Positions 1-64,000 of a stretch of 64,000 bases of DNA are shown here, one piece after another. Under the pieces are notes generated by a model. The model was not told the origin of the DNA and did not search any database. It saw only the letters and a list, made by a program, of their open reading frames with translations. Each line of letters opens with the position of its first letter. Position 1 is the first letter of the stretch. Source of the stretch: Gracilariopsis chorda. Lineage: Eukaryota; Rhodophyta; Florideophyceae; Gracilariales; Gracilariaceae. The stretch covers positions 62,001 to 126,000 of the forward strand of contig NBIV01000135.1 in the NCBI GenBank assembly GCA_003194525.1, in the 5' to 3' direction. The translations under genes and the position numbers were made by a program.

Positions 1-3000
1 GGTGTCCGTGAAAGGACCAACTCGAAAGGGGATATTCCGGTAGTCCGGTGTACCTGCGTATTGTACGCAAAGGTCACGGCATCCGTGTAGATATCCCAAG
101 TCTTGGGGTGGTCAGTCGTGTAAGCACGGAGAGCTGCGAGCATTGTCCGGTTGAAACGCTCGACCTGCCCATTAGACTGGGGATGATACGTGGTCGTGAA
201 GAGATTCTTCACGTCCAGTATCCGACAGACGTCCTGGAAAAATCGCGATGCGAACTGTTTCCCGTTGTCGGAAAGTAGCTCCAAAGGAGGTCCGTAGGCA
301 AACACCCAATGCCGCACAAAGGCGTGAGCGACCGTGTAGGCGGTAATCCTCTTTAGAGGGACTGTCCGAACTAATTTCGAGAACCTGTCCGTAATAACGA
401 GTAGGAACTTGTTGCCTCTCCTGGTAGAGAGCAATGGTCCGAGAATGTCAATTGCGACAAACTCGAGCGGCGCCCTGGCGGGGAATAGCTTCATCCGTTT
501 GGAGTGCTTCCGGAGTTTGACCCGGTTCTTCGCGCATTGCGTGCAAAACCGCACCGTAGCGTAGCAATCAACCGCAATGGCGGGCCAGTAGAAATCCCTG
601 CGAAGGGTTAGATAAAGCTTCCTCCCACCGGAGTGTCCCCCGAGTTTCGGGTAATGCGAAAGGTGCAATATCCGCTTCTGTAGCGTGTGCGGTACCACAA
701 CTTGTGGGGTAGCTTCGACGGTCCTCACGAGGTAACCAATGTCGTTCACCCCGAAGGGGAGGTTCTCTCCGCCGTTGAGGCGTGCACGTATCCTTGTACA
801 GAAGGGGTCCCCGAATTGTTCTCGGATCATTTCCTCGGTCTCAACCGGTACATAATTTCCCGGTATGGGTTTCTCAGAATCATCTCGCGATGCGAGTAGG
901 TAGTCGAAGTCAGCATCTTCGTCCCAGTTTTCTGGCTCAGCCTCGACGGCACATTCCGGATCATCCGGGTCCATTGCCATGAAACATGGGACTTCATCAT
1001 CCTCCGTTGGGAGTGCCTCCCCACTTGTGGGTAAACGCGACAGAGCGTCGGCTTGGGTGTTCTGCGCGCCCTTTTTATAAATGACTTGGAAGTCATATTC
1101 CGCGAGGCGGAGTCTCCAGCGCATGAGGCGTCCCGACGGGTCGGAGATATTCATTAACCACCTCAGTGAGGAATGATCCGTGTAAACGGTGAAATGGACT
1201 CCCATAAGGTAGGGGCGCAGAGTGGTCATCGCCCATACGACGGCGAGGCACTCTTTCTCCGATACGGAGTAGTTCCGCTCATGGACATTGAGCGAGCGCG
1301 ACCAATAACCAATTGGGTGTCGTTCCCCCTCGGGGGTGGTTTGAAAAAGAGCACACCCGACTTGGTAGTCGCTCGAGTCCGTATCTACGGAGTATGGCAA
1401 CCCAAGTTTTGGGAGATGTAGGATTGGTGCTGATGTGACAGCCTCCTTCAAGGAGTTAAAGGCTTCCGATTGCTCGGGCGTAGATGTTCCCAGTTTTGGG
1501 GGGTTCCCCTTTCGCAACAACGCGTTCAGGGGCGCTGCAGTATCCGAAAAGTTCGGGATAAACCGTCGATAGACGTTGAACAGCCCCAGAAAGGAGCGCA
1601 GTTCCGTTTGAGTACGGGGTTCTTTCGCCTCAACGAGGGATTTGACTCGAGCTTTCTCGATCGCTAACCGTCCAGGACGGATAATGTGACCCAGATACTT
1701 CACAGTATCTGTGAAAAACTCGCATTTCCTCAACTTGAGGGTAATTCCCGCATCGCGGAGTACGGTCAGCACGTCTCGGACGTGAGTGAGATGGTCGTCC
1801 AACGAGTTGGAGAAGATGATAATATCATCAAGGTAGACCAGACAACTCCGCCACTTAAAGCGGTTGAGTAGGATATCTACTGCACGCTGAAAGGTGGCGG
1901 GGGCGTTGGTTAACCCAAATGGCATCCGCTTGAAGCGGTACGTTCCTGCATGGCAGGTGAATGCGGTTTTGTCGCGATCCTCCTGTCTGACAGGTACTTG
2001 CCAATATCCCCAATTGGCATCAAGGGCCGTGAACACGGTGGCGTCTCCAAGGGAGTCAATGCACTCGTCCATACGAGGGATGGGGTACGTGTCCCTAACA
2101 GTCACGGCAGTGAGCCGGCGGTAGTCGACACAGAACCTCCAGGTTCCGTCAGCCTTTAAAGCCAGTACAACTGGGGATGCCCAGGGCGATTGAGCGGGCT
2201 CAGTCACACCTGCGCGGAGCATCTTGTCCACCTGGGACTGCTCCTCTTCCCGAGCTTTCGGACCTGCCCTGTAAGGGGGTTGTGCAACCGGTCACGCACC
2301 GGGGATTAAATCGATCCGGTGTTCCGTTGCATCAATCTCGCCAAGCGAGCCATCCCACATTGTGGTGAATTCCCGTAACATAGTACGGAGTTTGTTGCGG
2401 TGCGACTCTGGCACGTGGCTGAAGTCCAGCGCTTCAAGTGCTTTTTCCGGATCAATCCGGTCATTGCTCGATGGAGCATTGTCCTGTGGAACAGGTGTGG
2501 TTCGCAATTCCGAGTTACTCGGTATGTTCGACGCTGAAGTAGCGGTTTCCTCCCCCTCCTTAGACTTGACGTCTTCGGACGGCGGGGTGAACTCCTCAGA
2601 AGAGGTGGTAACTCCGAGTACATCGGCGGCTGTCATCTTCGTTGGCAGCATTCCCATAGGATGGGGGGTTACACTCCCAATTACTTGGTGTTTGACCAGA
2701 TACTGGGGGTGTTTGCCAAGGTTGGCAACCAATATCCGGAAAGGAACATCCGGGGAAATGGAGACAATTCCATTAGCCAGCGCCAGCTGGGATTTCTCGT
2801 ACAACGAGGCGAGGGGTTGTATAACCCGAAGACCGTGTTGACGGGAATTTACCTGTACCCAGACTTGGGACTCAGCCGGTATAGAAACCGAGGCAGCGAC
2901 GCGGAGCTTGGTGGACTCGCGGGACGCGGGCGGTGGTTCCTGCGCAGCAGGGAGCGGAACTTGTTTCCGAGAGGACCGCTTTAGCGGGCGGCGAACAATC

Positions 3001-3551
3001 GGAACCGACGATCCGTCGTCAAGTTCTACACGCCTGAGGCGGGGCCTGATTGCGTCGACAAATCTGTCGCAGTAATCACATCCCAGTATGACTGGTGCTG
3101 CCAGTGAACGGCAAACGATGAAGTCCAACTTCACCACAGATGTACCAAGTCTCACGACGAGGTCCACTGTGCCCACCGTTTGTAACGGATTGTTGTTCGC
3201 ATCCGAAATGTCGGGGACCGCGTCAGAGCGGATACGCGACCGCACAAGCGGGGGTAACAATGATTCCACGACAAAGTTGGGGCCTGCACCTGTATCCAGG
3301 ACGGTGAGAAACCTCACCATAAACTGGGGGTCAAGGCCAAGGTCGGCATAGACCTTATAATTGCACTTGGCCAAGACCAAGACTCTACCGGGAATCCGGG
3401 GATTTTTACTCCGTATCCACGGGCGACGCAACACACCGAGGTGCGCAGAGTCCGCGTCAGCGGTGTCTTTCCTCGAGAGGACTTTCACCGGGGAGCGAGG
3501 CGAGGACGCCTCGGGCGCCAACAGCCTCGTTTTTGAGGACGCCTCTCCCAA
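1..3551 (-). pseudogene. pol: pol: protease, RT, RNase H, integrase; one in-frame TGA, truncated by window edge
   Basis: Retrotransposon polyprotein that copies element RNA and integrates the cDNA. Domains along the minus strand: aspartic protease (DTGA at about 3286-3297); RT with the palm block LDANWGYWQ and catalytic YLDD at 1824-1835; RNase H with VDTDSSDYQVG near 1380 and the TDHSSLRWL block near 1170; an HHCC zinc domain near 540-680; and an integrase core with the first Asp near 450, SDNGKQF near 270 and QVERFN near 155. The frame is open through 1 apart from TGA at 2292-2294. That codon occupies the position normally filled by Arg in the gypsy 'ARPV.QPPYR' block just before the RT fingers, so CGA to TGA is the likely change. 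The frame is -1 relative to gag. The ORF has no ATG at its head, which fits expression as a Gag-Pol fusion. Confidence 0.88.
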
Positions 3552-3578
3552 AGGGGAGACTCCCTCAGTTAGTTTTCC
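3542..3578 (-). promoter_or_regulatory. possible -1 ribosomal frameshift site at the gag/pol junction
   Basis: The last two gag codons and the preceding base read G GAA AAC, followed at once by the TAA stop. Shifting back one base enters the pol frame without meeting a stop. About a dozen bases downstream a perfect 6-bp stem (TCTCCC / GGGAGA, 4-nt loop) could act as a stimulator. GGAAAAC is not a textbook X XXY YYZ heptamer, and similar hairpins occur throughout this element, so the support is circumstantial. Confidence 0.4.
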
Positions 3579-5743
3579 GCCTTCGGCGGTGGGTTGGTTT
3601 CCTCGACAACGAGTGCTTCATCCCGTTGACGGGGGTTTCTATCCGCATAAGCGGGGGTTGCAACGGATGGTTGCGTGATCTCCCGAATCGGGGTGTATGA
3701 AGCTTGCCGCGCACGCGGGGTCTGTGGTAGGGCGTGAGAAAAGTCCGTTTTAGCACGGAGGTAGGAAGCCGTCGGGACGGAACGTTTCTCCTCTGGAGTG
3801 AGGGCCTCATAATTTGCCACCACCTTGGCCATATCCTTCAGTGAACAAATACACTGAGGAGAGGTATGGCCATGGGCATAGCACAGGTGGCAAATGAGAG
3901 CCAGCACTGCGACACGCGGATTATTATTCCGAGTATCGGAGAAGCGAACCGCAGGGCGGGTGTCAGTCCATCCAGGCCGTTGATAACGGGATTGACCGTT
4001 TGAAAACGGGAGTCGTTGGGGTTGAACCCGACTGTTACCACCGTATAGAACGGGATCTTCTGTTCCCGTATCATGGGTCATCTCCGTCGTTGACGGTAAC
4101 TCACTGGTGGGTATCGACACACCATCCCCCTGCGCTAAATGCACGGTATCAAATCCCTGTCCAGGGTTCCCATCCGGGGTGAGCGGGAGAGAGGAAGCTT
4201 CGCTTTCCAGCAACAACGCCTTGGCGGATTTAGACCGATTGTTCGGAGTTCTTGCACGAAGTGCATCCCCTTCCGCTCGAGCGTGTTGGACCAGCTCGAG
4301 GTAGGTGATCCTTCGCTTGTCCTCCCGATAACGGGTAACTAAACTCCGGATTGCCGGGTCACGACCATCAATGAACATGGTACTGCGTTCCCCAGCGGGG
4401 TATACGTTACCACATCTGTGGAAAGCCTTGTTAAGGCGCACCGAGTAATCGGTCTCGGTCTCTCCAGCACGCTGGCGTGTATCTCGCAAAGCGAGGATAG
4501 CCTGCTGAATAGCGGTGTTGGTGGCGTAGGAGCGCAGAAGATACTGCACAGCCTCCGGCCAGCAAGTAACTCCTCCCTCGGAGGCGCGAGAAGATCCTCG
4601 GACAGAGGTGTATTGGTCCTCGGCCACTCCCCGTAAGAAATACGGTAAAGCCAAATAGGCTTGTCCCTCATTCATACCGAGGATATCGGCCTCCGCTACA
4701 AAGCGGGATAGGAAATCCAGTACTAGGACTGGGTCCTCTCCAGTAAAATACTGGTTGCGGAGCGAGAGCTGCATTCGCTTAATGCATTCTCGCACCTTTC
4801 CCGTACCACGGGGCGTACGTCCAAGTGACGAATCTTCAAGCCGGTAGTACCGGTATGATAAAAGCTTCCGATAATCCGGGTTTGTCGGTTTCAATTCCCG
4901 GAGACCGGGGTGTCTTCTCCCCTTCTGGCGGGTTCGGACCACACCTTCAGTGGCCGATGACCGCTTCGAGCGGGAGGAGTAGCCTCGCTTCTCGTCCTCC
5001 GAGTCGGAGTCCGAGGAGCTCGAGCTAACCGAATGGTTTCGGGGTGAGTCCGACGATGTCGAAGAATCGGAGTCCGAATATTTTCGGTGATGTTTCCGTC
5101 GGTGACGGCGTTTCTTCTTCCCAGCAAGCTGGTCGTTGTACGATGCCTCGTTTACCGGATCACCCGGGGATGGTTTGTCCATGAGGACGAACTGCTCCAG
5201 CGTCTCCAGGCGGGCACCAATCCGATCAAATCGGGCTTCAACTCCTTCGATGAAGGCGGCGGGTTGTCCCAAACTCTCCAACACGGAGTTGACGTCAGAC
5301 CGTAAAATACGGAGCTCCTCGGCGACCTCCTTTACGGGGGTTGCCGAGACCACCTCTTGGAGGGATTTTAGTTCCCCTACAAGGGTGTCATGGGCGGTCC
5401 ACAGAGCGCGGACCTGGGATTCCAGGGAAGTTCCCTGTGGGGTGTTATCGCCCGTTCTACGGGGGCTTGAAGCCGCGACAGCGGGAGCAGGCCGGGGTGC
5501 CTGGGGCACTGCGGCAACAGCCGGAGTCGATGCTGCATTCCCCTGCGGGGGTGATAACGAGGGCAAAAGGAGGTTCCGGGGTTCCCGGTCGGGGGTATCA
5601 TTCCGCGATGAAGCGGCGCCAGCACGGCTGGAACTTGTCCGTATAGGGATATGGGGTACGAACCGAACTTCGGAAGAGTCCGCGTTGTCGCGGGAGCGAC
5701 TACGCGTAACCACTGGCTCCGCGTCGGAGGGATTTCTCGACAT
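3569..5743 (-). CDS. gag: Gag polyprotein with RS/SD-rich tract and CCHC zinc knuckle (724 aa)
   Basis: Structural protein of the retrotransposon particle. The first ~110 residues are low-complexity and Pro/Ala/Ser-rich. They are followed by a predicted helical/coiled segment (~110-200), then a striking basic-to-Ser/Asp/Glu tract (~210-280) that resembles splicing-factor RS regions. A retrotransposon Gag fold follows at ~330-500, recognised by the aromatic/Leu pattern and the ETETDYSVRLNKAFHR block. Near residue 630 there is a zinc knuckle of form C-X2-C-X4-H-X4-C (CHLCYAHGHTSPQC). The ATG at 5743 is the first in frame. The TAA at 3569-3571 is directly preceded by GGAAAAC, a possible -1 slip site, and pol is open in the -1 frame across it. 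No disabling lesion is visible. Confidence 0.85.
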   Translation of the reverse strand: MSRNPSDAEPVVTRSRSRDNADSSEVRFVPHIPIRTSSSRAGAASSRNDTPDREPRNLLLPSLSPPQGNAASTPAVAAVPQAPRPAPAVAASSPRRTGDNTPQGTSLESQVRALWTAHDTLVGELKSLQEVVSATPVKEVAEELRILRSDVNSVLESLGQPAAFIEGVEARFDRIGARLETLEQFVLMDKPSPGDPVNEASYNDQLAGKKKRRHRRKHHRKYSDSDSSTSSDSPRNHSVSSSSSDSDSEDEKRGYSSRSKRSSATEGVVRTRQKGRRHPGLRELKPTNPDYRKLLSYRYYRLEDSSLGRTPRGTGKVRECIKRMQLSLRNQYFTGEDPVLVLDFLSRFVAEADILGMNEGQAYLALPYFLRGVAEDQYTSVRGSSRASEGGVTCWPEAVQYLLRSYATNTAIQQAILALRDTRQRAGETETDYSVRLNKAFHRCGNVYPAGERSTMFIDGRDPAIRSLVTRYREDKRRITYLELVQHARAEGDALRARTPNNRSKSAKALLLESEASSLPLTPDGNPGQGFDTVHLAQGDGVSIPTSELPSTTEMTHDTGTEDPVLYGGNSRVQPQRLPFSNGQSRYQRPGWTDTRPAVRFSDTRNNNPRVAVLALICHLCYAHGHTSPQCICSLKDMAKVVANYEALTPEEKRSVPTASYLRAKTDFSHALPQTPRARQASYTPIREITQPSVATPAYADRNPRQRDEALVVEETNPPPKAEN

Positions 5744-5827
5744 GAGAAAATACCGTTACGACGGGAAACGATCACGGAACTTCCGGTGAATGAAAACAAA
5801 CCTCGTAAGAGGGAAAACAAAAACCGA

Positions 5828-5845
5828 TTCTAGGTCGGGAGACCA
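5828..5845 (-). promoter_or_regulatory. candidate primer-binding site
   Basis: On the minus strand the stretch begins TGGTCTCCCGACC. The plus strand therefore looks like a tRNA 3' end: a T-loop-like GATT, 5-nt stem CTAGG, 7-nt acceptor strand TCGGGAG, discriminator A and CCA. It sits about 85 nt upstream of the gag ATG, where a PBS belongs. The cognate tRNA is not in the window, so this is an inference. Confidence 0.35.
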
Positions 5846-6665
5846 CTTTGTGGTGCAATGCCCCAAAGGGGAAAAACACCGAAAGACGTCCGGGATCTTC
5901 CTCTCACGAGGTGAACCCAGTTGGGTAGAGCCCTCCCAGAGGTGTCACGGCGAAGCCGGTTTGTAAGACCAGGGACACCTGTCGCGACTCGCGCAGGGAG
6001 GTGAAGGCGAAGAATCGGTATCCGCGTGAGCGGGGTGTGATCCTCAGTAGAGGTATGCTTCCACGTAAGTGGGGGTGTGTGAGCGGATGCGCACACGAGG
6101 GCCGCGGATAGCGGGAGGTGCTACCCTAAAAAGGGGAAAGAGGAAGGACGAGTGGGTCGCGAGAGCGACGAGTAGATACGGCAATGCCGGTGGACAGGAC
6201 TCCCTATACAGGGCGAAACACCAATATGATTGGAACAATTAGTACTCCCAATGATGGGTCTCCTTTAGATGTGCAAGGGGGGTGAACTTCCGTACGCTAC
6301 GGTGCTTCCCTCCAAGGAGGAGTTGAGAACACGCGGAGGCGGTAAAGCTCAGAGCCAATTCCCCAGGTTGGGGTCCCTTGTTGGGGAAGGTTTACTGGTG
6401 CGACGGCAGTGCGCCGTCGCACTAAGTACTAGCTTCCCAGAAATGGGTGTGAAAATAATAAATAAAATTAACTAAAGTACTCCACATTCCGTGGCAACAT
6501 CCACTACTGTGGCCAACCGCCAATTGACCCAAAACCGTGTCCCACGTGTCCATACCCACCGTAGTGGGGCGTAGTTCATATACACACTACACAACCGATA
6601 ATATCGGGAAAACAATCAAGTACCAAGAATCCCTCCCTGAGGGCGATGCACTTCAATCTGAGGAA

Positions 6666-7127
6666 ATGAGGGAACGTGAAAGGGAGGCAAAAGAACGTGA
6701 GAAGGAGGCGATAGAAGCGAGGCAAGAGGCGAAAGAACGTGAGAGGGAGGCGAAAGAAGCGAGGCAACGAGAAAAAGAACGTGAAAGGGAGGCAAAAGAA
6801 CGTGAGAGGAAGGCGAAAGAAGCGAGGCAACGAGAGAAAGAACGTGAAAGGGAGGCAAAAGAACGTGAGAGGAAGGCGAAAGAAGCGAGGCAACGACAGA
6901 AAGAGGCGAACCAACGAGAGAAAGAGGCGAACCAACGAGAGAAAGAACGTGAAAAGGAGGCGAGAGAACTTCGAGACAAACTGGATGCGGTTCAGCGCAA
7001 GAAGAGGCGTTACAAAAGGTTAGTCAAAGAAAATGTCCCTGACGAAGTAACAAGCATATCTAGTGGAAGTCCGAAAAGTAGTAAGACCACTAGTCCAGAT
7101 AAGAAAAGAACTAGACGTCACGACTGA
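6666..7127 (+). CDS. Coiled-coil Glu/Lys/Arg/Ala-repeat protein (hypothetical)
   Basis: Unrecognised. The ATG at 6666 opens a 153-residue frame, and the same frame is open upstream to about 6537 without an earlier ATG. It consists largely of 4- and 7-residue units such as REREAKER and KAKEARQRE, predicting a long charged coiled coil. A basic Ser/Thr-rich tail follows and ends with TGA at 7125-7127. The DNA has a 63-nt tandem unit (about 6715-6900). It lies directly against the right limit of the retrotransposon hairpin pattern and on the opposite strand, so it could be the 3' exon of a host gene interrupted by the insertion, or an accessory ORF of a repeat. No catalytic motif is present. The antisense frames rich in Phe/Leu/Ser are artefacts of the repeat. 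Confidence 0.45.
   Translation: MREREREAKEREKEAIEARQEAKEREREAKEARQREKEREREAKERERKAKEARQREKEREREAKERERKAKEARQRQKEANQREKEANQREKEREKEARELRDKLDAVQRKKRRYKRLVKENVPDEVTSISSGSPKSSKTTSPDKKRTRRHD
6715..6900 (+). repeat. 63-nt tandem repeat inside coiled-coil ORF
   Basis: About three imperfect copies of a 63-nt unit encoding a 21-residue E/R/K/A block. The second and third copies are nearly identical, which indicates recent unequal exchange or slippage. Confidence 0.75.
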
Positions 7128-8493
7128 ATAAAGCATATAAAAGAGAGTTTGTGTAATGAAGTCCGATAGAAGGAAGAAACCGAGACTGCCTGGTCGCTTT
7201 TAGAGACATCCCGGGTCGACGAAGGCGACCAGTCCGCCGATCGCCTGGGCGAGTTTAACGACATGACATCCCGGGTCATAACGGTCTCGTCTAACACAAT
7301 ATTTGTCCAGGAGCAGGAAAGTATATACTCAGCCTTGGGGACTTGACCAGAGCTTGATTCCGGCTATCACAAGGATAACTCGTAGGAGTTAAAGGTTAAT
7401 ACTCGAAATCAGAATGACGTTTCGTCCACAAGCAAGCGACGAACAAATGTCAGGATCAGAACTGAGCTTAAATGCCCTCGACGCAGGTGCCCTCGTCACC
7501 CAGTTGCTTGTCTAGCCCTTGTATTGTGATTGCAATCAAGTATTGAGGATAGCAGCTCGGGTTTGACCTGGTTTGTCGGTGGTGTAAAGCGCTTGTGTTC
7601 TACCCCTGGTAACCAAGACTAGTTTGCGATTGCAGGCATGGAGTGTTCAACGACGTTGATCACTTTCTATTACGATGCCCTTTGAGAACGTCAACCAGAA
7701 GAGCATGCCTGCCTCCCCTTCGTGATCGTTGTGATTTACTAGTTGACGAGATCATTAGAAAATGGCCTGTGATTGTGTTGGTCTAATCAGTCTTGGTGAG
7801 TTTCTTTGAAAAGAAATGATCGGTGCTATGTAGGAATTAGATGTAGGCACCCGTACAGAGAGAAAGAGAGAGAGAGAGAACCCTTAACCCTGTTTACTGG
7901 TGGCCTGGGCAATCATGGATGGGAACCCGGGTAGTTTTGTCTATCTTGCGATTGGGTTAGAAGGCTAACTCTTTACCCCTGTCCCCTTGATCGTACCTAA
8001 GCGACGTTATCAGGCGCTTAGCGCTCGCAATGAACAGCAATAACCATCTTGCGAAACTATCAATACCATATCGAGATGATATTGAGATGAGCATTTATCC
8101 TTTGCTATACAATATTCTCACAGTCGTGAAAGGTAACCCTTGGATCAGCGGAGTGCTTGCTAATCGCGGCGAACTGCACAGTTTTGCTGACTGGTTTTGA
8201 ATAGCATTCAAACGGTGCAAGCTTGGACAAGAAGGTCAGCGCCACGCGACTGGATCAAGGAGTCGTGACCATCATTTGCTCTGGCCAGGTAACGAATCTC
8301 GCGGGTATGCAAAAGGCTATTTAAAGGCTGTGACAGGCACGCTGATAGAATGCATCCTTGGAAGGTATTTTGACCGAAACGATACAAGAAATGATTACTG
8401 CTTTCTGAACAACAGCCAAGGGTTCTCGAGCTTCTCTGGATTTGCAAGTGAATCCGATCCAAAACCGGTGCTCTACTGCAACCCGGCCCTGAG
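7128..8493. other. Gene-poor interval upstream of glucosidase I
   Basis: No convincing ORF. It holds the dispersed repeat at 7200-7300, a short GA-rich run near 7860-7880 and the presumed promoter and 5' UTR of the gene starting at 8494. Confidence 0.6.
7200..7300 (-). repeat. Dispersed repeat, copy 1 (related to 51600-51800)
   Basis: Read on the minus strand it contains GACCCGGGATGTC, GTCGTTAAACTCGC and GCGATCGGCG in the same order as a tandem array at 51.6 kb. The element GACATCCCGGGTC occurs twice here about 60 nt apart, so this copy is itself a short tandem. Confidence 0.7.
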
Positions 8494-10935
8494 ATGTTCA
8501 TAGTTGTTGGAGTTGCAGTTCTTTTGCAGCTTTCCTCACTCATAACGGCGGAGGTGGAATGGGGCACATTTCGGCCGCACAGTCTCATAGCTGTTCGAGC
8601 AACTGCCCCACATTCCCCATTTTTTGGGTTTGCTTATCATGCCGCTGACTCTCTCAACATCCGACATGTAACAAATGATAATCAGAATGCGATCGCTTCA
8701 TTTTCGTGGTCCCGACACGACGGACGGACATTCGGAGATCAGGAGATCCGAGACGTCGGTCTCAACCTGCTCGTTAAGACTAGTTTCCTGAATCATCCTA
8801 CCCACAAAAACGCCTGCGCGCTGCGTGTTGCGGCAGAAGCCCTCGATCAATCAAAACCGATCAAACCCATATCGTTAGTTTTTTATGCAGTTGCTGCACC
8901 GGAAGAGCTCGATCCGCGAACCAACAAAGTTAGTAAGACTGACGAAGGTGAATGGGGTTCACTTGGTTTTGAGGGTCTTCCGTATCTTTCCGACGAGGGT
9001 TTGCGGGATGATGTCAGAATAGTTGGACATGCCAATAGTATCGGAGGACGTTATAGTATACTTTTGAAACAACCATCTCTTGGTTCTCTTTCTGTCACTT
9101 CGTTTTCGGAGCCGACCAAAACTATTCATGCTGGTGGGGCTAGCGGATCACGATCTTTGATTCGCTCTAGAGCTGACAAACCACCAGACCCACCAAATTT
9201 TCTGTCGAACTTCCACGTATCGTCATCAGTCGCTCAACCTCAAACGGCTTGGGCGATTGAAAAGATTCTGTCGAAGGCGCTTGTTAGCCGATCTTTGACG
9301 ACGGATGGTACAAAGTCCTTGTACGTGTTGGACGATTCTGTAAAGGAGAGTTCTCCAGGAGCATTTGTCCAACGGATACTTCAACCACCGTTTGAAATTG
9401 ATGCAAGTTTCGTGCTCCATGAAAATAGAGATGAGAAAACGATCAACGCTATTGAGGATGACATTACTGGGGACAATCTTACCTCCCATCTTGAGAACCG
9501 TCGCAACGTCTTCGACAACAAGTTCGAACATGTCTACCAACTCAACAAAAAAGGATTAAATGAACAGGAACAGGTATTTGCAAAAGCAGCGTTGTCCAAC
9601 GTTCTGGGAGGTATTGGGTTTTTCTATGGAAGTTCACTGGTTAAGACAGGTCTTGATACAAACGGTCTATCGCACAAGAATGTCGTAATGCTGCCTCCTA
9701 TCAGCCTATTTACGGCAACTCCATCCAGAGTAGTATTTCCACGGGGTTTTTTGTGGGATGAAGGCTTCCACCAGTTAATTGTTCAAAGTTGGGATCCCGC
9801 TCTTAGTCAGAAGTGTCTTCTGTCATGGATGAAAGTAGGTCAAGATAATGGCTGGATCCCAAGAGAACAAGTTCTCGGTATAGAAGCTAGGGAACGTTTT
9901 CCTGAACACGTTAGGCACTTGATGGTTCAGGACCCAGCGGTAGCAAACCCACCAACTATCTTAATGCCGCTTTATACTCTTCTGTCAAACGGTATCAACC
10001 TCAGCACGGGGGACAGGGTAGAAGACGACAATGCTGACGATGGTGAAAGAAATCTCGATCTACAGAAATTCACGAGGTCTATTCTTTCACCCTCAATTCG
10101 ATACTACTCGTGGCTCAAGAGTACACAGTCTGGTCATATCCCTGATTCTTTTCGGTGGAGAGGCAGGTCCGATGACATTTCATCTCCAGATGGATATCCT
10201 CTCACATTGGCATCGGGATTAGATGACTACCCAAGGGCTCTGGCCCCAAATTCCGAAGAAACTCATGTGGATCTCCATAGCTGGATGGCATGGGCCTCTT
10301 GGGCCCTTTCAAGAATGAGCTTATCAGCCGGCGACAACACTAGTGCGACAGAGTTTTTGACAGAACATCGCAAGCTTAAGTCAAAACTTATTGAAATACA
10401 CGGTAAAGCTGGAGAAACAGGTGACGATCACTTGGACTATCTCATGTGTGATCACGATGGGATGGACAAGGTTTGTCATATTGGCTACCCAACGATACTT
10501 CCCCTGCTGCTTGGCCTTCTTGATCCTGGTGACAAACGAGTTGGAGCTATATTACACGCTCTTCAAGACCCGTCACTATTAAGAACTCGGGCGGGCATAA
10601 GGTCATTATCGAAAAGCGATGAATGGCATCGGAAAGGAAATGACTACTGGACAGGATCGGTGTGGATGCCGTTTAACTATCTTGCTCTGGCAGCATTGCG
10701 AAAGAAGTATTCTATCCAAGACGGTCCGTACCGTTTCCAGGCTGAAAAATTATATAATGAGTTGCGGAAAGCAGTTCTTGAAAACGCCTTCAATGTTTAC
10801 ATGCAGACAGGACACCTGTGGGAAAACTACTCTCCTGATGATGACGGGCATGGGAAATCAGGTCGTCAATTCACTGGATGGTCTGCTCTTGTTCTGCTCA
10901 TTTATGCAGATAAGTTTAACTTAGTTATTTCATGA
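8494..10935 (+). CDS. GCS1: Mannosyl-oligosaccharide glucosidase (glucosidase I, GH63)
   Basis: Trims the terminal alpha-1,2-linked glucose from Glc3Man9GlcNAc2 on nascent glycoproteins in the ER lumen, the first step of N-glycan processing. The 813-aa product starts at ATG 8494 with a hydrophobic signal/anchor (residues 2-19) and the family opening block WGTFRPH near residue 24. The GH63 C-terminal (alpha/alpha)6 catalytic domain is clear: FPRGFLWDEGFHQL near residue 420, then GWIPREQVLG, DLHSWMAWA near 595, YWTGSVWMPFNYLALAAL near 720 and HLWENYSPDDG near 775. The length matches the usual ~800-850 aa. It is a single exon with no lesion, and its neighbours are unrelated. Identity is firm. 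Confidence 0.93.
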   Translation: MFIVVGVAVLLQLSSLITAEVEWGTFRPHSLIAVRATAPHSPFFGFAYHAADSLNIRHVTNDNQNAIASFSWSRHDGRTFGDQEIRDVGLNLLVKTSFLNHPTHKNACALRVAAEALDQSKPIKPISLVFYAVAAPEELDPRTNKVSKTDEGEWGSLGFEGLPYLSDEGLRDDVRIVGHANSIGGRYSILLKQPSLGSLSVTSFSEPTKTIHAGGASGSRSLIRSRADKPPDPPNFLSNFHVSSSVAQPQTAWAIEKILSKALVSRSLTTDGTKSLYVLDDSVKESSPGAFVQRILQPPFEIDASFVLHENRDEKTINAIEDDITGDNLTSHLENRRNVFDNKFEHVYQLNKKGLNEQEQVFAKAALSNVLGGIGFFYGSSLVKTGLDTNGLSHKNVVMLPPISLFTATPSRVVFPRGFLWDEGFHQLIVQSWDPALSQKCLLSWMKVGQDNGWIPREQVLGIEARERFPEHVRHLMVQDPAVANPPTILMPLYTLLSNGINLSTGDRVEDDNADDGERNLDLQKFTRSILSPSIRYYSWLKSTQSGHIPDSFRWRGRSDDISSPDGYPLTLASGLDDYPRALAPNSEETHVDLHSWMAWASWALSRMSLSAGDNTSATEFLTEHRKLKSKLIEIHGKAGETGDDHLDYLMCDHDGMDKVCHIGYPTILPLLLGLLDPGDKRVGAILHALQDPSLLRTRAGIRSLSKSDEWHRKGNDYWTGSVWMPFNYLALAALRKKYSIQDGPYRFQAEKLYNELRKAVLENAFNVYMQTGHLWENYSPDDDGHGKSGRQFTGWSALVLLIYADKFNLVIS

Positions 10936-10961
10936 GGTTGAACGCCTGTCGCCAACAAGAG

Positions 10962-11871
10962 TTAGAAGTCATTAAAAATATCAGTATTGTCGCCAAACAG
11001 GAGTTGTTCTTCGGCAGATGCTGGGAAGAGAATGTCAGTTTCGTTACTAGTCATACACGGAGATGGGAAGTCAAAGGTCTGAAAATAGTCAGAACCCCAT
11101 TCCCCGAGCACAGGCAGTGGGTCCTCTTCCAATACACCAAAGACAGCCAATGTATCGCTCGCCACTTCGCTGTTACTTTGGATTTCAACGGGTTTGGGTT
11201 CATCCTTCCGAATTCCCTGAGAATGGATTGTCAGGTTTGTGCAGTTGAGCATGCCCGGTTCCATATTATGTGGAGCAATACTCACTTCTTCAGATGTCTG
11301 CAAGTTGGCTTTTTCGTTGTTGTCGTTTGCAGCTGATTTTGGATTCTGGGCATGAGACTGAGAAGTAGGAATCTGAGTCCTGAGCTCCTTGTGAGCAGTG
11401 CGACTGTGGAAGTTGAGACTGCTTTTCCATACGAACTGGTGCGGAGATTCAGGTGATGGCAATGAGTTAAACAAAGTTAGACACGTTGAATTGTTTGGTG
11501 CGAACAGAAATGCGGTAGATAACATACACGTCTGTGGCATATAAGGCACATATACCTTTTTTCTCCTGTGTGAATCTGTTCTCAAAGAAAGACCCAAAGT
11601 CAGCATTTCCTCGTCAAGATTGATGGCCCTCAAGAGCTGAACAGGTGGTGAGAGTATCACTGACTCTTTCATGGGCTTTCAGGTTCGCAGGCTTTGAGAA
11701 AGACCTTCCACAGACTTTACAGACTGGTCGCGGACGGGGTTTCTTGGTTTTGGTGCCATAAGAATGGGACAGCTTATGTGTGCCACCCAGAATCAAGGCG
11801 AACTCTCTGTGAAAGCTTGCAGTTTCGCTGACTTGAGAGTCATTCATCACGAAAGATGACAATGGATACAT
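10962..11871 (-). CDS. Two-finger C2H2 zinc-finger protein (3 exons, ~242 aa)
   Basis: Probable DNA-binding regulator. Exon 1 is 11871-11665, exon 2 is 11575-11528 and exon 3 is 11435-10962. Introns are 89 nt (GTCAGT...CAG) and 92 nt (GTATGT...CAG), both phase 0. Splicing restores two consecutive C2H2 fingers with a canonical linker. Finger 1 starts CKVCGRSFSKPANLKAHER, the linker is IHTGEKRY, and finger 2 is C-X2-C-X12-H-X4-H spanning exons 2-3. That both fingers become complete only after splicing is strong support for the model. The rest (~140 aa) is acidic and Ser/Thr/Asn-rich, ending in a Phe/Asp-rich region that could be an activation domain. It lies tail to tail with glucosidase I, only 26 nt apart. 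The target is unknown. Confidence 0.8.
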
Positions 11872-12799
11872 CAGTTCACTCTCGAAACCTCATTCAACTG
11901 AGAAGTTCCTCTTATAGCACTTTCGCCGAGGAAACTAACATGAATCGAGTTAAATCTACTTCATAACAAGAAGTCTCGTCCACACAAGGCTAGTGGTTTC
12001 GACCGAATGTTTACCGTTTCGCTATTGAAGATGGAAGTTCGATGGATGGCCAAAGAGTTTAGTTAAGCTTTCTAAGCCGTTATCAGCGGTGTCACTCTGT
12101 GTGTTGTTCTCGCTTAAAGAGTTACAGAGTTGAGCGAGCGCAACCCACGTGCTTACTAATCGTTTGAAATGAATTCCGGGAAACGAACAAAAATGCTCCA
12201 ACGGATCTGATTTCGTTCAAGGTGTAACACATATAAATGACATTCCGCGACGTTCAGCTGGCTTTGCTGGATCAAAGAACGTGCAAGTTCACATTGCGTT
12301 TAAGAAAATGAGTTAAGAACTGTTGTTGTGGGCATCGTTTTGTGGGACAAACCGTGCTCTGTCTTTTTTATCGAGTTCTCCATTAAGTGGTTTCGAGACA
12401 GCTCGAACAGATCACGCGTAACAATCACTCGCTTGACAGAACTGTCACTTGTATCCCGTTTTGGCCTGAAATGCGCGAAGGCGTAATGCCTCTGGCTGGC
12501 AAGATCGCCTTCAGTGGCCGCAGATATTCCTTGGATTCCTGCGGAGAGAAAATATCTTTAACTAGATATGTTTTACTCTTATGTTGTAGTTAGATATCAA
12601 GGGCCCACAGTAAAGAAGAAGAAAGAAGAAGCCCGCCTTGAAGCTCGCATTCAAGATTATGAAAGCACTGTCCGCAGATATTAATAAAATGCAGCGAGTG
12701 GGTTCAAGTTTATAAGAAGGTTTGGGCTCGTTTCATCACTGCTGAGTATTTGAACTACTGTCTCGAAGCATGTTAAAACAAGAAAGCACATTATGTGAG
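11872..12799. other. Intergenic; possible small spliced exon pair on + strand
   Basis: No recognised gene. On the plus strand a frame open from about 12310 can be joined at GC|GTAATG (near 12483) across ~110 nt to an exon at about 12595-12690 encoding a Lys/Glu-rich tail ending ESTVRRY. I found no start codon, so I do not call it. Confidence 0.3.
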
Positions 12800-14843
12800 T
12801 TAGACTAGGTCCTCAATGTTACGGAAAGCTGCAGTGAGGGCATCGCGGACACTATCGAGCTCCGCCGTTACCTCCTTTTCATCAATAGGTTCAATGAATT
12901 TCATAGCACTGATCTTGCGCATCAGACCTTCAGTACCCAGCCTTTCCTTGATAAGTGCATAAGTAACTTTGCTTTCGGCCGTGGACGTAGCTTCAATTGC
13001 ATTCGTCGACAAAGTATGGAAGTGAATCATATTCCTCATCATGAGGACGGACTTGTAGAATGGGCAATAACGATCGTAGGAAGTGAAAGAATTCTGGGCA
13101 AGGAAATCTTCACGGATGAACTTGGCCGTTTCCAGGGTAACCTTATCGGCCTCCGCAAGAGAATCCCTACCAACCAATTGCACGATTTCCATTAAGTCAT
13201 CTTCTTTCTGCAGAATTTCACGAGCTGCCTGTTGCAAGAAGATGAACTCAGGATGATTGGCCTCGTAATATGATTCCAGGGCCTTTTGGTACTTGGAGTA
13301 GGAGATGAGCCAGTTCACAGCTGGGAAATGCTTACGTTGTGCAAGCTTCTTGTCGAGACCCCAGAACACCTGCACAATACCAAGAGTGGCACTTGTCACT
13401 GGATCTGAAAAGTCTCCACCTGGCGGCGAGACAGCACCGACAATTGTGATAGAGCCCTCACGGCTCGGACCACCCACGCACTTCACTTTTCCAGCACGTT
13501 CATAGAAAGAAGCTAGGCGAGCGGCTAGATAAGCAGGATAACCAGAATCTGCAGGCATTTCCGCCAGACGACCAGAAATTTCACGAAGGGCCTCAGCCCA
13601 ACGAGAAGTAGAGTCAGCCATCATAGCAACATTCATTCCCATATCTCTGAAGTATTCGGAGATGGTAATACCAGTGTAAATAGAGGCTTCACGAGCAGCG
13701 ACAGGCATATTGGACGTGTTAGCAACGAGCAAAGTTCGGTTCATGATAGATACATCCTTGTTGTCGACTTTAATTGTAAGCTCCGGGAAATCCTTCAGCA
13801 CTTCAGCCATTTCGTTTCCGCGCTCTCCACTGAACAAGGAAACATATGAAACAAACGTTAGTACTCTGAGAGCTTTCTTTTCCATTGCAGTTCCGTTCAA
13901 GAAAAGGAGGACGTGAATGAACAGGAACAGTAACTTACCATCCGACGTAGACAATACAATCAGAGTTAGAGAATTTGGACAAGGCTTGAGAAATAACGGT
14001 CTTTCCACATCCGAAAGCCCCAGGGATGGCACAAGTACCGCCTTGCACAGACGGGAAGAGAGCATCAAGGACACGCTGGCCAGTAAGCAGAGGAGTGTTA
14101 GCACGCATTTTTTCGGTAACCGGGCGAGGCTGACGAACTGGCCACTTCTGTATCATTGTGAATCCCTTTTCCACGCCATCGAACTCAATCTTGATCATGA
14201 CTTCTTCGATTGTGTACTGAGAACCGCAAACAGATGAATAGATGTTAGCATACTAACAATAACATTCCCTCACGTTAGCAATCTGTTGTTGATGAATACC
14301 TACCTCTCCAGCAGGAGCAATCCATGTAATCTTACCCATCTGATTCGGCGGAACCATGAGTTTGTGAACGATGAGATCGGTCTCTGGGACAGTTCCGTAA
14401 ACATCGCCGGCAGTGACATCGTCACCAACACCAAAATCAGGATTAGGCGTGAAGTCCCATTTGACGGTACGATCGAGAGCAGGCACGGAGACACCTCTGG
14501 GGATGAACATATCACCGGTCAAAAGAGCGATCTTCTTCAGTGGACGCTGTACTCCATCGAAAATGTTTCCGAGAAGGCCAGGACCAAGCTCAACGGAAAG
14601 CGGAGCAGCAGTTCTCTCGACGGGGTCGCCAACGGTTAGACCAGCGGTTTCTTCGTAGACTTGGATAGTGGCGGAAGAACCTGAGAGGCGGATAATTTCT
14701 CCTAGAAGCTTGAGCTTTCCAACAGCAACAAGCTCGTACATAGCCGCGCCATCCATTTCATCGGCTGTCACGACAGGTCCTGCGACCTGGCGAACAATGC
14801 CCATCTTCATGGCGTTTACACCATCGGATCCACCTGCTCCCAT
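12800..14843 (-). CDS. VMA1: V-type proton ATPase catalytic subunit A (3 exons, ~615 aa)
   Basis: Catalytic ATP-hydrolysing subunit of the V1 sector, which acidifies vacuoles and endomembranes. Exon 1 is 14843-14304, exon 2 is 14216-13939 and exon 3 is 13829-12800. Introns are 87 nt (GTAGGT...CAG) and 109 nt (GTAAGT...CAG). Splicing rebuilds the universally conserved YVGCGERGNEM across the second junction. Other landmarks are the P-loop GAFGCGKT in exon 2, the A-subunit 'non-homologous' region with [11 protein letters not shown], and [18 protein letters not shown] and [15 protein letters not shown] in exon 3. The spliced length equals that of the family (about 610-625). The start at 14843 places [11 protein letters not shown] at the normal distance from the N-terminus. 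No lesion. Confidence 0.95.
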
Positions 14844-16061
14844 TGTTGAATAATTACTGCTTTGTTCTCACGATGTAGGAGATGCAAAAAAAGGAATTGA
14901 GGGTTACCTATGAGGGTTATAGCGCTGGAAAGTGAAGCGGAAGAAGGTCGAGGGAATCCGTTGAAGATGGATGGGGGGGTGGACTGATGAGGGCCCCTTG
15001 GAGGTCGTTACTCAAGAGGCTCGCGATACCGCGGTCGATAGAAAGACACGTATAGATGATGCAAACCGAACGAGAAACGTCCTGATGGTTGCCCAGCGCA
15101 GTACACTGAAATGCACTTGCCATGCAAAAATTAATATTTTAGTTAATTTTGAGGGTATGAGGCGGTTCGCTGGTTCATGTCATAAAGCAGCGTTCTATTG
15201 CTGTAGCAGCCAACGGGAAAAGGGCTGAGCACGTAACGTCTGGAGGCCTGCCGCCAGCAGGCTGCTGGTGCGGGCAGACTCAACTCAACTACCTCCTTGT
15301 TTACTGCGGTCCAGAATACTATCCCGGATAGTACCAAGGGTAGCAAAGTCTCAAAATGATCTTGACGATCGTGCACACAGGACTTGCAATGTGTAACAAG
15401 CAAACCAGGTTCGAACTTACCTAAGCAGTCCGTCAGTTCCCCTTCAATTTGAAGTTCTCGTGCTTGGGCTATGCTCAGGATTACGCGATCAGGGCCATCT
15501 CAAACATGCAGAACGAATCATGTTTTAGCAAAGAAAGCAAATTTGTAGGAGATCCAGCATTAGAGCAGCATCATGAGAATGTCTTCGTTCACTTCTAAGA
15601 CCACAAGGACTCCTGTCAAGGCTTTTTATTTCCTCAGAAAGGCTAAGATATTGTGAACTCCATCTCAGTCGACCTCGGATCGCAACTGCCTTAATTCCGC
15701 ATTGTCGTGCTACGCCTTCAGCCTGAAGATGCACAGTTTTGAGATGCTCGGATTGTAATGACTTGCGGATACAAGACAAATCTTGTCACTTTGTAGGGAG
15801 TGTCGTGCGTTGGCCCAGAAGAGCCTTCGATGAGATCAGCTTTACTACTCACTAGATACCACCTTTATATCGATATTGCTCATCGTGACTAGCGTATTCT
15901 CTCTTGTGAATAAATGTGAGCTTTCTTGGCAGCCGAACTACTAAAAAATATCTAGTGCAACCCTTTTCCAGTGAGCGGCGTTTTGGACAATAAAGAATAC
16001 AAATGATACCAGCTTACTCTCTGTGTCATTGCACCATCTTGTCACCAGTTGAATAAAATGT

Positions 16062-16473
16062 TCATTTCTTATTGATATTCTTCTTGGCTTCGATATCATC
16101 AGTGAATCTAATATGGCGCATCTGCGGCGATAGATTTGCTTCATGCTTGGTCATGTACCAAATCATGTTGACAGTTGTACGTACTAGAGTTATCCAGCAA
16201 AAGAAGAACTGAGATATCTTCCAATAATCAGAGATCATATCTGCGTTCATTCCAAAAAATACGGCTAGAGCTGCGTTTTTGTCGTGGAAGGCAGACTGGA
16301 ATTAATGTCCGAACTGGAAAGTTTGATTGCGGCTCGAGAGAGTCTATGAATAGAATAGTTACAACACTACCAACGGTACAGATAGACAATATCATGAAGA
16401 GTAATTCAAACAACGCATTCAGATTCTGATGAATTCCAGAAGGCCGACAAGTATCCAGAAACATGCGTGACAT
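16062..16473 (-). pseudogene. Putative two-TM membrane protein fragment with 1-nt frameshift
   Basis: The ATG at 16473 opens a frame containing a hydrophobic segment (FELLFMILSICTVGSVV, then TILFI). It terminates at 16228. Just before that, at a run of six T (minus strand, about 16255), a shift of one base enters another frame with a second hydrophobic/aromatic segment (ISQFFFCWITLVRTTVNMIW) that ends at 16062. Removing one T gives one continuous ~136-residue product with two membrane spans. I do not recognise the family. It may be a transposon relic, a real gene with an assembly homopolymer error, or chance. Confidence 0.3.
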
Positions 16474-17468
16474 GCAGTGGCTTGCACGTCAGCATTATAC
16501 TAAAGTGTCGTATGCTCATTTCATCAATTGTCATTATGCAGAGCAGACTGTCTGAAAATTCTGGGACACTCCTAAGCTCAGTTCCATGTTCTCAACATCT
16601 CGAATGTACGTTTATCAAATCAAAAAAGTAGAAATGAAGGTGACACCATGTATAGATGGAAGACGCCTCCCCAGAAAGATCAGTAGAATATCTTGAACTG
16701 TTTTAATAAAATGTGCACACCCGCTTACAATCAAAATCAATCAGGGCAGATATCATTTATCTCTTCCTCCTCTTTCCTGAGGACATCGACCCATCTCTAG
16801 CTTTGCATATCTGCCTGGGTGGAGCGCACCTTACACACATGTAGCTTTACTCATCGAGATTTGCCGACCGTCCGACAAGGCTGCAAAAGACTATGAAGTT
16901 ACGCCGGACGAGAAAGCCAAACAGAAAATATGAAGACGAGGTTGCGTCTTCATATTTTTCAACGGATGAGAAACAAAAGTCCATACAGGTAGACGATAGC
17001 TAAAGCGCCAAAAATTGCCGGAGTTTGTGCTGGTACTGCTTGACATAGAAGGCTTCTTTTTGTGGAAGTCTAACCGTGCATTCCGAATTAAGAACATGAC
17101 CCATACACCACAACAACAACACCAGTTACGACGCCAAGCTTCCGAACCCATTGCTTGAGTGATTGATTTGCGAGAAATGCCCTCGATTTGATACAAACCT
17201 TTGTCTGAGAACTACTTAGCTGCACAGCTTTTCTGTACTAGAATAATTTCACCGTCTCTTCCACCACGGGCACAGGTTCTCAATACCGTTACCAGAGATC
17301 AGTCACTGGCGCCTATCATCGACTCTTTCCAAAATACGTTTATGGGTAAAGTCGATCTCAGAAGAATTAGGTGGGCATGTGTATGCTTTAAATAGATCCT
17401 AGGGTCTTGCTCGAACTAGAGTGGGCACAAAGTCGATAAGATAATATATGTCAGCTCCTTAGAGAAAC

Positions 17469-17532
17469 GTGTGACGTATCCTTTCGAGTTTAGGGTTCCT
17501 GTGTGACGTATCCTTTCGAGTTTAGGGTTCCT
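17469..17532. repeat. Perfect tandem duplication, 2 x 32 bp
   Basis: Two adjacent copies of a 32-bp unit beginning GTGTGACGTATCC and containing TTTAGGG, the plant-type telomere heptamer, once per unit. Confidence 0.9.
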
Positions 17533-19050
17533 GTGTGTCTTCTTCCCTAAGCCTAGTAGTACTGATCACTATCCAATCTGTCGTTGATTCCGTGTTTAGG
17601 AAACCTGGTCAATCCAGCCGACCAACACAAAACCTGTGGTGCACATCTCATCTGACACTTCTTCAAGCGGCTTAGCAATGGCAAGTGTCGCTGGATTGTG
17701 CTGATGAGAGCGTGATCTTAAACTACAAATGGTTTATGCCGTTGTTCCTTAGGACTCTAAGGTGTGGATGGAGGTGCAAAACGGTGGAACGGATCCCTGC
17801 AAGCATGTTTATCTTCGACGTTTATCGAATCACGAAAAGAACCGCTCTCATTCATACAGTGGCTTCAAGCTCCAGGGAGAAAGCTTTTTCCCCTTCGCTA
17901 GAAAGTTGTAACAAGACAGATTCTTCATGTCGTGCTTAACTGAAGGCAAATGTACTTTGCGTTAAGAAAATGTCCCGTTGGACTCCTTGGGTGTTCGGCA
18001 GAACCCGAAACTCGATCTTGTTAGTCATCCGCCCGTGGAAAAGGCACGGCAATCCCTGAAAGAAAAAGTTACCCTTCGAACTACGCAAACGACTCTTTCA
18101 CTGATTTACATGGGACATGCGATAGGCCTGCGTCATGTCTCTACTTATCTGTGGAATGGGGCGTCAAAGTTGTCGTAGCCCATCTGGAATCACGATGTTA
18201 AATCGCTTTGAGCTGGATACCGTTGTGGTGAGGGACCACTGCAAGGTACTAGCGAGTCCCGCTCAGGGCACATGCAGTTCCGCCAGTCGAGGTGTGCCAA
18301 CCTTCCGAAAAGGTTGTAAAACACTACAAAGTTACGCCGGATGAGGAAGCCAAATGGAGATGCGATTGGGTCATTGGGTCTATTAGGGGAATTTAGCCGT
18401 CGAATAAATAATTAGCATTCTACTTGTAGAAAGCGAATACCGTTGCCCTGGAATTGGAGGCACGTGCCCGTAACCACACACACACATCTGTGGAATAGAA
18501 AGACCTATTATCCGTTAGAGCTTCGACATAGTGTTGAAGGGCTCTCTAAGGCATTCTTATGCGCTAGATATCTAGCATGATTTATCGAAAAATGAGAGCA
18601 GAATGAAGGTGCGAAGCGTATCTTTCATTTTTCGTTTTCGTGTCCGAATCCGGCACCCTTTCCGACGACATGGGCTTCTCAACGTGAATCAAAAAGGCAC
18701 AATTGTTGTCGTGATCTCCATCATATGCCTGGCGATGCCACAGTAAGTGAACTATGCTCTTAAATCTGTGATTCGTAGAGCAGCCAAGACGTGTCATTAC
18801 AGTGCGTTCGAGTCTGTGGTACGGACTCCACATCAACGGTAACAGTATTTCATGTGATCTCGCCTGATTCACCTTCCACTCTATAGTCCGACCCAAGTGT
18901 TGCGGAGGATAGCTTCAAGATTGGGACCGGGGCTCCGCCGACGTACATTTGCCCACGTTTTTCCTCATAAGAAGATTTGAATTTTGCACACCGCTTTGTC
19001 TTATCTGGATTCGTGTTGTCTGTGCCCAACAGGCTACATTTGAGCAGAAG

Positions 19051-19905
19051 ATGGTAGATGAAAACGCTTCGAAGACCGGAAATGAACAACAGCTGGTAGA
19101 AGCTTCACTCGGAAAGTTGGACCTAGACGCTTCGCCGTTAGAAGAACTGCAGCTTGCTCGTGTTGTTACTAGGAAGCAACAGCAAATCGTGTTCGTGGGT
19201 TACAATTCAGACCAAGACGATTCCGATTCGGACGAGGAAGACGGCAGATTGGTCACAACAAGAGAGTATCATGATAATGGTCAACCGCGATACTTTAAGA
19301 CATACCAACCACTCACTGATGCCAACGGTAAGCCCTATCAAAGGGTAGTGGAAGAGAAACACTTCGATATAGATGGAGTGTGCCGTGTTGATGTCCACTT
19401 TGCTATTGGTCAACCATACCTGTACCGGAAGCACTACTGGCCGAACCAGAGACTCAAGTCGGAATCCGTGTTCTGGGTCGATGATGAGGTGACAATGGTT
19501 TGCAAGAAATGGGGCCACTGGCGAACTTACCATGAGTCTGGTAGCATAAAAACTGAACTTCAATACAGAGATGGAGTGCGATACGGTTTTTGTAAGCGCT
19601 ACTCAGAAGACGGCGCAGTCGAATGGGTTAAGGACTACACGAAGAGTTACATGGAGCGCATTGAGGACTTCAATGAGAAGAAGGGAAAGGTTTCGTTTAA
19701 CACCACTGATGCTTGTCGCATTCTTGGGTTTGATGCGATGCCTACTTCAATGAAGGAAGTCAATTCACAGTACCGTACTAAGTGTGCTCCTGTGCACCCA
19801 GACAAAACGCCGGATCCGGATGCAACAGAAGTTTTCATCAAGATAAGTAGAGCACGTGACGTTCTCAAGGACTACTTTGAGAAACACGGTGAACATGCTC
19901 AGTAG
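19051..19905 (+). CDS. YwqK/MORN-like repeat protein with C-terminal J-like domain (284 aa)
   Basis: After an acidic N-terminus (residues ~50-65, Asp/Ser/Glu-rich) come about four repeats of the YwqK/MORN-variant type, e.g. TREYHDNGQPRYFKTYQP, KHYWPNQRLKSESVFW and TYHESGSIKTELQYRDG. The last ~60 residues resemble the core of a J domain: an amphipathic helix (SQYRTKCAPV), the HPDK tetrapeptide near residue 248, and a following helix (EVFIKISRARDVLKDYF). HPD is the Hsp70-stimulating motif of DnaJ proteins. The combination is unusual, so the function is inferred only as far as a possible Hsp70 partner. The start is the first ATG in frame; the frame is open upstream without another ATG. No signal peptide. 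Confidence 0.75.
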   Translation: MVDENASKTGNEQQLVEASLGKLDLDASPLEELQLARVVTRKQQQIVFVGYNSDQDDSDSDEEDGRLVTTREYHDNGQPRYFKTYQPLTDANGKPYQRVVEEKHFDIDGVCRVDVHFAIGQPYLYRKHYWPNQRLKSESVFWVDDEVTMVCKKWGHWRTYHESGSIKTELQYRDGVRYGFCKRYSEDGAVEWVKDYTKSYMERIEDFNEKKGKVSFNTTDACRILGFDAMPTSMKEVNSQYRTKCAPVHPDKTPDPDATEVFIKISRARDVLKDYFEKHGEHAQ

Positions 19906-19932
19906 AGCAAAACATGATCACATTACGTCCGT

Positions 19933-21427
19933 TTATATCGTTTCTTGTTTCTTAGAGATTATACTGTTCAGTAACTTCTTCTTCTCTATTCTATATCGTA
20001 TCGCTAGCTCATGGCGAGCACATTTCACTGTCCCGCTTCGCAGCAAGGCCTCGTCTTCGTCTAATGTTGTGCCCATAGCCTTCAGTTCGGCCTCGCAAAG
20101 TTCACGCAATGCCGTTTCAGCAGCGTTTCGGTTACTGTTTAGCTTTCTCGCCACAGATTCAACGACCTTATTATCAAATCCTTTTCTTTTCGCTACCAAG
20201 GACTTTCGTGCAATTCCAAGCAAGTGTTCAACACTGGAATCGAAAGTGAATGTTTCACTTGGGTTATCTGGCTCAACGAATCCGTAGTACTGCAGAAATG
20301 CGTCATTGCTCTGGGAACCATACGATATGAACACCTCATGCCCCGTATCATAATCTTCCCCGCTCCGCACTTCAAACTTATCTGAAAAGTATTCGTAGGA
20401 GACATTGGCTCGATCTGTCACACGAGAATTGTGGTTGAAAAAGTCGATCCCGGGTGTCATTGCGTACCGTTGTAGCTCAACTCCTTGTATCAACTTGACA
20501 ATCTTCGGAGTTAGTACGTCGTACATGAGAAGGGCGAAAAGGGCGGTAAGCCCCCCTGTGAATTGATGTAGAAGTTTAAATTTCGAATGGTAGAAGCAGT
20601 TAGATACATGTGGAGAGATTTGCCCAGAGGTGCCGCGAAGTTAAGTATGGGTACGTACCGTTCAGAGCATTCTCCAAGGGCAAAGCTTTCAACGCGGGCC
20701 ATAGCAAGACATTAGCGGCAATGAAGAGCAAAAGACGCAGACGCTCTTTAAACGGCGCAAGCTCAAGAGGTCCCTGAAAGGCCCTGCTCCGAACACAGTC
20801 CACAGCGCGAACAAAATCCGTGTACTTCCTACCTCGCATTATAGGGTTGTTTGCGTTGTTAAGTAAGCTGTACCACTTCCTGTATTCATTTCTTTGTTCA
20901 ACGATGGCGTCTATTAAACGGGAGTTCTGGAGCTCGGCGAGCTGTGAATCTGACCAGTGATGTGGGAGATCGACAGAAGTAGGTAGCAAAGATGCCCAAA
21001 GATGTAATTCGTGTTCCAGGTCTTGCTGGCAGTCTGCAGTACGCAAAGCAAGACGAACATACCAAGGCAGTTTCCTCCATGTATCTGACGGTACCTTTTC
21101 TGGAAACGGCGACTGCTTTACGTCGAGGGATGTCACCTGCAATACCTTTTTGCGATCAACCGATATGAGCAAGTCTCCCGCTCGTACAGGGGATGTTGCG
21201 AGCATTCCTCGCTGCGCCACCCCTTTTCTCTCGGAGTCAAAATTTGTTAGGGATATTGACGGCATTTGTATCCCGGTCTTCTCGGTCCATGTGTTAAACT
21301 CGTTTGTACTTAAGTCGGCATTTGTGCTTTCTTTGACTCTTTCCGAGCTACTGCTCAAGCTACATCTCAGAGACTGCATTCGATTGTATCGATTGCGCTG
21401 TAATGACGGGGAAACACAAAAAGCCAT
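19933..21427 (-). CDS. SET-domain protein, Rubisco LSMT-like (2 exons, ~463 aa)
   Basis: Probable protein-lysine N-methyltransferase. Exon 1 is 21427-20659 and exon 2 is 20555-19933, separated by a 103-nt intron (GTACGT...CAG). The phase-1 join gives ENALNGG followed by LTALFALLMYD. The SET core appears as RGMLATSPVRAGDLL (N-flank, near residue 70), DFFNHNS (catalytic NH motif) and GHEVFISYGSQSNDAFLQYYGF. A helical C-terminal substrate-binding lobe of the Rubisco LSMT type follows. The first ATG (21427) starts a Ser/Arg-rich, acid-poor N-terminus compatible with a plastid transit peptide. The substrate cannot be told from sequence. It overlaps no neighbour and converges on the J-like gene with a 27-nt gap. 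Confidence 0.85.
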
Positions 21428-22495
21428 TACTCTCCGCTGCTTTCTGGGCTTCTCTGAGACGACACGGGTGATACGGCTATATGATTTTGGGGTAAGATGT
21501 TGCAAGAGTTAGAGGGTGTGAAGGAAATCTGCTAGCCAGTTAGTGGAACTTGGACTTCTGGCTTGCAAATCAGTAGGAAAGATGAAGTGACGGCGTGTGA
21601 TTGCTGAAAGATGAGTGATTACGAAGGATACAAAGGCCATTGTATGGCGTGTACGTCATTGCATAAGAAGGTTGGCGCGAGGTCTAACGATTCGCCGGAG
21701 ATGACAAGGGTTACTCTGAAAAGTGGTACAGTTGTTTCACACGTCCAAGACCTGATACGCGAGTAGATCGGGACGAGATGATGAAAAATCGATATTTCTG
21801 CTTGGCACCAACGGTTAGCCATCTAGTACACATGCCTTCTACGTGTACAGTAGAGTTTACGGTTGGTAGGGTAAGGCTTCATCGATAGGGTTGATTTCTT
21901 CCTTCTCCTTTGAACTGGACTTTTGACCTTTGGAGTCCTTTTATACAAGGGCACCCTTACAACTTGTAAGTTACAAGAATGTACACTTTTCTCTGGTGCT
22001 CTTCTTCTATGAGTGCAGGCGAAATTGCCGAAAGACATTGCTTTCGTTATCCTTTCGCAACATTCGCCGTGAATACTTCACATCTATACTAAAGTTATTT
22101 TTTTAACTATTATTCATCTCGAAGGAGAAAAGGAGATCATTCTGCTCGCAATACAAGAGAGCTCTTTCTACCAATCAAATCACGAGTACTATCCTCCTGA
22201 TATCCACGTGTTCGCGGTGTAATTAAAGAGACTAAACGATTCCCCAATTCCTTCTCATGCCACACCCTCTGAAATATGACCGTTTCAGATGCACGTCCAC
22301 GTCTGCTTCTTCTGAAGGAACCATTGCAGCCATGGCTTTCCGCACGCCCGTTCCGAAAAGAAACATATCCGAGTAGGTTGTCGTTCCGTATTAAGGTACC
22401 GGGGCTTTCCTCATTTCGTGCTTGCAAAGGTCTTCAAAAGGGATGTGATTAATGCTCCCGGTCTTAAACTACTTAAGCTCCGTCTTATCTTCAAC
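21428..22495. other. Intergenic region between divergent genes
   Basis: A region shared by the SET gene (minus) and the SprT-like gene (plus), presumably containing both promoters. No ORF or repeat I can support. Confidence 0.5.
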
Positions 22496-23575
22496 ATGAC
22501 CACATCACCCGCGTTTAGCCCAAGCCCCCCTCTATCCCCTTCTCTTCAGGTTCGACGGGAACAGGTGCTTCATATTGCTGAAAAACGTGGGTGGCTGGTT
22601 GCTCCGCGTGCTTCTCAAGTACTAGACGCATGCCACGCTGCCTGGAAGGCCGGAACACTTCCTGAAGTATCGCCTATTCCGTCTCCAAGTTCTGCATCGA
22701 GTTCGGACGCACATAGTCAACACTTGGCTTCTCTGACTCCAACTCTTTCATCCAGTTCAAACCATTATTCCCCAGGCTCGGATCAAATCGACCAGCTTTG
22801 CGAGAACTTGAGTGACCTGCGAGTGCAAGGCGAGCCCAGAAGCCCACTATTCTTCAGTCCGCCACTCAGCGAAAATAGCATGTGTGCAAATCGGAAATTT
22901 CCATCTGCACGAAGAAACTCTCCAAGCAAGGACCTGTTCACAAGTTACAGAGATACTCAAGATGGCCGTAACTTACAAGGCATTGAAGATGAAGCGATTG
23001 TTTGTGAGCCAAGCCCAGCATGTCTTAAAAGGAGTTCCGAATGGCTCCTTCCAGGACCTTTTTTGAAAACTCGTGAGCGATGTGCCGAAAAGCTTCTGCA
23101 AATCCTCGACCACGAAGTCCTAAACGGTGCCCTAACGCGTGAAAAGGGTAACAGTGTATCGGGAGTTACACTAGCTTGGAATTCACGGTTGTACAAGACT
23201 GCCGGCGTCACATATATGAAGAAAAAGGCAAGTACCGGAGAGCGGAAGGCAGCGATAGAGCTTAGTATGAAAGTGGTGGATGAACCGGTTAGACTATATA
23301 ATACACTAGCGCATGAGATGTGTCACGCGGCGACTTGGATTATCGACAACTGTGCAAAACCACCGCACGGTTCAGTGTTCAAATCGTGGGCGAAGCGTTT
23401 CCATGAATGGGACTCGAGCCTGAAAATCACAACATGTCATGACTACGCCATTCGTTACAAGTATAACTACCAATGCGTCAAGTGCACAACCACGTATGGG
23501 AGACATTCCAAAAGCATTGATACTACAAAGAAGGTCTGTGGTCGTTGTAGAGGCACTCTACAATTGCTTGTCTAG
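22496..23575 (+). CDS. SprT-like zinc metalloprotease, GCNA/ACRC type (359 aa)
   Basis: GCNA/SPRTN-family proteases act on DNA-protein crosslinks in the nucleus. The N-terminal half (to ~200) is Ser/Pro-rich and disordered. The SprT-like domain follows, with VTLAWNSRLYKTAG and the zinc-binding active site HEMCHAA (HEXXH) near residue 278, then GSVFKSWAKRFHE. It ends with a four-cysteine zinc ribbon (YQCVKC ... VCGRC). The order matches GCNA: long disordered tail, SprT, zinc ribbon. It lacks the HMG box some members carry. The start at 22496 is the first ATG in a frame open further upstream. Single exon, no lesion. Confidence 0.88.
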   Translation: MTTSPAFSPSPPLSPSLQVRREQVLHIAEKRGWLVAPRASQVLDACHAAWKAGTLPEVSPIPSPSSASSSDAHSQHLASLTPTLSSSSNHYSPGSDQIDQLCENLSDLRVQGEPRSPLFFSPPLSENSMCANRKFPSARRNSPSKDLFTSYRDTQDGRNLQGIEDEAIVCEPSPACLKRSSEWLLPGPFLKTRERCAEKLLQILDHEVLNGALTREKGNSVSGVTLAWNSRLYKTAGVTYMKKKASTGERKAAIELSMKVVDEPVRLYNTLAHEMCHAATWIIDNCAKPPHGSVFKSWAKRFHEWDSSLKITTCHDYAIRYKYNYQCVKCTTTYGRHSKSIDTTKKVCGRCRGTLQLLV

Positions 23576-24254
23576 CAGATAGAAACAGCACCGTTCATAT
23601 AACATTGTAACTATTAATGAAGCCTAATAATAGCTTGGATGGCGCAGGGTGTTCATGTAAGTAAATGCGTTTTGTGACAATTTTGTGGCAACCCTACTCA
23701 CAGCCGCCAAGTTCCTGTGTTGAAGCGACAGCACCTTCCTTACGCAATTCTCTACACGAATGAGGTTCTCAGGGAAGACGCTGAGTGCGGACATGCTGCC
23801 GTTATACGATAGATTAGGTAGAAGGATATGTGAGAAAGCAAAGGAAAGGAGCGTTTAACGCTTATCTACAGGAGAGCAAGAAAAGGAAGATGCAATAATG
23901 AGCACCGAAAAAGACCTACCTGAGCACAAGAGGAGGCACATGTGCATCCCCGCATTTGCCAATAATACACGTCCACGTGTGTACTTTTCACATGTGTGCA
24001 AACTGGTGCCGGGTCGAAAGCCGGGTGTTTCCATCTGATATGTCTCCGTATCCCATGGCTTCTCCTAATCTCGTTCACATTCGCAAAACCCTACCACGAA
24101 CCAGTCTACAACCTTGGTGCGGTAAGAAACTTCAAGTCTCCTCTGACAGACTTGGGCAGAAGCAACTCTACCTTTTCGAAACTCTCTGCGAACCACGAGA
24201 CAAAAGAACAATTGCGAATAGCCTGGTGCGCAGAAAGATCGATCTAAGAGCAAT
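23576..24254. other. Intergenic
   Basis: Nothing recognisable. Presumed 3' region of the SprT-like gene and promoter of the zinc-finger gene at 24255. Confidence 0.5.
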
Positions 24255-24839
24255 ATGCAAGAGCCAACACACCTCATCCACAAGAGCCCGTTGAGAGTAA
24301 CATTTTTGCCACTTTTCCCGCCGCGCTCCTCCATCATTGCAAATTCAACGCCGTTGCAACCGTTGAAACGACACCGCACAAGGCACAGCGTTGCACGACG
24401 ACGAAGAGTTCGCAGCGCAGCAGAAACACCAGACCCATCGCCAGAACCCTCAGGCCAGGACGCGTCTGGAGCATCTTCAGAAGATGAGTCGGAACAGATA
24501 GATATTGAAGATATCAAATTGCAGTTTCCGCTGCCAAGCATATTCGAGAATAGCGGTAATCCGGAATGTGAACAATGTGCCGGAGCTGGTGAAATTGAAT
24601 GTCCTGTATGTAGTGGGACTGGTTTCTACTCGCTTACTATGATGGATACTGTGAGCTCATCGCAGTGTCGAATGTGCCAAGGACACAAGAGTATCCCCTG
24701 CCCTACGTGTAGGCGGGTGGTTTACAAGTCAGTTTTGTGGTGGGATCAAGTACCTTCCGCGGAGGATGACCCCGAAGAAAAATGGAGAGATGGGGAAGAA
24801 GGTCCACGGTTTCAATGGGGAGAGAACCCGGCTGATTAA
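24255..24839 (+). CDS. DnaJ-type CXXCXGXG zinc-finger protein, probably plastid-targeted (194 aa)
   Basis: Contains only the DnaJ cysteine-rich domain, with no J domain: CEQCAGAGEIEC, CPVCSGTGF, CRMCQG and CPTC between residues ~108 and 155, i.e. four CXXC modules binding two zincs. Stand-alone proteins of this kind in plants and algae (BSD2, PSA2 and relatives) are chloroplast chaperones or disulfide-active factors for Rubisco and photosystem assembly. The first ~60 residues are basic and Ser/Arg/Pro-rich with few acids before the acidic linker, compatible with a transit peptide. Which subgroup it belongs to cannot be decided by eye. Single exon; start at the first ATG. Confidence 0.8.
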   Translation: MQEPTHLIHKSPLRVTFLPLFPPRSSIIANSTPLQPLKRHRTRHSVARRRRVRSAAETPDPSPEPSGQDASGASSEDESEQIDIEDIKLQFPLPSIFENSGNPECEQCAGAGEIECPVCSGTGFYSLTMMDTVSSSQCRMCQGHKSIPCPTCRRVVYKSVLWWDQVPSAEDDPEEKWRDGEEGPRFQWGENPAD

Positions 24840-25214
24840 TGTGAAAGAGGGTGATGTGCGTACTGCTTTTTTTGTAGACCTGGTGTATAGTATTCGGACC
24901 AATCGTCTGTATATGTTCACGTCAAGAAGTTGCAGCTCTACAAGAAGGCGCATCACGCAGATACTCTTTGTCCCGGAGCTGGCTATAGTCGGCAAACTTG
25001 TGGGGACGGACGATCAGTTGGCCATGGGGCTTTCGTGTATAGGAGCAGCGAACGTTTTAAAGATGGCTCATGGTACCTTTGGTACACTCGTAATGACACA
25101 AATGGTATAGCTTCTACTAATCGGACGGAGGAGGCGGGTTCTAACCCGGAATAGTGAACATGAAGTGAAATGGACGTTTGCGATCTGTTCATGTAGACGT
25201 TAACCAACGAAGTA
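24840..25214. other. Intergenic between convergent genes
   Basis: Short 3'-to-3' spacer with no supported feature. Confidence 0.5.
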
Positions 25215-25754
25215 TCAGGAACTAGAGTTGTCTCTTGAAGCGGGAGGCTCGCTGTCGATGTTAGTGGAGCGATTCTCAGCAATGTTTGTTACTTTGCTTT
25301 GAAGGCGTTCAATGCAACGGCAAAGCGTCTTGAAGGAGGTTCCTGACGAGTTAGAGACCAGTCGATATGTAAAGTACGTAACAGCGCAGAAAGCGATCGC
25401 AGCAGTGAGGAACATGAAGATAAAGATGGTAAGCCCCAGAGCAAACACAAAGGCAGTTATTAGAACCATAGCGACGCAAAGCAAAGTGCACAGAAGGATT
25501 GTACAACAAATGAGCGATGAGAACAATAGCGTTCCTACGACGGCAAACACACAGACGAGCAGAATTGTAGCGGAGAGAGAAAGGGCAAGCAGCAGTTTTG
25601 GGGTGAACAGCAGTATCAGCACTGCCAGAGGGTAGGTTAGGAGACTTGCATCTCGTTCTGAAACACCTCGACTTATCAGCCAGTTTCTGAGCGCAGTAAG
25701 AGTGGTTTTGAGGTGTTGGCGTAGAGCTAGGGGTAATGTTTGCTGATTAGCCAT
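25215..25754 (-). CDS. Small polytopic membrane protein (179 aa), unrecognised
   Basis: Residues ~38-135 are almost continuously hydrophobic and could form four spans or two hairpins: LLTYPLAVLILLFTPKLLLA, LSATILLVCVFAVVG, SLICCTILLCTLLC with VAMVLITAFVFALG, and IFIFMFLTAAIAFC. The N-terminal ~35 residues are amphipathic (QHLKTTLTALRNWL) and the C-terminus is hydrophilic. There is no signal peptide. The layout recalls lipid-droplet or ER hairpin proteins such as the LDAF1/promethin type, but I cannot show homology. The ATG at 25754 is the first in frame. Confidence 0.6.
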   Translation of the reverse strand: MANQQTLPLALRQHLKTTLTALRNWLISRGVSERDASLLTYPLAVLILLFTPKLLLALSLSATILLVCVFAVVGTLLFSSLICCTILLCTLLCVAMVLITAFVFALGLTIFIFMFLTAAIAFCAVTYFTYRLVSNSSGTSFKTLCRCIERLQSKVTNIAENRSTNIDSEPPASRDNSSS

Positions 25755-26146
25755 GTGGAAGAATATGTGTGGGAGGAAGAAGAACTGGATGAGGAACGCT
25801 GGCGGTGGCAGGGGGCTTGGCCCATTTGTCTAATTGTATGAAGGCAGCAGTCGAGTGCACAGTGCAGACTTGCTTCAACAGCACTACGCTCACATCTGTA
25901 TCAGAAACCGCTACTGCACAGCCATGATCGCGACCATGGCCCACACTGACGGTAAACTTTGGTGATCATCAGTCAAGACAACCGCACAGTGTGCACATCC
26001 CTTCCTCTTCTTGCGACGCAGTGAAGTTCACACGGTGTGATTCACACCGTCGCCATACGAATTCCTTCGTGAAGACGGTCTTCGACTACTCAGAAAACAA
26101 AGTTCTATAAGTAATGGTGATTTTCAGTAAAGAGGCGCGCAAGTAC
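25755..26146. other. Intergenic upstream of tRNA-Arg
   Basis: No feature seen beyond presumed 5' regions. Confidence 0.5.
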
Positions 26147-26220
26147 GGCTCTGTGGCCAAATTGGATAAGGCATCGGTCTACGGATCCGGAGATTGCAGG
26201 TTCAAGTCCTGCCAGAGTCG
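26147..26220 (+). tRNA. tRNA-Arg (anticodon ACG)
   Basis: A complete cloverleaf of 74 nt. The acceptor is GGCTCTG / CAGAGTC with one G-U pair. The D arm is GCC...GGC. The anticodon loop CTACGGA gives ACG (reads CGU after A-to-I editing). The T arm is GCAGG-TTCAAGT-CCTGC and the discriminator is G. Position 31-39 is a T-T mismatch, the only oddity. There is no intron and no encoded CCA. Confidence 0.93.
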
Positions 26221-26223
26221 GAA

Positions 26224-26230
26224 TTTTTTT
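26224..26230 (+). terminator. Pol III terminator of tRNA-Arg
   Basis: A run of seven T beginning four bases after the tRNA discriminator base, the normal RNA polymerase III stop. Confidence 0.85.
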
Positions 26231-26662
26231 GCTCGAGTTCTGCAAAAACCATCTCATGGCTGCTGACTCAGTACCATGCGAGCGTTTGCAAACTGCGGCA
26301 ATGCCGCACTCGCGTTCTTCGCATTCGTCGTCTACGAAGCGGTGAAACCAGAAGTTCTGCTATCCAGGGTTAAGAGTTATTGGTTAGCACCACGCGTGCT
26401 GCGCTGAGAAACACAATAAAGCGGAGTGCGCATTTCTCCTCGTGCATGTGCGTAATTTCTGCGCCCCTCGCTGTCGCTTCGTCAAAAATCTCAACTGAAT
26501 GAAATGTGACGATGCGCCGAAGTAAGAGCGATCCTTCTTCATCAAAGTCGTGAATGCGCCGCTTAAAAGCAGCCGTTACCCTCCACAACACAGCGGCGCT
26601 CTGTTCCACAGCGGCGCTCTGTTCTACCTCTTCATTTTGTGTATCGCATCCACGTTACCGCC
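26231..26662. other. Upstream region of SBPase gene with 20-bp tandem duplication
   Basis: No ORF. Just before the SBPase start, CAGCGGCGCTCTGTTC occurs twice in tandem with a 20-bp period (about 26590-26626), in the likely 5' UTR or core promoter. Confidence 0.7.
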
Positions 26663-27601
26663 ATGGCAGCCCAACTCGCACCATCTCTGTCCGACAAGCT
26701 GGCAACGCTTTCTGACCAGCCGCTCGTAGCTGTATTGACCGCTATCGCAGATGCCTCCGCCTCCATTGCCCATCTGCTACGCGAAAACTCCCAGGCTACC
26801 GAGAAAACCGCATCTACCAATGCATTTGGAGATCAGCAACTGCAGATCGATGTGCAGGCCGATAACATCATCATGAGCGCCTTAGAGAACACGAAACAAG
26901 TAGCCGTTGCCTCGTCAGAGGAGACTCCAATCGAAAAGACCCTCTCCGAAAACGGGCTCTACACCGTTGCTTTTGATCCCCTGGACGGCTCGTCTATCAT
27001 TGGCTCTAACTTTGCTGTCGGTTCAATTTTCGGAGTGTGGCCTGGAAAACACCTCATCGGCGTCTCGGGAAGAGACCTCTCTTCGTCAGTTGCTGTTGTT
27101 TATGGCCCGCAGGCCACGATGTTCGTTGCCGCTTCCGGTTTTGGCAATTGTGTACAACACTTCACGTTGCTTGACAACGTTTGGAGGCATACCAAGCATA
27201 TCGAGCACATTCACGAAGGAAAACTTTTCGCTCCGGCAAATCTGCGATGCGCTCAAGATAATCTGGGCTATAAACAACTTATCGAGTATTACATGAGCAA
27301 CAGATATACGCTGAGATATACGGGTGGTATGGTTCCTGACGTTACGCAGATTCTTGTGAAGGGTAATGGAATCTTTGTCTCACCTGTGTCAGTTTTGGCA
27401 CCGGCAAAACTGAGATTGGCTTATGAGGCATTGCCTATGGCTCATCTTATCAAATCTGCAGGTGGTCGTTGTAGCGATGGTTCATCTGACTTGCTTGACT
27501 TGAGCGTACAAGAGTGTGAGCAACGCACAGCAGTTTGTCTCGGAAGTACTGAGGAGGTTTTGCGCTTTGAGAAAATGTGTTCGACCACCAATGGGCAATA
27601 G
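26663..27601 (+). CDS. Sedoheptulose-1,7-bisphosphatase-like enzyme, no transit peptide (312 aa)
   Basis: FBPase/SBPase family. The Mg-binding loop FDPLDGSSIIGSNFAVGSIFGVWPG (about residues 104-128) and YTLRYTGGMVPDV near 220 are the SBPase versions of these blocks. The product splits sedoheptulose-1,7-bisphosphate to sedoheptulose-7-phosphate. The ATG at 26663 sits in a strong context (CCGCCATGG), and the catalytic domain begins almost at once, leaving no room for a plastid transit peptide. In plant plastid SBPase the light-regulated cysteine pair lies in a CGGTAC motif before NSFGDEQL. Here the aligned stretch (residues ~44-54, TEKTASTNAFGD) has no cysteine. I infer a cytosolic, thioredoxin-independent isoform. 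Identity is firm; localisation is inferred. Confidence 0.88.
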   Translation: MAAQLAPSLSDKLATLSDQPLVAVLTAIADASASIAHLLRENSQATEKTASTNAFGDQQLQIDVQADNIIMSALENTKQVAVASSEETPIEKTLSENGLYTVAFDPLDGSSIIGSNFAVGSIFGVWPGKHLIGVSGRDLSSSVAVVYGPQATMFVAASGFGNCVQHFTLLDNVWRHTKHIEHIHEGKLFAPANLRCAQDNLGYKQLIEYYMSNRYTLRYTGGMVPDVTQILVKGNGIFVSPVSVLAPAKLRLAYEALPMAHLIKSAGGRCSDGSSDLLDLSVQECEQRTAVCLGSTEEVLRFEKMCSTTNGQ

Positions 27602-29171
27602 CTCAATCAGGCTGTCTATCTCACTGCACAGTGCTAGCCTTTTTGGATGGATACGCCCCATATCCGTACCATGTACGCCGTTCGAGATAGCACGTTTGCT
27701 GCATCAGTTGTCGTTCTCTTCCTTACAACTTCAAATGGAGTATCTCTGGAGAACTCAGTCTTCGAGGCAGAGGCCAGTGGATGAGTTAAAGAGTGGCGAA
27801 ATCGGAATGCAGCTTCGCCAGTTCTCGTCAATAAATCAAGCCTATGTGTGTAAATCCCTCTTAAAACGCAAGCGTGTCCAGTCCGGCCGTCGAGGTGCGC
27901 ACACCATACCTCTAATTCTGTACAGTTGCAGCGCAATGGATCAATAACCTGGTCGGCTTGAAATAGACCTAACCTTGGAACATGTAGGTGAGCTCACGGA
28001 GTCCATGTGTTCAAGGTGGAATGGGACTGCGTCGCCCAGAAAACGCATTACATTGCTAGGATACCCTATCAGCGATATCTTTATCCGTTTAGCCTTACAT
28101 ACAAAATACAGCAACAGAAGAAGCACGGGTGCGAAAGCTATCCAAATCATAGAGCACCGTTTCCCATTGGTTTACAAGAAAAACTGGGGAAGTAGGCTTA
28201 AACGGAACTCGCAACGAGATTGCCGACATTGCAATGGCCCACAGCTCACGAAAAGGGTAACTTCAGCCATGTGTTACGAATCCAAATTGCATAAACTTGC
28301 AAAGGACCCACTATCGAGAGCGGGCACTCATGATGACTTATGAGATCCATATTCTCTGCCTTTACTTTACATTCTCCAGAGAAACTGACTGAGAAGCTGT
28401 CTCAGGCGGGACGTAGGATCGAGCAAACAGTGAAAACCACCCTGCTTATTTTGAGAAGGTATCGGACTCTACAATGAGAGATATCGACATGGGACGAGCG
28501 AACAAAGTGTTTAGTCAGCAGATCGGAATACAAGAGTAACTGAACAAGCTCAGCCCACAAATAATTTTCGACAGCATTGACTGGGACAGCAATCAGCGGG
28601 AACCACAGGCGCAATGGATAGTATGTTGAAGACCGAATTGAGGAATATAAGACATAACTTACACATCAGGCCCTTCTTGAAATACATGATCGGTCAAAGC
28701 TACTCACGATGGGTATCAGCAAAAAGTAACCTCCACTATCCAGGCGAACAGAGGTCCTGATTGGTTTAGAGAGACGAAATGCTGTGACGGGATTCCGATT
28801 CTGTAAGACATTTACGCTTGTATGTGACCAACATCTGGATTTTGGTCACAGCAAATGTGAAGAGGTGCATGCGGAGGCCCGTGAAATAGAGGGAACCACA
28901 TCTTGGACTCTTAGAAGACGTATTACGTAAGGGAATCGTAGTGGCCCGACTCCCAGGTATTCGGTAATGAAAATAGAGGTGTTCGGAGCATGCCCGTTGA
29001 CAGGATACAAAGAAATTCGTTCGTTGAGAGCTGCTACTATGTATCTCCTTCAACAGTCTCTGTTCTCTGTCATCTGTAGTTATTCGTGGCTTCAAATAAG
29101 TCGAACGAGCTATTGCTCATAGAAAACGTGTTCTTGTTCCGGTACAAGCACATTGAGTATCATCCGAGAAG
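27602..29171. other. 1.6-kb intergenic interval
   Basis: Only short overlapping frames without ATG or family resemblance. No repeat identified. Confidence 0.5.
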
Positions 29172-29666
29172 ATGAGGCTCTCAATTCGTTTTCTTATTTT
29201 CGCGGCAGCCGTCGTCTTCACTTGCGCCCGGGCTGCCGACGTAATTCCGTTGCCGTCGTCAACGTCAAAATGTTCCTGCACGATGCCTTCAAATATCCGA
29301 AGCGGGTATGACAGCGACACTACACCCGTTTTCAAAGCAGAAGCAATAGAAAACCGCGCCACTGGTGATCCGAACTACGAGTACACTGTTATGCGTGTGA
29401 AAGTTACGTTCCGTGGATGTCCTCCGGCGAATGAATACGTCGTGGTGAAATCTCCCAAGTCGGCTGCATCCTGTGGAGTTGCATTTGAACCCGGCAACAT
29501 GTACGCCGTAACGGCGAAGTTATGTCGCTCCTCTACTCCACCGCCTGGACTCCCAGCCTCTATGGAAACCTACACTGCTACATCATGCAGCTACAACAAG
29601 CGTTGGGACTCATGTCCTTACAATGACAAAGTCTTCCTGTACTACAGCCCAGTTCAAGGATGCTAA
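29172..29666 (+). CDS. Small secreted NTR/TIMP-like cysteine-rich protein (164 aa)
   Basis: A clear signal peptide (MRLSIRFLIFAAAVVFTCARA) with predicted cleavage near residue 21. The mature part opens with a CSC motif (residues 34-36) and shows the OB-fold pattern of netrin/TIMP-like (NTR) domains: VFKAEAIE, YTVMRVKVTFRG, EYVVVKSPKSAASCG, then FEPGNMYAVTAKL. Further cysteines at C99, C117, C138, C147 and C164 suggest three or four disulfides. In TIMPs an N-terminal CXC motif contacts metalloprotease zinc, but here it is not at the mature N-terminus, so inhibition cannot be assumed. Probably extracellular or cell wall. Single exon. Confidence 0.75.
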   Translation: MRLSIRFLIFAAAVVFTCARAADVIPLPSSTSKCSCTMPSNIRSGYDSDTTPVFKAEAIENRATGDPNYEYTVMRVKVTFRGCPPANEYVVVKSPKSAASCGVAFEPGNMYAVTAKLCRSSTPPPGLPASMETYTATSCSYNKRWDSCPYNDKVFLYYSPVQGC

Positions 29667-30212
29667 CCAGAGTGTTTTCTAAGCGATGGTCATGAGGTGT
29701 GATGTGTACGTCTTGTTGAACAGAAGTTAACCTTGTATATCAGTACGACCAATTAAAAGCCCACGTGGGAAACCTACCCGGCGTAAAGAGCGCTTCTTGT
29801 CTACTGTGGTCTATGAAGAACGAAGCGGACCATGAGGCATGCATCTTTTCTTCCAGTTGTTTTCGTTCTGGAGTGTAATTCTCAAACAACGAAAGTTTCA
29901 CTCTGTCGGGGATCGGATCTGGTGGTAATTAATCTTAAACATAAACGAGGTTGTCTTAACACCATAGAATGTCTACAGCTTAATGACAAAGAGAAGCAGA
30001 GGTAAGAACATTAGTATGTCCATGGGGCATGTTTCGAATTCCGGACACCCAGTAAGGATTATTGCTAAAACAAAGCCCTTCCTAGCTAGTTAAACAGAAA
30101 TTACTGAGTGAAGCCAAGGAATTGTGTAAGAATGAGAAGCACGCTCTTCCTCAAATTGTTCAATATCGTTCTTCAAATCGACATACTTGGTTGAATTCCT
30201 ACACACAAACAC

Positions 30213-30269
<57 letters not shown>

Positions 30270-30472
30270 TTAAGTCCGCCTATGCAGTCCTAAACATGGA
30301 CATACATGCTGAGCAAGTGAGTCGTTGCTGACGGTAAAGCTAAGGGCATTTGTCCGGCCTTTCCTCCCGTATAACTAGTAGATACAGACTTCGCTAATGG
30401 TAACACTTTATACAGAGGGTTCTTAAAGCTTTCAAACAAGTAAATCGAGTTCAGGGGCATAAGTTCGGGTCT
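29667..30472. other. Intergenic with CA microsatellite
   Basis: No gene seen. It contains a (CA)n run at about 30203-30264. Confidence 0.6.
30203..30264. repeat. (CA)n microsatellite
   Basis: An almost pure CA dinucleotide run of about 60 bp with two interruptions near its left end. Confidence 0.95.
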
Positions 30473-31453
30473 TCATCTGAAGCCGGCGCTACTTGCAGAT
30501 GTGAATGAGAAGGATACAGCATCTTCAAACCATGGTGTTTGTTGCTGATGTACGCTGGCCCCTGACTTTGCTCTATTCACTCCAAGTAGTCTCAAGAACA
30601 TGTCCTTTCGAGCCCCGCGTTTCAGTTCCTTCGATATGTCAGTGTCTGCCATCATTCGGTAGTGCGTCGTATTGAGATCAAAACCACCCGCATCGTTTTC
30701 GATGGGATAGAACACGCCAGATGAGAGCATAGCATTACCAATGCTGACAGCTTCTGGGATATTCTTCGCATAATTGTGCCGCATTAGCCACTTTATCGCC
30801 GCTCTTCCAGTAAATGACTTCTCCAGAATCCTGCCATTACTAGCGTTCGTGCGTATGAGATCTTTTGCATGAGTGAAGTTCGAAACAAGATTCGGAAACA
30901 ACCTAGTTCCGATACGGATGCCCGTTTCGACATCGATGTCAGTTTCATCAAATTCAGGTCTGTCATCGTACACGGCGTTTTCCTCGTACGAAAAGAAGGT
31001 GGCATCACTGTAGTTGGAAGCAGACATAAAGGGGCTTGTGTCGACTCTCGAAATCTCTGGCATTCTCATATATGAATTGCACGCGACGCTCATCATACGT
31101 GAGCTTCTTAAGTTGACGCATTCATCTTCGACAGCATAGTCCTCATGTGCGGCAAATCTATAGAAGTACTCTCCTGTTCGAAACAAATGCTCGTTCCTGA
31201 CATGTCTCAACACGCCGGCTTTCAGAAGAGCATTGCCAATTGCAAGCGCCTCGTGTTCGCTACGTGCAAATCGTTTGGCGAGGAAGAATCGCACTGCATC
31301 GGTACCGGAAAAACATCTTTTGTAGCGTCGGAACATGAACTGCCTGTCGCCCACTTGAATTTGCTGGAGCATACGCGGTACAAGCATAGGCTGCACGACG
31401 CCATTTATACGTACTTGCACGTAAAGGAAAATGCCCGAACTCTTGGCTGCCAT
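30473..31453 (-). CDS. Tandem DEP-domain protein (326 aa)
   Basis: Two DEP domains. The first (about residues 45-112) has RRYKRCFSGTDAVRFFLAK and ALAIGNALLKAGVLRHV. The second (about 205-275) has KSFTGRAAIKWLM and AVSIGNAMLSSGVFYPI. DEP domains anchor signalling proteins to membranes or GPCRs. Nothing else recognisable is fused to them: the linker is acidic and the C-terminal ~45 residues are Ser-rich. Some algal and fungal proteins carry DEP pairs upstream of catalytic domains, but here none follows. The ATG at 31453 is the first in frame. Single exon. Confidence 0.85.
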   Translation of the reverse strand: MAAKSSGIFLYVQVRINGVVQPMLVPRMLQQIQVGDRQFMFRRYKRCFSGTDAVRFFLAKRFARSEHEALAIGNALLKAGVLRHVRNEHLFRTGEYFYRFAAHEDYAVEDECVNLRSSRMMSVACNSYMRMPEISRVDTSPFMSASNYSDATFFSYEENAVYDDRPEFDETDIDVETGIRIGTRLFPNLVSNFTHAKDLIRTNASNGRILEKSFTGRAAIKWLMRHNYAKNIPEAVSIGNAMLSSGVFYPIENDAGGFDLNTTHYRMMADTDISKELKRGARKDMFLRLLGVNRAKSGASVHQQQTPWFEDAVSFSFTSASSAGFR

Positions 31454-32515
31454 GCCTCTGGCTTTAGAGCAGAAGGAGAGCAGTGCAACAGGGAATCTAG
31501 TGGAAACTAGGGCTCGAAGACGTGCATATAGATACGCGTGCTGATGCTCTCAGAGTATGGAGTGCGCTTGAGAGGACAGATGCGCCAGCAAAGGATTTGA
31601 GACGGGACGCCGTCCATTGTGTAGGAGGGTCTGACGCATGCAGGCTTAGGGACCGGGGAAGCCAAACAAGGCGGTCGCGTAGTCACGGTCAGAAAAGTTT
31701 GAAGTCGGCACGGTGGCCTGCCGTTCTGCGCGGGGTGGGCTTGACGTGGCGGAGCACCAGTGTCGTAGCTCCGTCGTGAGAGCGGCCAGCTGAGAGGTGT
31801 CAGCTGGCGGTTGGCTTATTTTTGGGATGCTCCGAGTTTGAAAGGGCTCTGCACGGCCCGCGTAGAATACTTCGTTATCTCCCGCCTTTTGTCCCAGTCC
31901 GTGTGCTCCTTTGCCAAGGGGGACCAGTCAAAACAGTCGAAGTCTGTCCTCAGCGAGGGCATACGTGACCGCCCTCACTGTCTTTGAGTGATAAAAGTGA
32001 CGCTGTTTAAACCGGGGCCAGCAAAAGGCCGCTCGCAAGTGAAAAAGGCGTTGCCACTCTCGTGTCAATGTCCTCCACGTTTCACAACATCACACATAAA
32101 ACCAACTTATGTGAGGTCACACATCGCCAACCCCTGTTGCTCTTCGTAGTCTCATGCATGGGAATTACGTGTGAAAGACAACCCTTTGTATGGGACGTCT
32201 CGTGCTATCGCATGTCAACTGCAAAAGTTGCGCATTGCACCCTGCATCTAACGGAACACCACGGTGTAAGAGCACGGCGGTACCATCATACCTTTGGTAC
32301 ATGACATTTGTATATTGGTTGCTCTGACAAACCGTGCCACCTCGGCATTTATCTCTTCGACGCTTCCTCTCAAGTCTCGTTCAACAGTATACGCTCTCCC
32401 GTGACATCGTTCAGATTTGCAGCTACTCGTTCTTCTTCCCGCCTATCGAGTCCTATCTGACTAAACGTGTTCCAGATGTACGACTCTGGCGCACCTGTGA
32501 TCCACAAGCTGTTCG
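31454..32515. other. Intergenic, head region of DEP gene to tail of WDR12
   Basis: No supportable ORF. It contains a TACC-TTT-GGTA palindrome at 32289-32299. Confidence 0.5.
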
Positions 32516-33764
32516 TCAGATGCCGAACCTGAGCACTTTACCTGTCTGACCAGCTGCGAAAACCGTATTCCTGGTTCCGCGTATCAAGTCTACTGCGAAG
32601 AGCTTTCCGTCTGTACGTATTGTATGTTGGGGAGTCAACAGACTTCTCTGATCCCAAAACTTCACCGTGCCGTCCATCCCTGTGCTGACAACCAGCTCCT
32701 CTTGAGCGGCGACATCAGTCACTATCCCTTGATGAGCTTCTCTTTTTCCACAAGCTGCAACAACGCCTTTGCCAGAACGCCCATCAACCATACGTACAGC
32801 CCCATCGACAGCACTAACGATAAAACAGCCACTACCGTCCAGAGAAACAACGGAGGTTAAAGGTTTACCGCCACTTGGGATTGTCGTCTTCTTCGTGCAT
32901 GTATCTGCACAAAACACACTCGTGAAGCCATCCCATCCGACGGATACTATATCATTTGCACGCCAGAGTAGTCCCGTAACACGTAGGACGCCATCGGTTA
33001 CACGGCTTGCTGGAATGTTTGATACAGCTTTTCTTTTCCTATCGCCATGCGCATCGTTTGTATTACCAAGACAGTCCTGAGCTAACCAAAGTGAGCCGTC
33101 CATACACCCGAGAGCAGCGGTACTAGAACCGCTCTTCACCGATGCTGCTGAAAACGATGCAGGTTTTGTTTCGCTTGTATCCATGCGAGAAACGAGCTGA
33201 GCTTCGCCGCTTTCAAATCGCCAAAACACATGCGGTTTCGTCAGAAGAAGCAGTAAGAAAGTGATTGTCGTTCAACCACTGCACAGCTTTCACTGGAGCC
33301 TCGTGGGAATGGGGAAAAGATGATTCCGCCAGTATGACCTTATCATCGTGCACAATCGATGATCGCCCAGAAAACAAGCCTGCAAGAACGCGACCGTCCT
33401 TATGCGCGTGGAGCGACGATATCCAATTCTGGGAGATGCTCGTATCGGGTTCACGGTTTGGTTCAGCAATTGGGAGGAAGTATGTCAAAGAGAGAGTGTT
33501 CTCGAATGATAAGTTTCTCCTCTCTATGAACTTATCGAGCGTTGTGCGTAGTGGAACTTCGTCAACAAGAAAATGGAAGTCAGGACGGTCTTCTTCGGAA
33601 AGGTTCAGAAGAGTGTGAAGTAGAGTCTTTAGAGATTTCCGACCAAGATGGGCTGGAACTTGCAAAACTGCATTGTGTGCGGACTTGTAGGTCTGATTCT
33701 CAATCCCGCATTTGAAACGGATTTGAATTGTCTTGGAAGACGATGGTGCAATTGGACCAACCAT
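32516..33764 (-). CDS. WDR12: Ribosome-biogenesis WD-repeat protein WDR12/Ytm1, with 1-nt frameshift as sequenced
   Basis: Subunit of the PeBoW/Nop7 complex required for 27S pre-rRNA processing and 60S assembly in the nucleolus. The N-terminus holds an NLE/ubiquitin-like domain (IQIRFKCGIE, LQVPAHLGRKSLKTLLHTLL). WD repeats follow, ending FWDQRSLLTPQHTI ... FAAGQTGKVLRFGI. Two frames are needed: the first (33764 to 33213) runs to SSDETACV, and the second carries WRFESGEAQ onward to 32516. The switch falls at four consecutive T (33223-33226, minus strand). One T fewer gives the usual WD end ACVWRF and a ~420-residue product, the family's normal size. An assembly or sequencing error, a young null allele or programmed frameshifting are all possible; an essential gene favours error. 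Confidence 0.85.
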
Positions 33765-34350
33765 TGTTGACGGAACCTCAGAAAAGCTCTTGAATGAAAA
33801 GCGTTTTTGATCGGAATGTGCAGAGAAATCAGTAGTTTATAGTCTTCGTCAAGGACACAGGAAACTTCACTTTCACGAAAGTTTGTATAAAAGAAATCAC
33901 GTCAAAAGACAAACCATTTGCAGTGTACCCCTGGGAACCCTTTACGTCATACAATATGATTGCTTAAAACCCAGTTGGTTACCCTGCTACAAGATAACCC
34001 CACAAATTCGCAAGATGAAGCGCTTCGGAATGCGCAGCTCGTTTGGGATTCCAAAAGCGATTACCCTTAGTATACGGATCTTGATATGCACTGCTCTCGA
34101 CGGCGGGGACGCGAAACGGCTGGGCAGTCCCAGCAGACTCGAACTGAGCATCCTTCGCAAGTTGCAACTGTACTGCAGTCGTGAGTATGCCACGTTTCAC
34201 TGATCAAACTGAACTGAGTGAATGATCTTCCTCACGAATGGACTTGTATTTGTGTGCCTACGATGTGGGCGCCATACTGCCCGAACCCCGCGTCACAAGT
34301 TTTATGGTCGAGCAGACTTACTTGCCGCGTCTCCGTCGCAGGCACACTAA
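33765..34350. other. Divergent promoter region WDR12 / ARP5
   Basis: Separates two genes transcribed away from each other. No ORF with support. Confidence 0.5.
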
Positions 34351-36816
34351 ATGGCGGGGCAGAAAAATGAGAAGCGCGCTGAATCTGATTTCTTTTTGGA
34401 TGACCCTTCTCCATTGCAGAACACACCAATTACGCCTGACGTGTATAGGGCGACTGAAGCTTATACAGCTTCCAAGGCGATCGTTTTCGACCTGGGCTCT
34501 TGCAGTCTTCGAGCAGGATTCTCAAAATGCTTAGAGCCTTTGATGAAACTTCCGCCGTACGTTGCGCGACTGCGAGACCCGGAAACAGGAATAAGGACTT
34601 TCCTGGTGGGTACTGATGCGCTAACCTCTTCTGCAAGGTCGACGGCCAAGCCAGCGTACAAGGCCGGACTACCAAATAACCCAGCTCTGATGGAAAGATT
34701 AATAGATGGGACACTAGCTGGCTTAGGACTGGCAAATGAGTCACAAGTGAATCACAGCTTCATCCTTACGGAAGCGCCGATGCAGCCAAATTCGGCGCGA
34801 GCGTTATTGATGGAGTTAGTCTTTGAGGCTTACGAAGCCCCCTCCATTTGTTTCGGCATAGATGCGTTATTCAGCTATTACTGGAACTGCAGATCACATG
34901 GAGCTCTGTCTCTCAGAAATCGCAATGCCTGTGTTCTGTCATTCGGGTACAATAATACACATGTCCTACCCGTTATGGATGGACGATTATTTCCTCAAGG
35001 TGTTAAGCGAATCAATATTGGCGGGTCAGATATGACCGATCAGCTCACAAGAAGACTGCAGTTGCTAAACCCAGAGCATGCCGGCGTTCTAACAACGTCT
35101 CGCTGCGAGCTCCTGAAGGAGAGAGTATGTTTCGTTTCCGAGGATTACGATAATGAATTGCTGAAAATACAAACAGATGTTGAGTACTATAACAGTGTGA
35201 CAAAGGCGATTAAGGTACCGACAGGCGAAGGCGCAGACAAGCCTCCTATGTCCGCAGAGGAGAAGGAAAGACAAAAGCAAGCGAGAAGCGAAAACGGGCG
35301 ACGTTTAAGCGAACTAATGAAAGAAAAACGACGAGCTCGAAAAGACCGAGGTTCTGGCACCGACGACGCGCACGAAAGCATATCTTACACAGAGGAGGAA
35401 GTGCAACCTTTGTATGCTGCCATGAAGGACTTCTATCAACTGAAGCGCATCGAAGAAATGCGTGAATTAGATGAAGACGGGTACTATCTCGCGCTGTCGC
35501 ACCTGAGTATTGAATCCACATCTGCTCTCATGGCAGAAATCGATAAGAGGCAAGAAAAGCTTGATGAAGAAAGAGCAGAACTTGGAGAAGGTAAGTCGCG
35601 CGCAGCTGAAGAGGCCTGGTGGAAACGAATTCACGAAGATGAGCTGCTCTCTATGTCCGACTCTGAACTTAATCCGACTGAGCTTAAGAGAAAGCGTCAA
35701 ATTCGTGCGTGGCGTGGCGCTGCTGAAGCCAGGGAAAGAGCAAAGCGAGCGAAGGAAGCGGAGAAGGCAGAAATTGAGCGGCGAGCAGAAGAGAAAAGGA
35801 AAATGAAAGAAGAAAGGCCAGAAGAATATCTTGCCGAGCTTCGTACAGAGCGCGAACAGCTAGCTGGTCGCATTAAGAAAAGGAAGGCCGCCCGGGCTGC
35901 TGGTTCCGACAGAAGATCGCAAGCTGCCAGAGAAAGGATGCGACTCCTGGCACAGCATGCTGGTAACAAGGCCGGGTTTGAGGATGGGCCTGGGAAAGGC
36001 AGGGGTCGCGGAAGGGGACGGGGAAAGAGATCAAGAGGCCGTGGAAGGGGGCGCGGTCGAGGACGAGGGGGGCGGAGAGCGAAGGCAGACGTAGACGACG
36101 ACAATTTTGGGTGGAATGATGCCGACTGGGATGTTTATAGGTCTATGAGGGTAGGGGGAAATGAATCTGACTCTGACGACAACTCTGCAGAGGAACGAGC
36201 GCGATTGCAAACGTTGCGAGAAGAGATCATTGAACTTGCACCAGATGAGATGGATCCGACCATTTCTAGGCCTGAAGGTGTGGCTCTCTTGTACGAAGAC
36301 AACAAATTTCCAGATGAGTTTGCAATCACTGTGGATAGAATTCGAACACCAGAACTTGTCTTCCAGCCCACGTTGGCTGGAATTGAACAATGTGGTTTGA
36401 TTGAGGCATTGCGTCTGGCCGTTGGGAAGCGCTCGGATATTGTGAAGGAGGTGTTTCTAACTGGAGGCGTGGCACGAACCTATGGACTGCGAGAGCGTAT
36501 AAGCACTGAGTTGAGACGTTGTTTCCCGACTGAGTGGGGTGAACAGATTGTTGCCGGTTTAACTTTTGCAGAAGATCCACTGCTGGATGCGTGGAAGGGA
36601 GCAGCATTATTTGCCGAGCAAGGGGGGGAATTGTTCGAAAATGCATGCATCACAAAAGCTGAGTTTGAGGAAAAGGGAAATGGATACCTAAAAGAGCATT
36701 CATGCGGAAATGCATTTGTACCAACTCCCATTCTATCTGCTGCGGATTTAGAGCTGAAGAAGAAGATACAGAAACAGGCCAGCAAGCGAGGGCGATCAAG
36801 AAGTTTACTCGGCTAG
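34351..36816 (+). CDS. ARP5: Actin-related protein 5 (INO80 complex), with RG-repeat insert (821 aa)
   Basis: Nuclear subunit of the INO80 chromatin remodeller. The actin fold is split, as in all Arp5: the N-terminal half has KAIVFDLGSCSLRAGF (phosphate loop 1, near residue 45) and FGYNNTHVLPVMDGRLFPQGVKRINIGG. The C-terminal half has SDIVKEVFLTGGVARTYGLRERI near 690 and DAWKGAALFAEQ. Between them lies the Arp5-specific helical charged insertion (~310-570). An RG-repeat run (residues ~550-575) and an acidic DDDNFGWNDADW segment follow. The RG run resembles RGG nucleic-acid-binding tracts and is not something I know from yeast or human Arp5. ATG 34351 is the first in frame; single exon. Confidence 0.92.
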   Translation: MAGQKNEKRAESDFFLDDPSPLQNTPITPDVYRATEAYTASKAIVFDLGSCSLRAGFSKCLEPLMKLPPYVARLRDPETGIRTFLVGTDALTSSARSTAKPAYKAGLPNNPALMERLIDGTLAGLGLANESQVNHSFILTEAPMQPNSARALLMELVFEAYEAPSICFGIDALFSYYWNCRSHGALSLRNRNACVLSFGYNNTHVLPVMDGRLFPQGVKRINIGGSDMTDQLTRRLQLLNPEHAGVLTTSRCELLKERVCFVSEDYDNELLKIQTDVEYYNSVTKAIKVPTGEGADKPPMSAEEKERQKQARSENGRRLSELMKEKRRARKDRGSGTDDAHESISYTEEEVQPLYAAMKDFYQLKRIEEMRELDEDGYYLALSHLSIESTSALMAEIDKRQEKLDEERAELGEGKSRAAEEAWWKRIHEDELLSMSDSELNPTELKRKRQIRAWRGAAEARERAKRAKEAEKAEIERRAEEKRKMKEERPEEYLAELRTEREQLAGRIKKRKAARAAGSDRRSQAARERMRLLAQHAGNKAGFEDGPGKGRGRGRGRGKRSRGRGRGRGRGRGGRRAKADVDDDNFGWNDADWDVYRSMRVGGNESDSDDNSAEERARLQTLREEIIELAPDEMDPTISRPEGVALLYEDNKFPDEFAITVDRIRTPELVFQPTLAGIEQCGLIEALRLAVGKRSDIVKEVFLTGGVARTYGLRERISTELRRCFPTEWGEQIVAGLTFAEDPLLDAWKGAALFAEQGGELFENACITKAEFEEKGNGYLKEHSCGNAFVPTPILSAADLELKKKIQKQASKRGRSRSLLG

Positions 36817-36919
36817 AGCTTTTGCTCTGGCGAGTGATATCGAGTTGGAATTGACCGCACAATGCTCTGGGCATTAATATTTATGTTGAACGGGTCGTAA
36901 ACAGAAAGCAGTGAGAGCG

Positions 36920-37177
36920 ATGTTGTGCTTTCTTTTCGGAGTTTATGGTGTTCTGGGGTTCATGAATCTTCCGCTGGCGAGGGACGAAAAGCTCGCGCTG
37001 CTGAGTCTTGGAGCCCTGTTAAATGTAAGAAAGGTTAGGAGACGAATCGGTGGCCATTGTTTGCTTCTGGGCGGTTTGGTGATGGAGAGGGGCTTCTGCA
37101 TAGGAGGAAACCTTGTGTTCTGTTCATAGTTTCTCTCTGTCTATGCGGTCTGTCTGTCCGGGACTAAACGATTTTGA
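36920..37177 (+). CDS. Small two-span membrane protein, 2 exons (50 aa), hypothetical
   Basis: Exon 1 is 36920-37024, the intron is 37025-37129 (105 nt, GTAAGA...TAG, phase 0) and exon 2 is 37130-37177. The product begins MLCFLFGVYGVLGFMNLPLA, continues RDEKLALLSLGALLN, and after splicing adds FLSVYAVCLSGTKRF. This makes two hydrophobic spans around a short charged loop and a basic C-terminus. The intron matches the length class of firm introns in this window, and splicing extends the second span rather than breaking it. No family recognised; it starts 103 nt after ARP5 on the same strand. Confidence 0.4.
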
Positions 37178-37636
37178 AACTGGAACTGGGTTATGCGTCG
37201 TAGTCACGAATGGAACGTACTCTCGATGTTTTCGTAGGATAGCGGGAAGAGAAAGGTTTCCGTTGGGTTTGACGCCCATGTGCGGGCATTTGCCTTGGCA
37301 CCTTTTTGCTGTCGTGTGTGACCCTTGTAATACAATCCCTCCCTTGTATCAACGTCAGACGCATATGATACCCGGGCCGTGTGAAAAGAGTGCTCGCAGG
37401 CTGCAAATCCGGGATTGCACATGAACTTTTTTTTATGTTGCCACGTGGGTCGCCATGCAGTGTACGCATAGGATGCCAGCGAAAAGCCTAAAGTGGAGCA
37501 GTAATATATACAGCCGGAACGCAACGGTAACGTCATCTATCCCTGCGCATCGGGTTGTTCCCAAGGGCTGTTGTTACTTCTTTCTGAGTGTCAACTCCCT
37601 AAACAGCACGACGAGTGTCATAGCGTGTACCGAAAA
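37178..37636. other. Intergenic upstream of 3-ketoacyl-CoA synthase
   Basis: No feature beyond the presumed promoter. Confidence 0.5.
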
Positions 37637-39277
37637 ATGGCTGCCATAGAGCAAGGTTCGAACAGTTTACGACGCCGGAATGCCACCGAAGGGGCTCCTG
37701 ATAACGGTTCCACGTTGTACAGCCTCGCTGAATCAACGCGGCTAGCTTGGGAACGGGTGCGACGTCTTTACGCCACGGATCCAAATGCGAGGGCGTATTC
37801 CTTTGCAGATGTGCGTCGCGGCTACAACTCGTATGACCCTCTAACGTCGAAGAAGATTGTTGGAGCGATTTGCTGCGGTCTGGTGGCAGCGCTCTTGCCA
37901 GATGCATACGCTAAGAGACAGCGTCTTTTCCATTTTGCGCAGGATGTGCTTCGAGCCAGAATTGAGGACATTGCGATTGTGGTCGGTGTGTTGGCTGCTC
38001 TTGTTCTCGCGTACAATTTTCGCAAACCAACGCCAGTGTACTTGATAGACGTGGAAACGTTTCAACCTCCCGAACGGTACCATGTGACGGTAGATCGGTT
38101 CATGAAAACGACTTTAGCGTCGAACAAATTCGATGAAGATGCTATAGCGTTCCAGAAGAAACTACTTGGACGCAGTGGGATCGGCGACAAGAGTGCGTTC
38201 CCCGTAGGGATACTCGAGCACTGCCACACAATTGCCGAAAATGGTGGCGACGAACGAGCGGTGTGCAACATGCACTTTGCCAGGGAAGAAGCGGAACTGG
38301 TACTATTTAGCTGTCTAGATGCTCTGCTTGTTCGTAACAATTTGGACCCGAAGTCGATTGATATTCTGATTGTTAATTGTTCTCTGTTTAATCCTACTCC
38401 AAGTCTGTCTGCCATGCTTGTGAACAAATACAAAATGCGAAGCTCGGTGCGCACGTATAACCTTGCGGGTATGGGTTGCTCAGCGGGACTTATCTCGATT
38501 GACCTGGCAAAGGACCTGCTACAAGTGCACCGTAAGGCAACGTGTGTAGTAGTGTCGACGGAGAACATAACACAAAACTGGTACCTTGGTCGCGAACGAT
38601 CTATGCTGATCACCAACACTCTGTTCCGAATGGGTGGCGCCGCAGTTCTACTAACCAACAAGCCCAGCGCAAGATCGCGTGCGCGATACGTACTGAGGCA
38701 CACAGTGCGGACGCATGTAGGTGCAGATGACCTGGCGTACGACTCCATCTTCCAGATGGAAGATAAAACGGGACTTCGCGGTGTGAAACTTTCCAAAAAT
38801 ATCATGGACGTGGCCGGCGGCGCGTTGAAAAAGAACGTAACAACACTTGCGCCGTTGGTGTTCCCCCTGACAGAGCACATCAAATTCGGGTTACATCTGC
38901 TGCGAAAGAAGGTATTGAACGAAGATTTACCGCCGTACATCCCCGATTTTCACATTGCGTTCCAGCATTTTTGTATCCACACTGGCGGACGAGCGGTGAT
39001 CGATGTGATGCAAGAGGCGCTGAAACTGACGAAACAGGACGTGGAGGCGAGTCGCTACGCGCTGCGACGGTACGGGAACACGTCGTCTGCGTCGGTGTGG
39101 TACGAGCTCAAGTTCCACGAGAACATGGGGCGCGTGCGGAGAGGCGAGCGCGTGTGGCAGATTGCGTTTGGCTCGGGCTTCAAGTGCAACTCGGCGGTGT
39201 GGGAGTGCGTCAACGATGTGCCGCAGGAGCGCCACCTGGTGTCGGACGAGGTGCTGGAGCAGGTTCGCACAGCGTGA
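37637..39277 (+). CDS. KCS: 3-ketoacyl-CoA synthase, FAE1/KCS type (546 aa)
   Basis: Condenses malonyl-CoA with long-chain acyl-CoA, the first and rate-limiting step of very-long-chain fatty acid elongation at the ER. Two membrane segments (KIVGAICCGLVAALLP near residue 76; IAIVVGVLAALVLAYNF near 115) precede PVYLIDVETFQPPERYHV, the KCS entry block. The thiolase-fold active site is complete: the nucleophile Cys is in NLAGMGCSAGLISIDLAKDLL, His in HFCIHTGGRAVIDV and Asn in RYGNTSSASVWYEL. This is the plant-type condensing enzyme, not ELO. The ATG at 37637 is the first in a frame open further upstream. Single exon, no lesion. Confidence 0.94.
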   Translation: MAAIEQGSNSLRRRNATEGAPDNGSTLYSLAESTRLAWERVRRLYATDPNARAYSFADVRRGYNSYDPLTSKKIVGAICCGLVAALLPDAYAKRQRLFHFAQDVLRARIEDIAIVVGVLAALVLAYNFRKPTPVYLIDVETFQPPERYHVTVDRFMKTTLASNKFDEDAIAFQKKLLGRSGIGDKSAFPVGILEHCHTIAENGGDERAVCNMHFAREEAELVLFSCLDALLVRNNLDPKSIDILIVNCSLFNPTPSLSAMLVNKYKMRSSVRTYNLAGMGCSAGLISIDLAKDLLQVHRKATCVVVSTENITQNWYLGRERSMLITNTLFRMGGAAVLLTNKPSARSRARYVLRHTVRTHVGADDLAYDSIFQMEDKTGLRGVKLSKNIMDVAGGALKKNVTTLAPLVFPLTEHIKFGLHLLRKKVLNEDLPPYIPDFHIAFQHFCIHTGGRAVIDVMQEALKLTKQDVEASRYALRRYGNTSSASVWYELKFHENMGRVRRGERVWQIAFGSGFKCNSAVWECVNDVPQERHLVSDEVLEQVRTA

Positions 39278-39506
39278 CAGCCGTGCGACGTGGCCGTGGT
39301 GGACGACGTGGCCGCGTGGCACAGGTGCGACGGAAAGCGTACAAGATTTTTTTTTTTTTTAAGATGCAAATCAAATATAGTACTGTACTTGTGTGTGGAG
39401 TGAGAGGTTTGACGACGGCATGCACAGGCGGTGCGCCCTCCGCTCGCTTGCTGCACGTCGCTCTACTAGTAGTAGCTTGTAAAAAAAAAAAACTCGTGAG
39501 TGCCAG

Positions 39507-40517
39507 TTAGTAGTACGCCGACCGAGGGCGTCTTAGAAAGCGAAGCCACGAAGGTCGGTGTCGTTGGTGCGGCAATAGTGTGGACGGTTTCTCGATGAAC
39601 CCGACGTAGTCGTCTGCGTAGCGGGAGGGTTCCTCACTCTGCGTTTGCTTGGTGGCTCTGAAGGGGGTGTCCATGTCGGTGGTGTTGCTGTCGGCGCTGT
39701 GCTTCTTCCTCCCTCTTCTGGAGAACAGCACTCGTCCTGGAGCAGGCGGCGCGGGTGTCGCGTGTCGACGTTTATCGTTCTTGGCTGGAATGCCGAGCCG
39801 CTCACCTAGTGTTGGCGGTTGCACCTGCAGCACGGAGCCGCGCACGCCAGGGGGCGGCTTGGAGCGTGCTTTATACAGGTTGCTGATGTGCCTCAAACTA
39901 GTGGCCCAACGACTTGTGGGCTGGTCCTCCACTTCGCAGGGGTCGAAGTGCGATTGCTGCGCCGTCCAATCGCGCCTCTCATCGGACGGAATCCAGTCGG
40001 GCACGTTGTGAACGTCGGGCAGCTGATCGATGAGGTTGTGCATGTCGGTGCGTATGCGCGCTTTGGACTGGGGTGGGTTGACGGCTGTTAGCGGCTTGAT
40101 TGGCGGTTTGCATACTTCGTGAATGTCCGATACGCAGCGCTTGTCGACTGCTTTTGGCTTGGGGAGGGGGCGATTCTGGGAGAGAATGCGACTTGGTTCC
40201 CTTCTCACAAAGACCTTTGCTTTGGGGAGACGGGTGAAGGAGGGTGGGTGCAGAAAATGGTCGTCGTTGCTAGCGTGGCTGTCGCGGGAGATAGTGCTTG
40301 TGCTTGCGTGGGCGGGCAGTTTGTGCACGGACGTTTTGTGGGGAAGTGGTGGCAGGGCGTGCGATTGCGCGGTGGGCTTGACGGTGACGGAGCAGGCGGT
40401 GTTGACGCTGGTGAGAGAGGTGTCGGAGTGGCGTGGAGACGTTGGGGGGGAAGTGTCCATTGTTGACGGCGGCGATGGGGGGGGTGAGGGCGGATGATTG
40501 TGTTGCTGTTGTGCCAT
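39507..40517 (-). CDS. Disordered Pro/Ser-rich protein (336 aa), unrecognised
   Basis: The first in-frame ATG is at 40517 (MAQQQHNHPP). The frame is open another 150 nt upstream without ATG. The N-terminal ~90 residues are Pro/Ser/Thr-rich. The middle and C-terminus are basic with conserved-looking aromatic stretches: PDVHNVPDWIPSDERRDW near residue 175, RWATSLRHISNLYKARSK near 210, and a C-terminus RPSWLRFLRRPRSAYY. No catalytic or zinc motif and no signal peptide. The length of an uninterrupted frame in GC-rich DNA is partly expected by chance, so I am only moderately sure it is coding. It converges on KCS. Confidence 0.5.
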   Translation of the reverse strand: MAQQQHNHPPSPPPSPPSTMDTSPPTSPRHSDTSLTSVNTACSVTVKPTAQSHALPPLPHKTSVHKLPAHASTSTISRDSHASNDDHFLHPPSFTRLPKAKVFVRREPSRILSQNRPLPKPKAVDKRCVSDIHEVCKPPIKPLTAVNPPQSKARIRTDMHNLIDQLPDVHNVPDWIPSDERRDWTAQQSHFDPCEVEDQPTSRWATSLRHISNLYKARSKPPPGVRGSVLQVQPPTLGERLGIPAKNDKRRHATPAPPAPGRVLFSRRGRKKHSADSNTTDMDTPFRATKQTQSEEPSRYADDYVGFIEKPSTLLPHQRHRPSWLRFLRRPRSAYY

Positions 40518-40659
40518 TGCGGGCAGTGGGGGAATTGAGGGTGGCAATGGGGATGGTGGGCGAGGCGAGTTAATTTGCAATGGGGGGGGGGGGGGGGGGG
40601 AGGGGAGGGGAGTGGGTGGATTGAAAAGGCAGGAGAGGCAGTGCGGGTTTTGAGTTGTG

Positions 40660-41160
40660 GGGAACACGCGCGTGGGCGGAGGACACGACTGGCTGAGGCG
40701 ACGCAGACGAAATATAGCGGCGCGAACAGACGCGCGCGGTGGCGGTGCGCTCGCGCAGCTTCCTACAGCGCGCGGCCGTTGGGCGCTGATGCGTAGCGCG
40801 TGCGGGGAGCGTGCGACGCGCGCGCGGCGCGCGTCGGCGACACAGCTGAGCCAATCAGCAAGCGCGCGCCGCTCGCGCTCTCTGCGCCGCTACGTGCGCG
40901 CGCGCGCGCGGCGCTGGCTGACGGGCGCCGCGCGGGCGCGCGCGCGGTGGGACAGCGGCTGTGGCGGCGCGCTGTTTCTGCGCGCGAACAAAGCCGTGCC
41001 GCGCGTCGTGGCGACGTCAGCTTGCTTCCAATTGCACGGCGCGCTGCCGCCGTTGGCCGCTTTTCTCGCTGAGGAGTGCTCAATGGCGTGTGCGCGCGCG
41101 CCGTTCGCCGCGTTTCGAATCGTCGTCGCGTAGCGTTCAACAAAGCGCGCCGTCGTTTGC
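40660..41160. other. CpG-dense, alternating GC block
   Basis: Far richer in CG dinucleotides than its surroundings, with alternating purine-pyrimidine runs such as GTGCGCGCGCGCGCGCGG near 40895. It lies upstream of the gene at 39507-40517 and could be its promoter CpG island; alternating CG tracts can form Z-DNA. Confidence 0.7.
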
Positions 41161-41263
41161 TCCTCCGCACGCGCTCACCTACTGTACCTGTGCTTCCTTT
41201 GACAAAGTTCACGTTTGGTACCTTTGGTAACTTACGCCTCAGAGCGCTTCGCTTCCCGCCGAT

Positions 41264-41320
41264 GAGAGAGCGAGAGAGCGAGAGAGCGAGAGAGCGAGAG
41301 AGCGAGAGAGCGAGAGAGCT
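41264..41320. repeat. (GAGAGC)n hexanucleotide repeat
   Basis: About seven uninterrupted copies of an 8-nt register of GAGAGAGC/GAGAGCGA, flanked by GAGAGC-related sequence. Confidence 0.85.
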
Positions 41321-44300
41321 CTCGCTGCGCGGGAGCTTGGTCACACATCGCGCCGCCGCGCTGTGTGACCATACTCCGCTATAAACATCAAGCCGTGCGC
41401 AACGAGCGTCGCGCCAAGCTGCCTGCGTCGCGGCCGCGCGCATACCGGCTTACCGACCGCTGCCCGAATGGCTGTTTGTCGCCGCTGTTTTGTTAACTCG
41501 ATTTTCTTTTTCAAAGCTGCGGCCCCGCGCCCCTTTCGTCCACGAAACAGCCGAAACGCCAACCACTGTGCAAGCGCATAACTGTACGAGCGCCATACGT
41601 TTTAAACGAACAGTACTTTCAATCTTCAAGCACACGTCTTTTCAAAAGCCCCACCGCTTTGATGCTCCCCTTGAGCGCCCTGCCAGTAATTATAACAAAG
41701 CGCCTTCCCGCCTACCCGTCGGCCCCTCGCTTCTTGTTCTACGCAAGCGCGAGCCCGGGAATTTGGCGACAATCGCATCAATTTTCATTACTCAAACAAC
41801 TAATCACCAACACAACCCAAGCACCACACGAACGCACCAAAGGGCTGGTGTCGCCGCGCATCGTTTTTGCGCCTCACGCTGCTGCTCTTTGCAAACCGCA
41901 AATAAACACGAGGTAGAAACCCGATTTTTGACATACCGCCTTTCCCGTACCCCATGTACCTTGGTCCCGACAACAATTGTGGCTCACATTTCGTTTGGAG
42001 CGCTAAAGGTAAACCGCTCTATAATAACTGCTGAGTCACCAGTGCAACGCGAATGCTTTTCTTGCCACTGCTTCAAACCAACTCCATCTTCCTCTCGTCC
42101 TCCTTGGGACGCTGTCATGTCTCTCACTCTCGTGCCTTCCACCTCATCACCCACCGCCTTTCCTCTCCACTGTCTCTTCCTTGTAAATCTCGCCACCCCA
42201 ATAACCCATGCGGAAACATCGCTCAATTATAGCCGAAACTACTAATAACAACTCATCACCACACTCCAATTTGCCGTGCTCATCCGGAGCACAACAGAAG
42301 GAGCCCCCCTCCGAGCGACTGCCTCCACGCCCGCCACCAAAATCCCGTACCATGTACACTACAGTATCATATCTCTCTCTCTCTCTCTCTCTCTTACGGG
42401 TACACTACATACAGTATGAGACCAGTGTTAATGTATTAACATGTGATCCGCTAGTCGCACTGAGCAACCCCCCTCGCAATAACTTAATGTTACGCCTGTA
42501 ACCGACCTCCCATCTCATCGCCCTCCTTAAGCCGCTCGCCCAAACGTCCACCTTAAAGGAACAACAACCGCCGCTCTTCACAGCGCAAGCACAATCTCTC
42601 GAAACAGCGCTCAACTCCGCAATTGGCCATCCAATCAACCAGTGGCGTGTGAGCCACTGCTGGACGACGAGACAGCAATGCCCTTCATACACCTCCACTG
42701 CCGCCGCACATCTTTGAACAGTGCGGAGAACGCTGATACCCTTGGGTACATACCAACGGTACATAGATACACGTCATGCTGCACCGATTCGTACTACTGC
42801 TCCCCAGTTGCCCGTAGCAGCAATGCCATTCCGTCCTTCATCATGATGCCACCCGAACCGCTTCGTACATCCGCTCATTCGTGCGAAGCACTGCCTTGAA
42901 AACGCAACAGCGCTTTGCACGCTGCTGTTTCTTTATTGTACACGCTGAGCATCGCCAGTGTCCCCTTGGTACTGCGGTACAGCGCAGTTCTTTTTTTGGG
43001 TAACTTACCCCCCCCCCCCCCCCCCCCCCCCCCTTCGAAAAAGAACTCAACTGTACCGAAGGTAAGGTTATCTACCGTTGTACCTGGACGGCTTGAAATA
43101 TTAAAAAGATGCTGACATACTGACGTAGGGCGCTGTCATAATCTCTCAGAAATCAGCACAATGTGTTACCTTGGTGCACTGCCGTGTTAAAAAGCATAAG
43201 CTACATATAGATAACTGTAGAAACGGCCGTGCTCAGTACAGATCCGTTTTCATGTCGCGTTGGATGCAATTCAATGCAGCGGTGAATTGAAGAATCCAAC
43301 TGCAGTTCGCGTCTTATAAGCACTCTTTTTTTTTGTTGCTCACGTTGGCGAGAAGGAGGCTCTGTCCACAGCTGCATGCATATATCGGCATCCGGGGCGA
43401 AAAAGAAAAGCGTACAGTTGGTACAGTCGCGTTGCGGATTCTCCTCGGACGCAACGGCAACATTTATGACAAATGGGCAGGGTTAGATTACATCAATGGG
43501 CCTTTAACACAGATATATACCAAGCGTTTCGCGAACGGCACTGCTCTTATAATTGTCGCACGTTTATAACCATTTCCACAGTCGCAGAAGATGAAGTTGG
43601 GACAAAATGCCATGACGCGTGACTTTCAAATGAATTGATAGCAGTCGTATGGAACGACTACTTTCGATCTTGTAAACAAAGGAACGAAACATGTCACGTC
43701 CCAAGGCGCAGGCATTTACATGAAACAATACAAGAAATAACTCAACTGTGGGACTCGCGCTGCGATGTAATGGTAGGTACCAGCAGGTTGGAGACAAAGC
43801 TTTTTGCAAGCGCTTCTGGAAAAGCTATTGAAAGAGGGGCGTCAATGGCGACGTATAATCGGCCTAAGCAGACAATTGATTGAGACGTGGTGGTCGCGGG
43901 GAAGGCCATCTCACACGCAGATACACTCAAGACGAGTTTTCTGTGATGTGACTGAGCAGATTGGAAGAAATATGTGGGCGGTGCGTTGTTGGAGTGGGTG
44001 GCTTTGCATTATTGCGGGCGCCAGGGTGAGGTACCGTTGGTAGGTGGAACGCCGCTACGTCTGGAAAACAGTAAAAAAGTGCTCAAGCTCGCGCGAGCGA
44101 GTCGCGAGTCTCGCCCATCGCCGTTTCAAGGGCACGCGATTGCACTTTTATACAGTATCTATGTTCTCGTTGGGGCACTGCACTGAGCCCAGCTGGTCCG
44201 ATTCATCTGTAAGCTACGGCCCGATGTAATGCAACGATATCCCCCCCTCCGTGATCTGCTCGATGCGCTCCACAAGCCGCGCTCATCCACCACCGGACGA

Positions 44301-44364
44301 AAGAGCCGCCCGTCTGCGACGAAATTACGTTTCATCTCACTTCACGAAGAACGGCAAGTGCGTC

Positions 44365-44931
44365 ATGGGAGACATTGACGAAGAGATCGTCGAGGGACCG
44401 AAGGTTGGTTTCATCTAAAATCGTCCACAACTGGAATCCGTTTAACCACCTTTAATCGCAACCGCTAACTTCGTCTTCCACGCTTATCTACGACTGTCTA
44501 AAACTGCGTCTAGGTGTCCGCTGCACTCGAGTTTGGAGGCACGTACGACAAGCCACGCACGCGTGATAAGTATTGGTACCGGGCCTTCTTGACCGAGACC
44601 CCACGCGATGAAGGTCTCATATGGAGGGTTGCCCGACGACCTCGCACACGTCGCGGAGAAGACCCACACCCTACCGTCCGGCTCATGAAGGAAAATCCTG
44701 CAGGCATGCTGTACGTTGCGATTTATCGCTCTCGCACTCCCCCTTGTGTCTATCTGGTGTCGCTTTGAAAGCACATACTTACCGCTGCTGTTCTTCTTTC
44801 GTAGATTTGCCAAGGTTAAGTCGGGAGAGATTCTCGTCGAGAATTATTACGATCATATCAATCGAATGATTCTGCAGGAAGCCGACGAAGCGAAGAAGGG
44901 ATCCAAAAAGTCTGAAAAGCCCTCCAAATAG
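44365..44931 (+). CDS. Unrecognised small protein, 3 exons (120 aa)
   Basis: Exon 1 is 44365-44403 (MGDIDEEIVEGPK), exon 2 is 44514-44710 and exon 3 is 44805-44931. Intron 1 is 110 nt with a weak GTTGGT donor and TAG acceptor. Intron 2 is 94 nt, GTACGT...TAG. Only this frame of exon 2 is open. The phase-2 join gives NPAGM-LFAKVKSGE. The product has an acidic N-terminus, a basic Trp/Tyr-rich middle (DKYWYRAF, GLIWRVARRPRTRRG), then VKSGEILVENYYDHINRMI and a Lys-rich tail. It is compact and soluble with no signal peptide. I do not recognise the family. It converges on RRP40 with a 55-nt gap, tight packing typical of the real genes here. Confidence 0.5.
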
Positions 44932-44986
44932 TTGGTTTGCGTATCACATAAACCAAAGTACACATCGTGAGCACACACTTTGCGTT

Positions 44987-45736
44987 TCATTTCTTGCTTT
45001 GCGACCACAGTTGCTTCACAAACTCTTGCCATTCATCCGCCCGCATCACGTCCGCTTTCTGCAGTGCCAGTGATAACAACATAGTGTGCTCACAGTTTCC
45101 GGCCTCGATCCATATCCGTCCATTCACCCCGACAGCGCTTTGAAACGGGACATTTCCTACCATTTTCAAAACGCGATCTTCTCGAAGCAACTTCCTCGCC
45201 ATTCCAAGCGATACCTGCACCACCGTACCCCCTTGCAGTTCTCCGTACAACGTCTCGCCACCAGACCAGCTTTTCGTGCTTCCCGGTTCAATGCAAGATA
45301 CTTCCGCCTCCATATTTTTAGACGCCCTCACCACTCTGCAATACACCAGCGCACCAGCGCCCAGATTCGGACGATTCTTTTTCGTAGCTCCTTGAAACGC
45401 CAACATAGACAGCGTCGCAGTATCGCTTCCGTTGATATCTAGTCGGTACTCCTCGCCGAATCGATCTTGTACAATCCCGATGATAGGGTCTTCCAAAGCC
45501 GGTACATACCTTTTCTGATTGCTTTCAACCCAAAGCTTGTTGCGCGACGCTTCGTAACGCATGTAACCTGCCTTGCTTGCTAGAAGTTCCGAACTCTTTT
45601 GAGTGACACCGCTCCCGATACGGATCACCGCCTGTCCCGCGTCAGCACTATCTCCGATGTTTGCCATTCTTTCACCTGGTAGGATTATCGTCCCGGGTTG
45701 CTTTGCAAGCTCCATTCCCGAAGGTCTCTTCGACAT
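44987..45736 (-). CDS. RRP40: Exosome complex component Rrp40/EXOSC3 (249 aa)
   Basis: S1/KH cap subunit of the RNA exosome, which degrades and processes RNA 3' to 5' in nucleus and cytoplasm. Features in order: an N-terminal domain (TIILPGERMANI, GSGVT), then the S1 domain opening YVPALEDPIIGIVQDRFGEE with GATKKNRPNLGAGALVYCRV near residue 140. The KH part carries the Rrp40-typical NGRIWIEAG near residue 205. The first in-frame ATG (45736) gives 249 aa, close to the family's usual 240-275. No lesion. Confidence 0.92.
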   Translation of the reverse strand: MSKRPSGMELAKQPGTIILPGERMANIGDSADAGQAVIRIGSGVTQKSSELLASKAGYMRYEASRNKLWVESNQKRYVPALEDPIIGIVQDRFGEEYRLDINGSDTATLSMLAFQGATKKNRPNLGAGALVYCRVVRASKNMEAEVSCIEPGSTKSWSGGETLYGELQGGTVVQVSLGMARKLLREDRVLKMVGNVPFQSAVGVNGRIWIEAGNCEHTMLLSLALQKADVMRADEWQEFVKQLWSQSKK

Positions 45737-46319
45737 TGTTTGTTTCAACCAAATCGCCGTCCTCGTGTCGTGGACACACCGTTTCAATGAACGAAACGTC
45801 TGTTGTTCATAGATTGTCTACAAAGTAAAAGGGAACCCCTTGGGTCACAATGCCGTCGAAGATTGCTCAAAACCGAAAAAGTGGCCACTTGAATTTTTAG
45901 TTTCAGCGCGACCACTGACACTGTACATAGTATGTACTACATACTGTGGCTGGATTCATCAGAAATGCATCCTCTGCCGATTCCTACCGGGTCCCTTGGC
46001 AGTCGCAACTCTTGCTAAGAGTTATGCCTGCTACACGGTAGCAGTTAACCCGTATCGCACCCATTGTCTGGACAGAATTCATTTCTCTTGTTTATATACT
46101 AATGCGTTATTGTTTCATCTATGCGGCAAACAAGCGATTGCATATCTGAACGCATTGAGATCTGAAAGAGAGCCCTTGCGGGGTGGACCTCAAAGTTTGA
46201 GGCTCAAACTGACTGTTCGCATGCGAAGTCACAGCCATCTTTCTGTGCGATCAGATATAAGGATACACTGAAGGTTTTCACGAATTTTCTTGAGTTCTTC
46301 TGCCGTCTGTGAGAACCAT
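45737..46319. other. Divergent promoter region RRP40 / NDUFAF7
   Basis: A long plus-strand frame here starts without ATG and shows no family feature; I read it as non-coding. Confidence 0.5.
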
Positions 46320-47603
46320 ATGATGAAACTTCTTCAGTGCTTGCGCCTTGTCAAACAAAGAGCTGCACTCGGCGGTCGTAGATTGTTTTGCAACACTACT
46401 GTGCCATTAAACAAACCAAAAGGATCCCCTTTGGCGAAACATCTCTACCAACAGATACGCTTTTCCGGCCCTCTTTCTGTAGCCGAATATATGCGCATCT
46501 GTCTGACACATCCGCAGTACGGGTACTACACAAGTCATCCTAACATTTTCGGTGCCGCGGGTGATTTCGTCACAGCCCCTCATGTAACACCTGTCTTCTC
46601 CCAGTTATTAGGCGTATGGATTGCAAATCATGTTACTACCACCTCAATGCGAGATTTTGAGCTCATCGAATTAGGTCCTGGAACAGGTCGTCTACTTACT
46701 GATTTACTCCCCACCGTGCAGAAGCTGCGTGCATCACCGGCATCTCTTACATTGTTCGAAGCAAGTTCTGAACTGCGCCAGGTGCAGAGCAAGGCTTTGG
46801 CCACTCTATCAAACGCACCCAAACCCCGATGGGCCTCTACCTTATCCGAAGCGCTCGACAATCCAAATGAGCAACCTGTTATTATCATAGCACATGAGTT
46901 TTTCGACGCCTTGCCAGTGCACGTTCTACATAAGGTACCTTCAAAAACTGGGACAGAATCACAGTGGCGGGAGCAGCTTGTTGATATTGTCGAAGACCCG
47001 AACCCTGGAGAGCCGCAATTTCGTTTTGTGCTATCTCGCGCTGCCACACCTGCAGTCGCACTTGCTCAATCGGTTTGCACAATACAGCCTCAAACCGATT
47101 CTAAAGTTCTTGAAGTATGTGCGGATGGAATGTCAACCGCCCGCAGACTGGCGGAGTTGATTCATCGTCGGGGAGGAGCCGCGTTGATAATCGATTATGG
47201 TTCTGACACACTTCGAGGCAACACGGTGCGAGCGCTTTCTAAGCATGCTATCACAGATGTCTTAGCTTCACCTGGAGAAAGTGACATTACGGCTGACGTT
47301 AATTTCGGTCATTTGCGGCACGCGGTTTCTGGTGTTCCTTCCATGCGTCTATGGAGCAGCATATCTCAAAGAGAGTTTTTGTTGCGTTTGGGAGCAGCTG
47401 AGAGGTTCCGAATGATTGCTAGATCAGTTGTGGCGACAGATGAGTCAGACGAAGAAATTGATAACAGACTGCTTAGATTACAGCAGGATTATGACCGCAT
47501 CGTTGGCGTTGGAGAGCAAAACATGGGAACTGTGTATAAAGTGGCAGTCATTGCAAATGAGAAAGAGGGCGTACCGTTTGGCTTTGCGAACCGCTCTGGA
47601 TGA
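46320..47603 (+). CDS. NDUFAF7: Complex I assembly methyltransferase NDUFAF7/MidA (427 aa)
   Basis: Mitochondrial SAM-dependent arginine methyltransferase that modifies NDUFS2 early in complex I assembly. The first residues (MMKLLQCLRLVKQRAALGGRR) form a basic amphipathic targeting sequence. The family signature follows: FSGPLSVAEYMRICLTHPQYGYY, GAAGDFVTAPHVTPVFSQLLG, FELIELGPGTGRLLTDLL (SAM-binding GxGxG, near residue 120), then IIAHEFFDALPVHV and AALIIDYGSDTLRGNTVRAL. Length is normal. The first in-frame ATG is used; ATG codons at 46320 and 46323 are adjacent. Single exon, no lesion. Confidence 0.93.
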   Translation: MMKLLQCLRLVKQRAALGGRRLFCNTTVPLNKPKGSPLAKHLYQQIRFSGPLSVAEYMRICLTHPQYGYYTSHPNIFGAAGDFVTAPHVTPVFSQLLGVWIANHVTTTSMRDFELIELGPGTGRLLTDLLPTVQKLRASPASLTLFEASSELRQVQSKALATLSNAPKPRWASTLSEALDNPNEQPVIIIAHEFFDALPVHVLHKVPSKTGTESQWREQLVDIVEDPNPGEPQFRFVLSRAATPAVALAQSVCTIQPQTDSKVLEVCADGMSTARRLAELIHRRGGAALIIDYGSDTLRGNTVRALSKHAITDVLASPGESDITADVNFGHLRHAVSGVPSMRLWSSISQREFLLRLGAAERFRMIARSVVATDESDEEIDNRLLRLQQDYDRIVGVGEQNMGTVYKVAVIANEKEGVPFGFANRSG

Positions 47604-48749
47604 GTTATCAAACGTGCGGTGTTTTACGCTTCAAGATCACTTTCTTATTTACCAAGAGATTCTGCACATCCTGCACATGCAAACTAAGAGCTAATATGCC
47701 CTACCGCATATTCAGAATGAGAAAAGCGATCTGCTTAAAAAGGACAAGATATAGTTAAGACCAAAGAAGGAACAAACCCTGAAGCTGAGGAACAAGATAC
47801 AAACCCCATGCGGCAGAAATACATCCGGCTACAGGCGTCGAAACAACAATATCCATTTCGGCTATGCCAAGTTAGCGCATGTCGGTCGTATCGATGTGAA
47901 CGCATACACTCATTTTGGCAGTAAGGTAGGCTTGTCCTCACTGATGAAGCGACTGTCTCACGAGAATGATGGGTAATTTTGCCGGCCACTTCGAATGTGA
48001 TATTGGTAACTCATTTACTCTCAGCTTGTACCGCATTGCAAACTCTTCTCCTCTCGAAGAGAGCATATGCCTGCAGGATCGTAGACCAAGACGCAGGCCC
48101 AAGACTATCTGAAGTTTTTCACCGCTTTTGGTTGGCTGGTCGGTCGATTTCTCTCTCGAAAGATAAGTTTAAGACGAGCCCATTTGCCGATGCGGTTGGC
48201 TTCCTCCTGATTCGCATCAGCAAGAAGGTCCGCACAGGGTGGATGGAGTAATGCACTATGGCCAAAACTGGATTACTAGCATTTCGCGCGTGACGCCTCA
48301 TCGTAATAGTAAAGCCGCTACACAAACAACAACAAAACTGGGCCAGAAGGCCGCTGGTCCTGCTCCCCGAGCTTTGCGACAATGTGAGCAGCGAAGTGCG
48401 TTCGACAATTACAACGAACAGAAAAGACTATGCACCTTAGGCACAATCGCCAACCTTCTTCTTTATTGTGGGTCCTTGATGGTTAAATTACGACATATGG
48501 TATACATATCTGTTTAGAGATACTTTTCTCTCCGCATGAAACCAAGGAATTTCTGCGGCCACTGTGTAATAATATCCTTGACGGACTTTCCCCTCTCGCG
48601 CAAACCTGGCAAGTGTTCTCTCCGAGCTTTATCAACCGACACCGAAGCACGTAGTGATCGACTTCCTTCTTTGCTCTGCAAAGGATCGCCAACCTAATTG
48701 CCCTTTTTCTTGGGGATTGAGCAAAACGTTCCTGCTTGCAAGAAGTTCT

Positions 48750-48777
48750 TGTGTGTGTGTGTGTGTGTGTGTGTGTT
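48750..48777. repeat. (GT)n microsatellite
   Basis: An uninterrupted GT run of about 28 bp. Confidence 0.95.
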
Positions 48778-49298
48778 TATATGAGCTCGCGTCTCTAAAT
48801 ACGACTACGATAGGGTTTAGATTGAAAAGAATCTCTCTCTCTCTAGATAAACCAACAACCTTTCTGGCCATGTTCCTACTATTGATTCGGCGTTAGAACC
48901 TTGCCTCTCTCGGAGAGGTGGAAGTGCTTTACGTTGGGACGCCGCTCTTCGGTGGCATCTAAGAACGAAATGGCTACACCATTTAGTATGTTGAGCTTAC
49001 ATCCGAGCGGGCAGAAACATTTCCTGTCGTGAATAAACGAAGAAACAGGGATGACCAAAAGGTTGCTGGTCTACGTGAGAGACCCAATCGCCTGTCCTTT
49101 TCCCTCGTTACTGGAGAAAACACGGGTACACCTCGTGAAGGTAGATCGGCTTGTATCCTGCTCGCTTCCCTTGATAGAGACGGTTTCTTTATGTGGTAGT
49201 CTTAACCTGAATTCTGAATTAGGGCCTATAAAGACAAACAAACGAAAAACAAGAACGATTGTACAACATTTGATATATTAGCTGGCTGTCTCAGCAAC

Positions 49299-49613
49299 AT
49301 GGAGCTGACCAAGATTAGAAAGCATCCACGCAAGAATCCCTTTCTTCCAAGCCGTTCCACTCCAAAGTGGACATTCACACTGGTGTTGCCTCCGGACTGG
49401 GAGCATGATGTGAGCAGTCACTACAAATCAAATGCTTCTTCTTTAGAAATAAAGCTTCGCAACGCCATCACGCTGTCTCTGTGCGGACTGTGTTTTCCTG
49501 TGCCTCCAACTTCCGCTTTTACATATTTTGCTGACAGATGTGAAAGCGCTGAACGGAAACAACACGGCGCTGGCTTTAAGTTTGTGATACGCGAAATCCT
49601 CATGCTAGATTAG
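49299..49613 (+). CDS. Doubtful small ORF (104 aa)
   Basis: ATG-initiated frame MELTKIRKHPRKNPFLPSR..., basic N-terminus with a moderately hydrophobic middle (LRNAITLSLCGLCFPVP). No recognised family, signal peptide or motif. It stands alone in repeat-rich DNA, so chance is a serious alternative. Confidence 0.22.
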   Translation: MELTKIRKHPRKNPFLPSRSTPKWTFTLVLPPDWEHDVSSHYKSNASSLEIKLRNAITLSLCGLCFPVPPTSAFTYFADRCESAERKQHGAGFKFVIREILMLD

Positions 49614-50616
49614 GAAAAGAATATAATCATGGGGTGTTGTTTGTATGTGAACGTTTTTCGGTGTTGCGTGTGCATGTGTATGCGAGTACAATGAGCCCCA
49701 CATGTTATCAAGTTCACCTCTGATACATCTCTTTTGCCAATAAGATGGCCTATACTACCCCGCTGTTACCAGCGGTACATTCTAGGCTGCTCCAATGTAG
49801 GCTTATGACATTTGATGATAGTCGACTGCGTCCACAGCCCCAAAAGAACATGGCTCTGCTAGAAACAAAATAAGACTTGCAGGGTAAAGGTATCCTTAGC
49901 TGTATGTTACAATATGTGTTCGTTCACATTCGCTCGTTTTCGCTCAAGCTACTGCTTCAACGGTGAGTAGCTGGAGGAAGAAGATGCATCCAGAAAAGTT
50001 GACACTGGCTTCCGACGTCATTTTTTAAATACAACACGCACTCCGCTTCATCGGAACATGGCGAGCGCGAAGAAAAAGACGATGTCTTTTGTGATCGGAT
50101 TTGTAGTTAGCACAGAGAAGATAATCAACTCTGAAACCTTTCTACACGGCAGTTGGAAACGAATACTTTCGTAAATCGTATCAAGCTCTGTAAATAAAAG
50201 GTATCATTCATAGCCCTCTACTTGTTTCACCTTCTGTCGTGGATCATTATGGATCTTATGTGCATCTTTAGTTCTTCTTCTTTACTTGGGTCCTGCGGCT
50301 TGTCATTACAAAGTTAGAGGAGAACAAGCTGCAGATAGATCTACGGAGAAACTTGAATTGCCATTGTTCGATTACCTTTGCCACCGCTTTTCCTCTTTTC
50401 ACTAGACTGATAGGTAGCTACTTCAGTCGCAAAATGATTGTCTTTGAACACCACGAAACGTCATGACATATCATCTTCTTTGTCTACCCATGGCAATCAT
50501 CAGCTGCCATTTTTTGTTGCAGGAAAAAAGCAGTTTTGTGATCACAAACGAAGTAATTCGAATATTCACGGGCTCACAGGCTATATCGTTGCAGCTTTGC
50601 AGGGTAGTATGAAGCG

Positions 50617-51230
50617 TCAAGCAAGGCACCTCCAATTCTGGCACATGCTCTTAGTGATTTGAGCACCACAAACAAATTGTACGTCTGCTGGATACCAAGT
50701 CACTGCGGGACAACTCGCAATGAACGCGTGGACTGCTTGGCAAAATATGGACTCAGTTTGCCGATGCAGGAGCAAGTACGAGTTCCAATCGATATGATAG
50801 ATGTTAGAGCGGCTTTGTCGTTGTCTATTAGGGGAAAAAGGCGTCTTCAGCATTGGCCTGCGTTTGTTACATGCGAAAGGGATGCACGAAAGGCTGAAGT
50901 AACGCTTTCACAATTCTACACCAAACACGTTTCCACCCTACATCCTGTGGCGACGTTTCTCGAAAACAGAACCTTGAGATGTGACTGGAACGAACGTGAA
51001 GAAAGACTGTGAGCACGTTGTGTACCGATGCCCTCGAACAAATGCAGCCCGTAGAGAGATGTTAGCTGGTCTCCCAAGAAAATGTAAGGAAAGTATACAG
51101 CAGTTAATCCCACATGAGCCACAGAAGTTCTTGGCCTTCCTGAAAAGAGAAAGCTTTTACTGAAAGCTCTCCTTCAGCTTAGTAATAGAAAGCTGTTGTC
51201 TACAATAAAGAAGAAGAGGAAGTGATGGAG
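50617..51230 (+). pseudogene. LINE (non-LTR retrotransposon) 3' remnant: RNase H end and zinc finger
   Basis: Truncated and frameshifted. The first frame reads the end of an RNase H domain, with YVCWIPSHCGTTRNERVDCLA matching the HSG/H..NE.AD.LA block of LINE RNase H. After about 300 nt the frame changes (near 50990) and a plus-strand frame continues DCEHVVYRCPRTNAARREM, the C-x(n)-H-x(3,4)-C zinc motif that follows RNase H in LINEs of the I/Jockey/R1 type. It stops at 51163. Everything upstream (endonuclease, RT) is missing, as in 5'-truncated LINE copies. A short tail with AGAAGAAG repeats follows at about 51202-51230. Confidence 0.75.
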
Positions 51231-51298
51231 CAAATCCGCTCGGCATGTACATCGCGAGAGCTTCCAAGGAAAGGAATATACTTGGCCTCTGCGTCAAA

Positions 51299-51496
51299 AT
51301 GAAGAAAGCACCAGTTGTTTGGCTCGTAGCTATTTTCCTGTGCTTCGCGTTTGCAGTTCCCTTTCCTGGTCCCAAGGAAAAACCCGAGAGCGTGGCCGAG
51401 TCTTCCTTAATAGCTGTTGAAGCTGCCCTGCACGTCGATGTAGCCAAGGCTGCCCGCATATGGGAATATGATGGTGACTACAAGGATCCTCTTTGA
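51299..51496 (+). CDS. Putative small secreted peptide (65 aa)
   Basis: The ATG at 51299 starts MKKAPVVWLVAIFLCFAFAV, a textbook signal peptide, followed by PFPGPKEKPESVAESS and a short amphipathic stretch ending WEYDGDYKDPL. No cysteines. An upstream in-frame ATG at 51245 would bury the signal. It lies directly downstream of a LINE remnant and upstream of the 51.6-kb array, so it could be an accidental frame. Confidence 0.35.
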   Translation: MKKAPVVWLVAIFLCFAFAVPFPGPKEKPESVAESSLIAVEAALHVDVAKAARIWEYDGDYKDPL

Positions 51497-51599
51497 AAGC
51501 CAATACTGGCTTTAGAGTCTAAAACCAGGAGACCAATCCTGAAAGGAGGTTACAGGCCCAGGCCAAGGAACGGGAAACATCAACGGAACCTCCGGGAGT

Positions 51600-51800
51600 A
51601 TAAACCGATCCGACCCGGGATGTCGTTAAACTCGCCTCTTCGATCGGCGCACCGATCACCGACCCGGACTCGGGAAGTCGTTAAACTCGCATAGGCGATC
51701 GGCGCACCGACCGCCTCTCCGGACTTGGGACGTCGCTAAACTCGACCAGGGATCGACGGCCTGGCGCTTTGGGTTGTCGATCACCGTTGCGGACCTGGGA
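51600..51800 (+). repeat. Tandem repeat array, copy 2 of dispersed family (see 7200-7300)
   Basis: Three to four diverged units of about 55-65 nt. Each runs GACCCGGGA-like, then GTCGTTAAACTCG, then GATCGGCGCACCGA. Units differ by several substitutions. The same elements occur in the same order on the minus strand at 7.2 kb. Confidence 0.75.
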
Positions 51801-52363
51801 GGTGTGTCGCAAAAAGGCCCCGACTATCTGCGCGACAGCAGTAGGCTTGGAAGTCTTCATCAGAAGACGACTCTACCACCGTTTCCCTGACTTTTCTCCA
51901 TCCTGAATCAGCTCCAACGGAGACATGATGCGATCGGGGTTTTGTCAGGGGTTTTCTCGGAAGGTTTAGGATATGGTTGATAGACCCTGAACAGTTGCAG
52001 GCTTATTCTCTTCTTGTCAACGTCGCCGACGATATGAGGATTGGAAGAAGAGAACGCAATCATGACTTCTGGTTGCACAACGTGATATGTACAGAGCTCC
52101 TTGTCGTGGTGTGCCCTTTAGCCGATGACCTATGTAGAGGGAGAAGGAGAAGTAGAAATTTAGGGAGCAAGGGATGAAAGGCGATGATCATCGGTGACGA
52201 AATGCTCACGCAGACGAGAGTACCTTTGAGATCTAATGCTTTCTTTGCTTAATCACGAAGTAGCTCAGTGATCCTAACACGGCTGAAAATCTTAGTTTGT
52301 AGCTACGATAACAAAGAAAGCGTTATAGGTATTGGAGGTTTGTAGTAAACCTCACGATGTACG

Positions 52364-52414
52364 AGTAATAGACGTACACGCTCACAATAAACAAGAAGAA
52401 GAAGTGATGGAGCA
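52364..52414 (+). repeat. LINE-type 3' tail, second copy
   Basis: AGTAATAGA, a ~12-nt spacer, ACAATAAA, an AGAAGAAG run and GTGATGGAGCA match, in order and spacing, the sequence that ends the LINE remnant at 51181-51232. Confidence 0.6.
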
Positions 52415-53431
52415 GCTCTACATCAGGTTCGTGAACAACAACGCCAGCCCACCTCTGCTGTTTTGCATCTCTGTAGCTGTTGTGATTGATTTCTGCTCCA
52501 TGGGGCATCTTACAATTGCGACTAAAGAGAAAACTATAAACGAGTTAGAGCTGTCATTCGTTTCAGCTTTTGAGACAGCTTGTTCTTGTTTGTTTATGGG
52601 ACGTGTTCGCGTTTCCGATGGCACACCTTAGCGCTGCAAGTTATTGAGGGGAGTAAAACCAAATGGGAGGTGTTCACTAGCAGCAAATCAATGGGCTACC
52701 TTGCGTCTTCTTGAACATACTCTGTGCTGGCAGATGTGCGTGAGACTTGAGAGGACATAATGACATTGTTCTCCGTCGAAAATATCTTATTCATCGCAGT
52801 GAAGGGAACTAGCGTGTTTGCTATAAAAAAATGATAGAGAATGGGTTGTCGTTGAAGCTTTTGCAGCTGATCCGATGATACGATGCTAAGTGGATTCTTG
52901 CAGGACAGAACCTAAGATAGGATATGGCTCGCAGAAGGGTGAGCTTCCGCTATGTGGTATGACAGGTTGTATTGAACACACTAATCCACTGGGTGTGTTT
53001 TTCCCACATTCTTGCCAATTCGTCTAAATGGAAAGCCGCACGGATCCGAAATTGCGATTGATAAGAAACCAAGTCTTTCAAAGTGAAGATTAGCTGGCGG
53101 ACTTCATACGCCGAAGTTTTGAATGAGGCTTCGTCCCTCCAAATCACACGAACCAAAGTGACAATACTTTCGATCGAAGTAAAAGATGAAGGTGCCCTCT
53201 TGCTGTGCAACGGAGCTTTGAATAAAATACTGGGGGCGGAATGCTAAGGGGTGCAGAAAGAAAAGGAGAAGAGCAAAGATGTTTTTAAAGCATGGAGGAA
53301 GTGAAAGGGTGCGACTGTAGACTTGCGCAATTTAACGGAGATTGGTTAGAGGTACGATGGCGACGGCATAAAATAGTTGAGCTTGATGAAAAATGTTGGG
53401 TACAAATGTAGTGTGCAGTGCGATGTTCATC

Positions 53432-53551
53432 ACATTCAGCCAAACCAAGTTGCCAAGCGCCGTGTCCCATTCCGAACCGCGAAGCTAATCCACTTTGGGC
53501 CGGGCTAGTACTGACATGAGGGATCGGTCTGGAATCCCCGGTGCTGAATGT
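53432..53551 (+). rRNA. 5S ribosomal RNA gene, copy A
   Basis: 120 nt from ACATTCAGCC to GGTGCTGAATGT; the two ends pair perfectly as helix I. The interior carries the conserved eukaryotic 5S features: GTGTCCCATTCCGAACCGCG (loop C region), GAAGCTAA, CTTTGGGCCGGGCTAGTACT (helix V/loop E, A- and C-box region of the internal promoter) and ATGAGGGATCGGTCTGGAAT. A T5 run begins three bases after the end. Confidence 0.9.
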
Positions 53552-53553
53552 TC

Positions 53554-53558
53554 TTTTT
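53554..53558 (+). terminator. Pol III terminator of 5S copy A
   Basis: Five T immediately downstream of the 5S 3' end, followed by further T-rich sequence. Confidence 0.75.
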
Positions 53559-53803
53559 GTTTCTTTTTCTTTTTTACAGGCGCATAAAACAATAAACAAC
53601 CATAAAGGAACAAACCCAGGATTCCAGCAATCACGTTATGCCACATTGAAAATGAGCAAAACTCTAGGCATTACCAAGGGTACGAAAATAAGCAAAGATG
53701 GTTTTCCATTTCTCGGTTCTGCCTTTTCTTCACGGGCCATAGTTTAAGCTCCAGTTTCCCGGATGTTCATTGTTTTTTGCATGCCTGGAAAAGAAAAAGA
53801 GAC

Positions 53804-53808
53804 AAAAA
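53804..53808 (-). terminator. Pol III terminator of 5S copy B
   Basis: AAAAA on the plus strand, i.e. T5 on the transcribed strand, three bases after the 5S 3' end. Confidence 0.75.
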
Positions 53809-53810
53809 GA

Positions 53811-53930
53811 ACATTCGGCACCGGGGATTCCAGACCGATCCCTCATGTCAGTACTAGCCCGGCCCAAAGTGGGTTAGCTTCGCGGTTCGGAATGGGACAC
53901 GGCGCTTGGCAACTTGGTTTGGCTGAATGT
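53811..53930 (-). rRNA. 5S ribosomal RNA gene, copy B
   Basis: 120 nt, nearly identical to copy A and facing it. Two differences I can see: GCTAACCCAC against GCTAATCCAC in copy A, and 3' GGTGCCGAATGT against GGTGCTGAATGT. The second leaves an A-C mismatch in helix I, so copy B is slightly degraded in the closing stem. Internal promoter blocks and terminator are intact. Confidence 0.87.
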
Positions 53931-53984
53931 GATGAGCATCACACTGCACACTACATTTGTACCCAACATTTTTCATCAAGCTCA

Positions 53985-56231
53985 TGTGTTTATGTACTTG
54001 CCAGTATAGCATCATCGTACTTCCACTCCCGCCCCCGCCCCCGTTTCAAGAGCCCATATCTATATTCGTACGCTTTCAATTCCTGCATTATTTAAAAACA
54101 CCTTTGCCCTTCTCCTTTTCGTTCTACAGCTCTAGCACTCCACCCCAGTACTTTGTTCGATAGTTCCGTTACTACTACTCTGTGTAAAAATTATGGCCAT
54201 GACATGAAGAGGATCAAGGCTTTAGAATCGCCATGATCATGTTATAACTTTTGAGAGTGGTCATAAGAGTTCTCAAACTTCATTTGAACGAGAGATTCCT
54301 TAACAATAGCACGCTTTAGCACGCTGATTTGTCCGAAATTTCAGCTGCAGAATGTCTCTACTTCTTCGTAGCCTGGTTACAAGTCTCCAACTGCTGCTTT
54401 GATACAAGATTAAAGACCAGTGTTCGTCTAGATTTTTGTTCGCACTATAAACGACCCACCTTCAGGAATGGAAGACATTCGAAAGTACCTAACTACGCAA
54501 TTTGGTACTCCAGTATCATTTTAGTTCTGCTTTGAAGTCAAGCCTATCTTTACGTCATTCAAAGGTTCGTAGTGTACTGTGTTGTTTTAGTTGGCGGAGA
54601 TTCACATGTTCACATTCTTGCATGCATGCTTTCCTATTCCCATTTCGTCATCACGGACTTGCTTTGTTACTGGACACTGGACGCCCTCTCCGGAGTCTCA
54701 TGGTGAGTGTCCCCCTGCGATGTCAACGTCGAAGTACAAAGTACAGGAAAGGCTAGAAGTTAAAACCGCTCATCATTTAACGCTGTGATACTAAAGGGCG
54801 GTTTTCACGGACTTATGTACATGTACTAATGAAGATCGTTTGTCAAAAATAGATCACCAACTTGCAAATCCAAAGGAAATTGCTCATGTGAAGGTAGGCG
54901 CGATTGCGATGGAAGGGAATCATTCTGCAACAACCGCCAAACAAAAGAGGATTCAAGCATCGAAAACGACTTATCTCTTAACAATACCTCGTCATATATA
55001 ACGAACATCTGTATCTAACCACAGTAGCGCGGTAGAGGTGCCTCAATAATCATCTGTTCCTTCTACGATGGACTAAGATCATCAAGCGATGTTTCTATCC
55101 CGAAAACCTGTTAACAATAAGCTGTGTGACCCTAGAGCACATATTCGATCTGCCGTATTATCATATGCATATATGATATGCTGACCTCATCCGAGGGGTT
55201 TGCGATGCGACTGAAGCCAAATTGATCAGCGATCTGAATTCCTTTTCAAACTAGCCCCCATGAAACAAATTCGCTCCTGGAAGGAGTATAGCGAGTTATT
55301 CGAGAGCAATGACCCGAGCGTTCATAAGCCAAACAACCACGCACCAGTTCGCCACCTTTGCATAGTATCTGTGACGTTTGCCAATCTCTTTAGCAGTGAC
55401 ACGATAGTTCTGCGCAACAAGACACGTTTCTGGACACGGTGGAACCAAAGCCCAAATGACGATTCCGTTCAGGTTCGACAAGCACGTACATATTCTTCTT
55501 TTTCACTGCACAAGGGCTTCTGGACGAAGCTAAAGACTCCTGCTGATGGGAATCGGAGGTAATGAAATGCATCATCGAGTGCGCATACCATGCAAATCAT
55601 TTTCTTAAATATAGTAAAGAGTAGCCTCTTTGAATCGGCAAGAGCTTCCAAAATGACAAACCCTACACCTCCAAATAACTGTGATGGAACGAAGAGCCTT
55701 TCCGACGAAAAGATCAACTGCTTGTCCAGGACAGGTGCTGGGACCAAGCTACGTGAAGTTATGTTCATCTCCGTCTCCTGTACTCCACATATGTCTTTGC
55801 GAAGAATACGCTGAACAGAAAGCTCCAGACTTGTGTAAACAGCACTACTTCTGAAGTTGTTCTAAACATCATGCCCAACGAATGAGAAGCATGGAATACC
55901 CAAGCAGGTAAATGCTTGTAATCAGTTATCCGACATTGAGATCAGCTTGAAAAAGAAATGTGGATCGTGAATGTACATGTTTCCCGTAGTACAAACTCTC
56001 CCATTGATCCATGATAGTTGGAACAAAGGTCAGGCAAGTGAATTTCGGAACTCGTTCTCCTAATTCGTTTCTAAGCGTCTCATATGAAAAGAAACCAGCG
56101 GACATCACACACAGGGATAGAAGACATTGGCGCATCGATCTCGCTTCCAGCGATGACATGGCTATGCCATGTCATATAGAAGGCTTTAACAAGTCGGACT
56201 TCTAGGGCATCATTAAGATTCCTTGGGAAAA
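53985..56231. other. 2.2-kb interval with no supported gene
   Basis: Only short frames without family features. No repeat identified. Confidence 0.5.
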
Positions 56232-56715
56232 CTACCAAACTCGGAGTTCCCCTACCTTCTCGATAACAGCCCGGATCGTTCGCATTGAATGGTCTTTAAG
56301 TGCAAGAGATATAAGGAGAGGCTTCGAGCATCCATCGTCGGATATTTTGGAGATGACCGCCCTCGCACAAAGCTCCAGTTCGGGCATGTCACGAATCCCC
56401 ACTAGGGTTTGAACTGAGAAAGATTCTGCACCCGCAATGGTTACTTCTTTGCTAGCAGAAAGCTGAAAGAAAGTCAGAGCTGTGCCCTAATCACAGATGT
56501 TGATCAAAAACACTTACCGTTGTTCCCATCTTCCTCATCTGTGTTACGAGTACAAAGATGCGATCTGAAAACGGCTGTACCAAGAAATCGGTGCTTCTGC
56601 CGTTGATTTCAACGGTTGCTGACTTGATGAAGTGTGCGTTGTGCCCGCCGTCGTCTGCAGGTGCACTAACGGGAATGTCATGGCTGTGTGCGTTTGGATC
56701 GAGTGGACCGACCAT
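56232..56715 (-). CDS. PSMG3: Proteasome assembly chaperone 3 (PAC3/PSMG3), 2 exons (142 aa)
   Basis: PAC3 pairs with PAC4 to scaffold assembly of the 20S proteasome alpha ring. Exon 1 is 56715-56518, exon 2 is 56462-56232, and the intron is 55 nt (GTAAGT...CAG, phase 0). Exon 1 carries the family block VQPFSDRIFVLVTQMRKMGTT, which matches human PSMG3 (FSSHILVLVTQFGKMGT). Exon 2 carries VSVQT-like strands and ends PLLISLALKDHSMRTIRAV... ELRVW, paralleling the human C-terminus (AVAVKDKSM ... QVW). Length is near the human 122 aa plus a longer N-terminus with a His/Asp-rich stretch. The intron is the shortest in the window. Confidence 0.82.
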
Positions 56716-57557
56716 CTTGCGAATGGTTTATATAAGATGAATGGCTTGATCCCGAAACGATACTTGCCCGTATGAAACGAAACACAGGGCTGATCTTCTG
56801 GCAGGATTCTAGTAGTGATGAAAAGGTACTGACCAAGACCTGGCGAAAAGCCCCCTATAATGTTTGAGAAACTCAAACGGCGAATGAAGAACGTCGTTCA
56901 AAAAGGATAAGGAGGTTAGCAAACCCTTTAACTTCGCTTCCTTGATCCGCCCCGTGGATCCCATTCAGTTGGCACGTGATAAACACCTTGGATACCGTTG
57001 GTATACCAACGGTTCTAACACCGTACCAAGTTGGCTACTAACTTTGTTAGAAGAATAACAATATTTTAAGAAAAAAGCAAACCTCCCACCGTCCGTCGAA
57101 ACGATAGCCGCACCCGCGTTAAGAGGAAACGTGCAAGCCATACGCTCTGTAGCTTAACTCGTGCCTGGGATGGCTTTGCAATGTCTGATGTCTGTCTTCA
57201 GCTATGAATCAGGTCAAACATGTTCGTTGATGCCTGAGTACTACCCGGCCAAAAAGGAAGGAGGGTACCAAGGTATGGATGATTGCTAAAGAGTGGTCTC
57301 TACCAGTGGTACGTACTACGCAAAACCAGTGTTAGGGTGAGAGAGAGTTGGCGCCGAGCAATAGCGAATTCGCAACAACAGGCGCTGCGGTGAACAGGTG
57401 AACTAGTAATGTGTCGGTGAAAACAGTGTTTAACTTATACGACAAGACAAAGAAGCTAAGATGCGAAAAACAGAAATACAAATGCCAAGTGTCATGGACG
57501 TGACAGAGAACGCATGGAAGTCCCTGCTGAGAGCGATCATGAAACTCTCCCCCAAAA
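56716..57557. other. Intergenic with clustered palindromes
   Basis: Upstream of PAC3. It contains a perfect 20-bp palindrome (56994-57013), TACC-AA-GGTA at 57266 and TACC-AGT-GGTA at 57301. No ORF with support. Confidence 0.6.
56994..57013. repeat. Perfect 20-bp palindrome
   Basis: ACCGTTGGTATACCAACGGT reads identically on both strands. It is made of TACC-GTT-GGTA fused to TACC-AAC-GGT, both members of the palindrome family seen elsewhere in this half of the window. Confidence 0.95.
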
Positions 57558-57878
57558 TTAAGTCATGGTAACGGAAACCTTCTCGGATGAAGATTCTGCG
57601 CTGCGCTTGAATACCCTCGACAAGTTCTCAGACACTCTTCGCGAGCCGCGGAAAAACGAGGATGATGGTTTCGATGAGTTTTTTCTCTCAACGTCTCTTG
57701 AACAACGCTTACCCTCGCCGCGGCCGGTGGTATCGAGTACGACAAACTCACGCCCGCGGATGGGACTGCTCGCCTCCAGTACCTGCTTTAGGGCCATGGC
57801 GGCCTCATTCATGGTGAAGCTTTCGCGGTCTATGGGATCCTCCGCTTGCTTTTCAGCGTGGGAAAAACACCGCATCAT
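57558..57878 (-). CDS. Hypothetical protein (106 aa), doubtful
   Basis: The ATG at 57878 (MMRCFSHAEKQ) opens a frame with a helical first half (ESFTMNEAAMALKQVLEA) and a basic Ser/Arg-rich second half (RKNSSKPSSSFFRGSRRVSENL). No recognised family. The opposite strand is open over the same bases (57565-58002), which weakens the case for either. I favour the minus frame because its start has two ATGs and its composition is more protein-like. Confidence 0.28.
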   Translation of the reverse strand: MMRCFSHAEKQAEDPIDRESFTMNEAAMALKQVLEASSPIRGREFVVLDTTGRGEGKRCSRDVERKNSSKPSSSFFRGSRRVSENLSRVFKRSAESSSEKVSVTMT

Positions 57879-60800
57879 AGGGCAACAAAGAGGAGTAGGT
57901 ATCTTGGATGGTGATCGGAAGATGGTAGAGCGAATATCTGAAAGGTGGCAAGCGCACGAGGCGGAGGAAAGAGGAGTAATGGGACACGGGCGACGCGGCT
58001 AAAGGGCTGCTCGTGCGAAGCAGGGGGGTTCTCTAGTAGACAACGGGAACCGCCCCCCAATTTCCAAGTAAGGCGGCAATGGAAGCACTCTCGAGAGGAA
58101 GTGGCGTATGTGTGCTTGCGTGTGGGATTGCATCGTTGCGAAGGCGGCGAACGCTGTAGGAGGTGGATTTTTTTGGCGTCTTGTTTAATCATGCGGAAAC
58201 GCGCCAATGAATCACACACTGGTACGTGGTACGTACCTTTGGTATCTCGTCACCGAACATGGCGATACAAGCCATTGCAGTTTGTGCGTTGCCACTACAT
58301 GCGCGTAGGGAAGACATCCGATGCCGTCCCCTTTTCGCTTGGCGGACTTCTATGAGTCTGACACACTTTGTGGTCGTCATGATTACCTTACGGCTTAGGG
58401 CCCAGCCCAGCGCTACCAGTTTCTCTCAGGAGTTTTGAGGCGGGAGGCTAGAAGGCTACTCTTTGGGACTTGGGGTAAAGGGTTAGATCCGCTGCTTAGC
58501 GTCGCAGCAGACGGTTACCGATGAGTGAGAGCACCTGGGACTACAAACTTTACATGTCAAGTGCGTGCTCACTTTTCCCCTCGTGATGATTTTAACCTTG
58601 GCGTCTTTTGGCAATCGTACTGTACCTTGCCGAGTACATCGGCAACTTTGTGCGACCATCTCACACCTACTTTATCATACCTCGTCCAGGATGGACCTAG
58701 TCTGGTGGGGAAGCACACGTAGATAGTACAGTATAAGGCAGCGCTATGTGCGACTCAGCGACGAGGGCTTACGAAACAAAGCTCTGGCACACTCAGTTGT
58801 ACCACACGAACAACAACCCAATGTTTTGGAACGGTATATTTCACAGGCAAGAGAATTAAGTCGGCGGTGTTGTTCAAGACTGGTGACAAAGTGCAATGGA
58901 TGATTGCTATGCATAACTTAACTTAACGAGCTCTATTGCACCAGTGCAAACTGTCACACTTCGATATCTGTTCAAACCGACGGCAGCCCTTCCCGCCATT
59001 CAATTCTGTGACACTGGAAGAACATACCAACGCAGCCGTAACGCAGCGTAGAGCGACAAGAACCGGACGACATGATGTTCCCGCAGTGACTTCCATGTTT
59101 GCCGTTAAAGCGTTTCTTCTCGAAAAAAGAGGAGCATTACATGTTGCTGCCTCCACAGAGATGGAGTTCCAAGCTATCTCAGAAACTGACGTTCGCAGTG
59201 TGCGAAGAGGTTCTAGCCACAAAAACTGAACGGCCTAAAAAGAACCGAAGGTGTGAAAGGTAAAGGGTTAGCTACCAATGATAAGTTACTGTGCGTCCCA
59301 GACCGCGAGGCTTTCCTCGAGCTGTATTCTGCAACCGAAAACATTTGCTTGAACCTCTTTAGTCGAGTGCCGATCCCCTAAGCAACCTCGTTGCTGCGAA
59401 GTAATGCTCCAGCAGTACGCAAGTTAATGAAGGATACACATGTACACTTTCAATGCCGCATTGTTCACACACACATGCTTGTTTCCGTGGTTCACAATTG
59501 CAACGATGCAGTTGTAACATTTTCGGCTGCTGTGCATTCTACAACAGTATTGTACAGTGAAGAACGGGATATACACTACCAACGGTACCGCAAGGTAAGA
59601 GGAGTAGAAGGCTAGAACTTTGAGTTGTTGGCACGAAGACAACTTCCGGGCTAACATGGGTCATGTTACATGACGTGACTCTTCGTTCGAGATTGAAAAT
59701 GGGGCATTGCAAGCAGTACTAATGGCACCACAAGCTCTTCGAAGCAGTACTGCACTGTATTTCCAGTACTGTATCTCCCTTTGTATATCCCTGTGAGGAG
59801 TTTCATTGTTTCGTAAGGTCCCATTTGAGAGTTCTCAAGGGGAAGGCTAGCTATTATATCATATACCATGATGGTAAGGGTACCGCTAGCCCCTTCGCGG
59901 GCAGCGGACCTGAATGTGATTATTCAGAGGGAAGCAGTGAACGGCTTTTGTATTCTGAACGCTGATCAAGGAATATTACAATGTAACAAAGTCTCCAGAG
60001 GCTAGACAATCGCGACTGACATGAAATATGACCGACATGGATACCCAAAGTGTTCATACTTGGAACAGTAAGGGGATTTGCTACGCCGAAACAGTTGAAA
60101 TTATGTCCGCTGTTGGGCTGTTGCAGTCCATTGACACATGGAGTGAAAAAGTATGACGAGTAAGAAGTTATCAGCAGCAGTCCCGAGATTGGTAGGAGTG
60201 AAGGCATACTTTCCATAGTGTCAAGGACGTAAATGCCACAACCAAGCTCCGTAGTGAAACCTTGTGTGTTCGTGCTCATCTTGCATTACTATCGTATCAG
60301 GGATTGCCTATCACGTTCATGCCTTTAATCATAGAAGCAGTGTATGTACCAACGGTAATTGGAAGGGCACATGGTGTGAGTTGGGAGGGGGGGAGGGGGG
60401 GGGGGGAAGGGATCTTAATTTTGGATGGGGGAGGCAGGGGCGCACTGTGTGCCATGTCTTTGACCAACCTTGCTGGTCAATCAAAGAAATGTAACCAATA
60501 ATTCTGCTAAACGAACTGCAAGAGTTTCCGCTCTTCTTAAGCCCAACGGCGGTATGGCACGACGATGGTAGAAATGTCTCCACGCACAAATATCTGAGAT
60601 GCTTGTATTGAGTTGCTAATAGCGAAACAAAAAGTGATGCATGTTCACAACAAGGAGAGAAACTCGGTGCGTGGGAGAGGTGTATTAAAAAAATGCAAGA
60701 AAAAGTGAGAAAGTTAGGACGGACACTCTCTTTTACTTGTTGGCATTGATGGCGAGAGGAAAAGAGAGGGGGAAGAAAGAGAGGGAATGCATGGCGGAGA

Positions 60801-61203
60801 GTGACTGATGACGCGATGATAATCATCGCTCGTCATCCATACATTATTGAGCACACTTGTCTGCACTTGTCGAGATGCGAACAGATAAAAGGCTGCTGTG
60901 ATCCGGTACCAAGAGACATTCGAAAAAGGTAGGACACTGCGTTTCTTTTTCTTGTCCACCCGGACGTGAGAACGCAGTGGCGGGACATGTGTGAGTCAAA
61001 ACACGAGTCGTTTTCGCATAGAAGCGTGTCAGTAGTAAATGGGAAGTGGATGGGGAGGTATGGTTATATACAGCATAATACACAGTATCTGAGAGAAATA
61101 CATGCGTTCGAAGAGCTAGCATACGATCGATACACAGCAGAGCATCATATCCGGCGTGCACGACGGAAACGCAGAGGTAACGAGAGGGGGTGGGGGGTTG
61201 ATG
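57879..61203. other. 3.3-kb gene-poor interval
   Basis: No supported gene. It contains TACC-N3-GGTA palindromes at 58234, 59577 and 60347 and a G-rich run near 60388-60410. Confidence 0.55.
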
Positions 61204-61851
61204 CTAAGGTATTTCAATGTAGTGTGAGCGTGAATATGCGGGTTGAGCCTGCCCACTGACGAGAATAAGTTGTACACAACATCCCAGCAAACCGACAACC
61301 ATGAAACTGAGCACCGAGAACCACATGTCAATGTTATCGGACTTGACGAACTCAGGGATGACACTGGAGCCATCGAAAACGTCGCTATCAATAAGTTCCA
61401 TGCCAAAGAAGATCATGTAAGCGCCGCCATAACTGGAGATGAAAATGCCCACCTCCTTTGGAACGAGTGAAAACACGAGTCCAAACGCGGCGGACAAAAC
61501 GACCACAGCCATGATGAGCGACAGCATGGGTGCAGGGTAGAATGTGAGCGCGATACAAACGCCCAGAACAGCTCCAGTAGCAAAATCGGGGCCCTGTTCG
61601 CAAATCTCCAGCACGAGCATGAAAGTAATAACGGCGGCTATGGCGACGGCGGCGACAGCCAAGATTGGGTCGGACGATACAGAAGTGATTAGAGCATAGA
61701 CGAATCGGGATACGATGACGCAGGAAATAACACAGAGTGAGGGCTTGACCAGAAATCCGCCGAAGAATAGCATGAGTAGTCCGGCGGGAATGTACAGCAT
61801 ATGGCCTGCGGACGGAGCATACGGGTCCGCAAGCGGGTCGATAACAGCCAT
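61204..61851 (-). CDS. TMEM198-like / DUF4203 seven-span membrane protein (215 aa)
   Basis: Predominantly hydrophobic with about seven spans: HMLYIPAGLLMLFFGGFLV, LCVISCVIVSRFVYAL, DPILAVAAVAIAAVITFMLV, FATGAVLGVCIALTFY, LSLIMAVVVLSAAFGLVF, VGIFISSYGGAYMIFFGMEL and WFSVLSFMVVGLLGCCVQLI. The spacing and the small-residue spans fit the DUF4203/TMEM198 group, membrane proteins of poorly known function. The first in-frame ATG (61851) gives MAVIDPLADPYAPS; the open extension upstream has no ATG. Ends TAQPAYSR-like basic/aromatic. Single exon. Confidence 0.7.
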   Translation of the reverse strand: MAVIDPLADPYAPSAGHMLYIPAGLLMLFFGGFLVKPSLCVISCVIVSRFVYALITSVSSDPILAVAAVAIAAVITFMLVLEICEQGPDFATGAVLGVCIALTFYPAPMLSLIMAVVVLSAAFGLVFSLVPKEVGIFISSYGGAYMIFFGMELIDSDVFDGSSVIPEFVKSDNIDMWFSVLSFMVVGLLGCCVQLILVSGQAQPAYSRSHYIEIP

Positions 61852-62305
61852 GCTGAACGAGAAAAGCTGGGGGGGGGGCCAAAAGCGGGGACGTTTAGAC
61901 AGGAAGAGTAAAAGGGGGGTGGGGAGTATTGGGAAGGATAAGGACTGATGTTGGGCGAAGAAAGCGATAAGGCGACGCGTGTGAAGGCGCTGTGAACAAG
62001 CAGGGGACGGAGCGGAGTGGCGGCGTTTGACGGAGATACAGATACGGTACAAGCGACGAAGGTGGCAACGGCGGATTTAATCGTGGATGCGCGGTTGTGA
62101 ATTTTTTCGGAGTTGTTCGGAATGGCACGTGAAAGGCGGTGTGCACACGGCGCGTTGGAGCGCAGCGCAATTGGTGCGTTTGTGCGCACACACGGCCAGT
62201 CAGCGTCGGCGCAGCAGATTTGGGGCGCGCGATGAGTCCGTTTTCGCGGCGCGCGGTTGGGCGCGCAAAGGGCGTGAACGGCGAAAGCGGCATGACGTGT
62301 TCGGC
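61852..62305. other. Intergenic between two minus-strand genes
   Basis: GC-rich, with no feature supported beyond the promoter of the membrane-protein gene. Confidence 0.5.
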
Positions 62306-63289
62306 TCAGATCTCATCCTCACTGCCGTGTTCGCGGTCGGAGAAGTCGTCCAGCGGTGGAAAGTGGCCCACTTCCACACATGACGGGCGCACAAGCGCGC
62401 CGAAATTGGGCTGTGCGTCGAAATAGCGAACTCCCTTGACCACGCCATCATTCTTTCCAACCGGTTCGTCATACACGATGCCAATCCACCAGCCCTCAGG
62501 CAAGTCCGTCAACTGCGTTCCAACAAACTTGACAGAGCCTCTCTTGCCGCCCGGGCTGACTTGCACGCGATCGTCGACGCGAATGGGCGGCGATTCTTGG
62601 GCATAATCGCAGGCCAACTGCGGTTGTTTCTTCCGGAGCTCGGTGGTCATGCTCCATTGCGGGTGTTTGTTCCTCATCTGCTGCTTGAATCGGCGGTACG
62701 TATTCGGTTTGGCGTCATACACGGCATCGCTCATTTCGTACTTGGGGGCGAGAGAAAGGTCCTCAAGCGCGCCATGAGCGCTAACGGAGAAGGGATCATG
62801 GTCAACAATGAGTAGAGAGTCGCCGGAGACGGCGCCCACTTCGGCCAGCGACAGCTGATCGGCGAGTAGCTTACGTTTGATATTGGCGGCGGGGTCGCAA
62901 AGGAAGAGCTGCATGGCGCTGGGTTGCGTGCCCGTGTGCAGGTAGAGGCGCTGTTTGACGGCGGCGACGGGGGAGTTGCGATCAAAACGCAGCTCGGCGA
63001 GGCGTGTTTGTTTGAGGTTGGAGTGATGCACGTTGAGTAGCAGGGTGTGCGGAGAGGGGGCGGCGGCGTTGGACTCTGTGAGGACGTAGTCGCGCACCTC
63101 CGACAAGGTGGTGGGGGTGGTGTAGTTTGCGCTCATGACGGTGGCGGCGGCGGCGGCTTGTTTGGTTGAGCGAGGGGGTGAGACGGAGGCGGAGGACGAA
63201 CAAGACGGAGCGTTGAAGCGCAGCTGTTTGGGTTGAGCGAAGGGTGCGCGGCAGGAAACAGGAATGTCAAGTAGCAACGGTTGTGGCAT
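62306..63289 (-). CDS. TBCB: Tubulin-folding cofactor B (TBCB); start at 63289 or 63136
   Basis: With TBCE, captures alpha-tubulin during heterodimer folding and dissociation in the cytoplasm. A ubiquitin-like domain (TLLLNVHHSNLKQTRLAELRF ... TQPSAMQLFLCDP, about residues 80-160) is followed by a short coiled segment. A CAP-Gly domain comes last: DRVQVSPGGKRGSVKFVGT, then GWWIGIVYDEPVGKNDGVVKG with the hallmark GKNDG, then FGALVRPSCVEVG. The protein ends in an acidic EDEI tail, the conserved C-terminal EI-type signature of TBCB. From 63289 it is 327 aa with a Pro/Ser-rich leader. From the ATG at 63136 (MSANYTTP) it is 276 aa, nearer the usual 240-260, so the second start is likelier. Confidence 0.9.
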   Translation of the reverse strand: MPQPLLLDIPVSCRAPFAQPKQLRFNAPSCSSSASVSPPRSTKQAAAAATVMSANYTTPTTLSEVRDYVLTESNAAAPSPHTLLLNVHHSNLKQTRLAELRFDRNSPVAAVKQRLYLHTGTQPSAMQLFLCDPAANIKRKLLADQLSLAEVGAVSGDSLLIVDHDPFSVSAHGALEDLSLAPKYEMSDAVYDAKPNTYRRFKQQMRNKHPQWSMTTELRKKQPQLACDYAQESPPIRVDDRVQVSPGGKRGSVKFVGTQLTDLPEGWWIGIVYDEPVGKNDGVVKGVRYFDAQPNFGALVRPSCVEVGHFPPLDDFSDREHGSEDEI

Positions 63290-63480
63290 GGGCTTGTGTT
63301 AAATGTGACAAGTTGATGGTAGCGCAGTGTAGGGGGAGGGAGCTCTATCACGAGCAAACACAGTCGGCACAGGAATGTGCCGGGAGGCTGTGTAGGGCTG
63401 CAGGGGGATTTGGGTGTACTTAAAGAGGGATAATACGCGACCTTTCGGGATACTAAAGTCTGTCAGTGGAGGTATTGTGA
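63283..63480. repeat. Direct repeat copy 1, upstream of TBCB
   Basis: Begins GTGGCATGGGCTT, which covers the upstream TBCB ATG, and includes GCGCAGTGTAGGGG, CACGAGCAAA, a GGGATA element and ATACTAAAGTCTGT. Each is found in order in copy 2. Confidence 0.85.
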
Positions 63481-64000
63481 GTGCAAAGCAGTACGTCAAT
63501 GCTCCGTGTGGCATGGGCTTCTGTCAAGTGAGAGAAGTTGATAGTGGCGCAGTGTAGGGGGAGCTCTGTCACGAGCAAATTGGGTTTACTTAAACAGGGA
63601 TACTACGCGGCCTTTGGGATACTGAAGTCTGTGAGCAGGGGTGTTTGTCAGCTCATTGTAGTGCATGTGGGTTGTGGGGATGTGATGTCAATTGCGTGGA
63701 ACCACATGTAATCTGGAAGCACTGTAGAAAGCACAATTGCCCGGAGTCCGCCCTTCTCTTCTCCTTAGCCCTCTCCTCTTGTTCACTTTGAGCTTTCACG
63801 CTCCTCTTATAACACTCGCAAGCGTTGCTTCTCACACCAGTCAGACCTTTCAGGTTTGTCAGCTATCGTGGTGCGCTACAATCAATTCAATCGCCCGCCT
63901 ATGTTCATGAAGAAGACGCAGTGCGGTGGAATCATCAGCAAGCGCAGGAAAGGGATAAAGTTCGCGGATACCGAGTGGCGCTTGCGTCGATCAGACCAAG
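63290..64000. other. Duplicated upstream region of TBCB; right edge unresolved
   Basis: Two diverged copies of a ~200-bp segment lie here (see repeat entries). In the last ~130 bases the minus strand is open from about 63990 to a stop near 63860, with protein-like residues (PALADDSTALRLLHEHRRA). It could be the last exon of a gene beyond the window. Confidence 0.5.
63509..63645. repeat. Direct repeat copy 2, upstream of TBCB
   Basis: Starts GTGGCATGGGCTT and repeats GCGCAGTGTAGGGG, CACGAGCAAA, TACTTAAACAGGGATACTACGCGG and ATACTGAAGTCTGT with indels, i.e. an incomplete tandem duplication of the TBCB 5' region. Confidence 0.85.

Follow-up and report, generated by a model that had tools for sequence, protein, structure and literature searches.

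Periodic short perfect hairpins along the whole length of a chromodomain Ty3/gypsy retrotransposon in the red alga Gracilariopsis chorda

The window analysed here is a stretch of 64,000 nucleotides of Gracilariopsis chorda contig NBIV01000135.1 (positions 62,001 to 126,000, forward strand). Its positions 1..6655 are part of one 11,552-bp LTR retrotransposon (C135:57104-68655), recognised by its LTRs, target-site duplication (TSD) and ORFs, and the sense transcript of the element corresponds to the minus strand of the window. The features are as follows, in window coordinates.

1..6655, minus strand: window part of the hairpin-bearing LTR retrotransposon (LTRs, TSD, ORFs; hairpin density drops to host level at the element ends)
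3..2231, minus strand: pol, with reverse transcriptase, RNase H and integrase (domain search), extending past the window edge
1926..1938, unstranded: hairpin CCGCT-TGA-AGCGG (5+3+5); in family B one stem pair is T-A, not C-G
2292..3551, minus strand: middle ORF, 419 aa, in what is probably the protease position
3569..5743, minus strand: gag ORF, 724 aa (ORF, structure model, alignment)
3622..3633, unstranded: hairpin CCCGT-TG-ACGGG, an example of a 12-mer
5826..5845, minus strand: candidate primer-binding site, starting with TGG, 3 nt inside of the LTR (from sequence)
5849..6655, minus strand: 5' LTR, 807 bp, TG...CA, 1 difference from the 3' LTR (LTR comparison)
6221..6233, unstranded: LTR hairpin CCAAT-ATG-ATTGG; in subfamily A2 the entire loop differs and the stem is the same
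6595..6607, unstranded: LTR hairpin CCGAT-AAT-ATCGG, a further example
6656..6660, unstranded: target-site duplication ATCTG, repeated beside the 3' LTR (flank sequences)

The element is a Ty3/gypsy LTR retrotransposon of the chromovirus branch. Reverse transcriptase, RNase H and integrase follow one another as in Ty3/gypsy chromoviruses, and the ORF downstream of the integrase contains a chromodomain (PF00385, E=1.1e-10, above its cut-off). The paired 807-bp LTRs have TG...CA ends and a single difference between them, ATCTG is present on both flanks, and the mobile element that carries the hairpins is young. A structure model of Gag predicts a helical core at residues 311-498 (mean pLDDT of the whole model 60.6), and a zinc knuckle, CX2CX4HX4C, was identified by eye, its four residues being at least 90% conserved among 22 aligned sequences. 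A Pfam search with the middle ORF gave no match. Near the 3' end lies a conserved antisense ORF, which makes the element ambisense; it had no match in Pfam, one of its 7 homologues had a weak match to GH63 (E 0.045), and its structure model (mean pLDDT 38.7) was unusable. Homologous element proteins were found in Agarophyton chilense, Gracilariopsis chorda and Gracilaria domingensis, and a search of viral contigs with six peptide patterns found no relative.

The hairpins span the LTR, gag, pol, the chromodomain ORF and the antisense ORF, that is, the whole element, with 330 counted over 10.7 kb, and the borders of the array are the LTR ends. They are perfect Watson-Crick hairpins of 11-14 nt in total, with 4-5 bp stems, 3-4 nt loops and frequently a CC/GG foot; the 5' LTR has 24 with an outer C-G pair (counted on 5844-6655). 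Maximal stems of at least 5 bp with loops of 2-6 nt occur at 18.8 per kb in pol, 23.0 in the middle ORF, 22.5 in gag and 13.3 in the leader, compared with 5.2 in 50.5 kb of host DNA (7501-39000 and 42001-61000, excluding the GC-rich block 39001-42000 and also 61001-64000). Hairpins with stems of at least 5 bp start with CC in 67/135 cases in the element and in 7/265 in the host. Stem-5 matches are also numerous in the block 40001-42000 (28 per 2 kb), and CC-clamped hairpins are absent from the 4-kb block containing it. Size, and often a CC/GG clamp and an A at position +1, recur among the hairpins of the element, which have no loop consensus, with at most 5 occurrences of any one loop among 57 triloops and at most 3 among 42 tetraloops.

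The sequence-only reading of this DNA had already described the array, and the nine hairpins that it quoted are all present at their coordinates. Its count of about nine in 1921-2174 comes to seven that lie entirely within this span and one more that extends past its end. The extent that it gave, 1..6643, does hold hairpins, but the array ends with the LTR at 6655 and runs below base 1 to contig position 57104. The regular recurrence was confirmed, with centres at about 20 nt and not every 20-30 bp. The 5+3+5 class that it singled out occurs at 10.6 times the host rate, and the identification of the DNA as a retrotransposon was correct (reverse transcriptase, RNase H, integrase, LTRs and TSD).

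That reading had proposed codon-shuffled and host-gene controls, and in both the excess held. With shuffles that keep protein and codon usage (200 per ORF for pol, middle ORF and gag; 100 for host genes), observed and shuffled numbers of stem-5 hairpins were 53 and 13.4 in pol, 35 and 7.3 in the middle ORF, and 52 and 14.1 in gag (z 9-10), and those of CC-clamped 12-14-mers were 30 and 4.8, 22 and 3.1, and 42 and 4.6 (z 12-18). Hairpins exceeded protein-preserving shuffles in 6/6 ORF stretches of the element (CC-clamp z 7.5 to 18), and no comparable excess was found in six host genes (stem-5 z -1.1 to 3.0, the highest being GH63; CC-clamp z -1.3 to 1.8). Strong enrichment is confined to a total length of 11-14 nt, save for isolated longer classes such as the 16-nt stem-5 hairpins of the middle ORF (z 5.3). 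The leader has 27 hairpins, compared with 5.2 in dinucleotide shuffles. The claim that coding and noncoding parts alike carry the hairpins while the protein is kept also stands. The element is GC-richer (0.54-0.58 in its first six 1-kb bins, host mostly 0.41-0.53), but chance, base composition or codon bias has a negligible probability as the source of the hairpins, since codon shuffles of the same composition yield roughly one stem-5 hairpin for every four observed and the leader shuffles and host comparison agree.

The comparison with other LTR families, likewise proposed, set this clade apart from other Gypsy loci in the sample. Twenty-eight such loci from elsewhere in the genome are at background, which rules out, on this sample, a general property of Gypsy elements and, together with the low host rate, a genome-wide property. 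Hairpin density falls in the order A (the family of this element), C, B and D, and within the sample examined the array is limited to one element clade. The hairpins are partly shared, as 15/32 pol hairpins of B and 23/34 of C are fully paired in A. Conversely, of 43 hairpins in A, 22 are fully paired in C1 (15 with identical stems and 7 through paired changes), 9 in B2 and 3 in D1. The coexistence of Gypsy families rich and poor in hairpins within a single genome, together with the gradation from A to D, amounts to a natural experiment.

Evolution of the stems indicates that purifying selection maintains pairing while the element replicates, because stems are conserved, singleton mutations fall on stems as often as elsewhere, and paired changes are in excess. 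Between the LTRs of subfamilies A and A2, 0/164 stem positions changed when stems were defined in A2 and 2/179 when defined in A, with no paired changes, whereas 56/463 loop and spacer positions changed (loops and spacers differing at 11-17%); against the singletons, this conservation gives a Fisher p=1e-6. A polymorphism test on 34 element copies found shared polymorphism to be scarcer in stems than singletons predict (pooled p=8e-4). Taken separately, the LTRs gave no more than a tendency towards this depletion (p=0.11 and 0.21), and it was absent from pol sites having exactly two minor alleles (6/964 vs 24/2737, p=0.54). Compensatory paired changes exceeded expectation in most comparisons. 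Between A and C1 the ratio of paired to single changes was 13:32 in stems and 72:1185 elsewhere (p=2e-6); the excess lacked significance from A to B2 (p=0.15) and in 4/5 LTR comparisons. At third positions, family C was the only one against which stem conservation was clear (p=0.007; B, p=0.11; D, p=0.76). All p-values are single-test values, and the directed comparisons overlap. The even singletons rule out a lower mutation rate in stems, and nothing indicated that stems are selected once a copy has inserted.

Selection for structure, one of the causes listed in the sequence-only reading, is supported in its general form by stem conservation and even singletons. Another, template switching by reverse transcriptase that perfects near-palindromes without selection, is strongly disfavoured as the main cause by the conserved LTR stems. 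Paired changes and strict Watson-Crick pairing would be compatible with one arm being copied from the other, but under correction of this kind stems should accumulate paired changes at the neutral rate. It also does not predict the fixed size, the clamp, the period or the +1 A, and the other Gypsy loci lack the array. We therefore regard neutral correction as highly improbable.

In A, five regions have hairpins that recur with a period of about 20 nt, exceeding 300/300 hard-core nulls. Families B and C, which have some of their hairpins in common with A, show this period too; family D, with 21 hairpins, has no 20-nt peak. Just 3' of the hairpins on the genomic-RNA strand, A is enriched at +1 (140/328, vs 54/328 for the mirror T at -1, p=5.5e-10), also in the antisense ORF. 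Loop composition gave no general strand signal, T exceeding A significantly in gag alone. Local folding energy is 13-17% below that of codon-shuffled controls in pol, the middle ORF and gag, and without strand preference (z -5.3, -4.9 and -7.1 for sense, -6.1, -6.1 and -7.6 for antisense; 30 shuffles each). In local folding, 11/27 LTR hairpins and 27/65 gag hairpins have a pairing probability >0.5. Stems show no preference for G-U over A-C (GT 82 and AC 88, with 3336 and 3263 for control pairs, in 12 directed comparisons that overlap), and with one mismatch allowed GT was observed 73 times against 75.4 in shuffles, so that neither strand favours G-U.

Since G-U pairs are not favoured, a DNA-level signal, the remaining cause in the sequence-only reading, has to be considered. 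Hairpins might fold in the single-stranded cDNA while reverse transcriptase is synthesising it, or a spacing of 20-21 bp, which is two turns of B-DNA, might place dyads on one face of the DNA. The period would suit this explanation, as would G-T and A-C mismatches being alike, which DNA pairing predicts. On the other hand, the +1 A is strand-specific. Stability of RNA 3'-dangling ends would rank A highest and C lowest, and the +1 bases match this order in A being most and C least frequent, though T and G do not. Stems of 4-5 bp are probably too short for extrusion from duplex DNA, and a dimer binding the duplex would not require variable stem positions to covary. A function at the cDNA or DNA level is in our view unlikely.

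Somewhat less doubtful is a shield against RNA silencing or double-stranded RNA. Hairpins at small-RNA-length spacing could mask the genomic RNA from guides, and folding of both strands could slow pairing of the sense transcript with that of the antisense ORF. The period of about 20 nt, strict Watson-Crick pairing that works on both strands, the ambisense organisation with a conserved antisense ORF, and the presence of encoded Argonaute- and Dicer-like genes all agree with such a role, and genome-scale ordered RNA structure (GORS) in RNA viruses has been proposed, in the excerpted text of PMC7642675, to shield viral RNA. However, the 28 other Gypsy loci, which should face the same silencing, have no lattice, and about a third of 21-nt windows hold <7 hairpin nucleotides.

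Our hypothesis for the role of the hairpins, which we favour only tentatively, is that a chromodomain Ty3/gypsy clade in a gracilarioid red alga keeps the hairpin lattice as repeated contact sites for its own Gag or another element protein. The lattice would act in a single-stranded phase of the life cycle; each hairpin with its single-stranded spacer would most likely make one contact site, and the clade's own nucleic acid alone would then be bound, condensed and packaged in register. The hairpins would then serve as nucleoprotein or packaging sites. The excess over shuffles, borders at the LTR ends, the clade limit, the period, the size cap, stem conservation, paired changes, the +1 A and the zinc knuckle of Gag count for these contact sites. 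Against them count the lack of G-U preference, unexpected if sense RNA alone must pair, the lack of a common loop motif, low local-folding probabilities, no strand preference in energy, weak third-position conservation against B and D, and no period in D. In Ty3, moreover, internal nt 429-4979 are dispensable in trans assays, as excerpted from PMC4974528. More broadly, and as a conjecture, the approximately 330 strictly Watson-Crick mini-hairpins in a 20-nt register might be a second periodic code, independent of gene and strand, through which self nucleic acid is recognised by the element's own protein or by both complementary strands. If that is true, the array would be a lattice of a new type, for self-recognition or against pairing across the genome, and more than generic RNA structure.

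Our data indicate that a retrotransposon can carry dense, periodic pairing, maintained by selection from end to end, in the same sequence that encodes several proteins, one of them in antisense. It can now be tested whether retroelement Gag reads repeated sites in RNA, which has been suggested for small RNA viruses, or whether transposons are protected from silencing by structure, and the absence of a preference for G-U is a puzzle for an account based on RNA only.

In the literature searched we found no earlier description of a lattice of periodic mini-hairpins in a retrotransposon. The sequence-only reading, which knew of no described element of this kind, agrees in this respect but left a near neighbour unnamed. 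The closest known kind is the GORS of RNA viruses. Both have hundreds of consecutive stem-loops through coding sequence and a folding-energy excess over sequence-order controls (here in pol, the middle ORF and gag; 15% for SARS-CoV-2 by that paper's own measure), and paired sites are less variable (excerpts of PMC7642675). The hairpins described here differ in being of fixed size, perfect and often CC/GG-clamped at a period of about 20 nt. Pair identity is reported to be poorly conserved in GORS, whereas here pairs are partly homologous with compensatory change between near families, few of them being kept in B2 and D1. GORS belongs to positive-strand RNA virus genomes, and the present array to an LTR retrotransposon, where it extends into the noncoding LTR. 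The dispersed packaging signals of MS2-type viruses are likewise many short genome-wide hairpins with a common feature, according to the excerpted PMC6281560; here there are 330 hairpins in 10.7 kb with no common loop motif found, and a contact with coat protein is hypothetical. Extra ORFs are also known from plant LTR elements, and PMC11963269 and PMC7264820, as excerpted, contain the term 'antisense orientation'; Retand is a non-chromovirus plant lineage, and those excerpts do not mention a hairpin array. With chromoviruses the element shares gag-pol with reverse transcriptase, RNase H, integrase and chromodomain, as well as LTRs and TSD, and it differs from them in its hairpin lattice, in a chromodomain that, as read, lies in a separate downstream ORF, and in the antisense ORF near its 3' end.

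All nine hairpins quoted by the sequence-only reading were found in place (9/9). Counted as maximal perfect stems of at least 5 bp with loops of 2-6 nt (stem-5), hairpins reach 18.8 to 23.0 per kb in the three ORFs of the element in the window and 13.3 per kb in the leader, compared with 5.2 per kb in host DNA of the window (50.5 kb; 39001-42000 and 61001-64000 excluded). The 5+3+5 class occurs at 10.6-fold the host rate, and half of the element stems (67/135) have CC at the start. Enrichment is strong at total lengths of 11-14 nt; except in isolated classes, longer hairpins occur at about the expected frequency. Window positions 40001-42000 are GC-rich and strongly skewed, with short tandem repeats and many stem-5 inverted repeats that have no CC/GG foot (CC clamp).

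The carrier is an LTR retrotransposon of 11,552 bp on the minus strand (C135:57104-68655), and the window contains its 5' part. Two of its features are:

LTR: window 5849-6655, minus strand, 807 bp, one difference between the element's two LTRs.
Antisense ORF: L078:740-2251 (locus on contig C135), plus strand, at least 504 aa, close to the element's 3' end, before the 3' LTR.

The insertion is young, because the LTRs are almost identical and a target-site duplication, ATCTG, is present on both flanks. Pol encodes RT, RNase H and integrase, and an ORF with a chromodomain (PF00385, E 1.1e-10) follows directly; the element is filed as a chromovirus. Its own Gag has no Pfam match; Retrotrans_gag is matched by 10/22 aligned Gag sequences, the four zinc-knuckle residues are each at least 90% conserved, and the best named homologues are from Agarophyton chilense. 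The antisense ORF has no Pfam match either; family B keeps it (56% over 397 aa), and homologues occur in Gracilariopsis chorda and Gracilaria domingensis. These Gag and antisense-ORF homologues point to a gracilarioid red alga as the probable host. Directly at the 5' insertion site is a low-complexity Arg/Glu/Lys-rich repeat ORF with 21-bp and 63-bp units (window 6537-7127, plus strand), which as listed starts within the LTR.

The claim that hairpin density exceeds both synonymous-codon shuffles and ordinary host genes held in both comparisons. In 200 shuffles per ORF, with protein and codon usage preserved, about a quarter of the stem-5 hairpins remained (pol 53 to 13.4, middle ORF 35 to 7.3, gag 52 to 14.1); of the CC-clamped 12-14-mers, 1/6-1/9 remained. 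CC-clamped hairpins also exceeded shuffles in the chromodomain ORF (36 vs 5.4), the integrase end (12 vs 2.3; this stretch shares about 100 nt with the window's pol ORF) and the antisense ORF (23 vs 5.5), where stem-5 hairpins numbered only 18 vs 10.6 (z 2.0). The same test found no CC-clamp excess in six host genes, one of which, GH63, had a stem-5 z of 3.0.

The lattice ends with the element. Binning the contig at 400 nt gives 7.5-30 CC-clamped hairpins per kb within the element and 0 in the five bins outside. All 38 retrieved family loci (34 distinct copies, the window's included) carry the lattice, with 24-28 stem-5 hairpins per kb. An RNase H search yielded 30 loci; 28 belong to other Gypsy elements, which lack the lattice (0-0.6 CC-clamped and 3.3-12.1 stem-5 hairpins per kb), and 15 of these resemble copies of one AT-rich family. 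The remaining two are a relative (L037, family B) and a locus holding a related LTR (L031). The latter LTR (subfamily A2, L031:2670-3318) lies within pol of another Gypsy element, and related LTRs are also neighbours at C729, C757, C119 and C290. An AT-rich Gypsy family (35% GC; loci L009-L025 on C509 and C755) has tandem RNase H matches 6.35 kb apart on both contigs. In 1.5 kb of pol, hairpin density falls with distance from family A: 30.7 stem-5 hairpins per kb in A, about 20 in C (~79% nucleotide identity to A), 11.3 in B (~75%) and 6.1-6.7 in D (~71%).

Comparison of copies indicates that the pairing itself is selected while the element replicates. Between the noncoding LTRs of subfamilies A and A2, stems defined in A2 differ at 0/164 positions, against 13/75 loop and 43/388 spacer positions (p=2.7e-8); stems defined in A differ at 2/179 (p=1.4e-6). 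The same tendency, less marked, appears in the other LTR comparisons (A vs A3 p=0.007, A vs E p=0.019, E vs A p=0.014). Single-copy mutations, which mostly arose after insertion, are as frequent in stems as elsewhere: 24/164 in stems, 12/75 in loops and 46/410 in spacers of 18 A2 LTRs; 8/230, 1/101 and 15/481 in 21 A LTRs; and 35/964, 16/404 and 82/2333 in 34 pol copies (mean coverage 20). There is thus no sign of selection on stems after the replication phase in LTR and pol copies. Pol polymorphisms common to at least three copies, which probably passed through replication, are rarer in stems (2/964 vs 24/2737, p=0.04); no such deficit is seen at pol sites with two minor alleles (p=0.54). Pooled over pol and LTRs, the stem:elsewhere ratio is 67:172 for singletons vs 3:45 for shared polymorphism (p=8e-4), and in the A2 LTR singletons differ from pairwise subfamily differences (Fisher's test, p=1e-6). 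In pol stems of A vs C1, 13 pairs kept pairing through changes in both bases, vs 32 with a change in one (control 72 vs 1185; p=2e-6). This excess also has p<0.05 for B2 to A, B2 to C1, C1 to A, C1 to B2, A to D1 and E to A; it is not significant for A to B2 and four LTR comparisons other than E to A.

If only sense RNA folded, G-U would be tolerated and A-C would not. One-mismatch hairpins are not enriched (G-T 73 vs 75.4 expected, A-C 103 vs 90.9), compared with 169 perfect hairpins vs 44 expected. One-sided stem changes comprise 82 G-T vs 88 A-C (control 3336 vs 3263; 12 overlapping directed comparisons), and folding energy is lowered equally on both strands (13-17% on sense). On the genomic-RNA strand, A directly follows the hairpin on its 3' side in 140/328 cases, vs 54/328 for the mirror T at -1 (p=5.5e-10). 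This bias tracks the genomic and not the coding strand, since it recurs within the antisense ORF (22/50 vs 10/50). RNA 3' dangling ends are most stable with A and least with C. The +1 order, with A commonest and C rarest, fits this; T and G are out of order. We read this as pairing that would matter mainly in the genomic RNA, and the complement may need it too.

Centre-to-centre distances have a maximum at 18-24 nt (twofold), a minimum at 27-33 nt (half) and further maxima near 40 and 60 nt. The 18-24 nt peak appears separately in the LTR, gag, pol, integrase-chromodomain and antisense-ORF regions and is absent in host sequence, which has few hairpin pairs. The best periods are 19-20.5 nt (344 hairpins, 10,776 nt), with spectral power above 300/300 random placements with a 15-nt hard core. 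Families B (151 hairpins) and C (36) have a 19-25 nt peak that is not fully independent of A, because 15/32 B and 23/34 C pol hairpins are fully paired in A; family D has none (21 hairpins).

The hairpins might serve as contact sites, repeated along the element, for a protein that it encodes; we infer Gag as the first candidate. Fixed size, common foot, fixed spacing, restriction to one clade and presence in every element part fit such a site better than a general shield. A shield against RNA silencing is plausible, as the genome encodes Argonaute- and Dicer-like genes and the hairpin period is close to small-RNA length, but unrelated Gypsy families of the same genome would equally require one. 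A role in cDNA is a third option, which explains the absent favour for G-U best. Argonaute (Piwi) has two near-full-length matches in the genome; a further 44 matches cover part of the PIWI domain (one is below cut-off). Most of these 44 fall within repeats, and many form adjacent pairs on opposite strands (G000:C483:17466-18156, locus L122, with an inverted pair of 83 bp at 88% identity; similar on C48, C143, C345, C648, C777, C944 and others). On C483 they repeat every 8008 bp. A transcript of such pairs could possibly form dsRNA resembling host Argonaute, a putative anti-silencing device.

The nearest functional idea is dispersed packaging signals (PMC6281560). According to a review, packaging sequences of Ty1 and Ty3 lack clear definition, scattered sites may contribute, and Ty3 nt 429-4979 is dispensable in trans assays (PMC4974528). 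No periodic hairpin lattice in a retrotransposon is described among the literature matches listed, a scope outside which most subscription papers lie. The nearest described kind is genome-scale ordered RNA structure (GORS) of RNA viruses, which shares with the lattice hundreds of sequential stem-loops and a similar energy excess; its pairings are reported as poorly conserved (PMC7642675, PMC3950689). We file the lattice as genome-wide selected structure in a new form.
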